53,227 nucleotides of DNA from assembly GCA_016782755.1 (NCBI GenBank), contig JADHXY010000001.1, positions 1 to 53,227 of the forward strand, written 5' to 3'. The notes beneath the pieces were generated by a model that saw nothing but the letters and a program-made list of their open reading frames with translations, was not told the origin of the DNA and did not search any database. The translations under genes were made by a program, and so were the position numbers. Source of the stretch: Phycisphaerae bacterium (GTDB lineage Bacteria > Planctomycetota > Phycisphaerae > Sedimentisphaerales > Anaerobacaceae). Positions 1 through 53,227 of this stretch are shown here, in pieces; position 1 is the stretch's first letter; every line of letters begins with the position of its first letter.

Positions 1-91
1 GACAGGGATATACTGCTGGCCGGCGGGCTTTTGAATTATACTAAGGACGTGTAAAAAAATCATCTTTCATTTTGGCTGGCTGGAACTTGCG

Positions 92-274
92 ATGGTTTGG
101 GAATTAAAAAACAAAGGATTTGCACAAAGCGGCAAACCTATTATACTTGTTACTGATTTCTGGAGGCCACTGGTCGATACGATGGCTAAGGATGATCCTG
201 GTTCGATAAAAGTTGTTGAGTTTGCTCGAACCGGTTTGGAAGCATCGCAGATGTTGAGTGAATATCTTTGTTAA
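92..274 (+). pseudogene. C-terminal remnant of a LOG-family (lysine decarboxylase-like Rossmann) protein
   Basis: The frame reads through an ELAMVWELKNKG stretch, then GKPIILVTDFWRPLVDTM and a helical tail. This resembles the C-terminal half of LOG/TIGR00730-type phosphoribohydrolases, in which a PGGxGT segment precedes such a helix and a KPI(V)L strand. The expected PGGxGT segment should lie just upstream. Instead, frame 1 gives DILLAGGLLNYTKDV and a stop, while this frame has a stop inside the same region, so the reading frame appears shifted. The call is tentative: the gene is cut by the window edge and the family match is from memory of the motif. It may be a true frameshift, a decayed gene, or a sequencing error. 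Confidence 0.35.
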
Positions 275-287
275 ACGGGATTTTACT

Positions 288-1139
288 ATGTTTTATAAGA
301 ACCTTAAATTTCTTGTTATATTTTTGCTTTTGACAGGCCCTTATGCATTTGGTGAAGAGGCTGAGCTTTTGCGGGAAGATGCTATTATAGCTGGGGTGCC
401 GGGTAAGCTGGTTAGCGATGCGAATGGTGGCTGGCTGTTTAGTTTTGACCAGGAGGTAAGCGACGGGATAAAGGCAATCGAAGCGGGTAAGCCTTTGGCT
501 CTGCTGGAATGCTCGACTCTTGAAAAAATCCTTTATATACATCAGCAGGATCCAAACTCACAATTCAGGCTATGGGCGAGAGTGACAACTTATGAGGAGA
601 GGAACTATTTATATAGTGCGTATTTTCTTGAAATAGCCGGCACAGAAGAGTCTGATACTGAGTTAGCAGAAGCGAATGAGCCAAACATGGTTGTTGAAAT
701 TGAAGAGGCAAACGATTCTAATCAGCCGGCTGAGAGTGTTGGTGTTATTGACGAAGGGGAAGATGAGTTCAAGATTCCTGAAAAAGTTTTAAGGAAGTTG
801 CGGCCTCAAAAAATCGTTCGCACACAGGAAATAAAAAAGCTCAGAAAAGGGCTCAAGCTCAAGCAGGATATGATAATGGCCAATCGCACCGGTTTTATTA
901 ATAAGACAAGCAGCGGCGGTTATGAATTTGTGATTGATGGGGTAGGCAGGAGCATTGATGGTACGAGTTTTCGGCTGCTGCAGAGTAAGGCCCTTGAGCT
1001 TTCTATCGAAGAGCAGAAAACATATCTCGAACAGATAAGATTTAAGATTTCCGGTGTTATTACCCAATTCAAAGGTGGTAATTACCTGCTCCTTGAGCGG
1101 GCAAATCGTACTTTCAGCCACGGTAATTTCGGGAGATAA
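288..1139 (+). CDS. Secreted protein of unknown function
   Basis: This is a 283-residue protein that I do not recognise. It begins with a clear signal peptide: MFYKNLKF, then a leucine/isoleucine/phenylalanine core, then a cleavage region around YAFGEEA. The middle (about residues 125-170) is a low-complexity, Glu/Asn/Asp-rich acidic linker, followed by a basic helical stretch (KVLRKLRPQKIVRTQEIKKLRKGLKLKQ) and a compact C-terminal domain. The ATG at 288 is preferred over an in-frame GTG at 258 because the signal peptide then starts correctly. It lies 11 bp upstream of hisD and may be cotranscribed with it. A periplasmic or envelope location is inferred only from the signal peptide. Confidence 0.7.
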   Translation: MFYKNLKFLVIFLLLTGPYAFGEEAELLREDAIIAGVPGKLVSDANGGWLFSFDQEVSDGIKAIEAGKPLALLECSTLEKILYIHQQDPNSQFRLWARVTTYEERNYLYSAYFLEIAGTEESDTELAEANEPNMVVEIEEANDSNQPAESVGVIDEGEDEFKIPEKVLRKLRPQKIVRTQEIKKLRKGLKLKQDMIMANRTGFINKTSSGGYEFVIDGVGRSIDGTSFRLLQSKALELSIEEQKTYLEQIRFKISGVITQFKGGNYLLLERANRTFSHGNFGR

Positions 1140-1150
1140 AGGGTTTTAAT

Positions 1151-2503
1151 ATGGAAGGCAAACTGGAAAATATTTTAATATCATATAAACAGGATGACTT
1201 TAATTCTATTATCGGAGAGTCTCATGGATCAATGGCTAAAATGGCGAAATTTGGCCCGGCAGAGTCGGAATTTAACAAGGTAATAGATATTATTTCAGAC
1301 ATTTTTAAAGCTGGAAAAGGGGATCCCAACGAATCTGAGAGTTGTGATGATGTCGTCGCCAAATACACAGAAGAATTTGACGGTGTCAAATTATCCCCTG
1401 AGCAATTTCTTGTAACGGGAAATGAATTAAAAAAGGCTCACGCTAAAATTGAAATTGATAAAGAACTCCTATCTTCAATTCGCAAAGCTATCGCAAACGT
1501 CAGGAAATACCAAAATGCAATCTTAAATAACACCGACGAAACTTTTCCAGATGACGGCACAGGAATAAAATATACCCCAATAGAACGGGTGGGCATTTGT
1601 GTTCCGGGTGCATCGGCACCATTGCCGTCAACGGTAATAATGACCGCTGTTCCTGCGCAGGTAGCGGGCGTGAAGGAAATCGCTGTCATATCACCACCAA
1701 GATACAACGGAACTATCCATCCGGTAACCTTAGCCGTTTGCCATGAACTCGAGATTAGCGAAGTTTACCGTATTGGCGGCGTGCAAGCCGTAGCCGCATT
1801 GGCAAGAGGAACAGAACATATTTCTAAAGTCGATAAGATTGTCGGACCGGGCAATAAGTGGGTACAGACCGCCAAGCAGCTTGTTCTTGGCCTTGTTGGT
1901 ATTGATTCTATTGCCGGCCCAAGTGAAGTCTTAATAATCGCAAATGACGAGGCAAATCCGGCATGGATCGCAGCCGACATGCTCAGCCAGGCCGAACACG
2001 CCCCCGGCTGTGCATTTGTTTTTACCGACTCACAAAAATTAGGTAAAAGCATTCTTGAAGAATTAAAAAAACAGGCCAAGCGATTAAGCCGAAGTAAAGA
2101 GACTATCGAATGTCTGACAAACTACAGCAAGATAGCCGTTTTCGAAAACATGACCGAAGTGATTTCACTTGCAAACGATTTCGCGGCGGAACATTTGCAG
2201 ATACAATGCGGCGATGAGAGCGGCAAGTATGCTGAGCAGATAACCAATGCTGGTGCGATTTTTGTCGGGGCGTATTCTCCGGTTGCGGTTGGTGACTATT
2301 TTGCGGGTCCGAGCCATACGCTGCCAACTGGAACAAGTGCGAAATTTTTTAGCCCGCTGAGCAGTAACGATTTTGTGAAATCCACGAGCATTATTGAGTA
2401 CAGCAAAGAGATGCTGGAAAGGGGAGCTGAGAAAATTATCCGGCTGGCAAATACCGAGGGGCTTGATGCACATGCGAAAAGCATTGAGGTCAGGAAGAAA
2501 TAG
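1151..2503 (+). CDS. hisD: Histidinol dehydrogenase
   Basis: HisD oxidises L-histidinol to L-histidine in two NAD+-dependent, zinc-dependent steps, the last reactions of histidine synthesis in the cytoplasm. The 450-residue protein is close to the usual family length. Family landmarks seen are GICVPGASAPLPSTVIMTAVPAQVAG, the KVDKIVGPGNKWV segment, AGPSEVLI, LSQAEHAPGCAF (Gln and His zinc ligands), AAEHLQ (catalytic Glu-His), and GDYFAGPSHTLPTG with the zinc-binding Asp. A C-terminal LDAHAKS His completes the site. It follows the secreted unknown by 11 bp. No other his gene is adjacent; hisA lies about 39 kb away, so the histidine pathway is scattered in this genome. Confidence 0.95.
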   Translation: MEGKLENILISYKQDDFNSIIGESHGSMAKMAKFGPAESEFNKVIDIISDIFKAGKGDPNESESCDDVVAKYTEEFDGVKLSPEQFLVTGNELKKAHAKIEIDKELLSSIRKAIANVRKYQNAILNNTDETFPDDGTGIKYTPIERVGICVPGASAPLPSTVIMTAVPAQVAGVKEIAVISPPRYNGTIHPVTLAVCHELEISEVYRIGGVQAVAALARGTEHISKVDKIVGPGNKWVQTAKQLVLGLVGIDSIAGPSEVLIIANDEANPAWIAADMLSQAEHAPGCAFVFTDSQKLGKSILEELKKQAKRLSRSKETIECLTNYSKIAVFENMTEVISLANDFAAEHLQIQCGDESGKYAEQITNAGAIFVGAYSPVAVGDYFAGPSHTLPTGTSAKFFSPLSSNDFVKSTSIIEYSKEMLERGAEKIIRLANTEGLDAHAKSIEVRKK

Positions 2504-2534
2504 TCATAAGAGTTAGGGTGTGTAGATAATTTAC

Positions 2535-3500
2535 TCACACGTCCCAGTTGAGCCTTTGTTCGTATTTGTAGAAAAAGCGGCCCAGAAGATGGCCTGATAT
2601 CATCATACCTATGGCCGAAAGGGCCGGTATCAAAACACGAGCGAAAGGAACTATAAAAAGCAGATACGAACAAGCGGTAAAAATGGCTTGCAGCAATGCG
2701 AGCAGCAGGCAAAGGCCTATGTATGGGAAGAAAGTGCTCTTGATCGATGCAGCTATCAGAATTGGGTTAAGGCCGTAGAATGAGTCGAACATTATCACAG
2801 CCAGAAATGCCATAGGGAAGCAGAAAATACCAAAAGCAACCAATACGAAGAAGATGTTATCTATCCGCCCGGTGGTATGAGAATAAATCATTGCAGGCAG
2901 TGTGAAAACCGCAATACAGGCGATGATTTTAAAGAGGTTGGAAAAAATTTCACCAAAAGCGGGTGTCTGCGACATGGTGTCGGGTGCGCGGGTGCTGCCG
3001 AGGGCACTTTCGTAAACGCATTGTCCATAGTACCAGAACATGTATAACCAAAAAACGGCGTTGATGAGTGCGCCTAAAATTTTAATGAGAATCGCAATAG
3101 GCAAGAAAGGGACGAAAACAACAGTCAAAGCGGTTGTTAATAATCCAAGCAGTCTCAGGATAAATGGTATGCCGAAAAAAATCAGCAGCATAAATAAGCC
3201 GGCTTTGCTGTAGGGATATAGGAATAAATCGAATATAAAAGGATAGGTTCGCTTGCCGCTGTAATGTTGAGTGCCGCTGACAAGGCTGGTTTGAAGGCGT
3301 GGGTCTTCATATTGGTGGTTGTCCTGACTCTGGTCGGGGTCGGGGATTTTGAGGGTTTCGTTTTTGATGCCATTCGGCGGGGCGGCAACGGCTGTGACAA
3401 TAAAGGGCTGTCCGCATTTTTTACAAATAACCTCTTTGCCGAGAAAGTTATCGTCGGCTTTGTATTTTTGATTACAACCGCTGCAACGGAATATAATCAT
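2535..3500 (-). CDS. Zinc-ribbon membrane protein of unknown function
   Basis: The first 35 residues form a zinc ribbon: CSGC near the start and CKKCGQPF further on, as in MJ0042-type or other prokaryotic zinc-ribbon N-termini. A hydrophilic linker rich in Pro, Asp and Gln follows, and then five or six hydrophobic segments (for example AGLFMLLIFFGIPFILRLLGL). The C-terminal part resembles polytopic proteins annotated only as membrane proteins, so no function is assigned. The ATG at 3500 is chosen because GGGAAGGG precedes it at a suitable distance; an in-frame ATG lies 15 bp upstream. It is followed convergently by hisD and is 28 bp downstream of alaS, so it may be the last gene of the alaS transcript. 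Confidence 0.75.
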   Translation of the reverse strand: MIIFRCSGCNQKYKADDNFLGKEVICKKCGQPFIVTAVAAPPNGIKNETLKIPDPDQSQDNHQYEDPRLQTSLVSGTQHYSGKRTYPFIFDLFLYPYSKAGLFMLLIFFGIPFILRLLGLLTTALTVVFVPFLPIAILIKILGALINAVFWLYMFWYYGQCVYESALGSTRAPDTMSQTPAFGEIFSNLFKIIACIAVFTLPAMIYSHTTGRIDNIFFVLVAFGIFCFPMAFLAVIMFDSFYGLNPILIAASIKSTFFPYIGLCLLLALLQAIFTACSYLLFIVPFARVLIPALSAIGMMISGHLLGRFFYKYEQRLNWDV

Positions 3501-3528
3501 TGGTTCCCTTCCCATTTATTTAATTATT

Positions 3529-6246
3529 TTAGGTGCTAAGCATATTTTCTATCAGGTTCTGAGCTTTTTCAATGGCATCGGGGATTTTTGCTGCGTCTTT
3601 TCCTCCGGCTTGTGCCATCTGGGGTCTTCCGCCTCCTCCGCCGCCTATTACGGGGGCGATCTGTTTGATTATGTCACCGGCCTTGAGGCCTTTTTTGATA
3701 AGGTCGTCAGTTACTCCGACAAGCAGGGTGACTTTTCCGGCGTCATCAAAGCCGAATACCACTGCTGCAGAAGATGCTTTTTTCTTTATCATATCTATGG
3801 CTGCCCTGGCCTGTTCGGTGGTTGTGTTTTCAAGCTTTGAACAAACTATGGAAGTATCATTTATTTTTTTGCAATTACTGAGCAGTTTTTTGGCCTCTGA
3901 CATGATGTCACCACCGCTTTGTTTTGCGGCTGACTTGAGCTGTTTTGATAGTTTTTTATTTTGCTCGAGAAGCTGCTCAACTCTTTGTTGAACTTGTTCA
4001 GCGGGGACTTTAAGTGTGCGGCTGAGGTTGTCTATGATTTCGCTTCTTTGAGTGAGGTGGTCACTTAAGGCTGTACCAGTTAAGGCTGTTATTCTTCTGA
4101 TGCCTGCTGAGATGCTCTCTTCTCTGGTTATTTTGAAGCCGCCGATGAAACCGGTATTGTTGACATGGGTTCCACCGCAAAATTCCCTGCTGAAGGCTTG
4201 AGCTATTTTTTTATCGTTCTCTGCTCCGATTGCTACCACGCGTACTTCGCTGCCGTATTTTTCGCCAAACAAGGCCATTGCACCGAGTTTTTCGGCATCT
4301 TCTTTTGGCATGACATTGCAAGTTACCGGTTGGTCGGCTGTGATTTGTTCGTTAATGAGCTGCTCAACTTCTTTTATCTGTGCGTCAGTAAGTGCCTTTG
4401 GGGCGGTGAAATCAAAGCGTAGATATTCGGTACAGACGAGGCTGCCCTGCTGAGCTACGGATTCGCCGACAACTTTCTGTAAGGACCACTGGAGCAGATG
4501 CGTGGCAGTGTGATTTTTTCTTATGGCATCGCGGTCTTTGCTTACAAGGCAGCTTATTTTGTCACCAACCTTTAAGCTACCGCACTCGAGCGTGCCCTGG
4601 TGTATTACGGTATCCGCAATTTGTGTTGTGTCCTCAACTATGAATTTGGCATCGGTGGCAGATATTAACCCGCAATCACCAACCTGCCCGCCGCTTTCGG
4701 CATAAAAGCAGGTTTTGTCGAGGATTAGGCCGAGTTGCTGATCGTTGGGGATGTTTCCTTGCTGTGTGAAACCGTTTTTGTCAATGAACCCTAATATTTT
4801 TGCATGGCAATTGTCGGCGAGATATTTGCTGCCGTCATCTGTTACGGGAAGCTGTGTACCGGAGAGGCCGGCAGCGAAAGTTGTTTGTTTTTGTGCCTGT
4901 CGGGCGCGGGTTCGCTGCTGTTCCATCAGCTCGTTGAACTTATCTACATCGACGCTTAACTGCTGCTCCTGTGCCATTAGGCGGGTCAGATCGAATGGAA
5001 AACCGTATGTGTCGTAGAGGGCGAAGGCGTCTTCGCCTGGTATTTTTTGGGTTTTGTCACTTGCGGCTCGTTTGGCTGCGGTGTTGAATATTTCGATGCC
5101 GCGGTCGAGCGTCCTGCCAAAACTGGCTTCTTCGGATTCTATGACGGTGGCGACGTAATCTTTTCTTTGTCTTATTTCGCCAAAAGCGTCGCCCATGTAG
5201 TCGGCGACAACATCAACGATTTTGTACATGAATGGTTCATGGAGGCCGAGCTGTCTGCCGAAGCGGCATGCCCTTCGCAGAATACGGCGGATTACATATC
5301 CTCTTCCGTCGTTAGAGGGGACGGCGCCATCGGTTATGGCGAAAGTTAACGTCCGTATGTGGTCGGCTATAACTCTGAATGCGTTGTCTGTTTTGCTGCC
5401 GAGTTTTGATGTGTATTTATGGCCACTGATTTTGGCTATATAATCGATTATCGGCATGAAAAGATCGGTGTCGTAATTGCTGGTTTTGTTCTGTAAGACC
5501 GAGACGATTCTTTCGAGGCCTGCGCCGGTGTCGACGTATTTATCTTTTAAGGGCGTTAGCTTGCAGTCTTCTGCGCGGTTGTACTGGATGAATACGAGAT
5601 TCCATAGTTCGATAAATCTTGCACAGCCGGCATTTACACCACACTTGTGGCCGGGGACATTTTGCATGTCGCATCTGTCGGGGCCGAGGTCGATGTGTAT
5701 TTCGCTGCAAGGGCCGCAAGGGCCGGTATTGCCCATTTCCCAGAAGTTATCTTTTTTTCCAAAGGCGAGGATTCGTTCGGGTTTTATGGGGGTGACCTTG
5801 GTCCAGAGTTCGGCGGCTTCTTCGTCCATGCCTAAACCGTCGGCTTCATCTCCGGCAAAAACGCTTACCCAGAGTTTGTCGGGATCGATAGCCCAGACTT
5901 TTGTCAAAAGCTCCCAAGCCCATTCTATTGTTTCGGCTTTGAAGTAGTCGGCAAAAGACCAGTTTCCCAGCATCTCAAAAAAGGTGTGATGGTAAGTGTC
6001 CTTGCCTACCTCTTCGAGGTCGTTGTGTTTGCCGCTGACGCGTAGGCATTTCTGGCTGTTGACGGCGCGGGGGCAATCGGGGGCCTTTAGGCCGACGAAA
6101 ATATCCTTGTACTGGTTCATTCCGGCATTTGCAAATAAGAGTGTCGGATCATTCTTTGGGACGATGGATGAACTTGGGATGAAAGTATGTCCCTTGCCTT
6201 TGAAAAACTCTAAAAAATCACTTCTGACCTGGTTTGCAGTTAACAC
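3529..6246 (-). CDS. alaS: Alanyl-tRNA synthetase
   Basis: AlaRS charges tRNA-Ala and edits mischarged seryl- and glycyl-tRNA-Ala. At 905 residues it has the full domain set. The class II catalytic core starts with motif-1-like LEFFKGKGHTFIPSSSIVP and DPTLLFANAGMNQYKDIF. The tRNA recognition domain contains RRILRRACRFGRQLG. The editing domain shows HTATHLL and the FCGGTHV motif that supply zinc-binding His and Cys residues. A glycine-rich C-Ala tail (IGGGGGGRPQMAQAGG) ends the protein. It is transcribed from the same strand as recA, separated by a 110-bp gap that holds two palindromic repeats. Confidence 0.97.
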   Translation of the reverse strand: MLTANQVRSDFLEFFKGKGHTFIPSSSIVPKNDPTLLFANAGMNQYKDIFVGLKAPDCPRAVNSQKCLRVSGKHNDLEEVGKDTYHHTFFEMLGNWSFADYFKAETIEWAWELLTKVWAIDPDKLWVSVFAGDEADGLGMDEEAAELWTKVTPIKPERILAFGKKDNFWEMGNTGPCGPCSEIHIDLGPDRCDMQNVPGHKCGVNAGCARFIELWNLVFIQYNRAEDCKLTPLKDKYVDTGAGLERIVSVLQNKTSNYDTDLFMPIIDYIAKISGHKYTSKLGSKTDNAFRVIADHIRTLTFAITDGAVPSNDGRGYVIRRILRRACRFGRQLGLHEPFMYKIVDVVADYMGDAFGEIRQRKDYVATVIESEEASFGRTLDRGIEIFNTAAKRAASDKTQKIPGEDAFALYDTYGFPFDLTRLMAQEQQLSVDVDKFNELMEQQRTRARQAQKQTTFAAGLSGTQLPVTDDGSKYLADNCHAKILGFIDKNGFTQQGNIPNDQQLGLILDKTCFYAESGGQVGDCGLISATDAKFIVEDTTQIADTVIHQGTLECGSLKVGDKISCLVSKDRDAIRKNHTATHLLQWSLQKVVGESVAQQGSLVCTEYLRFDFTAPKALTDAQIKEVEQLINEQITADQPVTCNVMPKEDAEKLGAMALFGEKYGSEVRVVAIGAENDKKIAQAFSREFCGGTHVNNTGFIGGFKITREESISAGIRRITALTGTALSDHLTQRSEIIDNLSRTLKVPAEQVQQRVEQLLEQNKKLSKQLKSAAKQSGGDIMSEAKKLLSNCKKINDTSIVCSKLENTTTEQARAAIDMIKKKASSAAVVFGFDDAGKVTLLVGVTDDLIKKGLKAGDIIKQIAPVIGGGGGGRPQMAQAGGKDAAKIPDAIEKAQNLIENMLST

Positions 6247-6286
6247 GTTATCGCTTTCCGAATAAATTATTTAAAACTAATTACTC

Positions 6287-6319
6287 AAAACAGCGTGGGT
6301 AACAAGTTACCCACGCTAC
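6287..6319. repeat. Interspersed palindromic repeat, copy 1
   Basis: The core is GTGGGTAACAAGTTACCCAC, a perfect inverted repeat with 8-9 bp arms, framed by aaaacagc on the left and gctac on the right. Two other copies in the same orientation occur at 7412-7444 and 14995-15027; they differ only at one base (ccctac instead of cgctac). All three lie in gaps between minus-strand genes. The length and palindromic form resemble REP/MITE-like elements; any role in transcript processing is inference. Confidence 0.85.
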
Positions 6320-6325
6320 ACAATT

Positions 6326-6350
6326 GGATTCCTGCCTTCGCAGGAATGAC
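6326..6350. repeat. Hairpin repeat (attcctgc-cttc-gcaggaat)
   Basis: An 8-bp perfect inverted repeat, ATTCCTGC and GCAGGAAT around a CTTC tetraloop, sits seven bases after the first palindromic repeat and just beyond the recA stop codon. The hairpin has no strong T-run on the minus strand, so it is more likely a dispersed repeat than a terminator. Only one copy is in the window; similar hairpins are known as dispersed repeats in other genomes (from memory). Confidence 0.5.
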
Positions 6351-6356
6351 AATTTC

Positions 6357-7376
6357 CTATTCTTTTTCTTCATAACCTTTTGCAACGAGTACCTTTGATT
6401 TTATCTCGGCTGTAAGGTCTTTGTTTTCGATTAAAAAGGTTTTTGCCTTTTCGCGGCCCTGGCCGATCTTCAGGTCACCGTAATTATACCATGCACCGGC
6501 TTTTGAGACAATATCGCAGTCAACGGCCATGTCCAGCAAGTCACCTTCGTAACTTATTCCATTATCGAACATGATATCGAACTCTGTCTGTCTGAAAGGT
6601 GGTGCGATCTTGTTTTTTACGACCCTGGATCTGACGCGGTTACCTACTGCAATATCACCATCTTTAATGGAACCTATTCTTCTGATGTCAAGCCGGACGG
6701 AACTGTAAAATTTCAAAGCCTTGCCACCAGTGGTAGTTTCGGGATTACCGAACATGACACCGATCTTCATACGTATCTGGTTGATGAAGATGAGTGCGGT
6801 TTTGCTTTTGCTTATTACCGAAGTTAGTTTTCTCATGGCCTGGCTCATCAGCCTTGCTTGCAGCCCCATGTGGCTGTCACCCATTTCGCCCTCTATCTCT
6901 GCCCGCGGGGTCAGGGCCGCGACTGAATCTACCACGACAATGTCGACGGCGTTGCTTCTGATAAGCATTTCAACTATCTCTAATGCCTGTTCGCCGGTAT
7001 CTGGCTGGCTGACCAGCAGGCTGCTGACATCTACACCGAGTTTTTTTGCCCATGTGGTATCGAGGGCATGTTCGGCATCGATGAAGGCTGCGACTCCGCC
7101 GTTTTTCTGGCAGTTGGCGATTATATGGAGAGAAAGGGTTGTTTTGCCAGAAGACTCAGGGCCGTAAAGCTCGGTTATTCTGCCTTTCGGGATTCCCACA
7201 CCGCCCAAAGCCATGTCCAGAGAGAGTGCGCCTGTGCTGATACCTTCTATCCTGGCATAACTGTTCTCATCCATCCTCATAATAGCACCCTGGCCGTACT
7301 GTTTTTCTATCTGTGCGAGTACCTGATCGAGAGAAGTGCCCATCGTTTTCTTTTCACTTGTTTTTTTCTTTGCCAT
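6357..7376 (-). CDS. recA: Recombinase RecA
   Basis: RecA forms ATP-dependent filaments on single-stranded DNA, promotes homologous recombination and triggers LexA cleavage. The 339-residue protein has the Walker A motif GPESSGKTT at about residues 72-80, Walker [13 protein letters not shown], the L1 loop [21 protein letters not shown], and the L2 region [23 protein letters not shown]. The start [10 protein letters not shown] is Lys-rich, as usual. It sits between thpR and alaS on the same strand, with a copy of the palindromic repeat on each side. No LexA box was identified upstream by eye. Confidence 0.98.
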
Positions 7377-7411
7377 AGTTTATCTCCAATTCCTTTTGGG
7401 TTTAATTGTTC

Positions 7412-7444
7412 AAAACAGCGTGGGTAACAAGTTACCCACCCTAC
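7412..7444. repeat. Interspersed palindromic repeat, copy 2
   Basis: This is the same 33-bp unit as at 6287-6319, with the right flank ccctac. It lies about 36 bp upstream of the recA start codon on the minus strand, so if transcribed it would form a hairpin in the recA leader or in the thpR-recA intergenic RNA. Confidence 0.85.
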
Positions 7445-7482
7445 TACAAATCAATGTCTAAAAATACAAATTCCTATACGAT

Positions 7483-8049
7483 TTAATTGAGTTTAATTTT
7501 CTTCAGCACTGCATATATAGGCCCTTTTGGTGTTGGTTCACTTTGATAAACGCAAACACTATCAACATCCGTCGTACCTATCTTGTAATCCTTATATTCT
7601 TGTGCGACTTCTTTTAGCCGTCGGGCGACTTTGGAATTTTTGACCCTGCACAAAGTCAGATGGGGCATGAATTCCCTATTGTCGGGGGCGAAACCAATTT
7701 TTTCAAGCTCATCTGTAATATCCTGCTGCATCCGGCAAACCTGCTCGCTTCCGGCTTCTGAACCTATCCAGAAAACTCCTGGAGCGGAACCGCCGAAACT
7801 GCCAACCTTACAAAGTTCAAGTTCAAAACTCTTATGACCGCTCAAAGCCTTCTCGACTGTTTTACAAACCTCAACAACCTGAGAGTCTTTTATTTCGCCG
7901 AGAAAATTCAAAGTCAGATGCATCAAGTCCGTCTTGACCCATTTTAGACCACCTTTTTTGGGGGTTACTTTTTTGTCGAGCTGCTGCTGAAGAGAGGCAA
8001 CGGCCTCTGAGCACTGGTTATTTATATCGGCAGCAATAAATACTCGCAT
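7483..8049 (-). CDS. thpR: RNA 2',3'-cyclic phosphodiesterase (2H/LigT family)
   Basis: Members of this family hydrolyse 2',3'-cyclic phosphate RNA ends and show in vitro RNA ligase activity. The 188-residue protein has the two HxTx motifs that define the 2H superfamily: HLTLNFLG at about residue 44 and HLTLCRVK in the C-terminal half. The opening MRVFIAADIN is also typical of ThpR. It begins 4 bp after the stop of the PfkB-type kinase gene, so the two are surely cotranscribed, but no functional link between them is evident. Confidence 0.88.
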   Translation of the reverse strand: MRVFIAADINNQCSEAVASLQQQLDKKVTPKKGGLKWVKTDLMHLTLNFLGEIKDSQVVEVCKTVEKALSGHKSFELELCKVGSFGGSAPGVFWIGSEAGSEQVCRMQQDITDELEKIGFAPDNREFMPHLTLCRVKNSKVARRLKEVAQEYKDYKIGTTDVDSVCVYQSEPTPKGPIYAVLKKIKLN

Positions 8050-8053
8050 ATTG

Positions 8054-8959
8054 TTAAAATTGTGTAAAGCTTTTTAATTGTTCCAAACGGCTGGTAATAT
8101 CATCAAGACTGACAGATTTAATGCCTTCAAGAGAGAAATCGCTGATAGTGTATGAAGCCGCGACAGTTCCATAAGCAATCGCTTTTTTCATAGTCTCAAA
8201 ATCTGTTTTTCTTGATTTTGCCAGATACCCCATCATTCCGCCGGCAAAACTGTCGCCTGCACCTGTGGGGTCGGTTACCTTTGCAGACGGGTATGCCAGC
8301 AGTACGAATATCTGTCCGTTTTTGTCGCACATTATCGAGCCGGACTCGCCTTTTTTGATTATCACTACATCCGGTCCCATATCAAGTATCCTCTCGGCTG
8401 CTACTACGAGGTTATCTTTACCGGAAAGTATTCTTGCCTCGGCCTCGTTAAGAACTAAGCAATTTATTTTTTTTAACAGCCGCAAAAGATCGTCGAGCTT
8501 ATTTTCTATCCAGCAATTCATGGTATCAGCGGCTACGAAAACAGGTTGATGAATCTGTTCGAGCAGTTCGATCTGAAGGGCGGGGGCGGTATTTGCCAGG
8601 AATACATATTTGCTGTCCTTGTAATCTACCGGGACAATCGGGGGTTTTTCGGCTAAGACGTTAAGCTCTACGTTATCCGTTATGGCTTCGTCCATAGAAT
8701 TATAATAGCTGCCTTTCCAGCGAAAAGTCTTACTGGTTTCCCTTACTTCCAGACCTGTAAGGTCAACGTCTCTCTGGTCAAAAACGGCTTTGAGATCGAA
8801 CGGGCAATCGGAGCCTACTACACCGATAAACCTGACCGGTGCGAAGAGGCTCGCAGCCATACTGAAATATACAGCTGAACCGCCCAGACAGTTCTCACTT
8901 TTACCAAACGGAGTCTGAACAGTATCGATACCTATTGAACCGGTTACTAAAAGTGACAT
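8054..8959 (-). CDS. PfkB (ribokinase) family carbohydrate or nucleoside kinase
   Basis: PfkB-family kinases transfer ATP phosphate to a sugar or nucleoside hydroxyl. The 301-residue protein starts with the GSIGIDTVQTP strand, has the N-terminal substrate-binding CLGGSAVYFS glycine motif at about residues 24-33, and carries the C-terminal signature DPTGAGDSFAGGMMGYL with the catalytic base at Asp236. The substrate cannot be fixed from sequence; the short form and the GGSAVYFSMAAS segment recall planctomycete kinases annotated as sugar or adenosine kinases. It lies 11 bp after gltX and 4 bp before thpR in a gltX-kinase-thpR run. Confidence 0.85.
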   Translation of the reverse strand: MSLLVTGSIGIDTVQTPFGKSENCLGGSAVYFSMAASLFAPVRFIGVVGSDCPFDLKAVFDQRDVDLTGLEVRETSKTFRWKGSYYNSMDEAITDNVELNVLAEKPPIVPVDYKDSKYVFLANTAPALQIELLEQIHQPVFVAADTMNCWIENKLDDLLRLLKKINCLVLNEAEARILSGKDNLVVAAERILDMGPDVVIIKKGESGSIMCDKNGQIFVLLAYPSAKVTDPTGAGDSFAGGMMGYLAKSRKTDFETMKKAIAYGTVAASYTISDFSLEGIKSVSLDDITSRLEQLKSFTQF

Positions 8960-8970
8960 AAGCTATCCTT

Positions 8971-10605
8971 TCAACCTGTTTGTTCTCTGAATTTTTTCAG
9001 TGTAAATTCTACTCTCTTGAGCGTATTATCTTTGCCCAGGATGCTGACCGAATCGAAGATGGGCGGACTTACGGTATTTCCGCATATAGCGACTCTGAGC
9101 GGCTGAGCGACCTTTCCGAGTCCGACTTGTTTTTCTTCCGCGAGGTTGCGGAGCATGTTTTCGATATTTTTTTCGGAGAGTTCTTCTATGGCAGTTAGCC
9201 TCTGTCCGACTATTTCGAGCATATCTAAACCGTCGGCTTTTAGGAGTACTTTTTTAACGGCCTTGAGATCATATTCGACATTGTCATTTTCAAAAAATAT
9301 GAATCTGCACTTTTGCTCTATCTGTTCGAGGGTTCTTGCACCTTCATTTATCCTTAGCAGTCTGCTGAGCAGTTCATCATCGGCGGCTGATACTGCTGAG
9401 CCGATTACATTTAAATAATCCTTGAAATGGATCAGCAGCTTTTCTTTGCTCACAGTTTTGATATGTTCGGTGTTAAATGAAATAAGCTTTTTGCGGTCGA
9501 ACAAGCTGTTGGATTTTGTAAGTCGATTGGGATCGAAGCATTCTATCAGTTCGGTGGTAGTCATTATTTCTTTTTCACCGCCAGGGTTCCAGCCGAGCAT
9601 GGCAAGGAAATTTACCATAGTTTCGGGCAGGTAGCCGCTCTTGCGAAAATCAACGACATTAATTTCCGGCAGCTTCACTTCGATAAAATCTGCCATGGCA
9701 TCAATTGCAGGCATGTCCGGAACGATTTTCCCTTTGAGGAACTGGTTTAGCTCATCGATAGAAATTCCGCCGGCGTTGGCGAGCTTTTGCAGGTCAATTT
9801 CATTTTTTGCCTTTATTGCGGTCTTTAGCACTTTTGGTCTTTCCCTTTTTGAGAGCTTGCCGCCAGTGTCGCTAACGGTTACAGACATGTGTGCATAAGC
9901 AGGGATCCTGAAACCAAGAGCTTTTTGCAGTGCCTGGTGGCACGGGGTGTTCATTAAATGTTCCTGCCCCCTGCAAACGTGGGTAACTGCCATAAGCTCA
10001 TCATCAACAACTACTGCGAAATGGTACGTTGGAAAGCCATCAGATTTGCAGATTATAAAGTCGCTGAGCTGGGCCGGATCGAAAGTAACCGTGCCGCGAA
10101 TAATATCTTCAACGATGATCGGGGCATCCTGTGGGATTGCGAACCTTATTGTTACCGACTTGCCGTCGGATATTGCTTTTTTGACATCCGATTCTGTGGG
10201 AAGAACCTCGGGGCGCCTATAGACAAAGTTTTGTTTCTCGGCTTCGGCTTTTTTTCTGGCTTGTGCTAATTGCTCTGAGGTGTCAAAACAATAGTATGCT
10301 TTGCCTTCACTGATCAGCTTGTCGATGTATGTTTTATATATTTCGAGTCGCTGCGATTGATAATAAGGGCCGTTTTCACCGCCGATCTGGGGTCCTTCGT
10401 CCCAATCGATCCCTAACCAGCGAAGATCATCCATTACCTGCTGAGCGGCTGTGGGGGTGTTGCGTTTGGTGTCGGTATCTTCTATGCGCAATATGAATTT
10501 GCCGCCGCTATGACGTGCGATAAGCCAGTTAAAAAGTGCCGTCCTCGCCCCACCTACATGCAAGTATCCGGTCGGCGACGGTGCAAAACGCGTAACTATC
10601 ATCAA
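8971..10605 (-). CDS. gltX: Glutamyl-tRNA synthetase with an insertion after KLSKR
   Basis: GluRS charges tRNA-Glu. The class I signature PSPTGYLHVGGAR is at residues 10-21 and the KMSKS equivalent GGKLSKR at 248-254. At 544 residues the protein is about 60-70 longer than typical bacterial GluRS. The extra length sits between KLSKR and the conserved GYLPETMVNFLAMLGW (324-339), which are normally separated by about a dozen residues. The insert contains a helical segment (about 262-290) and PDMPAIDAMADFI. Because glnS is also present, this GluRS is probably discriminating. It heads the gltX-kinase-thpR group and is divergent from glnS. Confidence 0.95.
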   Translation of the reverse strand: MMIVTRFAPSPTGYLHVGGARTALFNWLIARHSGGKFILRIEDTDTKRNTPTAAQQVMDDLRWLGIDWDEGPQIGGENGPYYQSQRLEIYKTYIDKLISEGKAYYCFDTSEQLAQARKKAEAEKQNFVYRRPEVLPTESDVKKAISDGKSVTIRFAIPQDAPIIVEDIIRGTVTFDPAQLSDFIICKSDGFPTYHFAVVVDDELMAVTHVCRGQEHLMNTPCHQALQKALGFRIPAYAHMSVTVSDTGGKLSKRERPKVLKTAIKAKNEIDLQKLANAGGISIDELNQFLKGKIVPDMPAIDAMADFIEVKLPEINVVDFRKSGYLPETMVNFLAMLGWNPGGEKEIMTTTELIECFDPNRLTKSNSLFDRKKLISFNTEHIKTVSKEKLLIHFKDYLNVIGSAVSAADDELLSRLLRINEGARTLEQIEQKCRFIFFENDNVEYDLKAVKKVLLKADGLDMLEIVGQRLTAIEELSEKNIENMLRNLAEEKQVGLGKVAQPLRVAICGNTVSPPIFDSVSILGKDNTLKRVEFTLKKFREQTG

Positions 10606-10636
10606 ATACCTCTAAATCGTAAATTTCAAAAGCCTT

Positions 10637-10665
10637 ACGTTAAATTAAAAAAGGCTTTCTGTCAA
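10637..10665 (-). promoter_or_regulatory. Candidate sigma-70-type promoter for gltX
   Basis: On the minus strand a perfect TTGACA (10660-10665) is followed after 17 bases by TAACGT (10637-10642), about 32 bp upstream of the gltX start. The -35 is ideal; the -10 matches only at the invariant T, A and final T, so the call is moderate. Confidence 0.4.
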
Positions 10666-10821
10666 GACTACAGAGGGTTTATGGCGGATATTTTGAAGTT
10701 GGGCGAACTTTTATTTGAAAACTTTCGCTAACTTGATTAAATTGTTGTTTTTTGTGTTTGTGAGGCTTAAACTGCCTTTTAGGATTAATATTGTTTTTTG
10801 CTTTTTTGAGGTAAGCTAAAA

Positions 10822-12543
10822 TTGGAAAAACCGGAAAGTACCAATAACGACCAGCAGCCATGTCTGCCGAAATATGACTTTGTTCGCCAAATTGTAGCTG
10901 ATGATATTCGCACGGGAAAATGGGATCAGCGGACTCATACGCGTTTTCCGCCGGAGCCTAACGGCTATCTTCATATCGGGCATGCTAAAGCTATCTGTCT
11001 GAATTTCGGGATTGCGGCTGAATTCGGTGGTAAGTGCAACTTGCGATTTGATGATACTAATCCGACGAAGGAAGAGCAGGAGTATGTTGATTCGATAATC
11101 GAGGATATAAAGTGGCTCGGCTGGGACTGGGAGGATCGGTTGTATTTTGCTTCTGATTACTTCGACCAGATGTACGAATATGGCGTTGAGCTTATTAAAA
11201 AAGGCAAGGCTTATGTTTGTGATTTGACGGCTGAGGAGACGCGGGAATATCGCGGCAGTCTTACAGAGGCTGGCAAGGGGAGTCCTTACCGCAGTCGGAG
11301 CGTTGAGGAAAATATCGAGCTGTTTGAAAAAATGAAGGACGGCGAATTCAAAGACGGTGAGAAAACACTTAAAGCAAAAAACGATATGGCTTCAGCGAAT
11401 GTGAATATGCGTGACCCTGTGATGTACCGGATACTCCATGCCGCTCATCATAGAACCGGTGACCAATGGTGTATTTATCCGATGTATGACTGGGCACACG
11501 GGCTTGAGGACTCTATCGAAGGGATAACTCATTCGATTTGTACGCTGGAATTTGAAAACCACAGGCCGCTTTATGACTGGTTCCTCGATGCCCTTTGGAT
11601 CCATCATCCGCAACAGATCGAGTTTGCCCGTTTGAACCTTACGTATACTGTAATGAGCAAGCGCAAACTGCTGAGGCTTGTACAGGATGGGCTTGTTAGC
11701 GGATGGGACGATCCGCGGATGCCTACGCTTTCGGGTATGAGAAGGAGGGGTTTTTCGCCGGAGGCTATCAGAAACTTTTGTAAGACGATCGGCGTTAACA
11801 AGTTCAATAGCACTATCGATTATGCTCTGCTGGAACACTGCCTGCGTCAGGATCTGAATAAGACGTCGCCGCGGGCGATGGCGGTTATTAACCCGGTAAA
11901 ACTGGTTATCGACAATTATCCCGAGAATGAAAGCGAAGAACTTGAAGCTATTAATAACCCCGATGACCCATCGGCTGGGATGAGGAAAGTGCCGTTCTCG
12001 AAAGAGCTTTATATCGAACGAGAGGATTTTATGGAAGAGCCGCCGAAGAAATTCTTCCGGCTGGCACCGGGGCGGGAAGTTCGGCTCAGGTATGCTTATT
12101 TTGTGAAATGTACCGATGTGGTAAAAGACGAAAAGGGTGAGATCAAGGAGATACATTGTACTTACGATTCTGCTACGCGGGGCGGTGATTCGCCGGACGG
12201 CAGGAAAGTAAAGGCTACGCTGCACTGGGTTTGTGCCAAAAATTCCAAATCGGCACAGGTGCGTCTCTATGATTATCTGTTTACAAAAGAGAACCCCGAC
12301 CAAGCGGAAGAGGGTGAGGATTTTACCGCCAACCTGAACCCGGATTCATTGAAGATACTCGATAACTGCTTTATCGAGCCGTCGCTTGCCGATTGTGGGC
12401 CGCTGGATAGGGTGCAGTTTGAGCGGCTGGGTTATTTTTGTGTTGACCCGGAGAGAACAGAAGACGGCAGACCAATCTTCAACAGAACGGTTACGCTGAG
12501 GGACACCTGGGCAAAGATGCAAAAAGCTCAGCAAAAGAAATAA
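10822..12543 (+). CDS. glnS: Glutaminyl-tRNA synthetase
   Basis: GlnRS charges tRNA-Gln directly, so this organism need not rely on GatCAB transamidation for Gln-tRNA. The 573-residue protein has [15 protein letters not shown] (HIGH at 51-54) and VMSKRKL at about 277-283, and the C-terminal anticodon-binding beta-barrels (for example [24 protein letters not shown]). It begins with TTG, supported by GAGG 10 bases upstream; no better start is available before the conserved core. The gene is divergent from gltX. Bacterial glnS genes are generally thought to derive from eukaryotes by transfer, but nothing in the local base composition shows a recent event. Confidence 0.96.
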
Positions 12544-12622
12544 ACCTGAGCACGGCGGAAAAACGATAACTGCTAAGTATGCGGTTTCTAAATATTGGAA
12601 TGGTATTTGGGAGATAGTAATT

Positions 12623-13309
12623 ATGAAGAAGTTATTTTTGGTGGTCGTGTTGGTACTGGTGGTTTTGTTGGGGAGCGAATCTGTTTTTGCCAAAGGAAAA
12701 GGAGGGGGCAATGGTAAGAGCAGGGGTCGAAAGAGTTCTGTTACAACTCAGCGGGAACGCAAAGAAAATGCTGAAAATACTGCTGAGGTAACAAAAGAGA
12801 AGATTAAGAGAAAAGGTAAGGGCGAAGGGAGAAAACAGAAAAGCAATTCGGAAGATGCTATCGAATCAAAAAATTCTACCGAAAAGGTGAAGGAAAAGAA
12901 AGCTGAGCAGGAACGAAAAGAAGTTAAGACTAAAAGCAGAAAAGTGGAACGCAAAGCAGAAAGGATACGAGCAGGGGGTAAAGAGCACGCACAACAGCTT
13001 GGCAGTATTGAGAAGCAAATAGCCCACGAACAGGACAAGCATAATAGACAGCAGGCACGGCTTGAGAGAATCAAAGAATTGGCCCTGGAGAAGAACAATC
13101 AGAAACTGGCGGATAAAGTGGATGAATTGACGGCTAAGGAGATGAAGCGGTATGAAAACAAGATCCAACGTATGAATAAGAGGATGCAGGGAGTTTCAGA
13201 AGCTGGTGGAAAGAAGATTGAATCTGGTGACAAGGGGAATGGCGAAAAGACAAAGGCCACAAAGGAAAAAGACAAAGGCAAAGATAAAAATCCGGGAGAT
13301 GAAAATTAA
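12623..13309 (+). CDS. Secreted Lys/Glu-rich coiled-coil protein
   Basis: This 228-residue protein has a strong signal peptide (MKKLFLVVVLVLVVLLGSESVFA) and then an extremely charged sequence. Lys, Glu and Arg dominate, with heptad-like stretches around residues 130-190 (for example EKQIAHEQDKHNRQQARLERIKELALEKNNQKLADK) that predict coiled coil. The ends are Gly/Lys-rich and probably disordered. No known domain is recognised. It could be a periplasmic structural or polyanion-binding protein; that is a guess from composition. A small lipoprotein gene follows about 50 bp downstream on the same strand, which suggests a functional pair. Confidence 0.7.
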   Translation: MKKLFLVVVLVLVVLLGSESVFAKGKGGGNGKSRGRKSSVTTQRERKENAENTAEVTKEKIKRKGKGEGRKQKSNSEDAIESKNSTEKVKEKKAEQERKEVKTKSRKVERKAERIRAGGKEHAQQLGSIEKQIAHEQDKHNRQQARLERIKELALEKNNQKLADKVDELTAKEMKRYENKIQRMNKRMQGVSEAGGKKIESGDKGNGEKTKATKEKDKGKDKNPGDEN

Positions 13310-13358
13310 GGCATCTCTTGAGCATTGCAGTTAACTGGTTTATTTGGGAGAAATGAAG

Positions 13359-13568
13359 ATGAAAGCTAAACTGTGGTTGAGCGTAGTTGTGACGGCAGTA
13401 TTGTTAATCAATTTTGTTGGGTGTAAGAAGGCAGAGGAGCCGGAGACGGTAGAGGTCAAATCCCAAGCCGAGTATAAACTTGAGGCGGATAAAGAGATAA
13501 CAGAGACGAATATGGAAGAGGAACTGAAAAAACTTGAGGCCGAAATAGAGGCGAATTCCGTAAACTAA
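13359..13568 (+). CDS. Small lipoprotein
   Basis: A 69-residue protein with a signal peptide ending in a lipobox (INFVGC), so it should be lipidated at the Cys near residue 22. The mature part is a short acidic helix rich in Glu and Lys (EEELKKLEAEIEAN). The ATG at 13359 is chosen because GGGAG lies 8 bases upstream; ATG 13353 and TTG 13344 are too close to or within that site. Its acidic helix could associate with the basic coiled-coil protein encoded just upstream, which is inference only. Confidence 0.65.
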   Translation: MKAKLWLSVVVTAVLLINFVGCKKAEEPETVEVKSQAEYKLEADKEITETNMEEELKKLEAEIEANSVN

Positions 13569-13597
13569 ATTTGGGTCTGTTGGTTTTTGGGTGCGTT

Positions 13598-13957
13598 TTA
13601 CTTTCCGAGCATCATTTTTAATGAGGCGATGAACAGGAGTATTCCAAATGCTTTTCTTAGTATCTGGTCGGGGATGTTCATGGCGAATTTTGCGCCTATC
13701 AGGCCGCCGATGAAAAAACCGGCACATATCAGGGCGGCAATCTTAATATCGACCATTCCGTTTTTGTAATACGTCCATGCCGCGAGCAGGCCTATCGGCG
13801 GGATCATGAGGGCAAGAGTTGTACCCTGTGCCATGTGCTGGGATAAGCCGAAAAAGAGGACAAGAGCGGGAATTATAACTATGGCTCCGCCGATGCCTAT
13901 CAAGCCGCTCAAGACACCCGTTGCCAAACCTAAAAGAACATATAAAAAGATATTCAT
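13598..13957 (-). CDS. Half-length TauE/SafE-family membrane protein
   Basis: The family exports sulfite or sulfonates or imports related anions in other bacteria. This 119-residue protein has about four hydrophobic helices and typical family motifs: GVLSGLIGIGGAIVIIPALV and IGAKFAMNIPDQILRKAFG. Full-length members have two such repeats (about 250 residues), so this is one repeat, either a natural half-size dimeric form or the remnant of a longer gene. There is no sign of decay within it, and it has a plausible start. The substrate is unknown. It lies 31 bp downstream of trpC on the same strand. Confidence 0.8.
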   Translation of the reverse strand: MNIFLYVLLGLATGVLSGLIGIGGAIVIIPALVLFFGLSQHMAQGTTLALMIPPIGLLAAWTYYKNGMVDIKIAALICAGFFIGGLIGAKFAMNIPDQILRKAFGILLFIASLKMMLGK

Positions 13958-13988
13958 CGCCTTTTGACCCCTTAGTTAAAACCGAAAA

Positions 13989-14792
13989 TTATCCGAACAA
14001 TTCGCTGAACTTTTCTTCTATGACAGGACTTTCGCATAGCGTCTGTCCTATGAGTACGGCTCTGACACCTACCGATATTAGTTTTTCGACATCGTCTCTT
14101 GTTTTTATGCCACTTTCTGCGACAAGCTGGTCATCTGCATCTGCCAGTTCGGCAAGACGGGCGGTGTTATTGATGTCAATCTTCATAGTTGTCAGGTCGC
14201 GGTTGTTTATACCCAATATACTGTTACCCTTTTTTGGAAATCCCAACAGTGAGCGTACATCGAGCAGAGTGTCGGCTCCATGAACCTCAAGCAGTACCGT
14301 CATTGTTAGCTCGGTTGCGAGGATCATCAGGTCGCTGAGCTGGGATTTGGTAAGCGCCTCGGCTATGAGTAGGATGGCGTCGGCACCGGCTGCCCTCGCC
14401 TCATATACCTGCCACGGGTCGATGATAAAATCCTTTCTCAGTACCGGCAAAGCCACGGCATCTTTTACGGCTTGGATGTATTCGAGTTTTCCCTGAAAAT
14501 ACTTTTCATCGGTGAGGACACTTATAGCATCGGCTCCGCAATTTTCATAAATTTTTGCTATGCGAACAGGGTCAAAATCTTGTCTTATCAATCCTGCTGA
14601 CGGCGAAGCCTTCTTTACCTCGGCTATGACGTTAAGGCCTCTTTTGTTTGGCTTTGTAACGGCTTTGTAAAAATTCCGGCAGCGAGGGAGACCTTCTATT
14701 TCAGCTTTCAATTGATCGAGGGTCTTTTTGCTCTTGCGATCGGCGACCTCTAACCGCTTATCGGCTATTATTTTGTCTAAGATATTTGCCAA
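13989..14792 (-). CDS. trpC: Indole-3-glycerol phosphate synthase
   Basis: TrpC closes the indole ring by decarboxylating 1-(2-carboxyphenylamino)-1-deoxyribulose 5-phosphate in tryptophan synthesis. The 267-residue TIM barrel shows VIAEVKKASPSAG, ILTDEKYFQGKLEYI, PVLRKDFIIDPWQVYEARAAGADAILLI, GINNRDL and the phosphate-binding VAESGI and AVLIGQTL segments. It starts with TTG; AAAAGG lies nine bases upstream. No other trp gene is adjacent. The first twelve codons and the ribosome-binding site are duplicated about 275 bp upstream, a notable local rearrangement. Confidence 0.95.
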   Translation of the reverse strand: MANILDKIIADKRLEVADRKSKKTLDQLKAEIEGLPRCRNFYKAVTKPNKRGLNVIAEVKKASPSAGLIRQDFDPVRIAKIYENCGADAISVLTDEKYFQGKLEYIQAVKDAVALPVLRKDFIIDPWQVYEARAAGADAILLIAEALTKSQLSDLMILATELTMTVLLEVHGADTLLDVRSLLGFPKKGNSILGINNRDLTTMKIDINNTARLAELADADDQLVAESGIKTRDDVEKLISVGVRAVLIGQTLCESPVIEEKFSELFG

Positions 14793-14809
14793 TTTTGTAT
14801 ACCTTTTCT
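14758..14809. repeat. Direct repeat, copy A (trpC start region)
   Basis: The first 38 bases (14758-14795) are identical to 15033-15070, and the next 14 match at all but about three positions. Copy A covers the first twelve codons of trpC, its TTG start and its ribosome-binding site. Confidence 0.9.
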
Positions 14810-15032
14810 GATTAAACTATCCGGCTTCGCCGGAACTTTTTAGACACGGATTTTCACGGATTAATTAATTTATATAAACTCTTGTTTTGTAAACAGTTAG
14901 AAAGTAGCTTTTATAAAAACGTGCATAAGAAACAAGGAGTTGAACATTTGTATTACAGATTTACACGGATTTATTATATATTGCTGTTGATAAGAAAACA
15001 GCGTGGGTAACAAGTTACCCACCCTACGAAAT
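14810..15032. other. Repeat-rich insertion between the two trpC-start copies
   Basis: This noncoding stretch holds a CCGG-cttcg-CCGG type hairpin at about 14821-14833, two short motifs that share cacggatt (about 14850-14870 and 14955-14970), an AT-rich middle and the third copy of the 33-bp palindromic repeat near its right end. No gene is seen. It is bounded by the 52-bp direct repeats, so it looks like an insertion that duplicated its surroundings or a tandem duplication that later diverged. Confidence 0.6.
14995..15027. repeat. Interspersed palindromic repeat, copy 3
   Basis: It is identical over the core to the copies at 6287 and 7412, in the same orientation, with the ccctac flank. It ends five bases before copy B of the trpC-start duplication. 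Confidence 0.85.
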
Positions 15033-15084
15033 TTATCGGCTATTATTTTGTCTAAGATATTTGCCAATTTCGAATACCTTCTCT
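15033..15084. repeat. Direct repeat, copy B (truncated trpC start)
   Basis: It duplicates the trpC ribosome-binding site, TTG start and codons 1-12. Reading on from this ghost start on the minus strand enters the palindromic repeat and ends after about 56 codons, so it probably encodes nothing useful, although it could still attract ribosomes. Confidence 0.9.
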
Positions 15085-15102
15085 TTGATAGTTATTATTT
15101 TT

Positions 15103-15474
15103 TTAGCCTGCGATCTTCACGTATGCCATTTGCAGTTGACTGCGGGTGTTTTGGATGCCTTTTTCTTCATCTTCTGTCAAGTTGCCTTTTGTCTTTTCTT
15201 CCAGGGCCTCAAGCATGTCGATATTGTATTTTGCCATGTCGAGATCAGGTTCCTTTTTTTCTTTTTCCATCTGGATAAGCCCCAGCGCAAACATTGCCTG
15301 CGTTGCTAAGAGACTTACCAGTGCAATGAAATCACCCTTTGGCAAAGGGCCTCTTTTTTGCTGCTCTGCTTCCTGCTTTTCTACTTTCTCCTGTGCAGCA
15401 AGACGCTCTTTATCCTTTTTCGCTTCTGTCTTCCAGTCATCGTCGATATGTAATTTTTTTTCTTCTTCAGCCAT
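15103..15474 (-). CDS. DUF1844 protein
   Basis: A 123-residue cytoplasmic protein. The first 45 residues are a charged Lys/Glu helix; the rest fits DUF1844 (GDFIALVSLLATQAMFALGLI, then DLDMAKYNIDMLEALEEKTKGNLTEDEE). The family is common in Planctomycetota, Acidobacteria and deltaproteobacteria and has no proven function. It lies 29 bp after smpB in the same direction. Before the duplication event it probably sat directly upstream of trpC. Confidence 0.85.
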   Translation of the reverse strand: MAEEEKKLHIDDDWKTEAKKDKERLAAQEKVEKQEAEQQKRGPLPKGDFIALVSLLATQAMFALGLIQMEKEKKEPDLDMAKYNIDMLEALEEKTKGNLTEDEEKGIQNTRSQLQMAYVKIAG

Positions 15475-15503
15475 TTTGGAGTCCCTTAAAATTTTTTAAT
15501 TTA

Positions 15504-16001
15504 TCATCTATATTTTTTCATATCGCGGTCTAAATCCCTCTTTTGCTGTTTCTGGGTTATCGAAGCCCTCTTATCATACTGTTTTTTGCCCCTTGCCAGT
15601 CCCAGCTGTAATTTTGCGAGGCCTCTTGAGTTGAAGTAAATTTTTAGGGGGACAAGTGTGAATCCGCGTTGATCGAGTTTGATCTTTATCTTTCGTATTT
15701 CTATCTTGTGCATGAGGAGTTTTCTGTTATGCACCGGCTCGTGGTTGTAAATACCAGCCTGCTCGTACTGGCTTATACTTGCACCGACCAGCCAGCATTC
15801 ATCTGCGATTATTCTTGCATAGGCACCGGAGAGGTCGGCCTGGCCGTTGCGGAGACTCTTGACCTCGCTGCCTTGCAGACTCATCCCTGCCTCGAATTTG
15901 TCAATTATCTCGAAGTTATGGTAAGCCTTTTTGTTAACCGTAACCGCATCAGAGCTTTTATTAGCAGATTTTTTCTTTTGTGCCGTCATGGGTGCAATCA
16001 T
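15504..16001 (-). CDS. smpB: SsrA-binding protein SmpB
   Basis: SmpB binds tmRNA and delivers it to stalled ribosomes for trans-translation. The 165-residue protein has the conserved core YHNFEIIDKFEAGMSLQGSEVKSLRNG, the QYEQAGIYNHEPVHNRKLLMHK segment and the basic C-terminal tail ending KRDLDRDMKKYR. The N-terminus carries about 20 extra Lys/Ser-rich residues. No ribosome-binding site is obvious before either the first or the fifth-codon ATG. The partner ssrA gene was not found in the window. Confidence 0.95.
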   Translation of the reverse strand: MIAPMTAQKKKSANKSSDAVTVNKKAYHNFEIIDKFEAGMSLQGSEVKSLRNGQADLSGAYARIIADECWLVGASISQYEQAGIYNHEPVHNRKLLMHKIEIRKIKIKLDQRGFTLVPLKIYFNSRGLAKLQLGLARGKKQYDKRASITQKQQKRDLDRDMKKYR

Positions 16002-16104
16002 ATACTACGTGGCAACAATTTGCAAGAACACTGCCGCCAAGCCGGGTGCTTGTCGCTGATTTTATACTGTATTGTCCCCGAAAACCGGTTCAATGGGGAG
16101 CATC

Positions 16105-16518
16105 TCATTTGAGAAACTTTATTGACAGAGGATAAACATAGCTCTCGCCGTTACTGGCTTTGATAGCCGCCATGACCACAAAAATTATATTCAGGAAATA
16201 TAACAGGCCTAACGCCAGAAAACCTATGGCTATAGGGCAAAAAGGTGCTGCTATAAGGCTGTAAATTATCAATGATATTTGCCAGTTCAATGCCGCTTTG
16301 CCATGTTTATCTACGAACTTATATTTATCTTTTTCCAACAGCCACACCACCAATGGCCCAACAATCCAAAGCAGACCGAGCAAATGGCACAGCATAGCCA
16401 TGTTCTTTTCGTCCGAGCTTAACTGTACCACTTCGGCTTCGGGTGGGGTGGTTTGTTCGGCTTGCTGCTGACCTTCCGGCTGTTGTTCGGTTTGTTCGTT
16501 TTTAATTTCTTCGTCCAT
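16105..16518 (-). CDS. DUF4870 membrane protein
   Basis: A 137-residue protein. The acidic Gln/Glu/Pro-rich N-terminus (about 45 residues) precedes the DUF4870 (Tic20-like) core: AMLCHLLGLLWIVGPLVVWLLEKDKYKFVDKHGKAALNWQ, followed by two or three membrane helices. The start is placed at the ATG preceded by GGAGG five bases upstream; an upstream ATG exists but lacks a site. Function is unknown for the family. Confidence 0.85.
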   Translation of the reverse strand: MDEEIKNEQTEQQPEGQQQAEQTTPPEAEVVQLSSDEKNMAMLCHLLGLLWIVGPLVVWLLEKDKYKFVDKHGKAALNWQISLIIYSLIAAPFCPIAIGFLALGLLYFLNIIFVVMAAIKASNGESYVYPLSIKFLK

Positions 16519-16587
16519 AAAAACCTCCATGAAAGGATTTGATAAACACACGATTCTAACTATAAAAAGCCCATACCAAAATTAGCA

Positions 16588-16977
16588 TTAAAGAAGATTC
16601 TCTTTGATCTTATTGTATATCATTTTGCTCTTTGTTTCATCACCAAGAGCACCCGCTCTTATTTTTACACCTGTGCTGTTTGGCGCGACACTTTTAAGCT
16701 CGATGGATATCTTCTTATCGGCAGAATCCCTTGCGATTATCTTTCCTGCAAGAGAGTCCTTTGAAGCTACGCTTGTTTTCAGCTCGAGGTCGGCCATTGA
16801 TTTTTGGGCCGCTCGAAATACCGTCTCAATTGCGTAGGGCATAGCAGCCGATAGTGTTCCCATACTGTATGTAGCCTGGGTCTTTAAGTCCTCACCTACC
16901 ATTGTTGTTTTACAGCCGACAACTCCCAATGCCAGCCCCAAAAGCAATACCGCTAATAAGATTTTTTTCTGTTTCAT
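16588..16977 (-). CDS. DUF3568 family lipoprotein
   Basis: A 129-residue protein with a Lys-rich signal peptide and lipobox (GVVGC), so it is predicted to be lipidated at about Cys22. The mature sequence (TYSMGTLSAAMPYAIETVFRAAQKSMADLELK, then KIIARDSADKKISIELKSV) fits the DUF3568 family of small envelope lipoproteins, which has no known role. It stands alone between divergent-looking gaps with about 200 bp upstream that show no other gene. Confidence 0.75.
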   Translation of the reverse strand: MKQKKILLAVLLLGLALGVVGCKTTMVGEDLKTQATYSMGTLSAAMPYAIETVFRAAQKSMADLELKTSVASKDSLAGKIIARDSADKKISIELKSVAPNSTGVKIRAGALGDETKSKMIYNKIKENLL

Positions 16978-17179
16978 GTTTTTCCCCTTTCCTTTTTTAT
17001 CTGAAATTAAAAACTATATATTTTCTCGATAATCCATTCTAAGACTGAATTTATTATTATCAACCAAAAAATTAGTTTTTATTGTTTGCTGAGGGGTGTA
17101 TTAACCGCCGGAAAGGGTAAAAAAATGCTTATAATCGGGGATGGGCGTTGGATTTTGAGCGTTTATGCTATGAGTAAGC

Positions 17180-18076
17180 TCAACTTTCCTGGTTTTTCCA
17201 GTTGCTGTAATTCACCGCTACCCAGTAGCCAGCGACAGCACCGATAGTGCCTATGGAAACTATCTGAAGAGGCAATATTGCGGCTGTGGAAGCGGGGAAG
17301 AAATTTGCCGGATAATTTACCGCCATGTAGCCGAGTGTCTGGTCTTTGGCAATATTATACGTCAAATAAAACGGCAAAAAAACCGCCGCAAATGACACGA
17401 TAACAAAGCTGGCATCCAGGAAATATTTAACAAGAGCACCTGCCGCCATAAAAGCAACAAAAACCGCAAAAGCTATCTGAGCATTTGCCGGCTGAGAAAC
17501 CACAGAACCAAACCGGCTATCCAGCAGATGTATTCCCTGGGCCAGGAATGTTATCAGGAATTTGGTTATTAAAAGTACAGCCAGTACCGAGATAAGTGAT
17601 GACAACAAGACTTTCTTTTTTGGCTCGAACGAACAAATTGAATTAGCCTTAATATCAGTCGAACGTTTTGCTGCCAACTGAGCGGCTGTGACTCCGGCAA
17701 AACCTGCTGCCACTATCAAAAACCACTCTGCTGATTGGTACCACAGTGATGTAAATAATTGTTTATCCGCCTGGGTGGAGATGCTTTGCTGCAAAAATGT
17801 CCCTATATTGCCCGACCTCATCGCCCATATGGTCAGGCCTGCGGGTACAGCAAGAACACCTATTTTGTCGCCGTAAGGCCAGCTGACAAAAAAAGCTCCG
17901 AATCCTGTTAAAAACGCAAGCAGCAAGAGAAGAAAAAGCGATGGTAAAGTCGGCAGCGAAACCATACCCAAAGGGTCTCTGGCTGCTGCCATCGGCCATG
18001 CAAAAACCCCTATTATCAAAATACCCAAAGCCGCTGCAAGAGCGATTCTTATTTTCATTGGCCAAGTAAGTTCCAT
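17180..18076 (-). CDS. Polytopic membrane protein of unknown function
   Basis: A 298-residue integral membrane protein with about seven or eight hydrophobic segments, beginning MKIRIALAAALGILIIGVFAWPMA. I recognise no family. A good ribosome-binding site (AAGGCG) supports the start. It follows the isochorismatase-fold gene by 16 bp and the sigma/anti-sigma genes beyond it, so it is probably the last gene of that four-gene transcript and might belong to the stress regulon. That link is inferred from gene order only. Confidence 0.7.
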   Translation of the reverse strand: MELTWPMKIRIALAAALGILIIGVFAWPMAAARDPLGMVSLPTLPSLFLLLLLAFLTGFGAFFVSWPYGDKIGVLAVPAGLTIWAMRSGNIGTFLQQSISTQADKQLFTSLWYQSAEWFLIVAAGFAGVTAAQLAAKRSTDIKANSICSFEPKKKVLLSSLISVLAVLLITKFLITFLAQGIHLLDSRFGSVVSQPANAQIAFAVFVAFMAAGALVKYFLDASFVIVSFAAVFLPFYLTYNIAKDQTLGYMAVNYPANFFPASTAAILPLQIVSIGTIGAVAGYWVAVNYSNWKNQES

Positions 18077-18092
18077 TTTTCGCCTTAACTGT

Positions 18093-18641
18093 TTATTTTA
18101 TTAGTTTTGAAAGTTCCCTGAAGTTCGGATGTTCGGATGTCCTTAAAAGTTCGAAAAGGAGCATCTCGACACTCGATATTTTTGCATTTTGCCGCTGCAT
18201 CCTGTCAAGACCAAGTTGCTTGTTTTCGGGAGTCCTTGACGAAACGCAATCAGCGACGACCGTGACATTGTATCCTGCTGAGGACAGGTCAACGGCTGTC
18301 TGGTAAACGCAAACGTGAGTCTCTATTCCACAAAGGATAATTTGCTTTCGGCCCGAAGCGGCGAGCTGGCTGTTAAAATCGGCCTGATCACAGCAATTGA
18401 AAGAGGACTTGTCGATCGGTTGATTATCGGGCAGCAATTCTGATATTTCGCTGACGGTCTGCCCGAGAGCCTTTGGGACCTGCTGGCAGAGAACAATCTC
18501 TATGTCCAGAGCATTTGCGATCTTTACGAGTTTGCAGATATTCGCTATCAGCTCGTCTTTCTTGTGCATGACAGCCACAAGTTTGCTCTGCACATCTACG
18601 ATCACCAAACAGCAATCTTCCGGTTGCAAAAAAAAACTCAT
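18093..18641 (-). CDS. Isochorismatase-fold (cysteine) hydrolase
   Basis: The family includes nicotinamidases, isochorismatases and YcaC-like hydrolases. The 182-residue protein shows the expected catalytic triad: Asp in LVIVDVQ, Lys in IDKSSFNC and Cys in ILCGIETHVCVYQTAVDL, together with the VVADCVSSR motif. The shortened hydrolase and the HVCVYQT pattern resemble YcaC-like members, whose natural substrates are mostly unknown. It lies 13 bp after the anti-sigma gene in a probable sigma operon. Confidence 0.87.
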   Translation of the reverse strand: MSFFLQPEDCCLVIVDVQSKLVAVMHKKDELIANICKLVKIANALDIEIVLCQQVPKALGQTVSEISELLPDNQPIDKSSFNCCDQADFNSQLAASGRKQIILCGIETHVCVYQTAVDLSSAGYNVTVVADCVSSRTPENKQLGLDRMQRQNAKISSVEMLLFELLRTSEHPNFRELSKLIK

Positions 18642-18654
18642 CTATAGAAAAGCC

Positions 18655-19653
18655 TTACTGTTGACCAGCAACTAATTCAACTACTATTTTCAAGTTTACA
18701 TTTCTGCTGTCTGCAGAATCCGAAGTCTTCTGGTTACCATTTTTTTCACCTGAAGTCAAGACTGGTTTCGGAACAGCAAGCTCAGTGGTGCTAAAGTTGC
18801 CGTTCTTAAAGGGCGTTCTTGCCGGTAATGAGCTGTTGAGCAGTGAAAAATCACGTGCGATCTGTAACGAATCGGAAACAGTTCTGCGAGCAATTATCTG
18901 GCTGATCTGGTTTATCTGTACATTATCGATAGTTACCTTAGGGTCGCTATTACTGCCGACGGTGAAGCTGACAGCGTCAAGCTGGGGCCAGAGCGGTTTG
19001 ATCTGTTCTAAAAATACGGCCATCACCGCCTCCGAAGTGCTAATGTCTATAGCTAAAGATTCCTGGCTGCGATTTATTTCGGCATTTTCAAGCAGGCCGC
19101 TATCGCTGAGGCTTCGTTTGAGAAAGGCATCTACAGCGGCAAAATTTCGGCACTGCATATTGATCTGAGCATTTAAGGGTTCAGCGGTAACAGCAAATGC
19201 CTCCGGCTGGGCGGTTTTATTTGAAAAACCGGCATCTACTGACTCAGGCGATTTGCTTTCAACGGCATAATTGTCGGGGACGGCACCTTTGAAATCGATT
19301 ATCGTAAAAACTACATAAAAGAGACCGCCTACCAGAGTGATCACCGCGGCAGCTGAAAGTATTTTTCGCAAAAGAAGGTGCCTTTCGCCCCTTTTTGTCT
19401 CCCCGGCATGCTTGCTGTGATCGAGAAGGAAACTTCTTTCCAGCGAAGCCTTGATCTCGCCAAAAAGCTCCTGCGGTGCTTCTTCTGGCGGCAAAGACTC
19501 CATCAGCCCTTTAACCTTGCGAAGCTCGTTTAGTTTTCTGAGAACTTCAATGTCATTAGCTATCAGACGCTGTACCTCGGTAAGCTGTCTGGGAGAAAGC
19601 TCTTCATCGATAAAACCGTTTAACAACTCATCTATATTAGAACTGGATTTCAT
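18655..19653 (-). CDS. Probable membrane-anchored anti-sigma factor
   Basis: The gene overlaps the sigma factor by 4 bp, a classic arrangement. The 332-residue protein has an N-terminal anti-sigma-like helical region (NIDELLNGFIDEELSPRQLTEVQRLIANDIEVLRKLNELRKVKGL), one transmembrane helix near residues 95-115 (LSAAAVITLVGGLFYVVFTII) and a periplasmic domain of about 215 residues of unknown fold. The N-terminal domain lacks the Cys/His residues of zinc-binding anti-sigma factors. By analogy the cytoplasmic part should hold the ECF sigma factor and the periplasmic part should sense the signal. Confidence 0.75.
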   Translation of the reverse strand: MKSSSNIDELLNGFIDEELSPRQLTEVQRLIANDIEVLRKLNELRKVKGLMESLPPEEAPQELFGEIKASLERSFLLDHSKHAGETKRGERHLLLRKILSAAAVITLVGGLFYVVFTIIDFKGAVPDNYAVESKSPESVDAGFSNKTAQPEAFAVTAEPLNAQINMQCRNFAAVDAFLKRSLSDSGLLENAEINRSQESLAIDISTSEAVMAVFLEQIKPLWPQLDAVSFTVGSNSDPKVTIDNVQINQISQIIARRTVSDSLQIARDFSLLNSSLPARTPFKNGNFSTTELAVPKPVLTSGEKNGNQKTSDSADSRNVNLKIVVELVAGQQ

Positions 19654-20258
19654 GGCAGCATAGCCTCCAAAAATTCCCTTACATTGTTTCTGCCGCGACT
19701 TATGCGGCTTTTTACCGTGCCCAAGCCGACCTCAAGCGTTTCTGCTATCTGGCTATAACTCATCGCTTCTATATCTCGCAAAACAACCACAGCTCGCTGA
19801 TCCTCATCGAGTTTCATTATCGCTTTTATAATCAGCCCTCGAAGCTCTTTACTCTCCAGAGCCTTGGCCGGATCGATGCTTTGGCTGTCGGCAAGGATGT
19901 CTTTGAGCCTGCCCGTTGCCTCAAGATCACTTTCGTCGCCGCCTGAATCTAAACTCCTGTAACCGAGCCGCACATTCCTTTTGCAATAATTGATTGTCAA
20001 ATTAACCGCTATTCTGAAAAGCCATGTATAAAAGCTGCTTCTCAACTGAAAACTGTCAAGGTTCTGCATAGCCTTAACAAAAGCCTCCTGGCTAAGGTCA
20101 GCAGCGTCCTCTCTGTTTCCGCATATCTTCAATATAACGTTATAAATGCGATTCTGATACCTGGTTATCAGCACCTCCATAGCCGAAGATTCACCCCGCT
20201 GGGCACGCTGAACCAGGACTTCGTCATCAATATTGATTTTTCTGTTGTCCAACTGCAA
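19650..20258 (-). CDS. ECF-type RNA polymerase sigma factor
   Basis: The 202-residue protein has sigma region 2 (NRIYNVILKICGNREDAADLSQEAFVKAMQNLDSFQLRSSFYTWLFRIAVNLTINYCKR) and region 4 (LDEDQRAVVVLRDIEAMSYSQIAETLEVGLGTVKSRISRGRNNVREFL), in the arrangement of RpoE/SigW-type extracytoplasmic-function factors. A charged linker of about 45 residues separates them. Translation starts at TTG, with AAGGAG seven bases upstream. The downstream overlapping anti-sigma gene and the envelope genes after it point to control of an envelope response. Confidence 0.92.
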   Translation of the reverse strand: MQLDNRKINIDDEVLVQRAQRGESSAMEVLITRYQNRIYNVILKICGNREDAADLSQEAFVKAMQNLDSFQLRSSFYTWLFRIAVNLTINYCKRNVRLGYRSLDSGGDESDLEATGRLKDILADSQSIDPAKALESKELRGLIIKAIMKLDEDQRAVVVLRDIEAMSYSQIAETLEVGLGTVKSRISRGRNNVREFLEAMLP

Positions 20259-20333
20259 CTACCGTCTCCTTTATTTAGACCGAAACGGGCAAAAAAAGTT
20301 CCCGTATAAACCAAAAAAGTAAAATAAAGGCTT

Positions 20334-20362
20334 ATAATGGCAAATAACATGAGTTTGGTCAA
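20334..20362 (-). promoter_or_regulatory. Candidate sigma-70-type promoter of the sigma factor operon
   Basis: On the minus strand TTGACC (20357-20362) is followed after 17 bases by CATTAT (20334-20339), about 75 bp upstream of the sigma gene start. The -10 matches four of six positions. No ECF-type (AAC/CGTC) motif was clearly recognised. Confidence 0.35.
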
Positions 20363-20633
20363 CCCTAAAAGGCCTGTTTAATCCCCAGTGAACACCCGAA
20401 GGCTCAAAAATAATCAGATTTTGCCTCTATAAGCGAAAAAAACCTTGCTACGGTAAATTAAAAAAACGGGACAATTTCCACTATCGGACGGGGCTGGCTT
20501 AGTATATCACTTTTGCATTTCTCAAGGGAAAATTAAAGTGTTCAGGCACTTTTTTTGCTATATCCATTTCCTCTGCTATTATTGGCTATTAGAGTACTTA
20601 AAAGCATCTGGCCTCCTACCCAATTGCTGGCTA
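20363..20633. other. Intergenic region between the sigma operon and the TRAP genes
   Basis: No gene is seen. It contains the weak hairpin at 20535-20552 and poly-A/T tracts. The two neighbouring transcription units are both on the minus strand, so this segment should hold the 3' end of the catabolic operon and the upstream sequence of the sigma operon. Confidence 0.5.
20535..20552 (-). terminator. Possible weak terminator after dctM
   Basis: AAAGTG-ttcagg-CACTTT is a 6-bp perfect inverted repeat with AT-rich flanks. On the minus strand it is followed by AATTTT, about 80 bp beyond the dctM stop codon. The stem is short and poor in G+C, so it is a weak candidate. Confidence 0.3.
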
Positions 20634-21995
20634 TTAATTGCTTGGTTGGGTGCCGAATACATTGGCATTCCAGGTTTCGACAGATTCTTTGACTTCGGCA
20701 GCTTTTAACTGCCCGGTACGGACGGGCAGCCATAGTGAAACTTTTGGCAAATACGTTATTAACATCAGTGCCAGGATCATTGCGGCAAAAAACGGGAGCA
20801 TGGTCTTTGTTACTTTTGCTATGGTCGTTTTTCCTACACCACATCCGATGAACAAGCATGTTCCTACCGGAGGAGTACACAGCCCTATGCAAAGATTTGC
20901 GATCATTATAATTCCGAAGTGTACCTCATGTATACCCAGCGAATGAACAACGGGCAGAAAAATCGGTGTAAAGATAAGAATCGCAGGCGTCATATCCATA
21001 AAAGTTCCAACAAAAAGCAACAGGATGTTTATCGTTAGCAGGATTATGATCGGATTGTCCGAGATATTTAAAAGCGAGCTGCTTACAGCCTGAGGAATAT
21101 TGGCCATCGTCATAATCCAACTCATTCCGGAACTGGCACCTATAAGCAGCATTACTACGGCTGTTGTGATACCGGTCTGCTTGAATATCTCCGGTAACTG
21201 CCGCAAACTGATCTGCCGGTAAACGAGCACAGAAAGTATAAATGAATACAGTACCGCAATAGCCGCCGCCTCCGTCGGGGTAAAAATGCCTTTTAAGATT
21301 CCTCCGATGATAATAATTACCATCATCAGGCTTAAAATCGCTCTTTTGAATGAAATTAGTGTCTGAAAAAATGAGACTCGCTGCTCGGAACCGTACTTAT
21401 TGCGAAACGCGAAGTATCCGCAAACAACCATAATAGACAAACCCATGATTATACCGGGAAAGACCCCAGCCATAAACATCGCGGCAATTGAGACGCTTCC
21501 AGCGGCGACAGAGTAAACGATCATAACATTGCTCGGCGGAATTAGCAGTCCCGTCGTTGCAGCGGTAGTCGTAACAGCTACGTTAAACTCCCGGCTGTAA
21601 CCTTTGCGGTTCATCTCCGGGATCATAAACCCACCGACCGATGAGACCGCAGCCGCAGCTGAACCTGAAATTGATCCAAATAACATACAAGTGAGTGTGT
21701 TTACATATGCAAGTCCGCCGGGGAGCATCCCGACAAGCGAATTGGCAAAATCGATAAGGCGTTTAGCCATGCCTCCACGGCCCATCAGGTGACCCGAGAG
21801 TATAAAAAACGGGATTGCGAGCAAAGCAAAACTATTAACTCCGTTGGCCATTTTCATCGCCATCATCACCGAAGGATCTATACCCTCAGCAAGTATTGCA
21901 ACGAATGCCGCCATTGCTATGGAAACAGCGACAGGAACATTCATCACAAGCAGCAAAACGAAAACAAGCACCAGTAAAAGAGTTGTCGCACCCAT
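20634..21995 (-). CDS. dctM: TRAP transporter large membrane subunit (DctM)
   Basis: DctM is the main membrane-embedded subunit of the Na+-dependent, binding-protein-assisted TRAP systems for organic and sugar acids. The 453-residue protein starts MGATTLLLVLVFVLLLVMNVPVAVSIAMAA and has about a dozen hydrophobic segments with the usual motifs: LLAIPFFILSGHLMGRGGMAKRL, GLLIPPSNVMIVY, IFTPTEAAAIAVLYSF, PVGTCLFIGCGV. Its ATG overlaps the dctQ stop codon by one base. Being the last gene of the uronate cluster, it probably imports uronic acids or short uronate products. Confidence 0.95.
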   Translation of the reverse strand: MGATTLLLVLVFVLLLVMNVPVAVSIAMAAFVAILAEGIDPSVMMAMKMANGVNSFALLAIPFFILSGHLMGRGGMAKRLIDFANSLVGMLPGGLAYVNTLTCMLFGSISGSAAAAVSSVGGFMIPEMNRKGYSREFNVAVTTTAATTGLLIPPSNVMIVYSVAAGSVSIAAMFMAGVFPGIIMGLSIMVVCGYFAFRNKYGSEQRVSFFQTLISFKRAILSLMMVIIIIGGILKGIFTPTEAAAIAVLYSFILSVLVYRQISLRQLPEIFKQTGITTAVVMLLIGASSGMSWIMTMANIPQAVSSSLLNISDNPIIILLTINILLLFVGTFMDMTPAILIFTPIFLPVVHSLGIHEVHFGIIMIANLCIGLCTPPVGTCLFIGCGVGKTTIAKVTKTMLPFFAAMILALMLITYLPKVSLWLPVRTGQLKAAEVKESVETWNANVFGTQPSN

Positions 21996-22501
21996 TATTT
22001 TATTCCTTCCTGTTTCTTAGAGAACGCAAGCTCAAGTATTCGTTCAACCGTAAATATTATCATGAATGTTCCTGCTATTGGCAGGGCCAGATAGACATAG
22101 CCCTGCTGAATTCCCAATGCTGGTGTAACCTGTTCCATCTGAAGAGTGTCGATGACGACTCGGCTGCCTCCCACTATGAAAATAGTTACGGCAAAAAACA
22201 GAACGACAAGCTGAGCAAAAACCGCCAGCATCTTTCTGGACGACGAGTCAAAAAGATCTACGAAGTAATCTACTCCGATGTGAGCCTTTTCACCAAATGC
22301 GACAGCTCCTCCCAAAAGAGAAATCCAAATAAGAAGAAACCTGGCAAGCTCTTCGGTCCAGTCGGCTTGTGCGTCCATAGCATAGCGAGTAAAGACGCCC
22401 CACAAGACATCAATGACCAGTACGAACACCGCAACAATCAGTACCGCCTCCAAGAGGTAACAGAGTGTGATACGACTTTTTTTAAGTATATCAAGTATCA
22501 T
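21995..22501 (-). CDS. dctQ: TRAP transporter small membrane subunit (DctQ)
   Basis: The 168-residue protein has four hydrophobic helices and the family motifs VLWGVFTRYAMDAQADWTEELARFLLIWISLLGGAVAFGEKAHIGVDYFV. DctQ packs against DctM and is needed for transport. Its ATG overlaps the stop codon of dctP (ATGA), so the three subunits are translationally coupled. Confidence 0.92.
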   Translation of the reverse strand: MILDILKKSRITLCYLLEAVLIVAVFVLVIDVLWGVFTRYAMDAQADWTEELARFLLIWISLLGGAVAFGEKAHIGVDYFVDLFDSSSRKMLAVFAQLVVLFFAVTIFIVGGSRVVIDTLQMEQVTPALGIQQGYVYLALPIAGTFMIIFTVERILELAFSKKQEGIK

Positions 22502-23508
22502 GGCTTGACCTTTCTTATTCTGTTTACCAATTCCCTAATTTTTTCATTGTCGATTGCCTCGTACATTGGCTTTACCTTTTCCGCAAAGAGACTCTGATCT
22601 ACTTCATAGATAGTGACCCCTTCTGCTTTTGCCTGCTTGAGTGATTCTATCGTTTTTTCTTTCCAGAGCTTACGCTGGAAGACAGAGGACTCGTCTGCTG
22701 CCTGCTGAATCCATTGCTGTACCTGTGGGTCAAGCCCCTTCCAGATTTTCGTGCTGATCAGAAGAACGTCTGGGATCCTTGTGTGGGCATCCTTTGAAAA
22801 ATGCCTGCATATCTCGTAGTGCTTGTTCGTAGTAAAACTCGGCGGATTATTTTCGGCACCGTCGACTGTACCCTGAGCAAGAGCTGTATAAAGCTCTCCC
22901 CAGGCTATCGGAGTTGGTGCCGCACCAAGAGCACTTACCATATTCATGGCGGTGCGGCTGTTCATAACACGAATCTTTAGACCCTTTAGATCATCCGGCG
23001 TACGTATCGGGCGGTCTTTGGTATAAAAATTTCGGCTGCCGGAATCATAATAGCAAAGACCTCTAAGATTTTTTACCTGGGTCTTTTCGAGGAGTTCTTT
23101 GCCCACCTGGCTGGTAAGAACATTCCAATAATGAGTCTCATCTCGAAAAAGGTAGGGCAGCCCGAAAACCGATATTTCCGGCAAAAAATTTTCGATTGCA
23201 GCAGCTGAAGTTTTTGTCATCGCCAGCAAGCCATACTGGAGCTGCTCTATGCACTGTACCTCCGAGCCCAAAACGCTGCTGGAATAGATGTCTATCTTAA
23301 CTGTTCCATCGGAAAGTTCTGCCAGTCGCTCGTTCATAAACTCCATAGCTTTGTGAACTGGGTGAGAGGGGTCCAGACTATGCCCAAGCTTGAGTACGAT
23401 CTGTTTGCCGTGATTCGCCGTTCCACGAAAGAACAACGCATATCCACAGGTTGCTATCAAGATTCCGATAAGCGTAATGCTTATCAGAAACGAAACTTCC
23501 TTTTTCAT
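22498..23508 (-). CDS. dctP: TRAP transporter solute-binding protein (DctP family)
   Basis: The 336-residue periplasmic receptor has a hydrophobic N-terminal segment (signal or anchor, residues about 5-25) and then LKLGHSLDPSHPVHKAMEFMNERLAELSDG, LKGLKIRVMNSRTAMNMVSALGAAPTPIAWGELYTALAQGTVDGAENNPPSF. The Arg in KIRVM is the conserved carboxylate-binding residue of the family, and GAENN is frequent among sugar-acid receptors. The ATG at 23508 is preferred because GGAG lies six bases upstream. Location beside uxaC, uxaE and a fructuronate reductase makes glucuronate or galacturonate the likely ligand. Confidence 0.93.
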   Translation of the reverse strand: MKKEVSFLISITLIGILIATCGYALFFRGTANHGKQIVLKLGHSLDPSHPVHKAMEFMNERLAELSDGTVKIDIYSSSVLGSEVQCIEQLQYGLLAMTKTSAAAIENFLPEISVFGLPYLFRDETHYWNVLTSQVGKELLEKTQVKNLRGLCYYDSGSRNFYTKDRPIRTPDDLKGLKIRVMNSRTAMNMVSALGAAPTPIAWGELYTALAQGTVDGAENNPPSFTTNKHYEICRHFSKDAHTRIPDVLLISTKIWKGLDPQVQQWIQQAADESSVFQRKLWKEKTIESLKQAKAEGVTIYEVDQSLFAEKVKPMYEAIDNEKIRELVNRIRKVKP

Positions 23509-23595
23509 GCTCAACTCCATCATCCATTTATAGACATCGTAAAATAGTATCTCTGATTATTATAATATTTATCCTCTACCATCCGATCGAGCAGT

Positions 23596-24966
23596 TTAAT
23601 TTTCTTTGATCTTGATGTTCCTGAACGAAACCATGTTTCCGTGGTCTTGAAGAAGAATATGTCCTCGTTCCCATTCCCCAAAGCCGGGCCATTCTACATA
23701 CTTGCTTTCCTTAACAATTTTACGAAACTCAGGTGTCTTCCGCTCATACTCAAGCACCTTGCGACCGTTGAGCCAATGTTCAACATGGTTGCCCTTTGAA
23801 ATAACAACAGCATGGTTCCACTGGCCAATGGGGTTTGAATGCTTGCTGTAATTATCCGCTTCGATCAAGTCATACAGACACGCTAAAGCCCGGCTGCCTT
23901 TATGATTACCTAATCTGGCATCAGGATGTCGCTGGTCGTCAAGAAGTTGATATTCCAGGCCGATAGAAGAACCCTCGCCCTTATTCAGTTCCGGGTCAAC
24001 GAAATACTTAATGCCACTGTTGGCGCCGGGGGTTAATTTAAAATCAAGATGGAGTTCGAAATTACTGTATTTTTTACTGGTTACAATGTCGCCGCCAGCT
24101 ACAGATTCTCCGCCGCCGGATTCGAGCACCGTTAGTACTCCGTCTTTGACAACCCATCCGTTTTTTGGGAAATCGTCAAGCTTGGCACCTCGCCAACCAT
24201 TAGTGGTTTTGCCATCAAAGAGGAGTTTGAATCCTTGTTTTTTTTCAACACTGCTAAGTTTATTATCCATGCTTTGAAGCGGCAATGGTGTCGGCTTCGT
24301 GTAACTGGCAGCGCTTTTGTCAATGATGCGAATATTCCGCCAACTAATCTGGATGCCTTCTTTTTCCTTACTGTTGCCAACACTATGAACCTGAAGTGCA
24401 ATAAATCCTGAGCGAGTCATGGTATCGCGGAGATGGGAAGCGGGTACATCGTTAATCCACGTCTTGAAGGTATCACCAATGGCCTCGATACGAAAAGTAT
24501 TCCACTGGCCCGGTTTGAAAGCTTCTCGAGCGACGGGATTATCTTCAAGCGTATTCAGCCAGCCGCGGCGGGCTTCATCGTAAATACCGCCCGTAAACGC
24601 ACGATCTGACGGATCGATCTCGACCTGATAACCATGTACCCTGCCATTATTGTATTCAGGAAAACTGTTAGAGCGGATCTGGATGCCCGAGTTAAGCTTC
24701 GAGTCCACCTTGAACTCAAGAGCAAGAATGAAATCGGAGTAAAACTGCCTGGTACACAGAAAACTATTTGGTGTATCAAGAACGGTTTTGCCTATTATCT
24801 GTCCATCCTTTACCGAATATTTCGCCTTACCGCCCAATTGATGGAAGCCGCTGAGCGTTTTTCCGTCGAACAGCTGAATCCATGGTTCATCCGCAAAAAC
24901 AGGAACAATTGAAACGAGCAGAACTATCAGCAAAAAAAGTTTATATTTATTTAATTGCTTCGTCAT
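23596..24966 (-). CDS. Secreted protein with two DUF1080 (3-keto-disaccharide hydrolase) domains
   Basis: The 456-residue protein starts with a signal peptide ending in VPVFADEP. Two similar DUF1080 (PF06439) lectin-like domains follow: residues about 28-215 (WIQLFDGKTLSGFHQLGG, NSGIQIRSN, GYQVEIDP, WNTFRIEAIGDTFKTWINDV) and about 240-455 (FKLLFDGKTTNGWRG, NSGIKYFVDP, EYQLLDD, WNHAVVISKGNHVEHWLNGRKV). Recent work on other bacteria links this domain to cleavage of 3-keto-glycosides. It probably acts in the periplasm on products of the oxidoreductase encoded directly upstream. A start at the second Met codon is preferred since AAAGGG lies nine bases before it. Confidence 0.88.
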   Translation of the reverse strand: MTKQLNKYKLFLLIVLLVSIVPVFADEPWIQLFDGKTLSGFHQLGGKAKYSVKDGQIIGKTVLDTPNSFLCTRQFYSDFILALEFKVDSKLNSGIQIRSNSFPEYNNGRVHGYQVEIDPSDRAFTGGIYDEARRGWLNTLEDNPVAREAFKPGQWNTFRIEAIGDTFKTWINDVPASHLRDTMTRSGFIALQVHSVGNSKEKEGIQISWRNIRIIDKSAASYTKPTPLPLQSMDNKLSSVEKKQGFKLLFDGKTTNGWRGAKLDDFPKNGWVVKDGVLTVLESGGGESVAGGDIVTSKKYSNFELHLDFKLTPGANSGIKYFVDPELNKGEGSSIGLEYQLLDDQRHPDARLGNHKGSRALACLYDLIEADNYSKHSNPIGQWNHAVVISKGNHVEHWLNGRKVLEYERKTPEFRKIVKESKYVEWPGFGEWERGHILLQDHGNMVSFRNIKIKEN

Positions 24967-25001
24967 AATCAAAAACCCTTTCTGTACCAGAACACAAATT
25001 T

Positions 25002-27482
25002 CTATTCATTGACCGCCATTGCATCCAGATTTGGACCGGCACCTATTGCGACGATTTTGACAAAGTTGCCGCCCTTCTTGAAATTGACTTTGATATCAGT
25101 TGTTTTCCAATTTTCAAAGCTTTTTGTGGCGGCAAAATCTATTTTGGCGACTTTTTTTCCATTGACAAATAACTCACACGGTCTGTTTCCGGAAGCAGCG
25201 TAGTGGAATGTCAAGGTGTATTTGCCTGCGGTATCTGCTAGCACATTATCCCATTCTATATAACTGCCAGCACCGCCGAAATCGGCAAACCCGCTTCCCT
25301 GAAAACCCTTGTGATTATCCGCTTTTGAGCAATTGACCATCTTTGCCGATTCGGCCTCATAGATATCCCCTTTCATTTTGGAAGCAACCGCTAAGGCTTT
25401 GGCTTTTTCACGATGCGGGTAATATATTTCTCCACCAGCTCCCAAATCCTTGATGCGAAGATTTCGGAACTGATACGTTAAACCCTTTTCACCGTGATGT
25501 TGAATGCCGATATATCCATTCATATCCATTTCATCGTAAACATCGGTCGTCAGTACGCCATTGACATAAATCTGGATATGGCCGCCATTGCACACGATGC
25601 GGTACTTGTTCCATTGGCCCTGCCTAAAACATTCGCCAGCACGCGTTCGAAACGCAGCAATGGATTCGTCCTTTTCGGCTGTGGAAATTGTATGATCACG
25701 ATTGGGAGAGATAAACCAAGCCCGGCGACCCTCATCGTACAATCCGCCGGACCACTTCCTATCGGAGGTATCCACTTCGGCCTGATAGCCCCATGCCCGA
25801 TTTTTCGTTCCCTGGCAGCGGAATAAAAATCCGGAATTGCCACTTTTAACCGGCATTTTAATTTCGCCTTCAAAGACGAAATTGGCGTACTCCTTTTTTG
25901 TAAGCAGAAACCACTTGCCCTTTTCTGAAGTCAAACTAACCACGCCATTATCATTTTCAGCCTTGCCCCAATCATACGGATTTTGCCAGTTGTTTAAAAC
26001 CTCATCTTTGAACAACTCTTGCCACTGAACCTGATCGGGAGCCTTGATGCGTGATTTTTTGGATTTTACCAGTTGCGACTTATCGTAAGCGGTCCATTGA
26101 CCTCTCACATCCGGCCCCTTGAGCATCCTGTTTGCTTCGGTGTGATTTGTGATTTTCATGGCTTTGGCATCATACTTCAGGGTTCCGCCAAAACGTTGAC
26201 CGATACAACCTAGGCACATCATCTCAACCAGAGGAGCAGCGATCTCGAACGGTGAATTGGCAGGTTGGATAGCCTGACAGGCATTGAGAAAGTTGTGGTA
26301 ATGGTTTGAGAGTTCGCCCTTGGGAGCTGGCAATTTGCCATCCTTTTCCATCGCTTTGAGCTTTTCATTCATCTCAAAATGGTACTTGGCGCCATGGCTG
26401 GTTCCGGTAACAACGCCCTTATCTAAATAGATCATTGAGCCGATGGGGGGCAATTCTTCGGGATAGCCCGCGGGCTTGGCTGGTAGATTACCCTGACCGT
26501 CATACCAATTCAACTCAAGAGGAGGCATTCCATCGCGGGCGGCGAACTTAAAGGAGATGACCGAACCTTGCGGGTAATAGAGATCACTGGGGCCGATGAG
26601 TTTGGTGCTGATCTCGTATGGTTGACCAAGCTTTAGATAACGGTGGATCGCATCGAGGACGTGTGCCCCCCAGTCGCCCATTGCGCCGCATCCAAAATCA
26701 TACCAGCATCGCCAGTTACCGCCAGTGAGTTTGTCGCTGTGCGGACGGAACGGGCGGCGAGAAAGCCATTGGTCCCAGTCATAACCTACAGGCGGGATCG
26801 ATTCGGGGTATTTCTTGAAGGTCCAGCCATGCCAGCGGCGGCTTTTGGTCATCCATGTGTCAATCTTTGTTATATTCTTGATCAGTCCCACTTCGACCCA
26901 TTGGCCAAACTGAATCGTCCCGAAATCGGAATGGCCCTGATTGCCCATCTGGGTAACTACGCCAGTTTTGCGAGCGATTTTTTCCAAGAGACGGCATTCA
27001 TACACATTCTGTGCCAGCGGTTTTTCTACATAGACATGCTTGCCAAGCAACATCGCATGTATTAGCATCGGGAAATGCGAGTGATCGGGAGTGCAAATGA
27101 TGACCGCGTCAATCTGGTCGTGCATCTGTTCGAGCATTTCGCGGTAATCACGAAAACACGGAACGCCCGGAAAACCGTTCAGTGTATTATCATGCGCGGT
27201 AAACAACACATCGACAAATGCCTTGAATTCTATCTGGCTATCAGCAAAATTGTTGAATGCCTTCAAGACACTGTCGCCGCGGTTAAAGACACCGATCTGA
27301 GCGACACGAATCTTCTGTCCCTTTGGAATGATGCTTGGCTGATATAAGGGTTTGATTTCCCGTTTGGCAAAGGGACCGCATCCGGTGAACATTAGTGCAG
27401 GCGGTGTCCAAAGGATCGTCTTTAGCATTGTTCGGCGAGAAAGTTCATTTAATTTTAAGAATGCTGCTTCTTTTTTAATCAT
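25002..27482 (-). CDS. Tat lipoprotein fusing a Gfo/Idh/MocA oxidoreductase, a DUF1080 domain and a carbohydrate-binding module
   Basis: The 826-residue protein begins with a twin-arginine signal (LSRRTMLK, Arg16-Arg17) ending in a lipobox (FTGC, Cys35). Residues about 57-485 are a Gfo/Idh/MocA NAD(P)-dependent oxidoreductase: IRVAQIGVFNRGDSV dinucleotide fold, ICTPDHSHF, and the catalytic EKP at 153-155. Residues about 495-690 are a DUF1080 domain (WQELFKDEVLNNWQN, NSGFLFRCQG, GYQAEVDTSDR). Residues about 705-826 look like a CBM6/35-type beta-sandwich (YEAESAKM, GSYIEWDNV, GKYTLTFHYAASG). One chain could therefore oxidise a sugar at C3, cleave the 3-keto-glycoside and hold the polysaccharide. 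The start is fixed by GGAG eight bases upstream. The dinucleotide motif lacks a classic GxGxxG, so whether the cofactor is prebound in the cytoplasm before Tat export is open. Confidence 0.9.
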   Translation of the reverse strand: MIKKEAAFLKLNELSRRTMLKTILWTPPALMFTGCGPFAKREIKPLYQPSIIPKGQKIRVAQIGVFNRGDSVLKAFNNFADSQIEFKAFVDVLFTAHDNTLNGFPGVPCFRDYREMLEQMHDQIDAVIICTPDHSHFPMLIHAMLLGKHVYVEKPLAQNVYECRLLEKIARKTGVVTQMGNQGHSDFGTIQFGQWVEVGLIKNITKIDTWMTKSRRWHGWTFKKYPESIPPVGYDWDQWLSRRPFRPHSDKLTGGNWRCWYDFGCGAMGDWGAHVLDAIHRYLKLGQPYEISTKLIGPSDLYYPQGSVISFKFAARDGMPPLELNWYDGQGNLPAKPAGYPEELPPIGSMIYLDKGVVTGTSHGAKYHFEMNEKLKAMEKDGKLPAPKGELSNHYHNFLNACQAIQPANSPFEIAAPLVEMMCLGCIGQRFGGTLKYDAKAMKITNHTEANRMLKGPDVRGQWTAYDKSQLVKSKKSRIKAPDQVQWQELFKDEVLNNWQNPYDWGKAENDNGVVSLTSEKGKWFLLTKKEYANFVFEGEIKMPVKSGNSGFLFRCQGTKNRAWGYQAEVDTSDRKWSGGLYDEGRRAWFISPNRDHTISTAEKDESIAAFRTRAGECFRQGQWNKYRIVCNGGHIQIYVNGVLTTDVYDEMDMNGYIGIQHHGEKGLTYQFRNLRIKDLGAGGEIYYPHREKAKALAVASKMKGDIYEAESAKMVNCSKADNHKGFQGSGFADFGGAGSYIEWDNVLADTAGKYTLTFHYAASGNRPCELFVNGKKVAKIDFAATKSFENWKTTDIKVNFKKGGNFVKIVAIGAGPNLDAMAVNE

Positions 27483-27603
27483 CAATATATCTCCATAATA
27501 AGTAACCGTTAAGGATATTCTCAGCATTGGGTAACACACTCAACATCAAGTATCCATCTCTCAAACTTTCAATTCACTTCGTAATATATTACCATGACAT
27601 ATA

Positions 27604-28635
27604 CTATAAGGTTTTTGCGGCTTCAATAAACGCATTTATATTGTCGGTTTTCACGTTCTGTGGCATGCCTCCACCGGCTGACAAAAGAACGCCGTTTGTA
27701 TTATCCAGCCCTTCCACAGATTTGAGTACCGCTTCTTTAACGTCTTCGGGCATCCCCTCTTTCAGGATATCGCGAGGCGGAATATTACCCATTAAAGCCA
27801 CTTTGCCACCGGTCAACTCCTTCATTTGCCCAATTCCGTGTTCAAAACTATAATTGAAGAGGTTGACACCCATTTCAGGCAGATACGGGGCACTGACAAG
27901 CCCAGCCGCATCATTGTGCAGGAAATTGACTTTTGCATTAAAGGCTCCGTAGATTTTCTTGAAATACGGAACAACGTATTCTCTGCATTGATCGTCTCCG
28001 ACAAAGCCAATAATGTCATCCAAGAGCAAAATCCCTTCAATCGCCGGAAATTGTTCCATCTGGTAACCAATCCAATCAACCAGAAAATCCGTAAGCAGAG
28101 CAATTAGCTTGTGACATTTTTCCTGTTCGGTCATCATCGACATCATCAGCTCGGTCGTGCCTAATAAAAAAGACGCAATATTCAGGGGACCCCTGGCAAC
28201 GGCAAATTTAATCTGATGCCCCATCGCTTCAATTTGCGGTTGCGTGTTTCGCAGGCGGTTAATCACAAACGGCAACAAACCATCTTTTTTCACATTCGGC
28301 TTATCTATCTGACATAGAATATTTATATCAGAAGAAATTGCTTCGGCATGTGGCAAATTCGCTTCTTCCCACCGGCACTTTGCGCCAAAAGCACTGGGTT
28401 CGGTACACATGCCGTATTCGGACCAGAAACCTGGGAGGAATATTGTGTCTGGGAATGTTTCTATCGCCTTTTTATTGGCTTCAAACCAAAGTTGGTCGCT
28501 GGTGTAATAGTCCAGTGTATTGATGCCTGACCATCCGGGCAACCAAGGGCTGTCGATGATAAAGCCAGTTGGCATTGACGAAATCGTTTTCCCTTCGATA
28601 ACGCTTATCAACAATTGCCATTGTAAATCGTTCAC
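27604..28635 (-). CDS. Uroporphyrinogen decarboxylase (URO-D) family protein
   Basis: This 343-residue protein belongs to the URO-D/MtaA-like superfamily rather than to true HemE: it lacks an HemE-type N-terminus (PxWxMRQAGR) and has GFWSEYGMCTEPSAFGAKCRWEEANLP, DDIIGFVGDDQCREYVVPYFKKIY, NFLHNDAAGLVSAPYLPEMGVNLFNYSFEHGI, and GNIPPRDIL. Members often transfer methyl groups to or from corrinoids, but many in planctomycete sugar loci have no assigned function. Translation begins at GTG with AAAGGTG upstream. In this cluster it could remove methyl groups from methylated sugars such as 4-O-methylglucuronate; that is speculation. Confidence 0.8.
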   Translation of the reverse strand: MNDLQWQLLISVIEGKTISSMPTGFIIDSPWLPGWSGINTLDYYTSDQLWFEANKKAIETFPDTIFLPGFWSEYGMCTEPSAFGAKCRWEEANLPHAEAISSDINILCQIDKPNVKKDGLLPFVINRLRNTQPQIEAMGHQIKFAVARGPLNIASFLLGTTELMMSMMTEQEKCHKLIALLTDFLVDWIGYQMEQFPAIEGILLLDDIIGFVGDDQCREYVVPYFKKIYGAFNAKVNFLHNDAAGLVSAPYLPEMGVNLFNYSFEHGIGQMKELTGGKVALMGNIPPRDILKEGMPEDVKEAVLKSVEGLDNTNGVLLSAGGGMPQNVKTDNINAFIEAAKTL

Positions 28636-28662
28636 TTTTCACCTTTCGAATTCAGGTTCGTT

Positions 28663-30072
28663 TTAGCAAGTCATATCGAAGTAATTCCGGGCATTATTGA
28701 AGCTGATATCTTCAACCATTTGTCCCAGCAGCTTCATATCCTTTGGCCAGAGGCCTTTTTCGACCTCTTCTCCGAGCAGGTTACACAAAATCCGGCGGAA
28801 GTATTCGTGACGCGAATAGGAGAGGAAACTGCGGGAGTCGGTTAGCATGCCGATAAACCGACTAAGCAAGCCAAGATTCGACAGTGCATTCATCTGCTTA
28901 ATCATACCGTCCATCTGATCGAGGAACCACCAGCCGGGACCAAACTGCATCTTTCCGGGTACATTACCCTGAAAATTACCCACCATAGCAGCAAGCACCT
29001 CGTTGTCCTTCGGGTTGATATTATATAGTATCGTCTTTGCTAACATGCCCTGGTTGTCGAGCCTGTCCAGGTATCGTGCCAGCGGCAAAGCAATTTCGAA
29101 GTCACCTATCGAGTCAAAGCCAGTGTCAGTACCGAGTTTTTCGAACATGCGAGAATTGTTGTTTCTGATAACACCCACGTGCAGTTGCTGAACCCAGCCC
29201 TTTTTATAATTCATCTTGCCGAATTCAATCATCATTGCGGACTTGAATTTTTCGACCTCTTCCGGCGAAAGCTTGGTCTTAGTGCGTATTTTTTGGAATA
29301 TAGCTTCAATCTGGCCGGCTGTATATTCAGAAGCATAAAGTCTATCAAGCCCGTGATCGCTTAACCGACAGCCGTTTTTGTGGAAGTAGTCCTGCCGCTT
29401 TTCGATTGCCTCAATATATATGTCAAATCTGTTAATATCCATGTCCGTTAGCTCAGCAAGTTTGTCGATCCATTCATTCTGAGTATCAAGATTCTCCGGA
29501 GCCATCGCCTTATCGGGTCGCCATGCTGTATGTACCGCTATTTCAAAATCATCATTTGCAATGGTCCTATGGTATTCGAGATTGTCCAGCGGATCCTCTG
29601 TGGTACAGATAAGCTTGACGTTCCATTTGCGCATAATATTACGCACACTGAACTGTTTGGTATTCAACATTTCACCGCACGAATCGTATATTTGATCGGC
29701 AGTGTCCGGGTTTAGCAGCTTGTCAGTAATACCAAATGGCTTTTTTAGCTCAAGGTGGGTCCAGTGATACAGCGGGTTACGAATACAGGCAGGGACAGTG
29801 TGTGCCCATTTTTCAAATTTCTGACGATCTGTTGCATCTCCGGTGCAGTACTTCTCTTCAACACCGTTGGTTCGCATCGCTCGCCACTTGTAATGGTCGC
29901 CGCAAAGCCATATCTGCGTTAAATTCTCGAACTGTTTATCGGCTGCGATTTGAGCAGGCTTCAAATGACAGTGGTAATCATATATCGGCATCTTCGCTGC
30001 ATGATCATGGTAGAGCACTTTCGCTGTTTCATTTTGCAACAGAAAATCTTCATTCATATACTCAACTGTCAT
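28663..30072 (-). CDS. uxaC: Glucuronate/galacturonate isomerase
   Basis: UxaC converts D-glucuronate to D-fructuronate and D-galacturonate to D-tagaturonate, the first cytoplasmic step of uronate use. The 469-residue protein is full length, with the amidohydrolase-type HxH motif YDYHCHLKP (His34, His36), RAMRTNGV, ICTTEDPLDNLEYH, and conserved LHVGVIRNNN and LTDSRSFLSYSRHEYFRRILCNLLG blocks. It has a GGAG site six bases upstream of the start and is 45 bp downstream of gnd. Together with UxaE and the SDR it would give all steps from galacturonate or glucuronate to mannonate. Confidence 0.96.
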   Translation of the reverse strand: MTVEYMNEDFLLQNETAKVLYHDHAAKMPIYDYHCHLKPAQIAADKQFENLTQIWLCGDHYKWRAMRTNGVEEKYCTGDATDRQKFEKWAHTVPACIRNPLYHWTHLELKKPFGITDKLLNPDTADQIYDSCGEMLNTKQFSVRNIMRKWNVKLICTTEDPLDNLEYHRTIANDDFEIAVHTAWRPDKAMAPENLDTQNEWIDKLAELTDMDINRFDIYIEAIEKRQDYFHKNGCRLSDHGLDRLYASEYTAGQIEAIFQKIRTKTKLSPEEVEKFKSAMMIEFGKMNYKKGWVQQLHVGVIRNNNSRMFEKLGTDTGFDSIGDFEIALPLARYLDRLDNQGMLAKTILYNINPKDNEVLAAMVGNFQGNVPGKMQFGPGWWFLDQMDGMIKQMNALSNLGLLSRFIGMLTDSRSFLSYSRHEYFRRILCNLLGEEVEKGLWPKDMKLLGQMVEDISFNNARNYFDMTC

Positions 30073-30117
30073 TGCTAACTCCGTTACCTGAACACAAATT
30101 TTAAATTACCCTTAATG

Positions 30118-31566
30118 TTACACTATATAAGTTGAAGCCGCCGTATCGCCGCCGTGTCCGGTCCAGTTGGTGTGGAAAAATTCGCCCTTGGGTTTGTCAA
30201 CTCGTTCGTATGTATGTGCCCCAAAATAATCCCGCTGGGCCTGCAGCAGATTCGCCGGCAAGCGTTCGGTTCGGTATCCATCATAATAGGCTAAAGCTGC
30301 AGTTGTGGCAGGCATCGCGACACCGATCTTTATGGCAGTTGTGACAACGCGGCGCCAACTGGCCTGTGCTTTCACAACGGCATCCTTGAAGAAGGGATCG
30401 AGCAGCAGATTGACCAGCCCCGGTTTTTTGTCGAATGCCTCCTTTATCTTACCAAGGAAAATTGAGCGAATGATACATCCACCTCGCCACATAAGAGCAA
30501 TACCGCCATTATTCAGCTTCCAGTTGTATTCTTTTGCCGCTGCTCGCATAAGCTGATAACCCTGGGCATAACTAACGATCTTTGAAGCGTAAAGTGCCTG
30601 ACGCAAATCATCAATCATTGCATCTTTGTCACCGTCAAATTTTCCGTCAGGACCTGTAAGAACTTTTGATGCCTCAACACGCTCATCTTTAAGAGCCGAT
30701 AAACATCTTGCAAAAACCGCTTCACCGATAAGGGTTAACGGCTGACCAAGATCAAGGGCCGAAATAGCCGTCCATTTGCCTGTTCCCTTTTGGCCTGCGG
30801 TATCGAGAATCATATCCAGTACCTCGGTTCCATCTTTGTCTTTGTAGCCCAAAATGTCACGGGTAATTTCAATAAGATACGAATCAAGCTCACCTTCGTT
30901 CCATCTGCCAAAAACCTCACACATTTGCTGGTTTGACAAACCCAGGGCCTTCATCATCTGGTAAGTCTCGCATATCATCTGCATGTCACCGTATTCGATA
31001 CCGTTATGAACCATTTTCACAAAGTGACCTGCACCATTTTCGCCAACCCATTCGCAGCAAGGCTGGCCATCCTCGGTGTGTGCAGCTATCTTCTGGAATA
31101 TAGGTTTGACGTAAGCCCAAGCATCCGGCGAACCACCGGGCATGATCGAAGGTCCTAAAAGAGCACCCTCTTCGCCACCGGAAACACCAGTGCCGATGTA
31201 AAGCTTTCCCTGTTCTTCAACATATTTTGTACGCCTGATGGTATCGGGAAAATGGCTGTTTCCGCCATCTATAATAATGTCACCATCATCGAGATGCGGC
31301 AGTATCTGGTCAATAAAAGCATCCACAGGTGCACCGGCCTTTACCATAAGCATTACCTTATGAGGCGACTTGAGATTAGCAACCAGTTCTTCAACCGACT
31401 TGCAGCCGATGATATTCTTGTCCTTGGCTATGCCTTGTAAAAAATCATCTACTTTCGAAACTGTCCTGTTATAGCAAGCCACAGTGAAGCCTTTGCTCTC
31501 CATGTTAAGTATGAGGTTCTTTCCCATTACAGCTAAACCTATTACTGCTATATCTGCTTTTTTCAT
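30118..31566 (-). CDS. gnd: 6-phosphogluconate dehydrogenase (decarboxylating)
   Basis: Gnd oxidatively decarboxylates 6-phosphogluconate to ribulose 5-phosphate. The 482-residue protein matches the long dimeric NADP+ form: AVIGLAVMGKNLILNMESKGF at the N-terminus, CYNRT, IIDGGNSHFPDT, GTGVSGGEEGALLGPSIMPGG, KMVHNGIEYGDMQ with the catalytic Lys and Asn, and DTAGQKGTGKWT. The start at 31566 is supported by AAGGAG nine bases upstream; an upstream extension lacks any conservation. It directly follows the larA-like gene (28 bp), an odd location for a pentose phosphate gene and a clue to the route used here. Confidence 0.96.
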   Translation of the reverse strand: MKKADIAVIGLAVMGKNLILNMESKGFTVACYNRTVSKVDDFLQGIAKDKNIIGCKSVEELVANLKSPHKVMLMVKAGAPVDAFIDQILPHLDDGDIIIDGGNSHFPDTIRRTKYVEEQGKLYIGTGVSGGEEGALLGPSIMPGGSPDAWAYVKPIFQKIAAHTEDGQPCCEWVGENGAGHFVKMVHNGIEYGDMQMICETYQMMKALGLSNQQMCEVFGRWNEGELDSYLIEITRDILGYKDKDGTEVLDMILDTAGQKGTGKWTAISALDLGQPLTLIGEAVFARCLSALKDERVEASKVLTGPDGKFDGDKDAMIDDLRQALYASKIVSYAQGYQLMRAAAKEYNWKLNNGGIALMWRGGCIIRSIFLGKIKEAFDKKPGLVNLLLDPFFKDAVVKAQASWRRVVTTAIKIGVAMPATTAALAYYDGYRTERLPANLLQAQRDYFGAHTYERVDKPKGEFFHTNWTGHGGDTAASTYIV

Positions 31567-31594
31567 TTCAGATTGCTCCTTAACTTTTAATATT

Positions 31595-32860
31595 CTATTT
31601 GAATCTTTCTTTGTATGACCACAATCCCATTCCAGGATTTGAGATAAAGAATATTTTTTCACCGTTGACTGTATTGAAGCCCTTCTTTAGTTTTTTGGGG
31701 TCATATACTTTTATCATTTCTGTTAAGTCTGCGTATTCAAAATTTACTGACTCAATTTCTTCTTTGCTCAATTTCCCAGGACAGTACGTAATTTTAAAAC
31801 GGCCTTCCGATGAACCGTGAATAAAATGGGCGGCAGCACTGAGATTTTTCTTCAAATCGTCATTGTCTTTTACAAGTTCCAGCACCTTCTCAGTTCCAAC
31901 GTAGCCGTATTTTCTTATAAGCCGATCTATTTCAGGGTCTTCGCCAAATTTTGAGAGTCCGGGTGCTAAAATTATCAGCTCACCGCCATCTGCCATCGCC
32001 ATCCTTGTTCTGTAAATGCTTTTATTGCCCAGCCAGGTACTCTTAAATTCTTCAGGCTCAAGATAAACCACAGCCTTATCGAGCGGCTTGTCAAGCATTT
32101 GGAAATTAACTTTTAACGACAATTCTGATGCAAGATTGAAGCATTCAATATCATCACCAATAAACAGTCCTCGAGTTACCTGCCCGGACTCAGTTGCCTC
32201 TATAACCGTCTGGACATATACTATCGGCAGGTTTTTAGCAAAATTGTCCGAGGCGTAATTCAACACCCGCCTTACCGGCGTATCTGCTCTGCCCATTATC
32301 TTCTCCATCCCGTAAGCCGCACCAAGAAAATGACTTTTATTTATCCCCTCAGAGCCGCCAGTACCAACAAAAATGTTTTTATTATAATTGGCCATCCCCA
32401 CAACTTCGTGCGGCACAATCTGCCCGATAGACAAGATAAGATCGTAATCCCCCTCAACCAACAGACTATTAACCTGCGCTGGCCAATCATAATTAATTTT
32501 TCCGGCGCTCACTTCTTTAACAAATTCAGCGGGTACCGTTCCAAGAGTTACAAGACCATCCCGCCAATCGTGTTCTCTGAAAAGTTCCTGTGGTACAGAG
32601 CCGAACATCCTTTTTATCTCGTCAGCAGTCATCGGAAAATGAGTTCCCAGAGCCGGCAGTATATCGGTCACAGCTTCATTGTGATACTTCCATGCCATTT
32701 GAGTAAGTTCACCGGCACGAGAATAAAAACGGGTAATATCAGGCGGAATTATCAGAACTTTCTTTTTACTACCAAGATTTCCAAAGACAGAATACAAACC
32801 TTCTCGCAAATCATGCGAGGTTAAATTTTCATTTTCGCCGCCTCGTTTATAATAAAGCAT
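31595..32860 (-). CDS. LarA-family (lactate racemase-like) nickel-pincer epimerase
   Basis: LarA enzymes use a nickel-pincer nucleotide to move hydride at a 2-hydroxy acid. The 421-residue protein has the DITR motif (DxxR), the GTHFPMT histidine, and PHEVVGMANYNKNIFVG followed by INKSHFLG. The His, Lys and His of this last block are spaced 10 and 26 residues apart, as I recall for His174, Lys184 and His200 of the Lactobacillus enzyme, so the active site looks intact. The C-terminal domain (ELIILAPGLSKFGEDPEIDRLIRKYGYVG) is that of sugar-acid-type homologues. An in-frame TTG at 32872 would overlap the HAD gene. No larB, larC or larE for cofactor synthesis is in the window. Its setting between uronate genes and gnd suggests a hexonate, perhaps mannonate/gluconate, as substrate. 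Confidence 0.88.
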   Translation of the reverse strand: MLYYKRGGENENLTSHDLREGLYSVFGNLGSKKKVLIIPPDITRFYSRAGELTQMAWKYHNEAVTDILPALGTHFPMTADEIKRMFGSVPQELFREHDWRDGLVTLGTVPAEFVKEVSAGKINYDWPAQVNSLLVEGDYDLILSIGQIVPHEVVGMANYNKNIFVGTGGSEGINKSHFLGAAYGMEKIMGRADTPVRRVLNYASDNFAKNLPIVYVQTVIEATESGQVTRGLFIGDDIECFNLASELSLKVNFQMLDKPLDKAVVYLEPEEFKSTWLGNKSIYRTRMAMADGGELIILAPGLSKFGEDPEIDRLIRKYGYVGTEKVLELVKDNDDLKKNLSAAAHFIHGSSEGRFKITYCPGKLSKEEIESVNFEYADLTEMIKVYDPKKLKKGFNTVNGEKIFFISNPGMGLWSYKERFK

Positions 32861-32865
32861 ATTAT

Positions 32866-33762
32866 TTACCAATCAGGGTTTTCCGGCAGGTATTCTTCGA
32901 ACTCGGCAATTATTTTATTTTCATAGTCGCCAGCGTATTCTCCTGCCATAAATTTATCAAAAACCTCTTCGTAAAATTTTTTCCAGCTGTTATCTTCATT
33001 GCCGGGGTTAATAGCATAGAAAAGCACACCATTTTTCTTTGCCGCATCATAGTCACCGGGAGCATCACCTATCATAAGGATTTTATCCTTATCATATTTT
33101 TCGCACATGATCGCCAGGTGCTCTGCCTTTTTGCCCATTTCCTGTCCGGCTATAACCTTAACATATTTGGCAACATCATGCTCGGCCCATTCTCTTTCAA
33201 GTGCAGCTACCGGTGTCGATGAGCAGACAACAATATCTGCCTTGTGAGCAATCTTTTCCAGGCTCTGGCGAACATAATTGAAAGGCGGTACATTTTTGAC
33301 AATCTCTGCTACCATCTCATTTACACGTTTGCTCCACCTTAGAACATGCTGCAGTTGGTGCTTTTCTTTGTTATTTTCTGCTTTGACAATCGCCTGCTCA
33401 AGCCCCTGATCACTCAGCAAACTATCCGGATCGTTAACCCATCGACAATAATACTTAAATTCCGGGACCTTAAAACCGCGTTTTTTTGTCTCTGGATGTG
33501 AAGGCAACAATTCAGTCAGTATTCTAACAACCGTCTTATGACGATTGGCACCGCGAGTCTTGCTAAACAAATCTGCAAATTCCTTACACTCTCTCGCAGC
33601 TTCAGCTACGGGCTGAAGACCGAAATAGGCTATCATCATCGGGCAGAAACATTCCCTCTGTTTGATCCCCATCGCATCAAAAACACAACCATCCGAATCA
33701 ATCGCAACCAGACAATCATTAGTTGGCTGCATATTTTTCAATGCCTTTGCGTAATTAGACAT
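32866..33762 (-). CDS. HAD-superfamily phosphatase
   Basis: The 298-residue protein has all HAD motifs: DSDGCVFD (nucleophile Asp22, acid Asp24), CSSTP (motif II Ser/Thr), the Lys in GKKAEHL, and IGDAPGDYDAA (motif III acidic pair). An alpha-helical cap of about 130 residues lies between motif I and motif II, longer than in simple C1 phosphatases. The substrate is unknown; in this operon it could hydrolyse or transfer phosphate of a sugar or sugar acid. It lies 32 bp after the SDR gene and just upstream of, or overlapping, the larA-like gene. Confidence 0.85.
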   Translation of the reverse strand: MSNYAKALKNMQPTNDCLVAIDSDGCVFDAMGIKQRECFCPMMIAYFGLQPVAEAARECKEFADLFSKTRGANRHKTVVRILTELLPSHPETKKRGFKVPEFKYYCRWVNDPDSLLSDQGLEQAIVKAENNKEKHQLQHVLRWSKRVNEMVAEIVKNVPPFNYVRQSLEKIAHKADIVVCSSTPVAALEREWAEHDVAKYVKVIAGQEMGKKAEHLAIMCEKYDKDKILMIGDAPGDYDAAKKNGVLFYAINPGNEDNSWKKFYEEVFDKFMAGEYAGDYENKIIAEFEEYLPENPDW

Positions 33763-33794
33763 ATATCATACCCCTGATAACCAATAGTAAATTC

Positions 33795-34613
33795 TCAAAC
33801 TCCGCCGAAAGCACTATAGCCGCCGTCAACCGGCACGACAATACCTGTTACGAATCTTGCCGCATCGCTTATCAGCCAGATTAATGTGCCGCTAAGTTCT
33901 TCTGCCTGACCAAATCTGTTCATTGGTGTATGGTTAACTATACTCTGACCGCGAGGAGTAAACTCGCCGGTCTTTTCGTCTGTAACAAGGAATCGGTTCT
34001 GCTCCGTAATAAAGAAACCCGGTGCAATCGCATTAACGCGAATAGTCTTTGAATAATTCTGACACATATGAACTGCCAACCATTGCGTAAAGTTGCTGAC
34101 AGCTGCTTTTGCCGCCGAATATGCAGGAATTTTTGTTAGGGGCTTGAAGGCATTCATACTTGATACATTCAAAACCACTCCCTCGCCCTTTTCGGCCATA
34201 AGTTTTGCAAAAATTTGAGTCGGCAAAAGCGTCCCAAGGAAATTTAAATCAAATACAAAACGAATTGCATCAGCAGGCATATCAAAGAAAGATAAATCAG
34301 GCCCAGTCGTGGCCATTTTATTGTTCCCGCCTGCGCCGTTGATCAAAACATCAACTCCGCCAAAAGACTTTAAGACCTCCTTCGATGCGGCCTCTATGGA
34401 TTCCTTTTCCAGCACATCACACTTTACAGCTATGGCCTCACTACCACCGGCTATGATTTCTTCAGTAACTATTTTCGCCGCATTTTCATTGATATCCAAC
34501 ACAGCGATCCTGGCACCGGCCCGACCTAATGATTTTGCCATACAGCCACATAATACTCCTCCTGCCCCTGTTATTACTACAACCTTATCTTTGACGCTAA
34601 ATTCATTACTCAT
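33795..34613 (-). CDS. Short-chain dehydrogenase, probable D-mannonate oxidoreductase (fructuronate reductase)
   Basis: The 272-residue SDR has the cofactor-binding TGAGGVLCG motif (15-23), NGAGG, Asn124, the catalytic Tyr165 and Lys169 in YSAAKAA and the VDGGYSAFGG end. The sequence GVLCGCMAKSLGRAGA and the insert near residue 100-115 are those I associate with SDR-type D-mannonate oxidoreductases that reduce D-fructuronate to D-mannonate. KduD-like specificity is the alternative. The AAGGG site six bases before the ATG supports the start. It is 11 bp after uxaE, whose product it would use. Confidence 0.85.
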   Translation of the reverse strand: MSNEFSVKDKVVVITGAGGVLCGCMAKSLGRAGARIAVLDINENAAKIVTEEIIAGGSEAIAVKCDVLEKESIEAASKEVLKSFGGVDVLINGAGGNNKMATTGPDLSFFDMPADAIRFVFDLNFLGTLLPTQIFAKLMAEKGEGVVLNVSSMNAFKPLTKIPAYSAAKAAVSNFTQWLAVHMCQNYSKTIRVNAIAPGFFITEQNRFLVTDEKTGEFTPRGQSIVNHTPMNRFGQAEELSGTLIWLISDAARFVTGIVVPVDGGYSAFGGV

Positions 34614-34624
34614 TATCTACCCTT

Positions 34625-35872
34625 TTATTCAATAAATAAAGGCTTTATATGCCTTTGGAAAATATTTTCTGTTACACATTCTCCAATCACATTTTCATAC
34701 TTTGCAAGAGCATCCAGATACATCTGGCCCATTTCAGCAGCTACCTTATATCCAACATGCAAAAGCTGTCTTACATTACTATCGTAATCGCTGCACGTTT
34801 GATCGTGCCGCAAAACATTAGCAAATTTCTGACTGTCCCAATCAGCTACAATCTCAGGCGACGGCAATTTGCCCCAATCAATATCTATCACTGTCGAGTA
34901 AGGCACACAGAGTTCATCAAATCTGTCATAAGCCCTGGTATAAATTTCTTTGGCGATATCAAGACCTTCGCCGCCGGCTGTAGCCAGGCCGACAACCTCT
35001 TCCAGCCACGTTGTCCCTGCTGTTTTTATGTGCAGCCCAGCATCGAATTTCTTAAGTGCCTTATTCATAGTACCGTAAATCGAAAATTTATCACTACCGG
35101 AATGGACACTTAGCTTAAGATTTTTCGGCAAAGAAAATTCCTTTATTGCAAATGCGATTACTGCCAGATCATCATTGAATTCTTTCTCAAATTGAGCAAC
35201 ATCACCAACGTAATCTACTCCCTTGTTAAACCTGCCGGTAAATTTGGGAGCTATCGTCTGAGCTGCTATACCCTGATCCGCTATCGCTGCAAGGATGAAA
35301 AACATCTCAACAGGACTTTGCGGCAGGGCAGTTTCGTCCATGGAAACCTCAGCTACGAAATTACACTTGCCTTTAGCTGATTCTATCCTGCGATAAATTT
35401 TCCCCGCCTCAATTACTGCCAATAAAACTTTGGATGCAATTTTCCTGATAAGATTTTCGTTTATCTCAACCGGCTTATCAATACCGTCAATATTAAGTCG
35501 GCCTGTGTACCTTTTATACTTTTGAACAAAGTCCTCGATCCATAAATCATCAGCTTTTTTGCTTATGTAATCAGCCACATCAAGCGTAAAAAAGTCACTT
35601 GACCCAACAAACGAATCAACATTGCTTAAATTAATATGGTCTGCATCAACAAAATAGTCCCCTTGCCAGCCCAATTTCTCAACGGCCTTGTTTGCCTCTT
35701 TCCTGACAGAATCTGGAGATGTTTTAGTAATTGTATGCTCACGATGAGATTTATTCCAAACAGGCGTAATATCTATTCCTGCTTGTTTGGCCCTGATCAT
35801 CGCTTGAAGCTGAGCCTTACCCTGATAGGCAAACCTGTCCCCAATGCCAAATGAATACTTACCAATCTCCAT
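34625..35872 (-). CDS. uxaE: D-tagaturonate epimerase (UxaE family)
   Basis: UxaE interconverts D-tagaturonate and D-fructuronate, which lets a single reductase serve both galacturonate and glucuronate, as described for Thermotoga. The 415-residue protein has the family features YSFGIGDRFAYQGKAQLQAM at the N-terminus, DADHINLSNVDSF, LSVHSGSDKFSIY, KTAGTTWLEEVVGLA and VLRHDQTCSDYDSNVRQLLHVGYKVAAE near the end. It is full length, with a clear start after AAGGATC, and is 9 bp downstream of the phosphofructokinase gene. Confidence 0.9.
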   Translation of the reverse strand: MEIGKYSFGIGDRFAYQGKAQLQAMIRAKQAGIDITPVWNKSHREHTITKTSPDSVRKEANKAVEKLGWQGDYFVDADHINLSNVDSFVGSSDFFTLDVADYISKKADDLWIEDFVQKYKRYTGRLNIDGIDKPVEINENLIRKIASKVLLAVIEAGKIYRRIESAKGKCNFVAEVSMDETALPQSPVEMFFILAAIADQGIAAQTIAPKFTGRFNKGVDYVGDVAQFEKEFNDDLAVIAFAIKEFSLPKNLKLSVHSGSDKFSIYGTMNKALKKFDAGLHIKTAGTTWLEEVVGLATAGGEGLDIAKEIYTRAYDRFDELCVPYSTVIDIDWGKLPSPEIVADWDSQKFANVLRHDQTCSDYDSNVRQLLHVGYKVAAEMGQMYLDALAKYENVIGECVTENIFQRHIKPLFIE

Positions 35873-35881
35873 ATGTGATCC

Positions 35882-37147
35882 TTAAAGATAATTTGCACAT
35901 TTCTTTTCGAGCGGTTTTCTTTCAAATCTCATGTACACCGGCAATCCATCTTCACCGATAGTAACTTCGGCTTCACCTCTTATCAACGGCGTTGCATATT
36001 CTTTGAACGCATCGGTAATCCCGTTACCTGCCTGATTGATATAATAGTCGGGAACTTTCTTTTCCCCATTGGCTACATCGCTAAGTACAGCCAATCCGGT
36101 TGTGCATTTATATGGACTGTTCGACTGGCGCACCAATGTAACCATTTTGCCGTTTACACCATCAAGAGCATGTTTAACTGCCATTTTACCACACAGGTAA
36201 GCCTCATTGACATCGGTCAGCGATGCAAAATGCATAGCACTTCGCTGATTCGTTCCCAGTTTGTTACAGCGGGCCTTTACACCAACTTCTTTTCCTACAA
36301 TATCTTTGAGTACTTCTGATATACCTCCAAGCTGAACGTGACCGAAACTATCCCTGTCAAATACTCCCGCGTCTGCAGTAATTACTTCGCCTTTGTCGTC
36401 AACAAGCCCTTCACCGCAAACAACAACTATTCTGCCGAATTCCTTTAGAGCATCTTTACAATCATTTACAAACTGCTCTTTGGAGAAAGCTCTTTCGGGC
36501 AGGTATATCAAGTTCGGTGAATCTTCGGGTTCTCTTCTTGCGAGACCAGCAGCCGCAGCAATCCAGCCGGCATTTCTGCCCATAACCTCTAATATCGTAC
36601 AAGTATCGGTAGTGTAAAGAGCCTCGGTGTCCTTGCCTGCATTCATCGCTGATACGGCGACATACTTTGCAACACTTCCGTAACCTGGGCAGTGATCTGT
36701 GAAAGCAAGGTCGTTATCGATTGTCTTAGGCACACCAATACAAACCAGTTCATATCCGGTATCTTTGGCCAGTTTGTTAACCTTATCTGCTGTATCCATC
36801 GAATCGTTTCCGCCGATATAAAAAAAGTAATGGATATCGTGTGCTCTAAAAACATCAAGTATTCTTTCATAATCAGCTTTGGACTCATCCATAGATTTTA
36901 GTTTATATCTGCATGAACCGATAGCTGCCGCCGGCGTTCTCTTAAGAGCCTCAATATCTTTAGGCCTTTCTGAAGTGATATCAAACAAATTTTCTTCAAG
37001 TACACCTAAAATACCGTTAGTAGCGCCAAAAACCTTATCGATCTTTGAAGACTTAATAGCCTGCTGTATCACCCCGCAAGCACTTGAATTTATGACTGTT
37101 GTAGGGCCACCGGACTGGGCAATTATGGCATTAGATTTAGAAACCAT
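35882..37147 (-). CDS. pfp: 6-phosphofructokinase family, predicted pyrophosphate-dependent
   Basis: The 421-residue protein is of the longer PFK type. GGNDSMDT (about 112-119) has Asp115 where ATP enzymes carry Gly104 (E. coli numbering), and PKTIDND (140-146) has Lys141 where ATP enzymes carry Gly124; this Asp/Lys pair marks PPi use. The substrate-binding MGRNAGWIAAA segment is intact. Being the first gene of the uronate operon, it may tune flux between fructose 6-phosphate and the bisphosphate or act on another sugar phosphate. Its start follows AGGAAC and faces the ROK gene across a 206-bp regulatory region. Confidence 0.9.
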   Translation of the reverse strand: MVSKSNAIIAQSGGPTTVINSSACGVIQQAIKSSKIDKVFGATNGILGVLEENLFDITSERPKDIEALKRTPAAAIGSCRYKLKSMDESKADYERILDVFRAHDIHYFFYIGGNDSMDTADKVNKLAKDTGYELVCIGVPKTIDNDLAFTDHCPGYGSVAKYVAVSAMNAGKDTEALYTTDTCTILEVMGRNAGWIAAAAGLARREPEDSPNLIYLPERAFSKEQFVNDCKDALKEFGRIVVVCGEGLVDDKGEVITADAGVFDRDSFGHVQLGGISEVLKDIVGKEVGVKARCNKLGTNQRSAMHFASLTDVNEAYLCGKMAVKHALDGVNGKMVTLVRQSNSPYKCTTGLAVLSDVANGEKKVPDYYINQAGNGITDAFKEYATPLIRGEAEVTIGEDGLPVYMRFERKPLEKKCANYL

Positions 37148-37183
37148 TTATGTTCCTGTAAAATATTTAATAACAGAATAATA

Positions 37184-37201
37184 AACTCACAACGTGAGCT
37201 T
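37184..37201. promoter_or_regulatory. Candidate ROK operator 1
   Basis: AACTCACAACGTGAGCTT contains CTCAC-aac-GTGAG. It resembles the site at 37300-37316: 10 of the first 14 positions are the same (AAyTCAyAwyGTGA). It lies about 37-54 bp upstream of the pfp start codon, where a repressor could block the catabolic operon. Confidence 0.45.
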
Positions 37202-37256
37202 AACTTATCATATCTAACTCAAAATTACAAGTTTTTTAATAAAATAACTTTTTAGT

Positions 37257-37276
37257 TGAAAATGAGGACATTTTCA
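37257..37276. promoter_or_regulatory. Palindrome in the divergent region
   Basis: TGAAAATGAGGACATTTTCA is a perfect inverted repeat with 8-bp arms and a 4-base centre. It is unlike the two GTGA-type sites, so it may bind a different regulator or be a second site type. Its position between the two promoters suits control of both. Confidence 0.45.
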
Positions 37277-37292
37277 TATCTTCAGAAAAGGG

Positions 37293-37321
37293 TTGAATAA
37301 ATTCATATTGTGAATTATAAT
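37293..37321 (+). promoter_or_regulatory. Sigma-70-type promoter of the ROK regulator gene, with embedded operator
   Basis: TTGAAT (37293-37298) and TATAAT (37316-37321) are separated by exactly 17 bases, 32 bp before the GTG start. The spacer is filled by the palindrome AATTCATATTGTGAATT (37300-37316), which would let the regulator repress its own gene. Confidence 0.65.
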
Positions 37322-37353
37322 ATTTTCATTCAGAAATCGATAAGGATTCAATC

Positions 37354-38562
37354 GTGAACAAAAGCCCAATAGATTCTAAAACTGCCGGACAGAGAAACGA
37401 AAAACTTGTCTTGAATTTACTAAAACAGCACAAACAACTTTCACAAGCTCAACTTTGCAAATTGGCAGGTCTGGGTAGTTCCACTGCAAGTTATATTGTT
37501 GGCCGACTTCGGAATAAGGGTTTTATACTTGAAACACCCGGTCAAAGCAAAAATCGAGGCGCCAAGCCTGTCATCTTAAGCTTAAACCCGCATGGTCGAT
37601 TCATCATTGGAATCGAGATAAACCCCAATAATATTTTAATTGGCCTTTTTGATTTCAACTGCAGACTTGTTGAAGATATAAAGATTTTTCTCGGTACTGA
37701 CAATGTCCCCGAAAAAATAGTTGAGTTGCTGGAAATAAACTTACTTGGCTTGATCGGCAAGCATAAAATTGACCAGCAAAAATTGCTTGGTATAGGTGTA
37801 ACTTTGAGTGGTTCGGTTTCGCCCGATGGATTGGTAGAACTTTCAAGCCCGCTGGGTTGGAAAAATGTTCCCTTAAAAACCATGTTATCATCTCAATTTA
37901 ATTGCATGATTGAAGTACACCCTACTCGTGTTCGCCTTTTAGCTGAATTTAATATCACGCCTGAATTATCAACCAAGAATATACTTTACCTCAATGTCGC
38001 CAACGGTGTAGGGGCAACTGTTTTTATGGAAGGCAGATTAATTGCCGGCTCCACAGGTCGCTGTGGTGAACTGGGGCACATTATAGTTGACCCTAATGGA
38101 CCTCTCTGCGGATGCGGACACAAAGGCTGCCTGGAAGCATTTATATCAGGCCCTGCCTTAACAAAAAAAATAAAAACAGAGATTTCCGAAGGCCGACAAA
38201 CTATTTTAGCGAATTTGATTAAAGACGAAGATAACCCGGAAGTTGTTATTAATAAATGGGGTAACGCCCTTAAAAAAAATGATGCGTTCGCTCTTGAAAT
38301 ACGTAATTACGTTGGAAACTTTTTAAGCAAGATCGCTTCAGCTGCTATTAACTGCTATGATCCTGATACGCTTGTAGTAGCTGGCTATGTCACTATCCCA
38401 TGTTTTGAGTATCTTGCCAATGCAATAAAAACCAGATTCGAAAGTGACTTATACGACGATTCTTCCAGATCAATAGAAATTATTCCAGCCTGTGCCGGAA
38501 AAAATGCATTGATTACCGGAGTAGCTGCTTCTGTTCTGGAAAACTCTATTAAAAACCGCTGA
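37354..38562 (+). CDS. ROK-family transcriptional repressor
   Basis: The 402-residue protein has an N-terminal winged helix-turn-helix (about residues 12-65, with LSQAQLCKLAGLGSSTASYIVGRLRNKGFI) and a ROK sugar-sensing domain. The zinc motif GELGHIIVDPNGPLCGCGHKGCLE (237-261) is complete. The kinase features are lost: the DxGGT phosphate motif is replaced by EINPNN, and the catalytic NDAN segment reads HPTR, so it should bind but not phosphorylate its inducer. It starts at GTG with AAGGA seven bases before. Divergent orientation and palindromes upstream suggest that it represses the uronate operon until a sugar or sugar acid is bound. Confidence 0.92.
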   Translation: MNKSPIDSKTAGQRNEKLVLNLLKQHKQLSQAQLCKLAGLGSSTASYIVGRLRNKGFILETPGQSKNRGAKPVILSLNPHGRFIIGIEINPNNILIGLFDFNCRLVEDIKIFLGTDNVPEKIVELLEINLLGLIGKHKIDQQKLLGIGVTLSGSVSPDGLVELSSPLGWKNVPLKTMLSSQFNCMIEVHPTRVRLLAEFNITPELSTKNILYLNVANGVGATVFMEGRLIAGSTGRCGELGHIIVDPNGPLCGCGHKGCLEAFISGPALTKKIKTEISEGRQTILANLIKDEDNPEVVINKWGNALKKNDAFALEIRNYVGNFLSKIASAAINCYDPDTLVVAGYVTIPCFEYLANAIKTRFESDLYDDSSRSIEIIPACAGKNALITGVAASVLENSIKNR

Positions 38563-38761
38563 TACAACCCCAACGCTGCAAAAAATGCCGCAATACTTTG
38601 TAGGGCATGGTTTTATGGTTGAATTTTGGGTTTAAATAACTTATAATAAACTTTTACTTTAAAGTTAAAGCTTTTGTGTTTTAATACCGAAAAACAAAGA
38701 ACCTTTACATTAGAGGCTAATGGGAGTTTGATTAGCTGCTTTGAGATATTAGGAGCCTGTG

Positions 38762-39005
38762 TTGAAGCTGTCTATCATTATACCCTGTTATAATGAAGAG
38801 AGATTTACGAAGCTATCGAATTAAAAGAGGACGGTTTTGCCTTTTGCCCGGAGTTTACGGTAAAAGTATCAAAACCCGACTGTGTAATAAATGAGGTTGG
38901 CATTTCCTATTGTGCCATATCCTACAAAGACGGAAAAAAATCAGATGGATTGATGGTTTCAAAGCCGTCAATGCAATAATCAAATATAACCTATTTAAGA
39001 AATGA
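38762..39005 (+). pseudogene. Remnant of a GT2 glycosyltransferase (dolichyl-phosphate-mannose-synthase-like)
   Basis: After AGGAG and a TTG start, the sequence encodes LKLSIIIPCYNEE, the standard GT2 beginning, and then runs out of frame. A different frame continues with EAIELKEDGFAFCPEFTVKV, EVGISYCAISYKDGKK, and, after a further shift in a run of seven A, IRWIDGFKAVNAIIKYNLFKK and a stop. These are the C-terminal blocks of DPM1/GT2-type enzymes (ED.F.F.PE.T.K, GKKI.W.DG..A). About 450-600 bases of the middle are therefore deleted and two frameshifts are present. The adjacent GT-C gene may once have used the lipid-linked sugar it made. Confidence 0.75.
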
Positions 39006-39041
39006 TCGATCTTCTCTGCTGTCCGGATCGAATGGACGCTT

Positions 39042-40832
39042 ATGAAAAGAGGTAAAAAAAAACAAACAAAAGCTGACGAAAACCTGTTACCTGTAGATGC
39101 TCAAAAAGAAAAAAGACTTGATTTTCTGGCTATTTTTTTGCTTTTGGGTTTCGGAATATATCATTCTATTATTTACTGGGGCCATCAGCCTGTTCCTCAT
39201 TTTGACTTCAGATGTTTTACAAATCTCGGAAGAGAAATATTAAACTTTCAAATGCCGTCCAGCTTCAAACGTCTTCCTCTTCTGGGAATTTTGCAGATAG
39301 CACTCGGTAAAATATCCGGTGGAACTTATAGCGATTTTACTGGCGGCTGGCTGTTAAATTCGATACTGCATCCTTTAAACGCCGTTTTGATATTTCTCAT
39401 AGCCAAACGAATCGTTCCCAAAGCTGCCTTCTGGATAGCACTTATCGCCATGCTCAACCCCTTGGTTTTGCAGCTTTTAACTGAATCGATCGCAGAAACA
39501 GCACTGCTTTTTGGCTTTTTGATAACTTTTTATTTTATAGTAAAAAGGTCAAACTGGGTTTATCTGTGTGCTGGATTGACGAGCATGATCCGATATGAAG
39601 GGGCAGTTTTGATATTCATCGCCTTTGTTCTTGATATGATAAATGCCAGCGACAATAAAAAGAGATTTCGCTCTTTTTTATATGCGGCGGCGGCTTCGGT
39701 TCCAATTGTAATATGGCTTGTGGCCACTTTTGTTAACTGGCAATCCACTGGTTCAACTCATTATTTCAAAGAGTTTGGCCAGCAGAGCGGCGGTAAAATA
39801 ATCTTCCTTAAATACCTGACACTCACCTGGGAAGTAACATTCAGACCGCTGATGGTTGCAAATCCCTTGTTTATGCCTCAATGCATGGCACCAGTTTATA
39901 TCGTGAGCAAAATAATAATAGCCGCCGGCTTTGTTCTCGGCTGTATCTTTGCAACCGTTAAGAAAAACTACAATGTTTTGGCTATGATTTTCTTCCTGAC
40001 TATTTACCTGTTTATTCATGCTGTGCACTCATGGACATTTCAAAGATTTTGCATGCCGATCATGTGGATACCGCTTGTCGTTTTCTGTTACGGTGTCCAG
40101 AATGTATGGAAAATTCTAAAAGATCGCAACTGGCTGCCCGCCCCCCTGCAGACAATAGGATTGCTAATTATTTCAGCCGCTTCAATTCTCTTGATCACGG
40201 CATTTACAACTTATCTTCCAAAAATATCCAGTAAAAGCCGAGCCAGCATCTACATCCCTTCCCTCTCCGCAACAATCCTTATAATCTTCTGTGTGGGGAG
40301 GGTGCTTGTTAATGGATTGAGAAGACTGCCTCGCGAAATAACGATAGCGGCATTTGTAATGCTCATGATCATCTCGAATCAAATTACACTTGCATATGTA
40401 GTAGGCAACGGCGATCGCGACATTGAATTCAGATATTTGCTCGACTGGTACCTTGAAAATGCTGAGCCCGGTGAAAAAATGGCTTTAACAGTGCCAATCA
40501 TACTCCAGACGATGTCACCGGACAGGGAAGAATGCTTTGTTCATACAAACAGCTTTGATGCCGACAACCCCAAAGATTTTGCTAATGAATGCCGCCAAAG
40601 AAATATCAGTTATGTCGCCTGGGATTCGAGGATGGGTTTGGTGCCCCGCAGCCGCTACTATAAAAGCTGGAAAATGAGCAATATCGCACCCCTTCAAAAG
40701 CCTGCCGACAGCAAAGACTATGAATTTATCAAAACCATCGTCGCCAACAGACGGCGATATATAAATCTTTTCAAATTGAAAAATCCCCGCCAAAACAACC
40801 CAAGGCTCTGTGGCAACCAAAATAAAAAATAA
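39042..40832 (+). CDS. GT-C-like membrane glycosyltransferase (PMT/ArnT-type)
   Basis: The 596-residue protein has a charged N-terminus, then about ten to twelve hydrophobic segments, and a soluble C-terminal part from about residue 470. A conserved-looking early loop contains HFDFRCFTNLGREI with acidic residue between helices 1 and 2, as expected for GT-C enzymes, followed by RLPLLGILQIALG and GGWLLNSILHPLNAVLIFLIAKRIVPK. The donor would be a polyprenyl-linked sugar and the acceptor lipid or protein at the outer face of the membrane. No exact family can be assigned. It follows the GT2 remnant by 36 bp. Confidence 0.7.
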   Translation: MKRGKKKQTKADENLLPVDAQKEKRLDFLAIFLLLGFGIYHSIIYWGHQPVPHFDFRCFTNLGREILNFQMPSSFKRLPLLGILQIALGKISGGTYSDFTGGWLLNSILHPLNAVLIFLIAKRIVPKAAFWIALIAMLNPLVLQLLTESIAETALLFGFLITFYFIVKRSNWVYLCAGLTSMIRYEGAVLIFIAFVLDMINASDNKKRFRSFLYAAAASVPIVIWLVATFVNWQSTGSTHYFKEFGQQSGGKIIFLKYLTLTWEVTFRPLMVANPLFMPQCMAPVYIVSKIIIAAGFVLGCIFATVKKNYNVLAMIFFLTIYLFIHAVHSWTFQRFCMPIMWIPLVVFCYGVQNVWKILKDRNWLPAPLQTIGLLIISAASILLITAFTTYLPKISSKSRASIYIPSLSATILIIFCVGRVLVNGLRRLPREITIAAFVMLMIISNQITLAYVVGNGDRDIEFRYLLDWYLENAEPGEKMALTVPIILQTMSPDREECFVHTNSFDADNPKDFANECRQRNISYVAWDSRMGLVPRSRYYKSWKMSNIAPLQKPADSKDYEFIKTIVANRRRYINLFKLKNPRQNNPRLCGNQNKK

Positions 40833-40850
40833 AACGCCAGTTTTTAAAAA

Positions 40851-40878
40851 TTGGTTGTTTTTGAGATTTTTTTATAAT
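40851..40878 (+). promoter_or_regulatory. Candidate promoter of the tRNA-Pro gene
   Basis: TTGGTT and a perfect TATAAT (40873-40878) with 16-base spacing, ending 15 bases before the tRNA 5' end. Confidence 0.5.
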
Positions 40879-40893
40879 ATGATTGCCTCTCAT

Positions 40894-40968
40894 CGGGGCG
40901 TGGCGCAGTTTGGCTAGCGCGCATGACTGGGGGTCATGAGGTCGGAGGTTCGAGTCCTCTCGCCCCGA
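40894..40968 (+). tRNA. tRNA-Pro(GGG)
   Basis: The acceptor stem CGGGGCG pairs with CGCCCCG at 40961-40967. The D arm holds TGGCGCAGTTTGGCTAGCGC, the anticodon stem-loop is CATGA-CTGGGGG-TCATG with anticodon GGG, and the T arm is GGAGG-TTCGAGT-CCTCT. CCA is not encoded (ATT follows). Confidence 0.95.
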
Positions 40969-41074
40969 TTAAGCCTTTAGGCACATAAATATATGGGACG
41001 TTTGTCCGCTTTTTCCGCTCCCGTTGGTCGCTCGGTTCTTCGAGTATGGGGGGCGGTTCAAACAAAGGATAGTT

Positions 41075-41086
41075 GCCCCGATTAAG
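41075..41086 (+). repeat. Short duplication of the tRNA-Pro 3' end
   Basis: GCCCCGATTAAG here is identical to 40962-40973, which spans the last acceptor-stem bases of the tRNA and five bases beyond. The two copies are 113 bp apart. The segment between contains no gene. It could be a footprint of past integration or excision at the tRNA, but 12 bases is short. Confidence 0.4.
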
Positions 41087-41145
41087 TTATTTATGCCGAT
41101 ATTTGCTGATCTTTCAATCTGTTCTATAAAAACAAAGGTTTCAAT

Positions 41146-41862
41146 ATGTACATAATACCAGCCATAGATTTGATGGATGCAAACTGTGTCAGGCTGATTC
41201 AAGGCCAGTATCATCGTCAGATCAAATACAGCCAGAACCCGGTAAAACAAGCCTTGAGCTTCGAAAAGGACGGTGCCCAATGGCTCCATGTAGTTGATCT
41301 CGATGGCGCAAAGCTCGGCAGGCCCGTAAATACTACCGTCGTAGCCGAAATAGTTGAGAAAACAAATCTGAAGGTTGAGGTTGGGGGAGGTATAAGAGAC
41401 GAAAAAGCTATCGTTTCGCTGCTCGATATGGGTGCCGAGCGGGTAATAATCGGGACCCGTGCTGTAGAAGAATTTGATTGGTTTACAGAAATGGCAGAAA
41501 AATTCCCGCAAAAGCTTGTACTCGGACTCGATGCAAAGGGAGCGAAAGTGGCTACTCACGGCTGGACCCAGCAGAAATCGCAAAATCTAATTGATTTCGC
41601 GAAAAAAACTCAATCGCTTCCGATAGCGGCTATAATATACACCGATATCACCAAAGACGGCATGATGACGGGGCCAAACTTTGAGCGTACAAAGGAACTG
41701 GCTGATACCGTAAATGTGCCCATAGTGGCCTCTGGCGGCATCAACACTATAGAAGATGTGGAAAAGCTCAAGCAATTCGGAAACATCGATGCGGCAATAA
41801 TCGGCAGGGCATTCTACGAAAAAACCATGTTATTGAAAGAAGCAATAAAAACTGCCGAATAA
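41146..41862 (+). CDS. hisA: Phosphoribosylformimino-AICAR ribotide isomerase
   Basis: HisA catalyses the Amadori isomerisation of ProFAR to PRFAR in histidine synthesis. The 238-residue TIM barrel starts MYIIPAIDLMDANCVRLIQGQY with the catalytic Asp in IPAIDL, and shows VVDLDGAKLGRPVN, VEVGGGIRD, IIGTRAV, IIYTDITKDGMMTGPN with the second catalytic Asp, and VASGGI. Three motifs distinguish it from HisF, which lacks the IDL(M)D.CVRL start. It stands apart from other his genes, just upstream of the ribosomal protein pair. Confidence 0.94.
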   Translation: MYIIPAIDLMDANCVRLIQGQYHRQIKYSQNPVKQALSFEKDGAQWLHVVDLDGAKLGRPVNTTVVAEIVEKTNLKVEVGGGIRDEKAIVSLLDMGAERVIIGTRAVEEFDWFTEMAEKFPQKLVLGLDAKGAKVATHGWTQQKSQNLIDFAKKTQSLPIAAIIYTDITKDGMMTGPNFERTKELADTVNVPIVASGGINTIEDVEKLKQFGNIDAAIIGRAFYEKTMLLKEAIKTAE

Positions 41863-41882
41863 GAAAACAACTGCTTCTTATT
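41858..41882 (+). terminator. Possible weak terminator after hisA
   Basis: AATAAGAA and TTCTTATT form an 8-bp perfect inverted repeat around a nine-base loop, overlapping the hisA stop codon. It has almost no G+C and no long T-run, so it is a weak candidate. Confidence 0.25.
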
Positions 41883-41903
41883 ACCGATTTTGAAAAAAAA
41901 AGT

Positions 41904-41931
41904 TTGACAACTGGTATAAATTCGCTAAAAT
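41904..41931 (+). promoter_or_regulatory. Sigma-70-type promoter of rplM-rpsI
   Basis: A perfect TTGACA (41904-41909) and TAAAAT (41926-41931) with 16-base spacing, 34 bp before the rplM start. Position and quality fit a strong ribosomal protein promoter. Confidence 0.7.
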
Positions 41932-41965
41932 ACGACTTTTTTCCTGACATACATGGAGTCTGTCT

Positions 41966-42397
41966 ATGAAGTGCTTTATGGCAAAGAAAAACGAGGTTGA
42001 GCAGAAATGGTTGCTGGTCGATGCTGACGATGCAGTGCTTGGCAGGCTTGCAGCAAAAATTGCTCCTATTTTAATGGGCAAAAACAAACCTACATATACC
42101 CCGCATATTGATACTGGCGATTACGTTATCGTTGTAAACGCTGAGAAAATCAAGCTTACCGGCAAAAAGGCTGATGTCAAAGAGTATGACCATTATACTT
42201 ATTATCCTGGTGGTCATAAATATGTAAGTTTTGCCGATATGCTGGAAAACAAACCCGAAAAGGTGATCGAGTTGGCTGTAAAACGCATGATGCCGAAGAA
42301 TAAACTCGGTGTAGCGATGCTGAAAAAACTTAAAGTTTATCGGGGCCCTGAGCATGAAAACCAGGCTCAGAAACCTGAGAAGATAGAATTATTTTAA
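41966..42397 (+). CDS. rplM: Ribosomal protein L13
   Basis: The 143-residue protein matches L13 throughout: start MKCFMAK, WLLVDADDAVLGRLAAKIAPILMGKNKPTYTPHIDTGDYVIVVNAEKI, PGGHKY, ENKPEKVIELAVKRMMPKNKLGVAMLKKLKVYRGPEHENQAQKPE. L13 is an early assembly protein of the 50S subunit. It is followed 15 bp later by rpsI, the usual order. Confidence 0.98.
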   Translation: MKCFMAKKNEVEQKWLLVDADDAVLGRLAAKIAPILMGKNKPTYTPHIDTGDYVIVVNAEKIKLTGKKADVKEYDHYTYYPGGHKYVSFADMLENKPEKVIELAVKRMMPKNKLGVAMLKKLKVYRGPEHENQAQKPEKIELF

Positions 42398-42412
42398 GAA
42401 AGAATTTAGAAT

Positions 42413-42913
42413 ATGGCAGAAACTACCACAGAAAAAACAGGTGAAAGCCTGAATATTGGGGTTCAGGCTTCGGCTTCGACCGTGGCTCCGGCAACAGAAA
42501 CAGCTAAGAAGAAATGGCCTGACAAAGGCGGTTTTTACTGGGGCACAGGACGAAGAAAAAGTTCCGTCGCACGCGTAAGGCTCAAACCAGGAGAGGGCAA
42601 GATAATCGTAAACAAAAAAGATATGAATGACTTTTTTGTTCTAAAGCAGGATCAAATTGCTGTCATGGCGCCGTTAAAAGCTATTGATGGAGAAAAAAAG
42701 TTTGATGTTCATATTAACGTAAAAGGCGGCGGCACCACCGGACAAGCTGGTGCTTCACTTCTTGGTATCGCAAGAGCTTTGAAAGAATACGATGAAAATT
42801 TACTACAGACACTTCGCGATGGTGGATACCTCACAAGAGACAGCCGAATGGTCGAAAGAAAGAAACCCGGCCAATGTGGCGCAAGACGAAGCTTCCAGTT
42901 CTCAAAACGTTAA
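42413..42913 (+). CDS. rpsI: Ribosomal protein S9
   Basis: The 166-residue protein has the S9 core (WGTGRRKSSVARVRLKPGEGKIIVNKKDMNDFF, VKGGGTTGQAGASLLGIARAL) and the typical basic tail RDSRMVERKKPGQCGARRSFQFSKR that reaches the P site. An extra N-terminal segment of about 35 Ala/Thr/Lys-rich residues, probably flexible, is longer than in E. coli S9. Confidence 0.98.
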   Translation: MAETTTEKTGESLNIGVQASASTVAPATETAKKKWPDKGGFYWGTGRRKSSVARVRLKPGEGKIIVNKKDMNDFFVLKQDQIAVMAPLKAIDGEKKFDVHINVKGGGTTGQAGASLLGIARALKEYDENLLQTLRDGGYLTRDSRMVERKKPGQCGARRSFQFSKR

Positions 42914-42943
42914 TTGCAAAATTCTTTTTTCGATATTACAATG

Positions 42944-42975
42944 GCCGCAAAGAACTATACTTTGCGGCTTTTTTT
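42944..42975 (+). terminator. Intrinsic terminator of rplM-rpsI
   Basis: GCCGCAAAG and CTTTGCGGC form a perfect 9-bp stem around a seven-base loop, followed by seven T residues. It lies 30 bp after the rpsI stop codon and just upstream of argC. Confidence 0.92.
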
Positions 42976-42991
42976 ATTACAGGAGAATGAA

Positions 42992-44002
42992 ATGATCAGG
43001 GTTGCTATAATAGGGGCAAGCGGATACACCGGTGCCGAATCCATAGAAATACTATTGCGTCACAGTCAGGCGAAGCTAACATACCTCACCGCTCTGCCTC
43101 AGGAATGCGGAAAGGTATCTGATATTTTCGGCCAGTTCAAAGGGCGATGCGAAATGCTCATCGAACCGTTGGATTTCAAGAAGCTTACAAACCTGGCCGA
43201 TGTCGCTCTTTGCTGTCTGCCGCACAAGGTATCGATGGGATTTGTTCCAAAATTATTGGAAGCCGGCTTGAAAGTCATTGATTTCAGCGCGGACTACAGA
43301 ATAAAAAATAAAGCCGTTTACGAACAATACTACCAGGTCGAACACACCGATGTCAAAAATCTCGAAACGGCTGTTTACGGTTTGCCGGAACTTTTCCGCG
43401 AAGATATTAAAAATACAAACCTCGTTGCAAACCCCGGCTGTTTCCCAACCGGATGTCTATTGGCGATTGCACCACTGCTTAAAAACGGACTCATAGAGAC
43501 AGGCGATATTATTGATAACGCTGTAACCGGCTCTTCCGGGGCGGGGAAAAATCCATCGGTAAAATTCCATTTCCCGAATATGAATGAAAATATGTTCGCA
43601 TATGGTATCGGAACACACCGCCACATGCCAGAGATGGAACAGGTCGCAGCCGATATAGCAGGGAAAAAAGTCGAACTGCTATTTCAGCCGCACGTCGGCT
43701 GTTTTGACAGGGGAATACTTTCTTCTGTTTATTGCACCCCGAAAAAAGTGATCGATCAGGATGAACTAATCGAGCTTTATAACGATTTTTATGAAAACGA
43801 GCAATTCGTTCAGGTCTGCAAACAAAGCCCGGAAATAAAAGATGTTGCTGCGAGTAATTACTGCCACGTTTACCCAGCTGTCGCAAAGGAAAAGATCGTG
43901 TGTTTTTCTGCGATAGATAATCTCGTTAAAGGAGCTTCGGGCCAGGCTATACAGAATATGAATATTATCTTTGGACTCGATGAAACACTTGGCCTCTTAT
44001 AG
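42992..44002 (+). CDS. argC: N-acetyl-gamma-glutamyl-phosphate reductase
   Basis: ArgC reduces N-acetylglutamyl phosphate to the semialdehyde with NADPH in arginine synthesis. The 336-residue protein begins MIRVAIIGASGYTGAESIEILLRH (Rossmann motif) and has the catalytic Cys150 in ANPGCFPTG, plus HRHMPEMEQ. The ATG at 42992 is preferred over upstream in-frame ATGs because AGGAG lies six bases before it and the earlier frame runs through the rpsI terminator. Confidence 0.95.
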   Translation: MIRVAIIGASGYTGAESIEILLRHSQAKLTYLTALPQECGKVSDIFGQFKGRCEMLIEPLDFKKLTNLADVALCCLPHKVSMGFVPKLLEAGLKVIDFSADYRIKNKAVYEQYYQVEHTDVKNLETAVYGLPELFREDIKNTNLVANPGCFPTGCLLAIAPLLKNGLIETGDIIDNAVTGSSGAGKNPSVKFHFPNMNENMFAYGIGTHRHMPEMEQVAADIAGKKVELLFQPHVGCFDRGILSSVYCTPKKVIDQDELIELYNDFYENEQFVQVCKQSPEIKDVAASNYCHVYPAVAKEKIVCFSAIDNLVKGASGQAIQNMNIIFGLDETLGLL

Positions 44003-44010
44003 GGTAGGAA

Positions 44011-44823
44011 ATGGAAAAAGGTATCTTAAAAATCGCCACATGCCAGTTTGCTGTCGGCTCGTCAATTAAACGCAACGCCGCACAGATAAAAAAATATATG
44101 CAGATCGCCGCTGACGGCTGTGCCGATGTTCTGCATACACCAGAATGCGCTCTCAGCGGATATGTAAGAACAGACTTCCCCTCATTTGAAAACTTCAACT
44201 GGCAGCTGCTAAATGAAGAAACGCAAATTATCGCATCACTTGCAAAAGAACTTAGTATATGGATCGTTCTCGGAAGCGTTACTAAATTCTCCGAAACACA
44301 AAAACCGTATAACAGCTTATTGCTGGTCGAACCAGATGGTAAATTCGACAAAAGATACGATAAAAGATTTTGCACAAAAGCCGACCTGAAAAAACACACC
44401 CCCGGCGAAAATTTCGTCTTTTTCAAAATCAATTCCGTCAAATGCTCGCTGCTGATATGTTTCGATGTTCGCTTCCCCGAAATTTACCGCCACCTTTACA
44501 AAAAGGGCGTAAAGTGCATTTTTCAATCTTTTTACAACGCCCGGCAAAGAGGTGCGAGTGTCCACACGCATATTATGCGGCAATCTATGCAATGCCGGGC
44601 TGCAACGAACGGTTTCTGGGCGAGTATGTCGAACTCAAGCGGCTACTATTCACCCTACCCCTCTTGTTTTATTCAGCCGGACGGAGTTATCGCAAATCAG
44701 CTGAATTTCAACAAACCGGGAGTGATGATAAATACTGTCGATATCAACAAAAGATTTTATGACCCTTCTGCCGATTACAGAGATATAGCACTAAATGGAA
44801 AACTCAACAACGCCCCAGATTAA
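44011..44823 (+). CDS. Carbon-nitrogen hydrolase (nitrilase superfamily)
   Basis: The 270-residue protein has the Glu-Lys-Cys triad of the superfamily: Glu45 in TPECALSGY, Lys118 in RYDKRF, and Cys150 in LICFDVRFPE. Members hydrolyse amide or nitrile bonds, for example N-carbamoylputrescine, omega-amides or deaminated glutathione. The substrate cannot be named. It lies 8 bp downstream of argC and 43 bp upstream of argJ, so a role with nitrogen or arginine/polyamine metabolism is possible but unproven. Confidence 0.85.
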   Translation: MEKGILKIATCQFAVGSSIKRNAAQIKKYMQIAADGCADVLHTPECALSGYVRTDFPSFENFNWQLLNEETQIIASLAKELSIWIVLGSVTKFSETQKPYNSLLLVEPDGKFDKRYDKRFCTKADLKKHTPGENFVFFKINSVKCSLLICFDVRFPEIYRHLYKKGVKCIFQSFYNARQRGASVHTHIMRQSMQCRAATNGFWASMSNSSGYYSPYPSCFIQPDGVIANQLNFNKPGVMINTVDINKRFYDPSADYRDIALNGKLNNAPD

Positions 44824-44866
44824 TCTTTTTTATGACAATATATGTTTGCAGTAAACAAGGAAAAAA

Positions 44867-46069
44867 ATGCAAAACAACACAATAACATCACCAAAAGGCT
44901 TCTTGGCAGCCGGAATATCATGCGGTATCAAAAAATCAAAAAAACCTGACCTCGGCCTGATAGTCTGCCCAAACGGAGCAAAAGCAGCGGCTGTATTCAC
45001 TACAAACAAAATAGTCTCTGCCGCTGTAACAGTAAGCAAACAAAACGTTAAAACAGCAACGATATATGCTGTTGTAGCTAATTCCGGCAATGCAAATGCC
45101 TGTACAGGCGACCAGGGCCTTAAAAACGCACAAAAGATGTGCGAACTCACAGCAGAGGAGATTGAAGCACAAAACAAACAGGTACTTATCGCTTCTACCG
45201 GGATAATCGGTGAACAGCTGCCAATTAAAAAAATCGTAACTGGCATAAAGACTGCCGCCCAAAAACTTTCCGCAACACAAGAAAGCGGCTTCGATTTCGC
45301 TAATTCGATAATGACCACCGATACGAAAGTAAAACAAGCCACCCGCAAAATACAGATTTCCGGCAAAACGGTAACGCTGGCCGCGACTGCAAAAGGTGCC
45401 GGCATGATCGGGCCGAACATGGCTACAGCCCTGTGCTTCATCACCACCGATATCGCCATTTCCAAACCACTGCTAGCGCGTTCGCTCAAAAGTGCGATTG
45501 GCCAGTCACTAAATAAACTGACCGTTGACGGCCACCAGAGCACAAACGATACGGCAATAATTCTCTCCTCGGGTGCGGCTGGGAATCGTCCTGTCGTAAC
45601 CGCCTGCCCGCGATTTAAAAAATTCAACAAAGCCCTCGGGGATATTTGCGATGATCTTGCAAAACAAATGGCACTCGATGCAGAAGGCGCAACTCGTATG
45701 TTCAAAGTTACGGTAAAAAACGCCGCAACCAAATCACAAGCCCAAATCGCCGCAAGAGCAGTTGCCAATTACCCATTGGTAAAATGCGCTGTAAACGGAG
45801 CCGATCCAAACTGGGGACGAATTATCTGCGCAATCGGCTCATCGGGCGTGAAATTAAACGAAGAAAAACTGTCCTGCAAGATCGGTTCGATCACTGTCTT
45901 TCGCAATAGCAAACCTGCCATTTTCGATGCAAAAAAGGCGTCTGCGATAATTGCCCAAAAACAGCACGAAATTGTCATCGGTTTAGCCGCCGGAAAGCAC
46001 AGTGATTTCTGCTACGGATGCGACCTGAGCAAGAATTACGTCAAAATAAACGCCGATTACCACACATAG
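44867..46069 (+). CDS. argJ: Glutamate N-acetyltransferase / ornithine acetyltransferase
   Basis: ArgJ recycles the acetyl group from N-acetylornithine to glutamate and, in bifunctional forms, also uses acetyl-CoA. The 400-residue proenzyme has GFLAAGISCGIKKSKKPDLGLIV, NSGNANACTGDQG, and the autocleavage motif KGAGMIGPNMATALCFITTD, in which the Thr of MAT becomes the N-terminal nucleophile. VDGHQSTNDTAI and the C-terminal CYGCDLS..YVKINADYHT are standard. With argC it covers two steps of a linear-to-cyclic arginine pathway; argB and argD are not here. Confidence 0.96.
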   Translation: MQNNTITSPKGFLAAGISCGIKKSKKPDLGLIVCPNGAKAAAVFTTNKIVSAAVTVSKQNVKTATIYAVVANSGNANACTGDQGLKNAQKMCELTAEEIEAQNKQVLIASTGIIGEQLPIKKIVTGIKTAAQKLSATQESGFDFANSIMTTDTKVKQATRKIQISGKTVTLAATAKGAGMIGPNMATALCFITTDIAISKPLLARSLKSAIGQSLNKLTVDGHQSTNDTAIILSSGAAGNRPVVTACPRFKKFNKALGDICDDLAKQMALDAEGATRMFKVTVKNAATKSQAQIAARAVANYPLVKCAVNGADPNWGRIICAIGSSGVKLNEEKLSCKIGSITVFRNSKPAIFDAKKASAIIAQKQHEIVIGLAAGKHSDFCYGCDLSKNYVKINADYHT

Positions 46070-46135
46070 CAAATAGCCCGAAACAGCCCATCTGAAGTTA
46101 ATTTGTGCCGAAAAAGTGTTTTGATCGAATTATTG

Positions 46136-46164
46136 TTGACATGAAAACCTGATGAAAATAGAAT
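46136..46164 (+). promoter_or_regulatory. Sigma-70-type promoter of trxA
   Basis: TTGACA (46136-46141), 17 bases, TAGAAT (46159-46164), 43 bp upstream of the start codon. Confidence 0.7.
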
Positions 46165-46207
46165 ACTCTTTTAATGATTCAATAAGATTAAGTAAAGGGA
46201 TAAAAAA

Positions 46208-46534
46208 ATGTCAGAGAATATTCTTGAACTAACAGACGCTGATTTCGATGAACTGATCAACAGCTCCGATGTACCCGTTTTAGTGGATTTCTGGGCACCC
46301 TGGTGCGGGCCTTGCAAGATGATGAGCCCGATCTTAGAGGAACTTGCCGTCGAATACCAAGGTAAAGCAAAAATTTGCAAGGTCAATACCGACGAATCAA
46401 GAGACTCCGCCCTGGAATTTAGTATACAGGCTATACCGACCATAATACTCTTCAAGGATGGACAGATACAGAAAAAATGGGTCGGCTTGACAAGTAAAAA
46501 AGATATGTTAGAAGCTATTGATCAGTTACTCTGA
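46208..46534 (+). CDS. trxA: Thioredoxin
   Basis: The 108-residue protein has the active site FWAPWCGPCKMMSPILEEL, the cis-Pro loop AIPTIILFKDG, and the KKWVG end typical of TrxA. It is a cytoplasmic disulfide reductant with no signal sequence. It is a single-gene unit, with its own promoter and a terminator 26 bp beyond the stop codon. Confidence 0.96.
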   Translation: MSENILELTDADFDELINSSDVPVLVDFWAPWCGPCKMMSPILEELAVEYQGKAKICKVNTDESRDSALEFSIQAIPTIILFKDGQIQKKWVGLTSKKDMLEAIDQLL

Positions 46535-46559
46535 TAAAGATTTACTTATAAAAGTTATA

Positions 46560-46593
46560 AGCGGAAAACTTTTAGGTTTTTCGCTTTTTTTTT
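46560..46593 (+). terminator. Intrinsic terminator of trxA
   Basis: AGCGGAAAAC and GTTTTTCGCT make a 10-bp stem with one G-U pair around a six-base loop, followed by nine or more T residues. Confidence 0.88.
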
Positions 46594-46640
46594 GATAGAA
46601 TCCGCTTGTTTTGGCAGTTTAATTAAAAAAGAGGTAAAAC

Positions 46641-47510
46641 TTGGCTCATAAGATAATATCTAAACAACAGCTTTCACAAGACGTGTTCACCGGCTGGTTC
46701 GAGGCTCCATTGGTAGCATCAGCCTCCAAACCCGGCCAGTTTATCATTCTCAGTATCAGCGAGGACGGCGAGCGTATCCCGCTAACTATTGCTGACAAAG
46801 ACCCGCAAAACGGCACAATTCGCCTCATCTGGCAGAGAGTCGGCAAAACCACCGCTATGCTCTCGGATCTCGAAGAGGGCGGACAGATTGCCAATATTGC
46901 CGGGCCGCTCGGAAAGCCTACTGAGGTTAAAAAATTCGGCAAAGTCGTCTGTGTTGGCGGAGGTATCGGAAATGCCCCGCTACTGCCAATCGCAAAAGCC
47001 CTTAAAGATGCCGGAAATGAAGTTATCAGCATAATTGGGGCAAGGAACAAAGAGCTCCTTATACTCGAAGATGACTTTGCTGCCATAAGCGACGAGCTGA
47101 CAATTACGACCGATGACGGCTCATACGGCAGAAAAACACTTGTGACCGAACCGTTGGAACAAATCTGTGCCGGCGAGCAGAAGCCCGACAAGGTTTTTGT
47201 GATAGGCCCTGCGATAATGATGAAATTCTGCTGCGGGGTAACAAAAAAATACAACGTGCCCACAGAAGTATCGCTAAACACCATAATGGTTGACGGCACG
47301 GGAATGTGCGGCGGATGCAGAGTCGAGGTTGGCGGCCAAACGAAATTCGTTTGTGTTGACGGCCCGGAATTCGACGGCCACCTGGTAAATTTCGATCTAA
47401 TGATGAAAAGGCAAGCTGCCTACAAGAACCAGGAAAAAAACGCTTACGAACAATATAAAGAGCACCGATGCAGAATAGGATTGAACAAACCCGGCAAAAT
47501 TGACGAATAA
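46641..47510 (+). CDS. nfnA: NADH-dependent ferredoxin:NADP+ oxidoreductase, small subunit
   Basis: NfnA of the bifurcating NfnAB complex carries FAD and a [2Fe-2S] cluster. The 289-residue protein has the flavin/NAD-binding fold of ferredoxin reductase (GQFIILSISEDGERIPLTIAD, GRKTLV, VIGPAIMMKFC) and a C-terminal Cys cluster (GMCGGCRVEVGGQTKFVCVDGPEFDGH). Related proteins are dihydroorotate dehydrogenase electron subunits (PyrK), but the following gene settles the identity. Translation starts at TTG, with GAGG ten bases before it. The next gene begins 46 bp downstream. Confidence 0.93.
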   Translation: MAHKIISKQQLSQDVFTGWFEAPLVASASKPGQFIILSISEDGERIPLTIADKDPQNGTIRLIWQRVGKTTAMLSDLEEGGQIANIAGPLGKPTEVKKFGKVVCVGGGIGNAPLLPIAKALKDAGNEVISIIGARNKELLILEDDFAAISDELTITTDDGSYGRKTLVTEPLEQICAGEQKPDKVFVIGPAIMMKFCCGVTKKYNVPTEVSLNTIMVDGTGMCGGCRVEVGGQTKFVCVDGPEFDGHLVNFDLMMKRQAAYKNQEKNAYEQYKEHRCRIGLNKPGKIDE

Positions 47511-47556
47511 CAACTGTCTTTACATCGCCAGTTGAACTTTCACAGGAGTTTTTGCA

Positions 47557-49032
47557 GTGAACAATCAGCAAAAAAAAGAATTACTTGACCAGTTGCTCGA
47601 AAAACAAAGCAAGGGCCAGTTGAAACCTGCCGACAGGTTTGCCATACCCCCTCAGGATATGCCATCGCAGGATCCGCTCGAAAGGGGCAGAAACGTCAAC
47701 GAAGTAACTCTCGGTTACACCGAAACACAGGCAAGGCTCGAAGCCCTCAGATGCCTGCAGTGCAAAAACGCACCCTGCATGAAGGGCTGCCCAGTTAGTA
47801 TAAGGATCAAGGATTTCGTTGCCGAAGTTGCACAGGGCAACTACAAAAAAGCCATCTCAATAATTAAAGAAAATTCCCTGCTCCCAGCCGTCTGTGGACG
47901 TGTCTGCCCGCAGGAAGTCCAGTGCCAGAAATACTGCACGGTGGGTCTGAAATTCAAGGATGTAAGTAAATCCGTGTCTATAGGCCGGCTTGAAAGATTC
48001 GCAGCCGACCATGACAAACAGAACCAGAGCGCTCCAGTCGTTGCCCCGCCGACCGGAAAAAAAGTCGCAATAATAGGCTCCGGCCCAGGTGGAATAGTTG
48101 CCGCCTCAGATACCCGCCGAGCCGGACACGATGTTACCATATTCGAAGCTTTCCACAAAACCGGTGGTGTAATGGTCTATGGCATACCAGAGTTCCGTCT
48201 GCCAAAATCTATTGTTAAAAAGGAATTAGAGGTACTCGAAAAAATGGGCGTCAAGATCGTTTGCAATTTCATTGTCGGACGAACACGCACCATTAAGCAG
48301 CTGATGGAAGAAGACGGTTTCGAAGCTGTCTATATCGGTGTCGGTGCAGGCTTGCCAAAATTCATGCACATCGAGGGCGAGTCATTAGTAGGTGTTTATA
48401 GTGCTAACGAATACCTTACAAGGGCAAACCTCATGAAAGCCTACGATTTTGGTAAAGGCGCAGACACACCCATCGCAATCTCCAAAAAAGTCGCCGTAGT
48501 AGGCGGCGGAAACGTGGCTATGGATTCTGCCAGAACCGCCCTGAGACTTGGTGCCGAAAAAGTATACCTGATATACCGCAGAAGCGAAAATGAAATGCCC
48601 GCAAGAGTTGAAGAAGTCCACCACGCCAAAGAAGAAGGAATAGAATTCCATACCCTCCAGAACCCAAAAAGAATTCTCGCAGACAATGACAGTAACGTAA
48701 TCGGTATCGAGTGCCTGCGTTACGAGCTTGGCGAGTTGGATGATTCCGGCAGAAGAAGACCTATACCTGTCGAAGGCTCCGAATTTGTCATCAACGTCGA
48801 TACCGTTATCATCGCTATCGGCAATGAGGCTAATCCGCTGCTGAGACAGACCACCCCCGGACTGGAATTCAACAAATGGGGCAATATCGTAGTAGATGAA
48901 AAAAGCAAAACCTCACTCAAAGGTGTTTACGCCGGCGGCGATATCGTATTAGGAACAGCCACGGTAATACTGGCAATGGGACAGGGCAGATCAGCTGCGG
49001 CCTCAATAAACGAATATCTCTCAAATTTCTGA
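47557..49032 (+). CDS. nfnB: NADH-dependent ferredoxin:NADP+ oxidoreductase, large subunit
   Basis: The 491-residue protein matches NfnB and the related small subunit of glutamate synthase (GltD-type). The N-terminal Cys-rich region (ALRCLQCKNAPCMKGCPVSI, CGRVCPQEVQCQKYC) binds two [4Fe-4S] clusters; two Rossmann folds follow, IIGSGPGGIVAASDTRRAGHDVTIFE and VAVVGGGNVAMDSARTALRLGAEKVYLIYRR. It starts at GTG with AGGAG upstream. With nfnA it would reversibly couple NADPH oxidation to reduction of NAD+ and ferredoxin, typical of anaerobic metabolism. No GltB is nearby, which favours Nfn over glutamate synthase. Confidence 0.93.
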   Translation: MNNQQKKELLDQLLEKQSKGQLKPADRFAIPPQDMPSQDPLERGRNVNEVTLGYTETQARLEALRCLQCKNAPCMKGCPVSIRIKDFVAEVAQGNYKKAISIIKENSLLPAVCGRVCPQEVQCQKYCTVGLKFKDVSKSVSIGRLERFAADHDKQNQSAPVVAPPTGKKVAIIGSGPGGIVAASDTRRAGHDVTIFEAFHKTGGVMVYGIPEFRLPKSIVKKELEVLEKMGVKIVCNFIVGRTRTIKQLMEEDGFEAVYIGVGAGLPKFMHIEGESLVGVYSANEYLTRANLMKAYDFGKGADTPIAISKKVAVVGGGNVAMDSARTALRLGAEKVYLIYRRSENEMPARVEEVHHAKEEGIEFHTLQNPKRILADNDSNVIGIECLRYELGELDDSGRRRPIPVEGSEFVINVDTVIIAIGNEANPLLRQTTPGLEFNKWGNIVVDEKSKTSLKGVYAGGDIVLGTATVILAMGQGRSAAASINEYLSNF

Positions 49033-49039
49033 GAATTGT

Positions 49040-49068
49040 TTGACTTACCTGCCTTTGTGTTGTAAAAT
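49040..49068 (+). promoter_or_regulatory. Sigma-70-type promoter of the DUF1015/aminotransferase unit
   Basis: TTGACT (49040-49045), 17 bases, TAAAAT (49063-49068), about 78 bp before the start codon. Confidence 0.65.
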
Positions 49069-49145
49069 TTCGACCTCCGTCTTTTCCAATCCGGAGGGGT
49101 AGTTATTATAACGCGAAATTAAAAAGGAAAGGAAAAGGTCATTCA

Positions 49146-50456
49146 ATGTTGATTAAGCCGTTCAAAGCTTATCGTTTCAATCCGGATGTTGTCAAAAACA
49201 ACGGAGACTGCATCTCGCCGCCCTATGATGTTATCAGCGAAAAACTCCAGAGTCATCTCTATGCCAAAAGCGATTACAATATCGTTAGGGTAATTAAGGG
49301 CAAAACAAATGACTCCGACAGCGAATCCGACAATCAATACACCCGTGCCGCAGAATTTCTTAACGATTGGATCGGGCAAAACGCGCTCAAGCAAGACGAC
49401 AAGGAAATGATATATTCATACATTCAGGATTTCCAGCTCGGCAACCAAAACGTCCAGAGAAGCAGCTTTATCGCAACCGCAAAGCTCGAAGACTTGGGCA
49501 CCGGCGTCAAACCGCACGAAAACACCCTTGATGGGCCGAAGGCAGACCGCCTGAAGCTGCAACTCGCCTGCCAGGCAAAGTTCGGACTGATTTTCATGCT
49601 ATACAAAGACCAGCAAATGGTCGCTGACAATATCAATCAGAAAAAACTTGAAGATAATCCGCTTGTTGATTTCATTGACGAGCAAGGCGTAAGGCACCGT
49701 CTTTTTGGAATCTCTGACCAGAACGATATGGATGCCATTGGCGAGATGATGAAAGACAAAACCTGCATTATAGCCGACGGTCATCACCGATACGAAACTG
49801 CCCTGAACTTCTATAAACAAACAAAAAACCCCGCCGCGCAATTTCAGATGATGGCTTTTGCTAACACATGCAACCAGGGCCTGCTCGTACTGGCTACACA
49901 CAGACTTGTCTATGGTATAAATAATTTCAGCGGCGAAAAATTACTCGCTGATTTAAGCGAAGATTTTACAATCACTGATTTCACTTTCAATAACGACAGC
50001 GACAAAGCACAAGCCAAACAAAAAATGCTCTCAGCCATGAAAAGCGATTTCGATAATGACAAAAATTGTTTTGGCGTATATTGCAGCAAGGGCAAATTCA
50101 GCACTGTATCTTTGAAAAATAAAGATGCGATGGAATCCATAGCCGCTGACAAAACACCGGACTGGCGCAAGCTCAATGTCGCTGTGCTGCACAAACTCCT
50201 ACTCGAAAAACAGCTCGGAATAGACGATAAGGCACTTGCAGCAAAGACAAATCTTGAATATGTAAAAGATACACCTGATGCTATTGACGAATGCATCGAA
50301 AAAGTAGATAATGGCATCTCGCAGGCGGCGTTTTTTATTAGCCCGGAAAAAATGGACCAGATCGCCGCTGTTTCTGAAACCGGCGAAAAAATGCCGCAGA
50401 AGTCAACTTATTTTTATCCGAAAGTCTATACGGGCCTGACCGTACAGAAAATATAA
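49146..50456 (+). CDS. DUF1015 family protein
   Basis: The 436-residue cytoplasmic protein belongs to DUF1015 (PF06245): it starts IKPFKAYRFNPDVVKNNGDCISPPYDVIS, and has FLNDWI, ADGHHRYETALNFY and CNQGLLVLATHRLVY. The function is not proven. In many anaerobic and thermophilic bacteria the family gene is next to serA and a class V aminotransferase, and here too the aminotransferase follows 32 bp downstream. A role in serine or phosphoserine metabolism is therefore likely, though from context only. Confidence 0.88.
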   Translation: MLIKPFKAYRFNPDVVKNNGDCISPPYDVISEKLQSHLYAKSDYNIVRVIKGKTNDSDSESDNQYTRAAEFLNDWIGQNALKQDDKEMIYSYIQDFQLGNQNVQRSSFIATAKLEDLGTGVKPHENTLDGPKADRLKLQLACQAKFGLIFMLYKDQQMVADNINQKKLEDNPLVDFIDEQGVRHRLFGISDQNDMDAIGEMMKDKTCIIADGHHRYETALNFYKQTKNPAAQFQMMAFANTCNQGLLVLATHRLVYGINNFSGEKLLADLSEDFTITDFTFNNDSDKAQAKQKMLSAMKSDFDNDKNCFGVYCSKGKFSTVSLKNKDAMESIAADKTPDWRKLNVAVLHKLLLEKQLGIDDKALAAKTNLEYVKDTPDAIDECIEKVDNGISQAAFFISPEKMDQIAAVSETGEKMPQKSTYFYPKVYTGLTVQKI

Positions 50457-50488
50457 ATTTTTAATTTTTTTATTTAGGAGCAAGTAAA

Positions 50489-51577
50489 ATGGTAGACTGG
50501 AAAAATCCACCGAGGTTGTTTATTCCTGGACCTGTAAAGGTTGACGAGGATGTCCTCCAGCAGTTGGCAAGACCGACGCTGGGGCACAGAGGCAAGGAAT
50601 ATTCACAGCTTCAGGGAGAAACTGTGGATATGCTGAAAGAAATTTTCTTCACAAAGCAGAATGTTTTCCTCTCTACTTCATCAGCATCAGGAATATGGGA
50701 AGCTGCAATACGTAACTGCGTTGCAGACGATGAAACTGTTCTTTGCACAATGTGCGGCGCTTTCAGTGACAAGTGGGCCGACGTAGTCAAAAGCTGCGGC
50801 AAAAAACACGAAGAACTAAAAGTAGAATGGGGCCAGCCCATAACTGCCCAGATGATCGACGAAAAGCTCAGTGCCGGCAATTACGCCGCAATTACAATCG
50901 TTTACAACGAAACAAGTACCGGCGTGGCAAACCCCGTTTACGAAATTAGCGAAATGATGAAGCGAAAATACCCCGATGTTCTGGTTTTCGTTGACTCTGT
51001 TAGCGCCATGGTCGGTTTGCCTCTCGAATTTGATAAGCTCGGCTGGGACATAACCTTCGCCTCAGTCCAAAAGGCTTTCGCTATTCCGCCGGGATTAGCC
51101 GTCGCTCTCGTAAGCGATCGTGCTCTCGAAAAAAGTGCTAATGTCCCTAACAGAGGCTATTACTTCGACTTCCAGCTGTGGGCAAAGTCCGCCGTAAAGA
51201 ACCAGACTCTCACAACTCCAAACGTCCCTCACATCATGGCATTGAACTATCAGTGTAAAAAACTGCTCAAAGAGGGAATGGAAAACGTATGGGCTCGCCA
51301 CAAAAAAATGGGTGAATTCGTCAGGGCATGGGCAAAAGAAAACTTTGACCTCTTTGCTCCCGAACAACATGCCTCAAATACCCTTACCGCCGTCAAAAAC
51401 ACAAAAGGCATCGACGTTGCAAAGACCATCGCAGCTATCCAGGAAAAACACAACACCGTCTTCGGCAACGGCTATGGTAAACTCAAAGAACAGGCCTTTA
51501 GAATTGCTCACATGGGCGACATCACTCTTGACGACCTCAAGGAACTGCTCGGCTGGATCGACGAAGAAATTAAATAA
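50489..51577 (+). CDS. Class V aminotransferase, probable phosphoserine or serine-glyoxylate/alanine-glyoxylate type
   Basis: The 362-residue PLP enzyme has FIPGPVKVDEDVLQQLARPTLGHRGKEYSQLQ, FLSTSSASGIWEAAIRN, VFVDSVSAMVGLPLEFDKLGWDITFASVQKAF with Lys195 as the expected Schiff base, and the NRGYYFDFQLW segment. It resembles the alanine-glyoxylate/serine-pyruvate group, some members of which act as phosphoserine transaminase in organisms lacking a standard SerC. The DUF1015 partner fits that role. AGGAG lies ahead of the start and a strong terminator follows. Confidence 0.88.
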   Translation: MVDWKNPPRLFIPGPVKVDEDVLQQLARPTLGHRGKEYSQLQGETVDMLKEIFFTKQNVFLSTSSASGIWEAAIRNCVADDETVLCTMCGAFSDKWADVVKSCGKKHEELKVEWGQPITAQMIDEKLSAGNYAAITIVYNETSTGVANPVYEISEMMKRKYPDVLVFVDSVSAMVGLPLEFDKLGWDITFASVQKAFAIPPGLAVALVSDRALEKSANVPNRGYYFDFQLWAKSAVKNQTLTTPNVPHIMALNYQCKKLLKEGMENVWARHKKMGEFVRAWAKENFDLFAPEQHASNTLTAVKNTKGIDVAKTIAAIQEKHNTVFGNGYGKLKEQAFRIAHMGDITLDDLKELLGWIDEEIK

Positions 51578-51600
51578 TTCGCCAGCCAACCTTAAAAACC

Positions 51601-51631
51601 AAAAAGCCCCGCATGTTACGGGGCTTTTTTT
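51601..51631 (+). terminator. Intrinsic terminator of the DUF1015/aminotransferase unit
   Basis: GCCCCG and CGGGGC, extended by five A-T pairs on each side, form a stem around a seven-base loop, followed by seven T residues. It may also act in the other direction because of the A-run. Confidence 0.93.
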
Positions 51632-51651
51632 ATAACCACAAAGACAGTAAC

Positions 51652-51780
51652 CTACTGTAAAACAAAGACATGTGACTCACCGGCACAGCCGTTGTCACCG
51701 AAATTGACACCTGAGCCCAAAAACGTCTCAAATAATTTATCGCGGGTAATAAAAGCCTGGCCAAACCTGCCATAACACAT
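51652..51780 (-). CDS. Possible small ORF or gene remnant
   Basis: On the minus strand a 42-codon frame starting at ATG 51780 encodes CYGRFGQAFITRDKLFETFLGSG and GDNGCAGESHVFVLQ, then stops. In-frame codons upstream add a hydrophobic stretch (ALIKVLIVCF) that would make a short signal-like segment from a TTG. The composition looks protein-like, but no ribosome-binding site or family is recognised. It could be the tail of a decayed gene. Confidence 0.2.
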   Translation of the reverse strand: MCYGRFGQAFITRDKLFETFLGSGVNFGDNGCAGESHVFVLQ

Positions 51781-52055
51781 AAAGCAAACAATCAAAACCT
51801 TAATCAAAGCTGTGAAAATACCAGAGATCGATAAGACCTAATGAAAATCAAATAACTTGCATAACACTGGTGACTGCGTTATTATTTAGCCTTTATATGT
51901 TGGTTTAAATAAGCTTAATTGTAACCGACGGGGACGGAGTCTGTCTAATGATATGAGCTATGATATATCGCAGATAAAACCAACTCCACAACATAATAAG
52001 CATAAGTTGTAAGGTGAAATCCGATTTTTCAGTTTTTTAGCAGGAGGCTAATAAT
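51781..52055. other. Leader region of the Wzz-like gene
   Basis: It holds the candidate promoter at 51857-51885 and about 170 bases of untranslated leader before the gene. No gene or strong hairpin was seen in it. Confidence 0.4.
51857..51885 (+). promoter_or_regulatory. Candidate promoter of the Wzz-like gene
   Basis: TTGCAT (51857-51862), 17 bases, TATTAT (51880-51885), about 170 bp before the start codon. The long leader may have a regulatory role. Confidence 0.4.
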
Positions 52056-53227
52056 ATGGCAGATTTAAAAAATAATATTTCAAGCAAACCAGCTACATGT
52101 AGCAATACTCAGGAAGATGCGAACATCTATGAAGATGAGATCAATCTAATAGATTATTTTCTCGTTTTCTGGAAAAGAAAATGGTTCATTTTTTTAGCTT
52201 CTGTGCTACCGGCTTTAATAGTTGGATTGGTTATTTTCTTTCTGCCAAGAAGCTATGAGCTTACTTATGTCTATGATTTAGATGATTATACAAGAGATGA
52301 GGCAAGATACGACACAAGAGATGAGGCAAGATACGATGTAGGCAATTGGAATCTTGATGAAAAAAGCTATAATGTTTTTGTCAGCAGATTCTATAGTGAT
52401 GAAAACTTAAATAATATTGTCAGTAAGTTGCAAGAAAACGGCTATAATGAACATGCTAAATCAATGACCAACGCAGGAAGCAACCTGAATGGTTTACAGA
52501 AACTTGTGAAGTTTGAGCCAGTACCCTCTTATATCGACCTTTCCAAAGTAAAGATAACCGACCCTGAGCAATTGGAGCAAATCCGAAAACTCACAGCTCA
52601 ATTACTAAATGTAACTATAATTGGGAGACCTAAAGACAGGTTCATCAAAATGGCTTCGGTAGTGAGAGATAATATTGAACAAGTAGTGCCTATGTATTCT
52701 ATACAGCGGGAAGTAATTAATACGATTAACAAATACAGAGCCAAAATGGGAGATATTGAGAAAAGTAGATTTAACATTGAGCTTAACTTAAAGAGAAACA
52801 AAGCGGTTTTAGCAAAGCTTGAAGAAATAAAGGTTGGGGTTTCAGACAAAACCGAGGACAACGTTACATTACAGTTTGATGTCGGCGGAAGAAGTGAGTA
52901 CCTGCCTTTAGGGTACCAAATACGTGCAGCAGAGGCAAAGATTATAGAATTCGAAGAAAATATTAAGATAAACACGGGAAAATACAACTATTACAAGAAT
53001 TTATTAGCCCTAAACGAAAAGCTGTCTGCCGAGTTGGCGAAAAGTGTTTCCTCATATTATACAATCCAACAGTATCATTCATTTTTAACCGAGTTAATTG
53101 GTAGCTGTGAATCTGAGGAGTTGAAAGATTATCTGGCTTCATATATTAAAGCAATAGAGAATAGAATTTCGACAAGTGTCCCCATTTCAGAAAATCCGAA
53201 AATATCCCCTGTTGCTAAAGGCATAGC
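52056..53227 (+). CDS. Wzz-like polysaccharide chain-length/export protein (partial, runs off the window)
   Basis: The ATG follows CAGGAGG at a good distance, and the frame is open to the window end (at least 390 residues). The N-terminus has the standard Wzz region (YEDEINLIDYFLVFWKRKW, about residues 26-44), then a transmembrane helix (FIFLASVLPALIVGLVIFFL) and a large periplasmic part with helical segments (for example residues about 220-270 and 285-330). Residues about 79-94 are an exact 8-residue tandem repeat (TRDEARYD twice). A C-terminal second helix is expected beyond the edge. The protein should set chain length or act in export of an exopolysaccharide, and more of that locus probably lies to the right. 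Confidence 0.85.
   Translation, partial: MADLKNNISSKPATCSNTQEDANIYEDEINLIDYFLVFWKRKWFIFLASVLPALIVGLVIFFLPRSYELTYVYDLDDYTRDEARYDTRDEARYDVGNWNLDEKSYNVFVSRFYSDENLNNIVSKLQENGYNEHAKSMTNAGSNLNGLQKLVKFEPVPSYIDLSKVKITDPEQLEQIRKLTAQLLNVTIIGRPKDRFIKMASVVRDNIEQVVPMYSIQREVINTINKYRAKMGDIEKSRFNIELNLKRNKAVLAKLEEIKVGVSDKTEDNVTLQFDVGGRSEYLPLGYQIRAAEAKIIEFEENIKINTGKYNYYKNLLALNEKLSAELAKSVSSYYTIQQYHSFLTELIGSCESEELKDYLASYIKAIENRISTSVPISENPKISPVAKGI
52290..52337 (+). repeat. 24-bp in-frame tandem duplication inside the Wzz-like gene
   Basis: Two adjacent 24-base units (52290-52313 and 52314-52337) differ only in the final base, so they encode the same eight residues twice. Near-identity suggests recent slippage. 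Confidence 0.95.

Follow-up and report, generated by a model that had tools for sequence, protein, structure and literature searches.

Two conserved palindromes as predicted operators of a ROK-family repressor and its divergent sugar-acid operon

In the genome of a Phycisphaerae bacterium, two similar palindromes lie between a ROK-family regulator gene and a sugar-acid operon that is read in the opposite direction. Are they the operators through which the ROK protein controls both itself and the operon, as the original prediction held? We addressed this question in the window, the whole stretch of 53,227 nucleotides that was analysed, which is contig C100 of a 1.86-Mb assembly (84.6% complete). 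The regulator gene (37354–38562, plus strand) encodes a 402-aa protein with a winged helix-turn-helix, a ROK domain and a degenerate kinase motif. A 206-bp intergenic region separates its GTG start codon (37354) from the start of the divergent pfp gene (37147, minus strand), which encodes a diphosphate-fructose-6-phosphate 1-phosphotransferase (35882–37147) and is the operon's first gene in the window. The minus-strand genes beyond it were assigned by family matches to UxaE, of the tagaturonate epimerase family (34625–35872), an SDR protein of the D-mannonate oxidoreductase subfamily PRK08277 (33795–34613), a HAD-family hydrolase (32866–33762), a LarA-family nickel-dependent putative hexonate epimerase (NF052594; 31595–32872), the decarboxylating 6-phosphogluconate dehydrogenase Gnd (30118–31662) and the glucuronate isomerase UxaC (28663–30072). 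A URO-D family protein (27604–28635) is encoded directly 3′ of UxaC in this sugar-acid operon.

Both palindromes are present at the predicted places. The operon-side predicted operator, O1, reads AACTCACAACGTGAGCT (37184–37200), has a perfect CTCA-N5-TGAG core at 37186–37198 and begins 36 bp upstream of the pfp start codon, confirming that it lies near the start of that gene. The ROK-side predicted operator, O2, reads AATTCATATTGTGAATT (37300–37316) and carries the variant core TTCA-N5-TGAA (6/8). It had been placed between the −35 and −10 elements of the ROK promoter, and we found that it fills the 17-bp spacer between TTGAAT (37293–37298) and TATAAT (37316–37321), both on the plus strand, while sharing one base with the −10. 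This promoter, TTGAAT-N17-TATAAT (37293–37321), matches 10 of 12 consensus bases, and relatives have TTGAAA, TTGAAT or TTGATT hexamers at its −35; its −10 came from a promoter scan of 301 bp that returned 2 promoter-like sites against 1.3 expected from shuffles, a yield that by itself is weak evidence. On the minus strand, the putative −10 of the pfp operon (TAAGTT, 37202–37207) is weak and absent from the output of the consensus promoter scan; we assigned it from an alignment in which relatives show TATAAT or TAAAAT at that place, together with a putative −35 (TTGTAA, 37225–37230) located 17 bp from it. O1 lies just 3′ of this putative leftward −10, over the expected start site of the pfp operon.

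The pattern said to be shared by the two palindromes, AAyTCAyAwyGTGA, survives in part. It does occur in two copies that are unique to the region: AAYTCAYAWYGTGA has two exact matches in the 1.86-Mb assembly, both at the pfp/ROK region, and its reversed control has none, a uniqueness that is partly circular because the pattern was derived from these same two sites. Its centre, yAwyG, is not conserved in relatives, and the true core is CTCA-N5-TGAG.

We searched for relatives of the ROK protein in 60 related genomes, kin of the window's genome, and in one genome per GTDB species. The latter scan detects close relatives only; its six best loci (L033–L038) show 50–57% identity and all come from genomes of the window's order, and the next loci fall below 31%, except for one short 35% match and one at 32%. 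Twenty loci, including the window's, were aligned on the ROK start, leaving out the duplicates L004 (the same as L033) and L006 (the same as L035). Their conserved unit is a 13-bp dyad, CTCA-N5-TGAG, which extends to 17 bp with A/T flanks. Conservation of the palindromes in relatives with the same gene pair was the test set beforehand, and the palindromes passed it clearly: the 300-bp regions upstream of the 20 ROK genes hold 16 perfect cores against a mean of 0.028 (maximum 1) in 500 dinucleotide shuffles, and 25 cores matching at least 7/8 positions against a mean of 1.3 (maximum 5). Excluding the window's own locus leaves 15 perfect cores and 24 of at least 7/8 among 19 loci.

At least one core of 7/8 or better is found in 15 of the 20 loci and at least two in 10, and none in L009, L010, L016, L017 and L036. 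When weaker variants are admitted by eye, both sides carry a site in 16 of the 20 loci, only the ROK side does in L016 and L036, only the operon side in L011, and neither side in L017. We then used a held-out set. A search of 161 genomes of the order gave 34 ROK matches at E ≤ 1e-80, the window's genome included; matches in G038, G148, G037, G008:C8 and G143 yielded no new locus, and of 16 new loci 12 were kept after dropping the duplicates L197, L200, L206 and L209. These 12 loci contain 7 perfect cores against 0.016 in shuffles and 18 cores of at least 7/8 against 0.84, although they are not independent lineages, as 10 of the 12 belong to family f7 and some fall in genera of the first set. 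At least one core of at least 7/8 occurs in 10 of them and at least two in 8; L204 and L211 have none, and the cores of L207, at −270 and −15, are not clearly placed at promoters.

The gene that faces the regulator varies between genomes. Mapping the operon neighbourhood by tblastn with the window's proteins, we found ROK divergent from operon genes in 15 of 19 loci, where the recognised gene nearest to ROK is pfp in three, UxaE in three (one at only 29% identity) and SDR in nine. Consequently, the conserved partner of the sites is ROK together with the whole operon, and the narrower idea that the partner is specifically pfp does not hold. Upstream of ROK in L038 (4230–4400), there is a short pfp-like start that reads MSGKVNAIVAQSG and then breaks off, near a weaker operon-side dyad at 4380; it looks as if the operon had been lost there.

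A rival reading is that the sites are real operators of a different transcription factor, which is encoded elsewhere and controls both ROK and the operon. We compared the 28 genomes of the first set that have a LarA orthologue (E ≤ 1e-127), 16 of them with a ROK orthologue and 12 without. With a limit of 400 bp from the first recognised operon gene, a core of at least 7/8 is present in 12 of 16 ROK-positive operons and in 0 of 12 ROK-negative ones (Fisher P = 6.6e-5). The 12 ROK-negative genomes are incomplete and mostly kin of one another (family f2 accounts for 5), so they are not independent, and a tRNA-Thr gene was masked in 5 ROK-negative loci that would otherwise be matches. The gene was masked because its D-arm gives a 7/8 match within 300 bp of the first recognised gene. 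The ROK-positive regions mostly take in the ROK-side site, which is the best-scoring core in several genomes, because the intergenic region is short. As an observation in its own right, the five family f2 genomes without ROK have a tRNA-Thr (CGT) whose D-arm mimics the operator core about 200–260 bp before LarA or, in L160, before a short pfp match (L160:8250–8321, L165:2300–2371, L166:6526–6597, L167:6522–6593 and L168:6283–6354).

The four ROK-positive operons that score below 7/8 are those of G052, G057, G029 and G038. G052 and G057 have 5–6/8 variants, G029 does have a perfect core, 175 bp ahead of ROK, but this is over 400 bp away from the first operon gene recognised, and G038, whose ROK protein is diverged (44% identity), has a good site at neither gene. 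For G052 and G037, whose LarA genes sit on other contigs (L171 and L170), the cluster next to ROK was the one scored; on those other contigs, no 7/8 core precedes the cluster. G031 has a second LarA locus (L172), with no core of at least 7/8 listed, which was left out of the count. Many genomes are incomplete, and some absences of sites may therefore be assembly gaps.

The two transcription units can also be found apart. In G041, the operon start carries ATCACACACCATGAGAT (7/8) followed by the usual −10, even though ROK is not adjacent and its start is 10.8 kb from the first operon gene. Conversely, ROK promoters with no operon gene in the available stretch still have the site, at 7/8 in L038 and at only 6/8 in L036.

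We also searched for targets elsewhere. The 17-mer with at most one mismatch has one extra place in the window's genome, C59:8899, at the convergent 3′ ends of hisF-like and ksgA-like genes (named by reading their translations); we rejected it as an operator and take it as chance. In 15 ROK-positive genomes, WWCTCAN5TGAGWW occurs at 29 places, 9 at the ROK/operon locus and 20 outside it (reversed control, 13), compared to 24 places in 12 ROK-negative genomes (reversed control, 37). Therefore, the motif is not enriched outside the locus (20 places in 15 genomes versus 24 in 12). Ten of the 20 outside places were inspected: eight overlap an ORF of at least 80 aa, one of them only at the ORF's end (such ORFs can be spurious), and two do not, in L183 (G040) and L185 (G044). 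The place in G044 (L185:1501–1517) reads AACTCACAGCCTGAGAA and is intergenic, with a 387-aa ORF beginning about 160 bp further on. Given the lack of enrichment away from the locus, ROK looks like a local regulator. Its targets look like its own gene, the operon and, in G043 and G047, uptake, as relatives of the TRAP transporter lie there directly 3′ of ROK on the same strand.

These observations make control by another factor unlikely. Such a factor could have vanished along with ROK; however, the presence of sites tracks ROK itself, ROK promoters keep the site when no operon gene is in the stretch, and a motif without enrichment outside the locus fits a local regulator that is encoded at the site.

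The position of the sites relative to promoters bears on the direction of control. In 22 of 32 loci (14 of the 20 aligned loci and 8 of the 12 held-out loci), TTG[AT]nn and a hexamer with at least four matches to TATAAT enclose a ROK-side dyad of 6/8 or better, while 200 shuffles gave a mean of 0.5 and a maximum of 4 loci. In L018 and L034, the ROK-side dyad is found by eye just past the −10 instead of in the spacer. The operon-side dyad of the relatives lies, also by eye, within a few bases 3′ of the leftward −10, so that it would cover the start site. Activator sites are normally located upstream of the −35, whereas O1 lies over the expected start site and O2 occupies the −35/−10 spacer, both of them positions of repression, and repression is favoured for this reason. 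That ROK activates the operon, or activates it while repressing itself, is consequently quite improbable, even if ROK regulators can be activators or repressors (excerpts of PMC9599254).

The sequence preference itself was captured by a matrix of 36 sites, which reads A-N-C-T-C-A-N5-T-G-A-G-N-T with A at 0.70 in position 1 and T at 0.70 in position 17, and which includes three sites added by eye at 5/8 (L009 twice and the operon side of L010). Trained without the window's genome, it ranks O1 first in the 53 kb (18.6 bits) and O2 third (13.8 bits), behind a place inside the ROK ORF (38395, 14.1 bits). The score of O2 is equalled by chance places in ROK-negative loci (up to 14.0 bits); as a 6/8 variant that is outscored at 38395 and matched by chance, O2 rests on its promoter position as much as on its sequence. 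In a leave-out version, which withheld the sites of each locus and of its group (only the locus's own sites for the family f1 relatives L111, L112 and L120) and scored stretches of 7.9–19.5 kb, the best match is a promoter site in 16 of 19 loci, at 10.4–18.3 bits, the exceptions being L123, L124 and L036. By the same measure, the top matches in 13 loci of ROK-negative genomes reach 7.2–14.0 bits, and the 400 bp upstream of the first recognised operon gene contain none of them. A structure-free covariance model of the 17-mer, built from the 34 relatives' sites, gave no whole-genome match and in the window a best E of 0.36 with filters off, as the 17-mer is too short for genome-wide significance.

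Could O1 instead act as RNA? On the minus strand, it is scored as a terminator-like stem followed by a T-rich tail (1 such stem versus 0.1 expected), and one might take it for a terminator or attenuator hairpin in the pfp leader, with O2 as a coincidence of AT-rich promoter DNA. The relatives' sites speak for DNA recognition: T4, C5, T12 and A14 are conserved at 90% or more and G13 is invariant across the 34 sites, so fixed letters are kept and not just a paired stem. Moreover, ROK-negative genomes have the same operon without the dyad, and the second copy of the dyad precedes the expected start site of the ROK transcript and would therefore stay outside that transcript. We therefore rejected a leader hairpin as the main function and consider this reading very improbable. 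Still less credible are chance palindromes in AT-rich promoter DNA: the loose pattern YTCA-N5-TGAR does not exceed chance in the window alone (3 matches versus 4.9 expected), but conservation at the 20 ROK genes and the 12 held-out loci far exceeds the shuffles.

The ROK protein has the architecture of a DNA-binding regulator. Its residues 85–394 match the ROK domain (PF00480, E = 1.8e-43), and residues 14–75 match the winged helix-turn-helix families PF12802, PF13412 and PF13463, all above cut-offs; ROK kinases have no winged helix-turn-helix. None of the five Pfam families that match at E ≤ 0.001 is GntR. In the presumed recognition helix, S43, T44, I48, R51, L52 and R53 are invariant in 20 of 20 orthologues, as are G69 and P72 in the presumed wing. 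The motif CxCGxxGCxE, which we take to be the ROK zinc motif, appears as CGCGHKGCLE in the window's protein and is found in 19 of 20 orthologue rows, one row being masked. In sequence, the closest solved relative is Lmo0178 (PDB 5f7p, 5f7q and 5f7r; E = 1.2e-38 over residues 15–344), and the protein also resembles the solved regulator Mlc. Its best NCBIfam match, TransRegNagC, is far below cut-off (142.7 bits versus 650), and its score for Mlc is below cut-off as well (111.6 versus 530).

The kinase function appears to have been lost. By eye, all 20 rows read E/D-I/L-[NSD] without GGT from residue 88, so that the kinase ATP motif is absent, and the 19 readable rows have no Asp in column 190, presumed to be the catalytic one; the positions of the DxGGT motif and of the catalytic Asp were placed by the Mlc and kinase motifs. 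Four residues before the invariant E198, R194 is an Arg in 19 of 19 readable rows, and an R or K lies two residues earlier in 18 of 19. R194 would lie where kinases have their catalytic Asp region. With the ATP motif lost, no Asp in the presumed catalytic column and R194 kept, the protein suits a non-enzymatic sensor, perhaps of sugar acids.

Taken together, the sites, their placement, their conservation and their joint presence or absence with ROK are established by computation. Our best reading of these sequence comparisons is that a kinase-dead ROK protein locally represses itself and the operon of UxaC, UxaE, mannonate oxidoreductase, hexonate epimerase and Gnd. We give a probability of roughly four in five to the claim that both palindromes are operators of the ROK protein (37354–38562), which would repress its own gene and the sugar-acid operon. 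The original proposal of a ROK repressor acting on itself and on the catabolic operon is thus supported, by conservation in relatives and also by the operon of G041, the ROK promoters of L038 and L036, the matrix trained without the window's genome and the contrast of 12/16 with 0/12 operons. We infer all three elements of its action: ROK as the binder, repression as the effect and a sugar acid as the inducer.

The proposed mechanism would operate as follows. When the inducer is absent, ROK dimers would bind the 17-bp dyad ANCTCA-N5-TGAGNT via the winged helix-turn-helix. Bound at O2, in the −35/−10 spacer of its own promoter, ROK would stop RNA polymerase from binding and cause autorepression. 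At O1, just 3′ of the leftward −10, it would block the start or the escape of transcription of pfp-uxaE-SDR-HAD-larA-gnd-uxaC, a block that probably extends to the genes beyond uxaC. ROK would come off the DNA in response to one of the pathway's sugar acids: uronate, fructuronate, mannonate or gluconate, possibly in a phosphorylated form.

A third palindrome, TGAAAATG-AGGA-CATTTTCA (37257–37276), had been put forward as a possible site for another regulator. It is present, but it is not conserved and has no supported function: it has no other exact match in the window's genome, and the 19 other orthologue regions offer no better match than 12/16. Because a perfect 8-bp dyad with a loop of 3–8 arises in 82 of 1000 shuffles of the pfp/ROK region, the third palindrome is most simply explained by chance.

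The genes under predicted ROK control suggest what pathway is regulated. The LarA-family protein (31595–32872) scores 666.5 bits against the NCBIfam cut-off of 500 for 'nickel-dependent putative hexonate epimerase', and, as it shares an operon with UxaE, mannonate oxidoreductase and Gnd, it is probably a mannonate/gluconate 2-epimerase. The LarA family includes D-gluconate/D-mannonate 2-epimerases (excerpts of PMC11770544). A TRAP transporter (20634–23523, minus strand), with DctM and DctP recognised by Pfam and the gene between them taken as DctQ, is a probable uptake system. The pathway needs a gluconate kinase, though none is among the window's operon proteins scanned (28663–37147). In the interval from LarA to Gnd, examined in three relatives, L113 and L114 encode a PfkB-type kinase, and L111 encodes no such kinase but a 935-aa protein that we judge by reading to be glycoside hydrolase-like. 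FGGY-family matches occur in C22 and C113 of the window's genome. In G042, G046 and G058, which lack the ROK regulator, a ROK kinase-like gene with 25–27% identity to the window's ROK lies near LarA (L165, L167 and L168) and could be the gluconate kinase there.

As a gene switch, the system is sound but of an ordinary kind: the two sites very probably switch off the regulator gene and the operon. It provides a sharply defined operator candidate, 17 bp long and usually present twice at a locus. It also predicts which protein regulates a hexuronate-mannonate-gluconate pathway that includes a putative nickel-dependent hexonate epimerase, in an order of planctomycetes met mainly via metagenome assemblies. 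Once the effector is known, the O1/O2 pair could become a small inducible promoter. Among the matches listed in our literature search (titles and abstract starts of open-licence PMC papers), none describes this ROK regulator or motif; as far as that search shows, the protein group, its predicted operator and this pathway under a ROK regulator are new.

How does the system compare with those already known? Like ROK repressors of the Mlc/NagC/XylR type, it combines a winged helix-turn-helix and a ROK domain with palindromic sites at promoters and a linked sugar operon. Lmo0178, compared by protein sequence, is a different protein. According to excerpts of the papers cited, ROK repressors with palindromic operators over sugar operons are well known (PMC9599254, PMC4856308), and the sites of RokA, CysR, Mlc, NagC, RafR and Thermotogae regulators share a T-rich 5′ end and an A-rich 3′ end (PMC4856308). 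In contrast to these typical operators, the window's motif is compact, CTCA-N5-TGAG preceded by A and followed by T, and lacks such T-rich and A-rich arms.

The gene content (UxaC, UxaE, SDR, LarA-type, Gnd and PFP) matches a Thermotoga gene set, of which gnd, uxaE, uxaD, gntE and gntK are described, in the excerpts of PMC3750489, as being under the regulator UxaR. There, UxaR of Thermotoga maritima is a GntR-family protein with a 17-nt operator motif, whose binding was unaffected by the uronates and pathway intermediates tested; in the window, a ROK protein fills that role. We tentatively suggest, as a possibility that we hold somewhat doubtful, that the ROK proteins of this order form a distinct repressor clade, in which a remodelled, kinase-dead pocket (R194) senses a sugar acid, a compact CTCA-N5-TGAG operator differs from other ROK operators, and the ROK protein holds the place of the Thermotoga GntR protein in the mannonate-to-gluconate pathway. 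One pathway logic would be served by unrelated regulators, ROK in the window's order and the GntR-family UxaR in Thermotoga.
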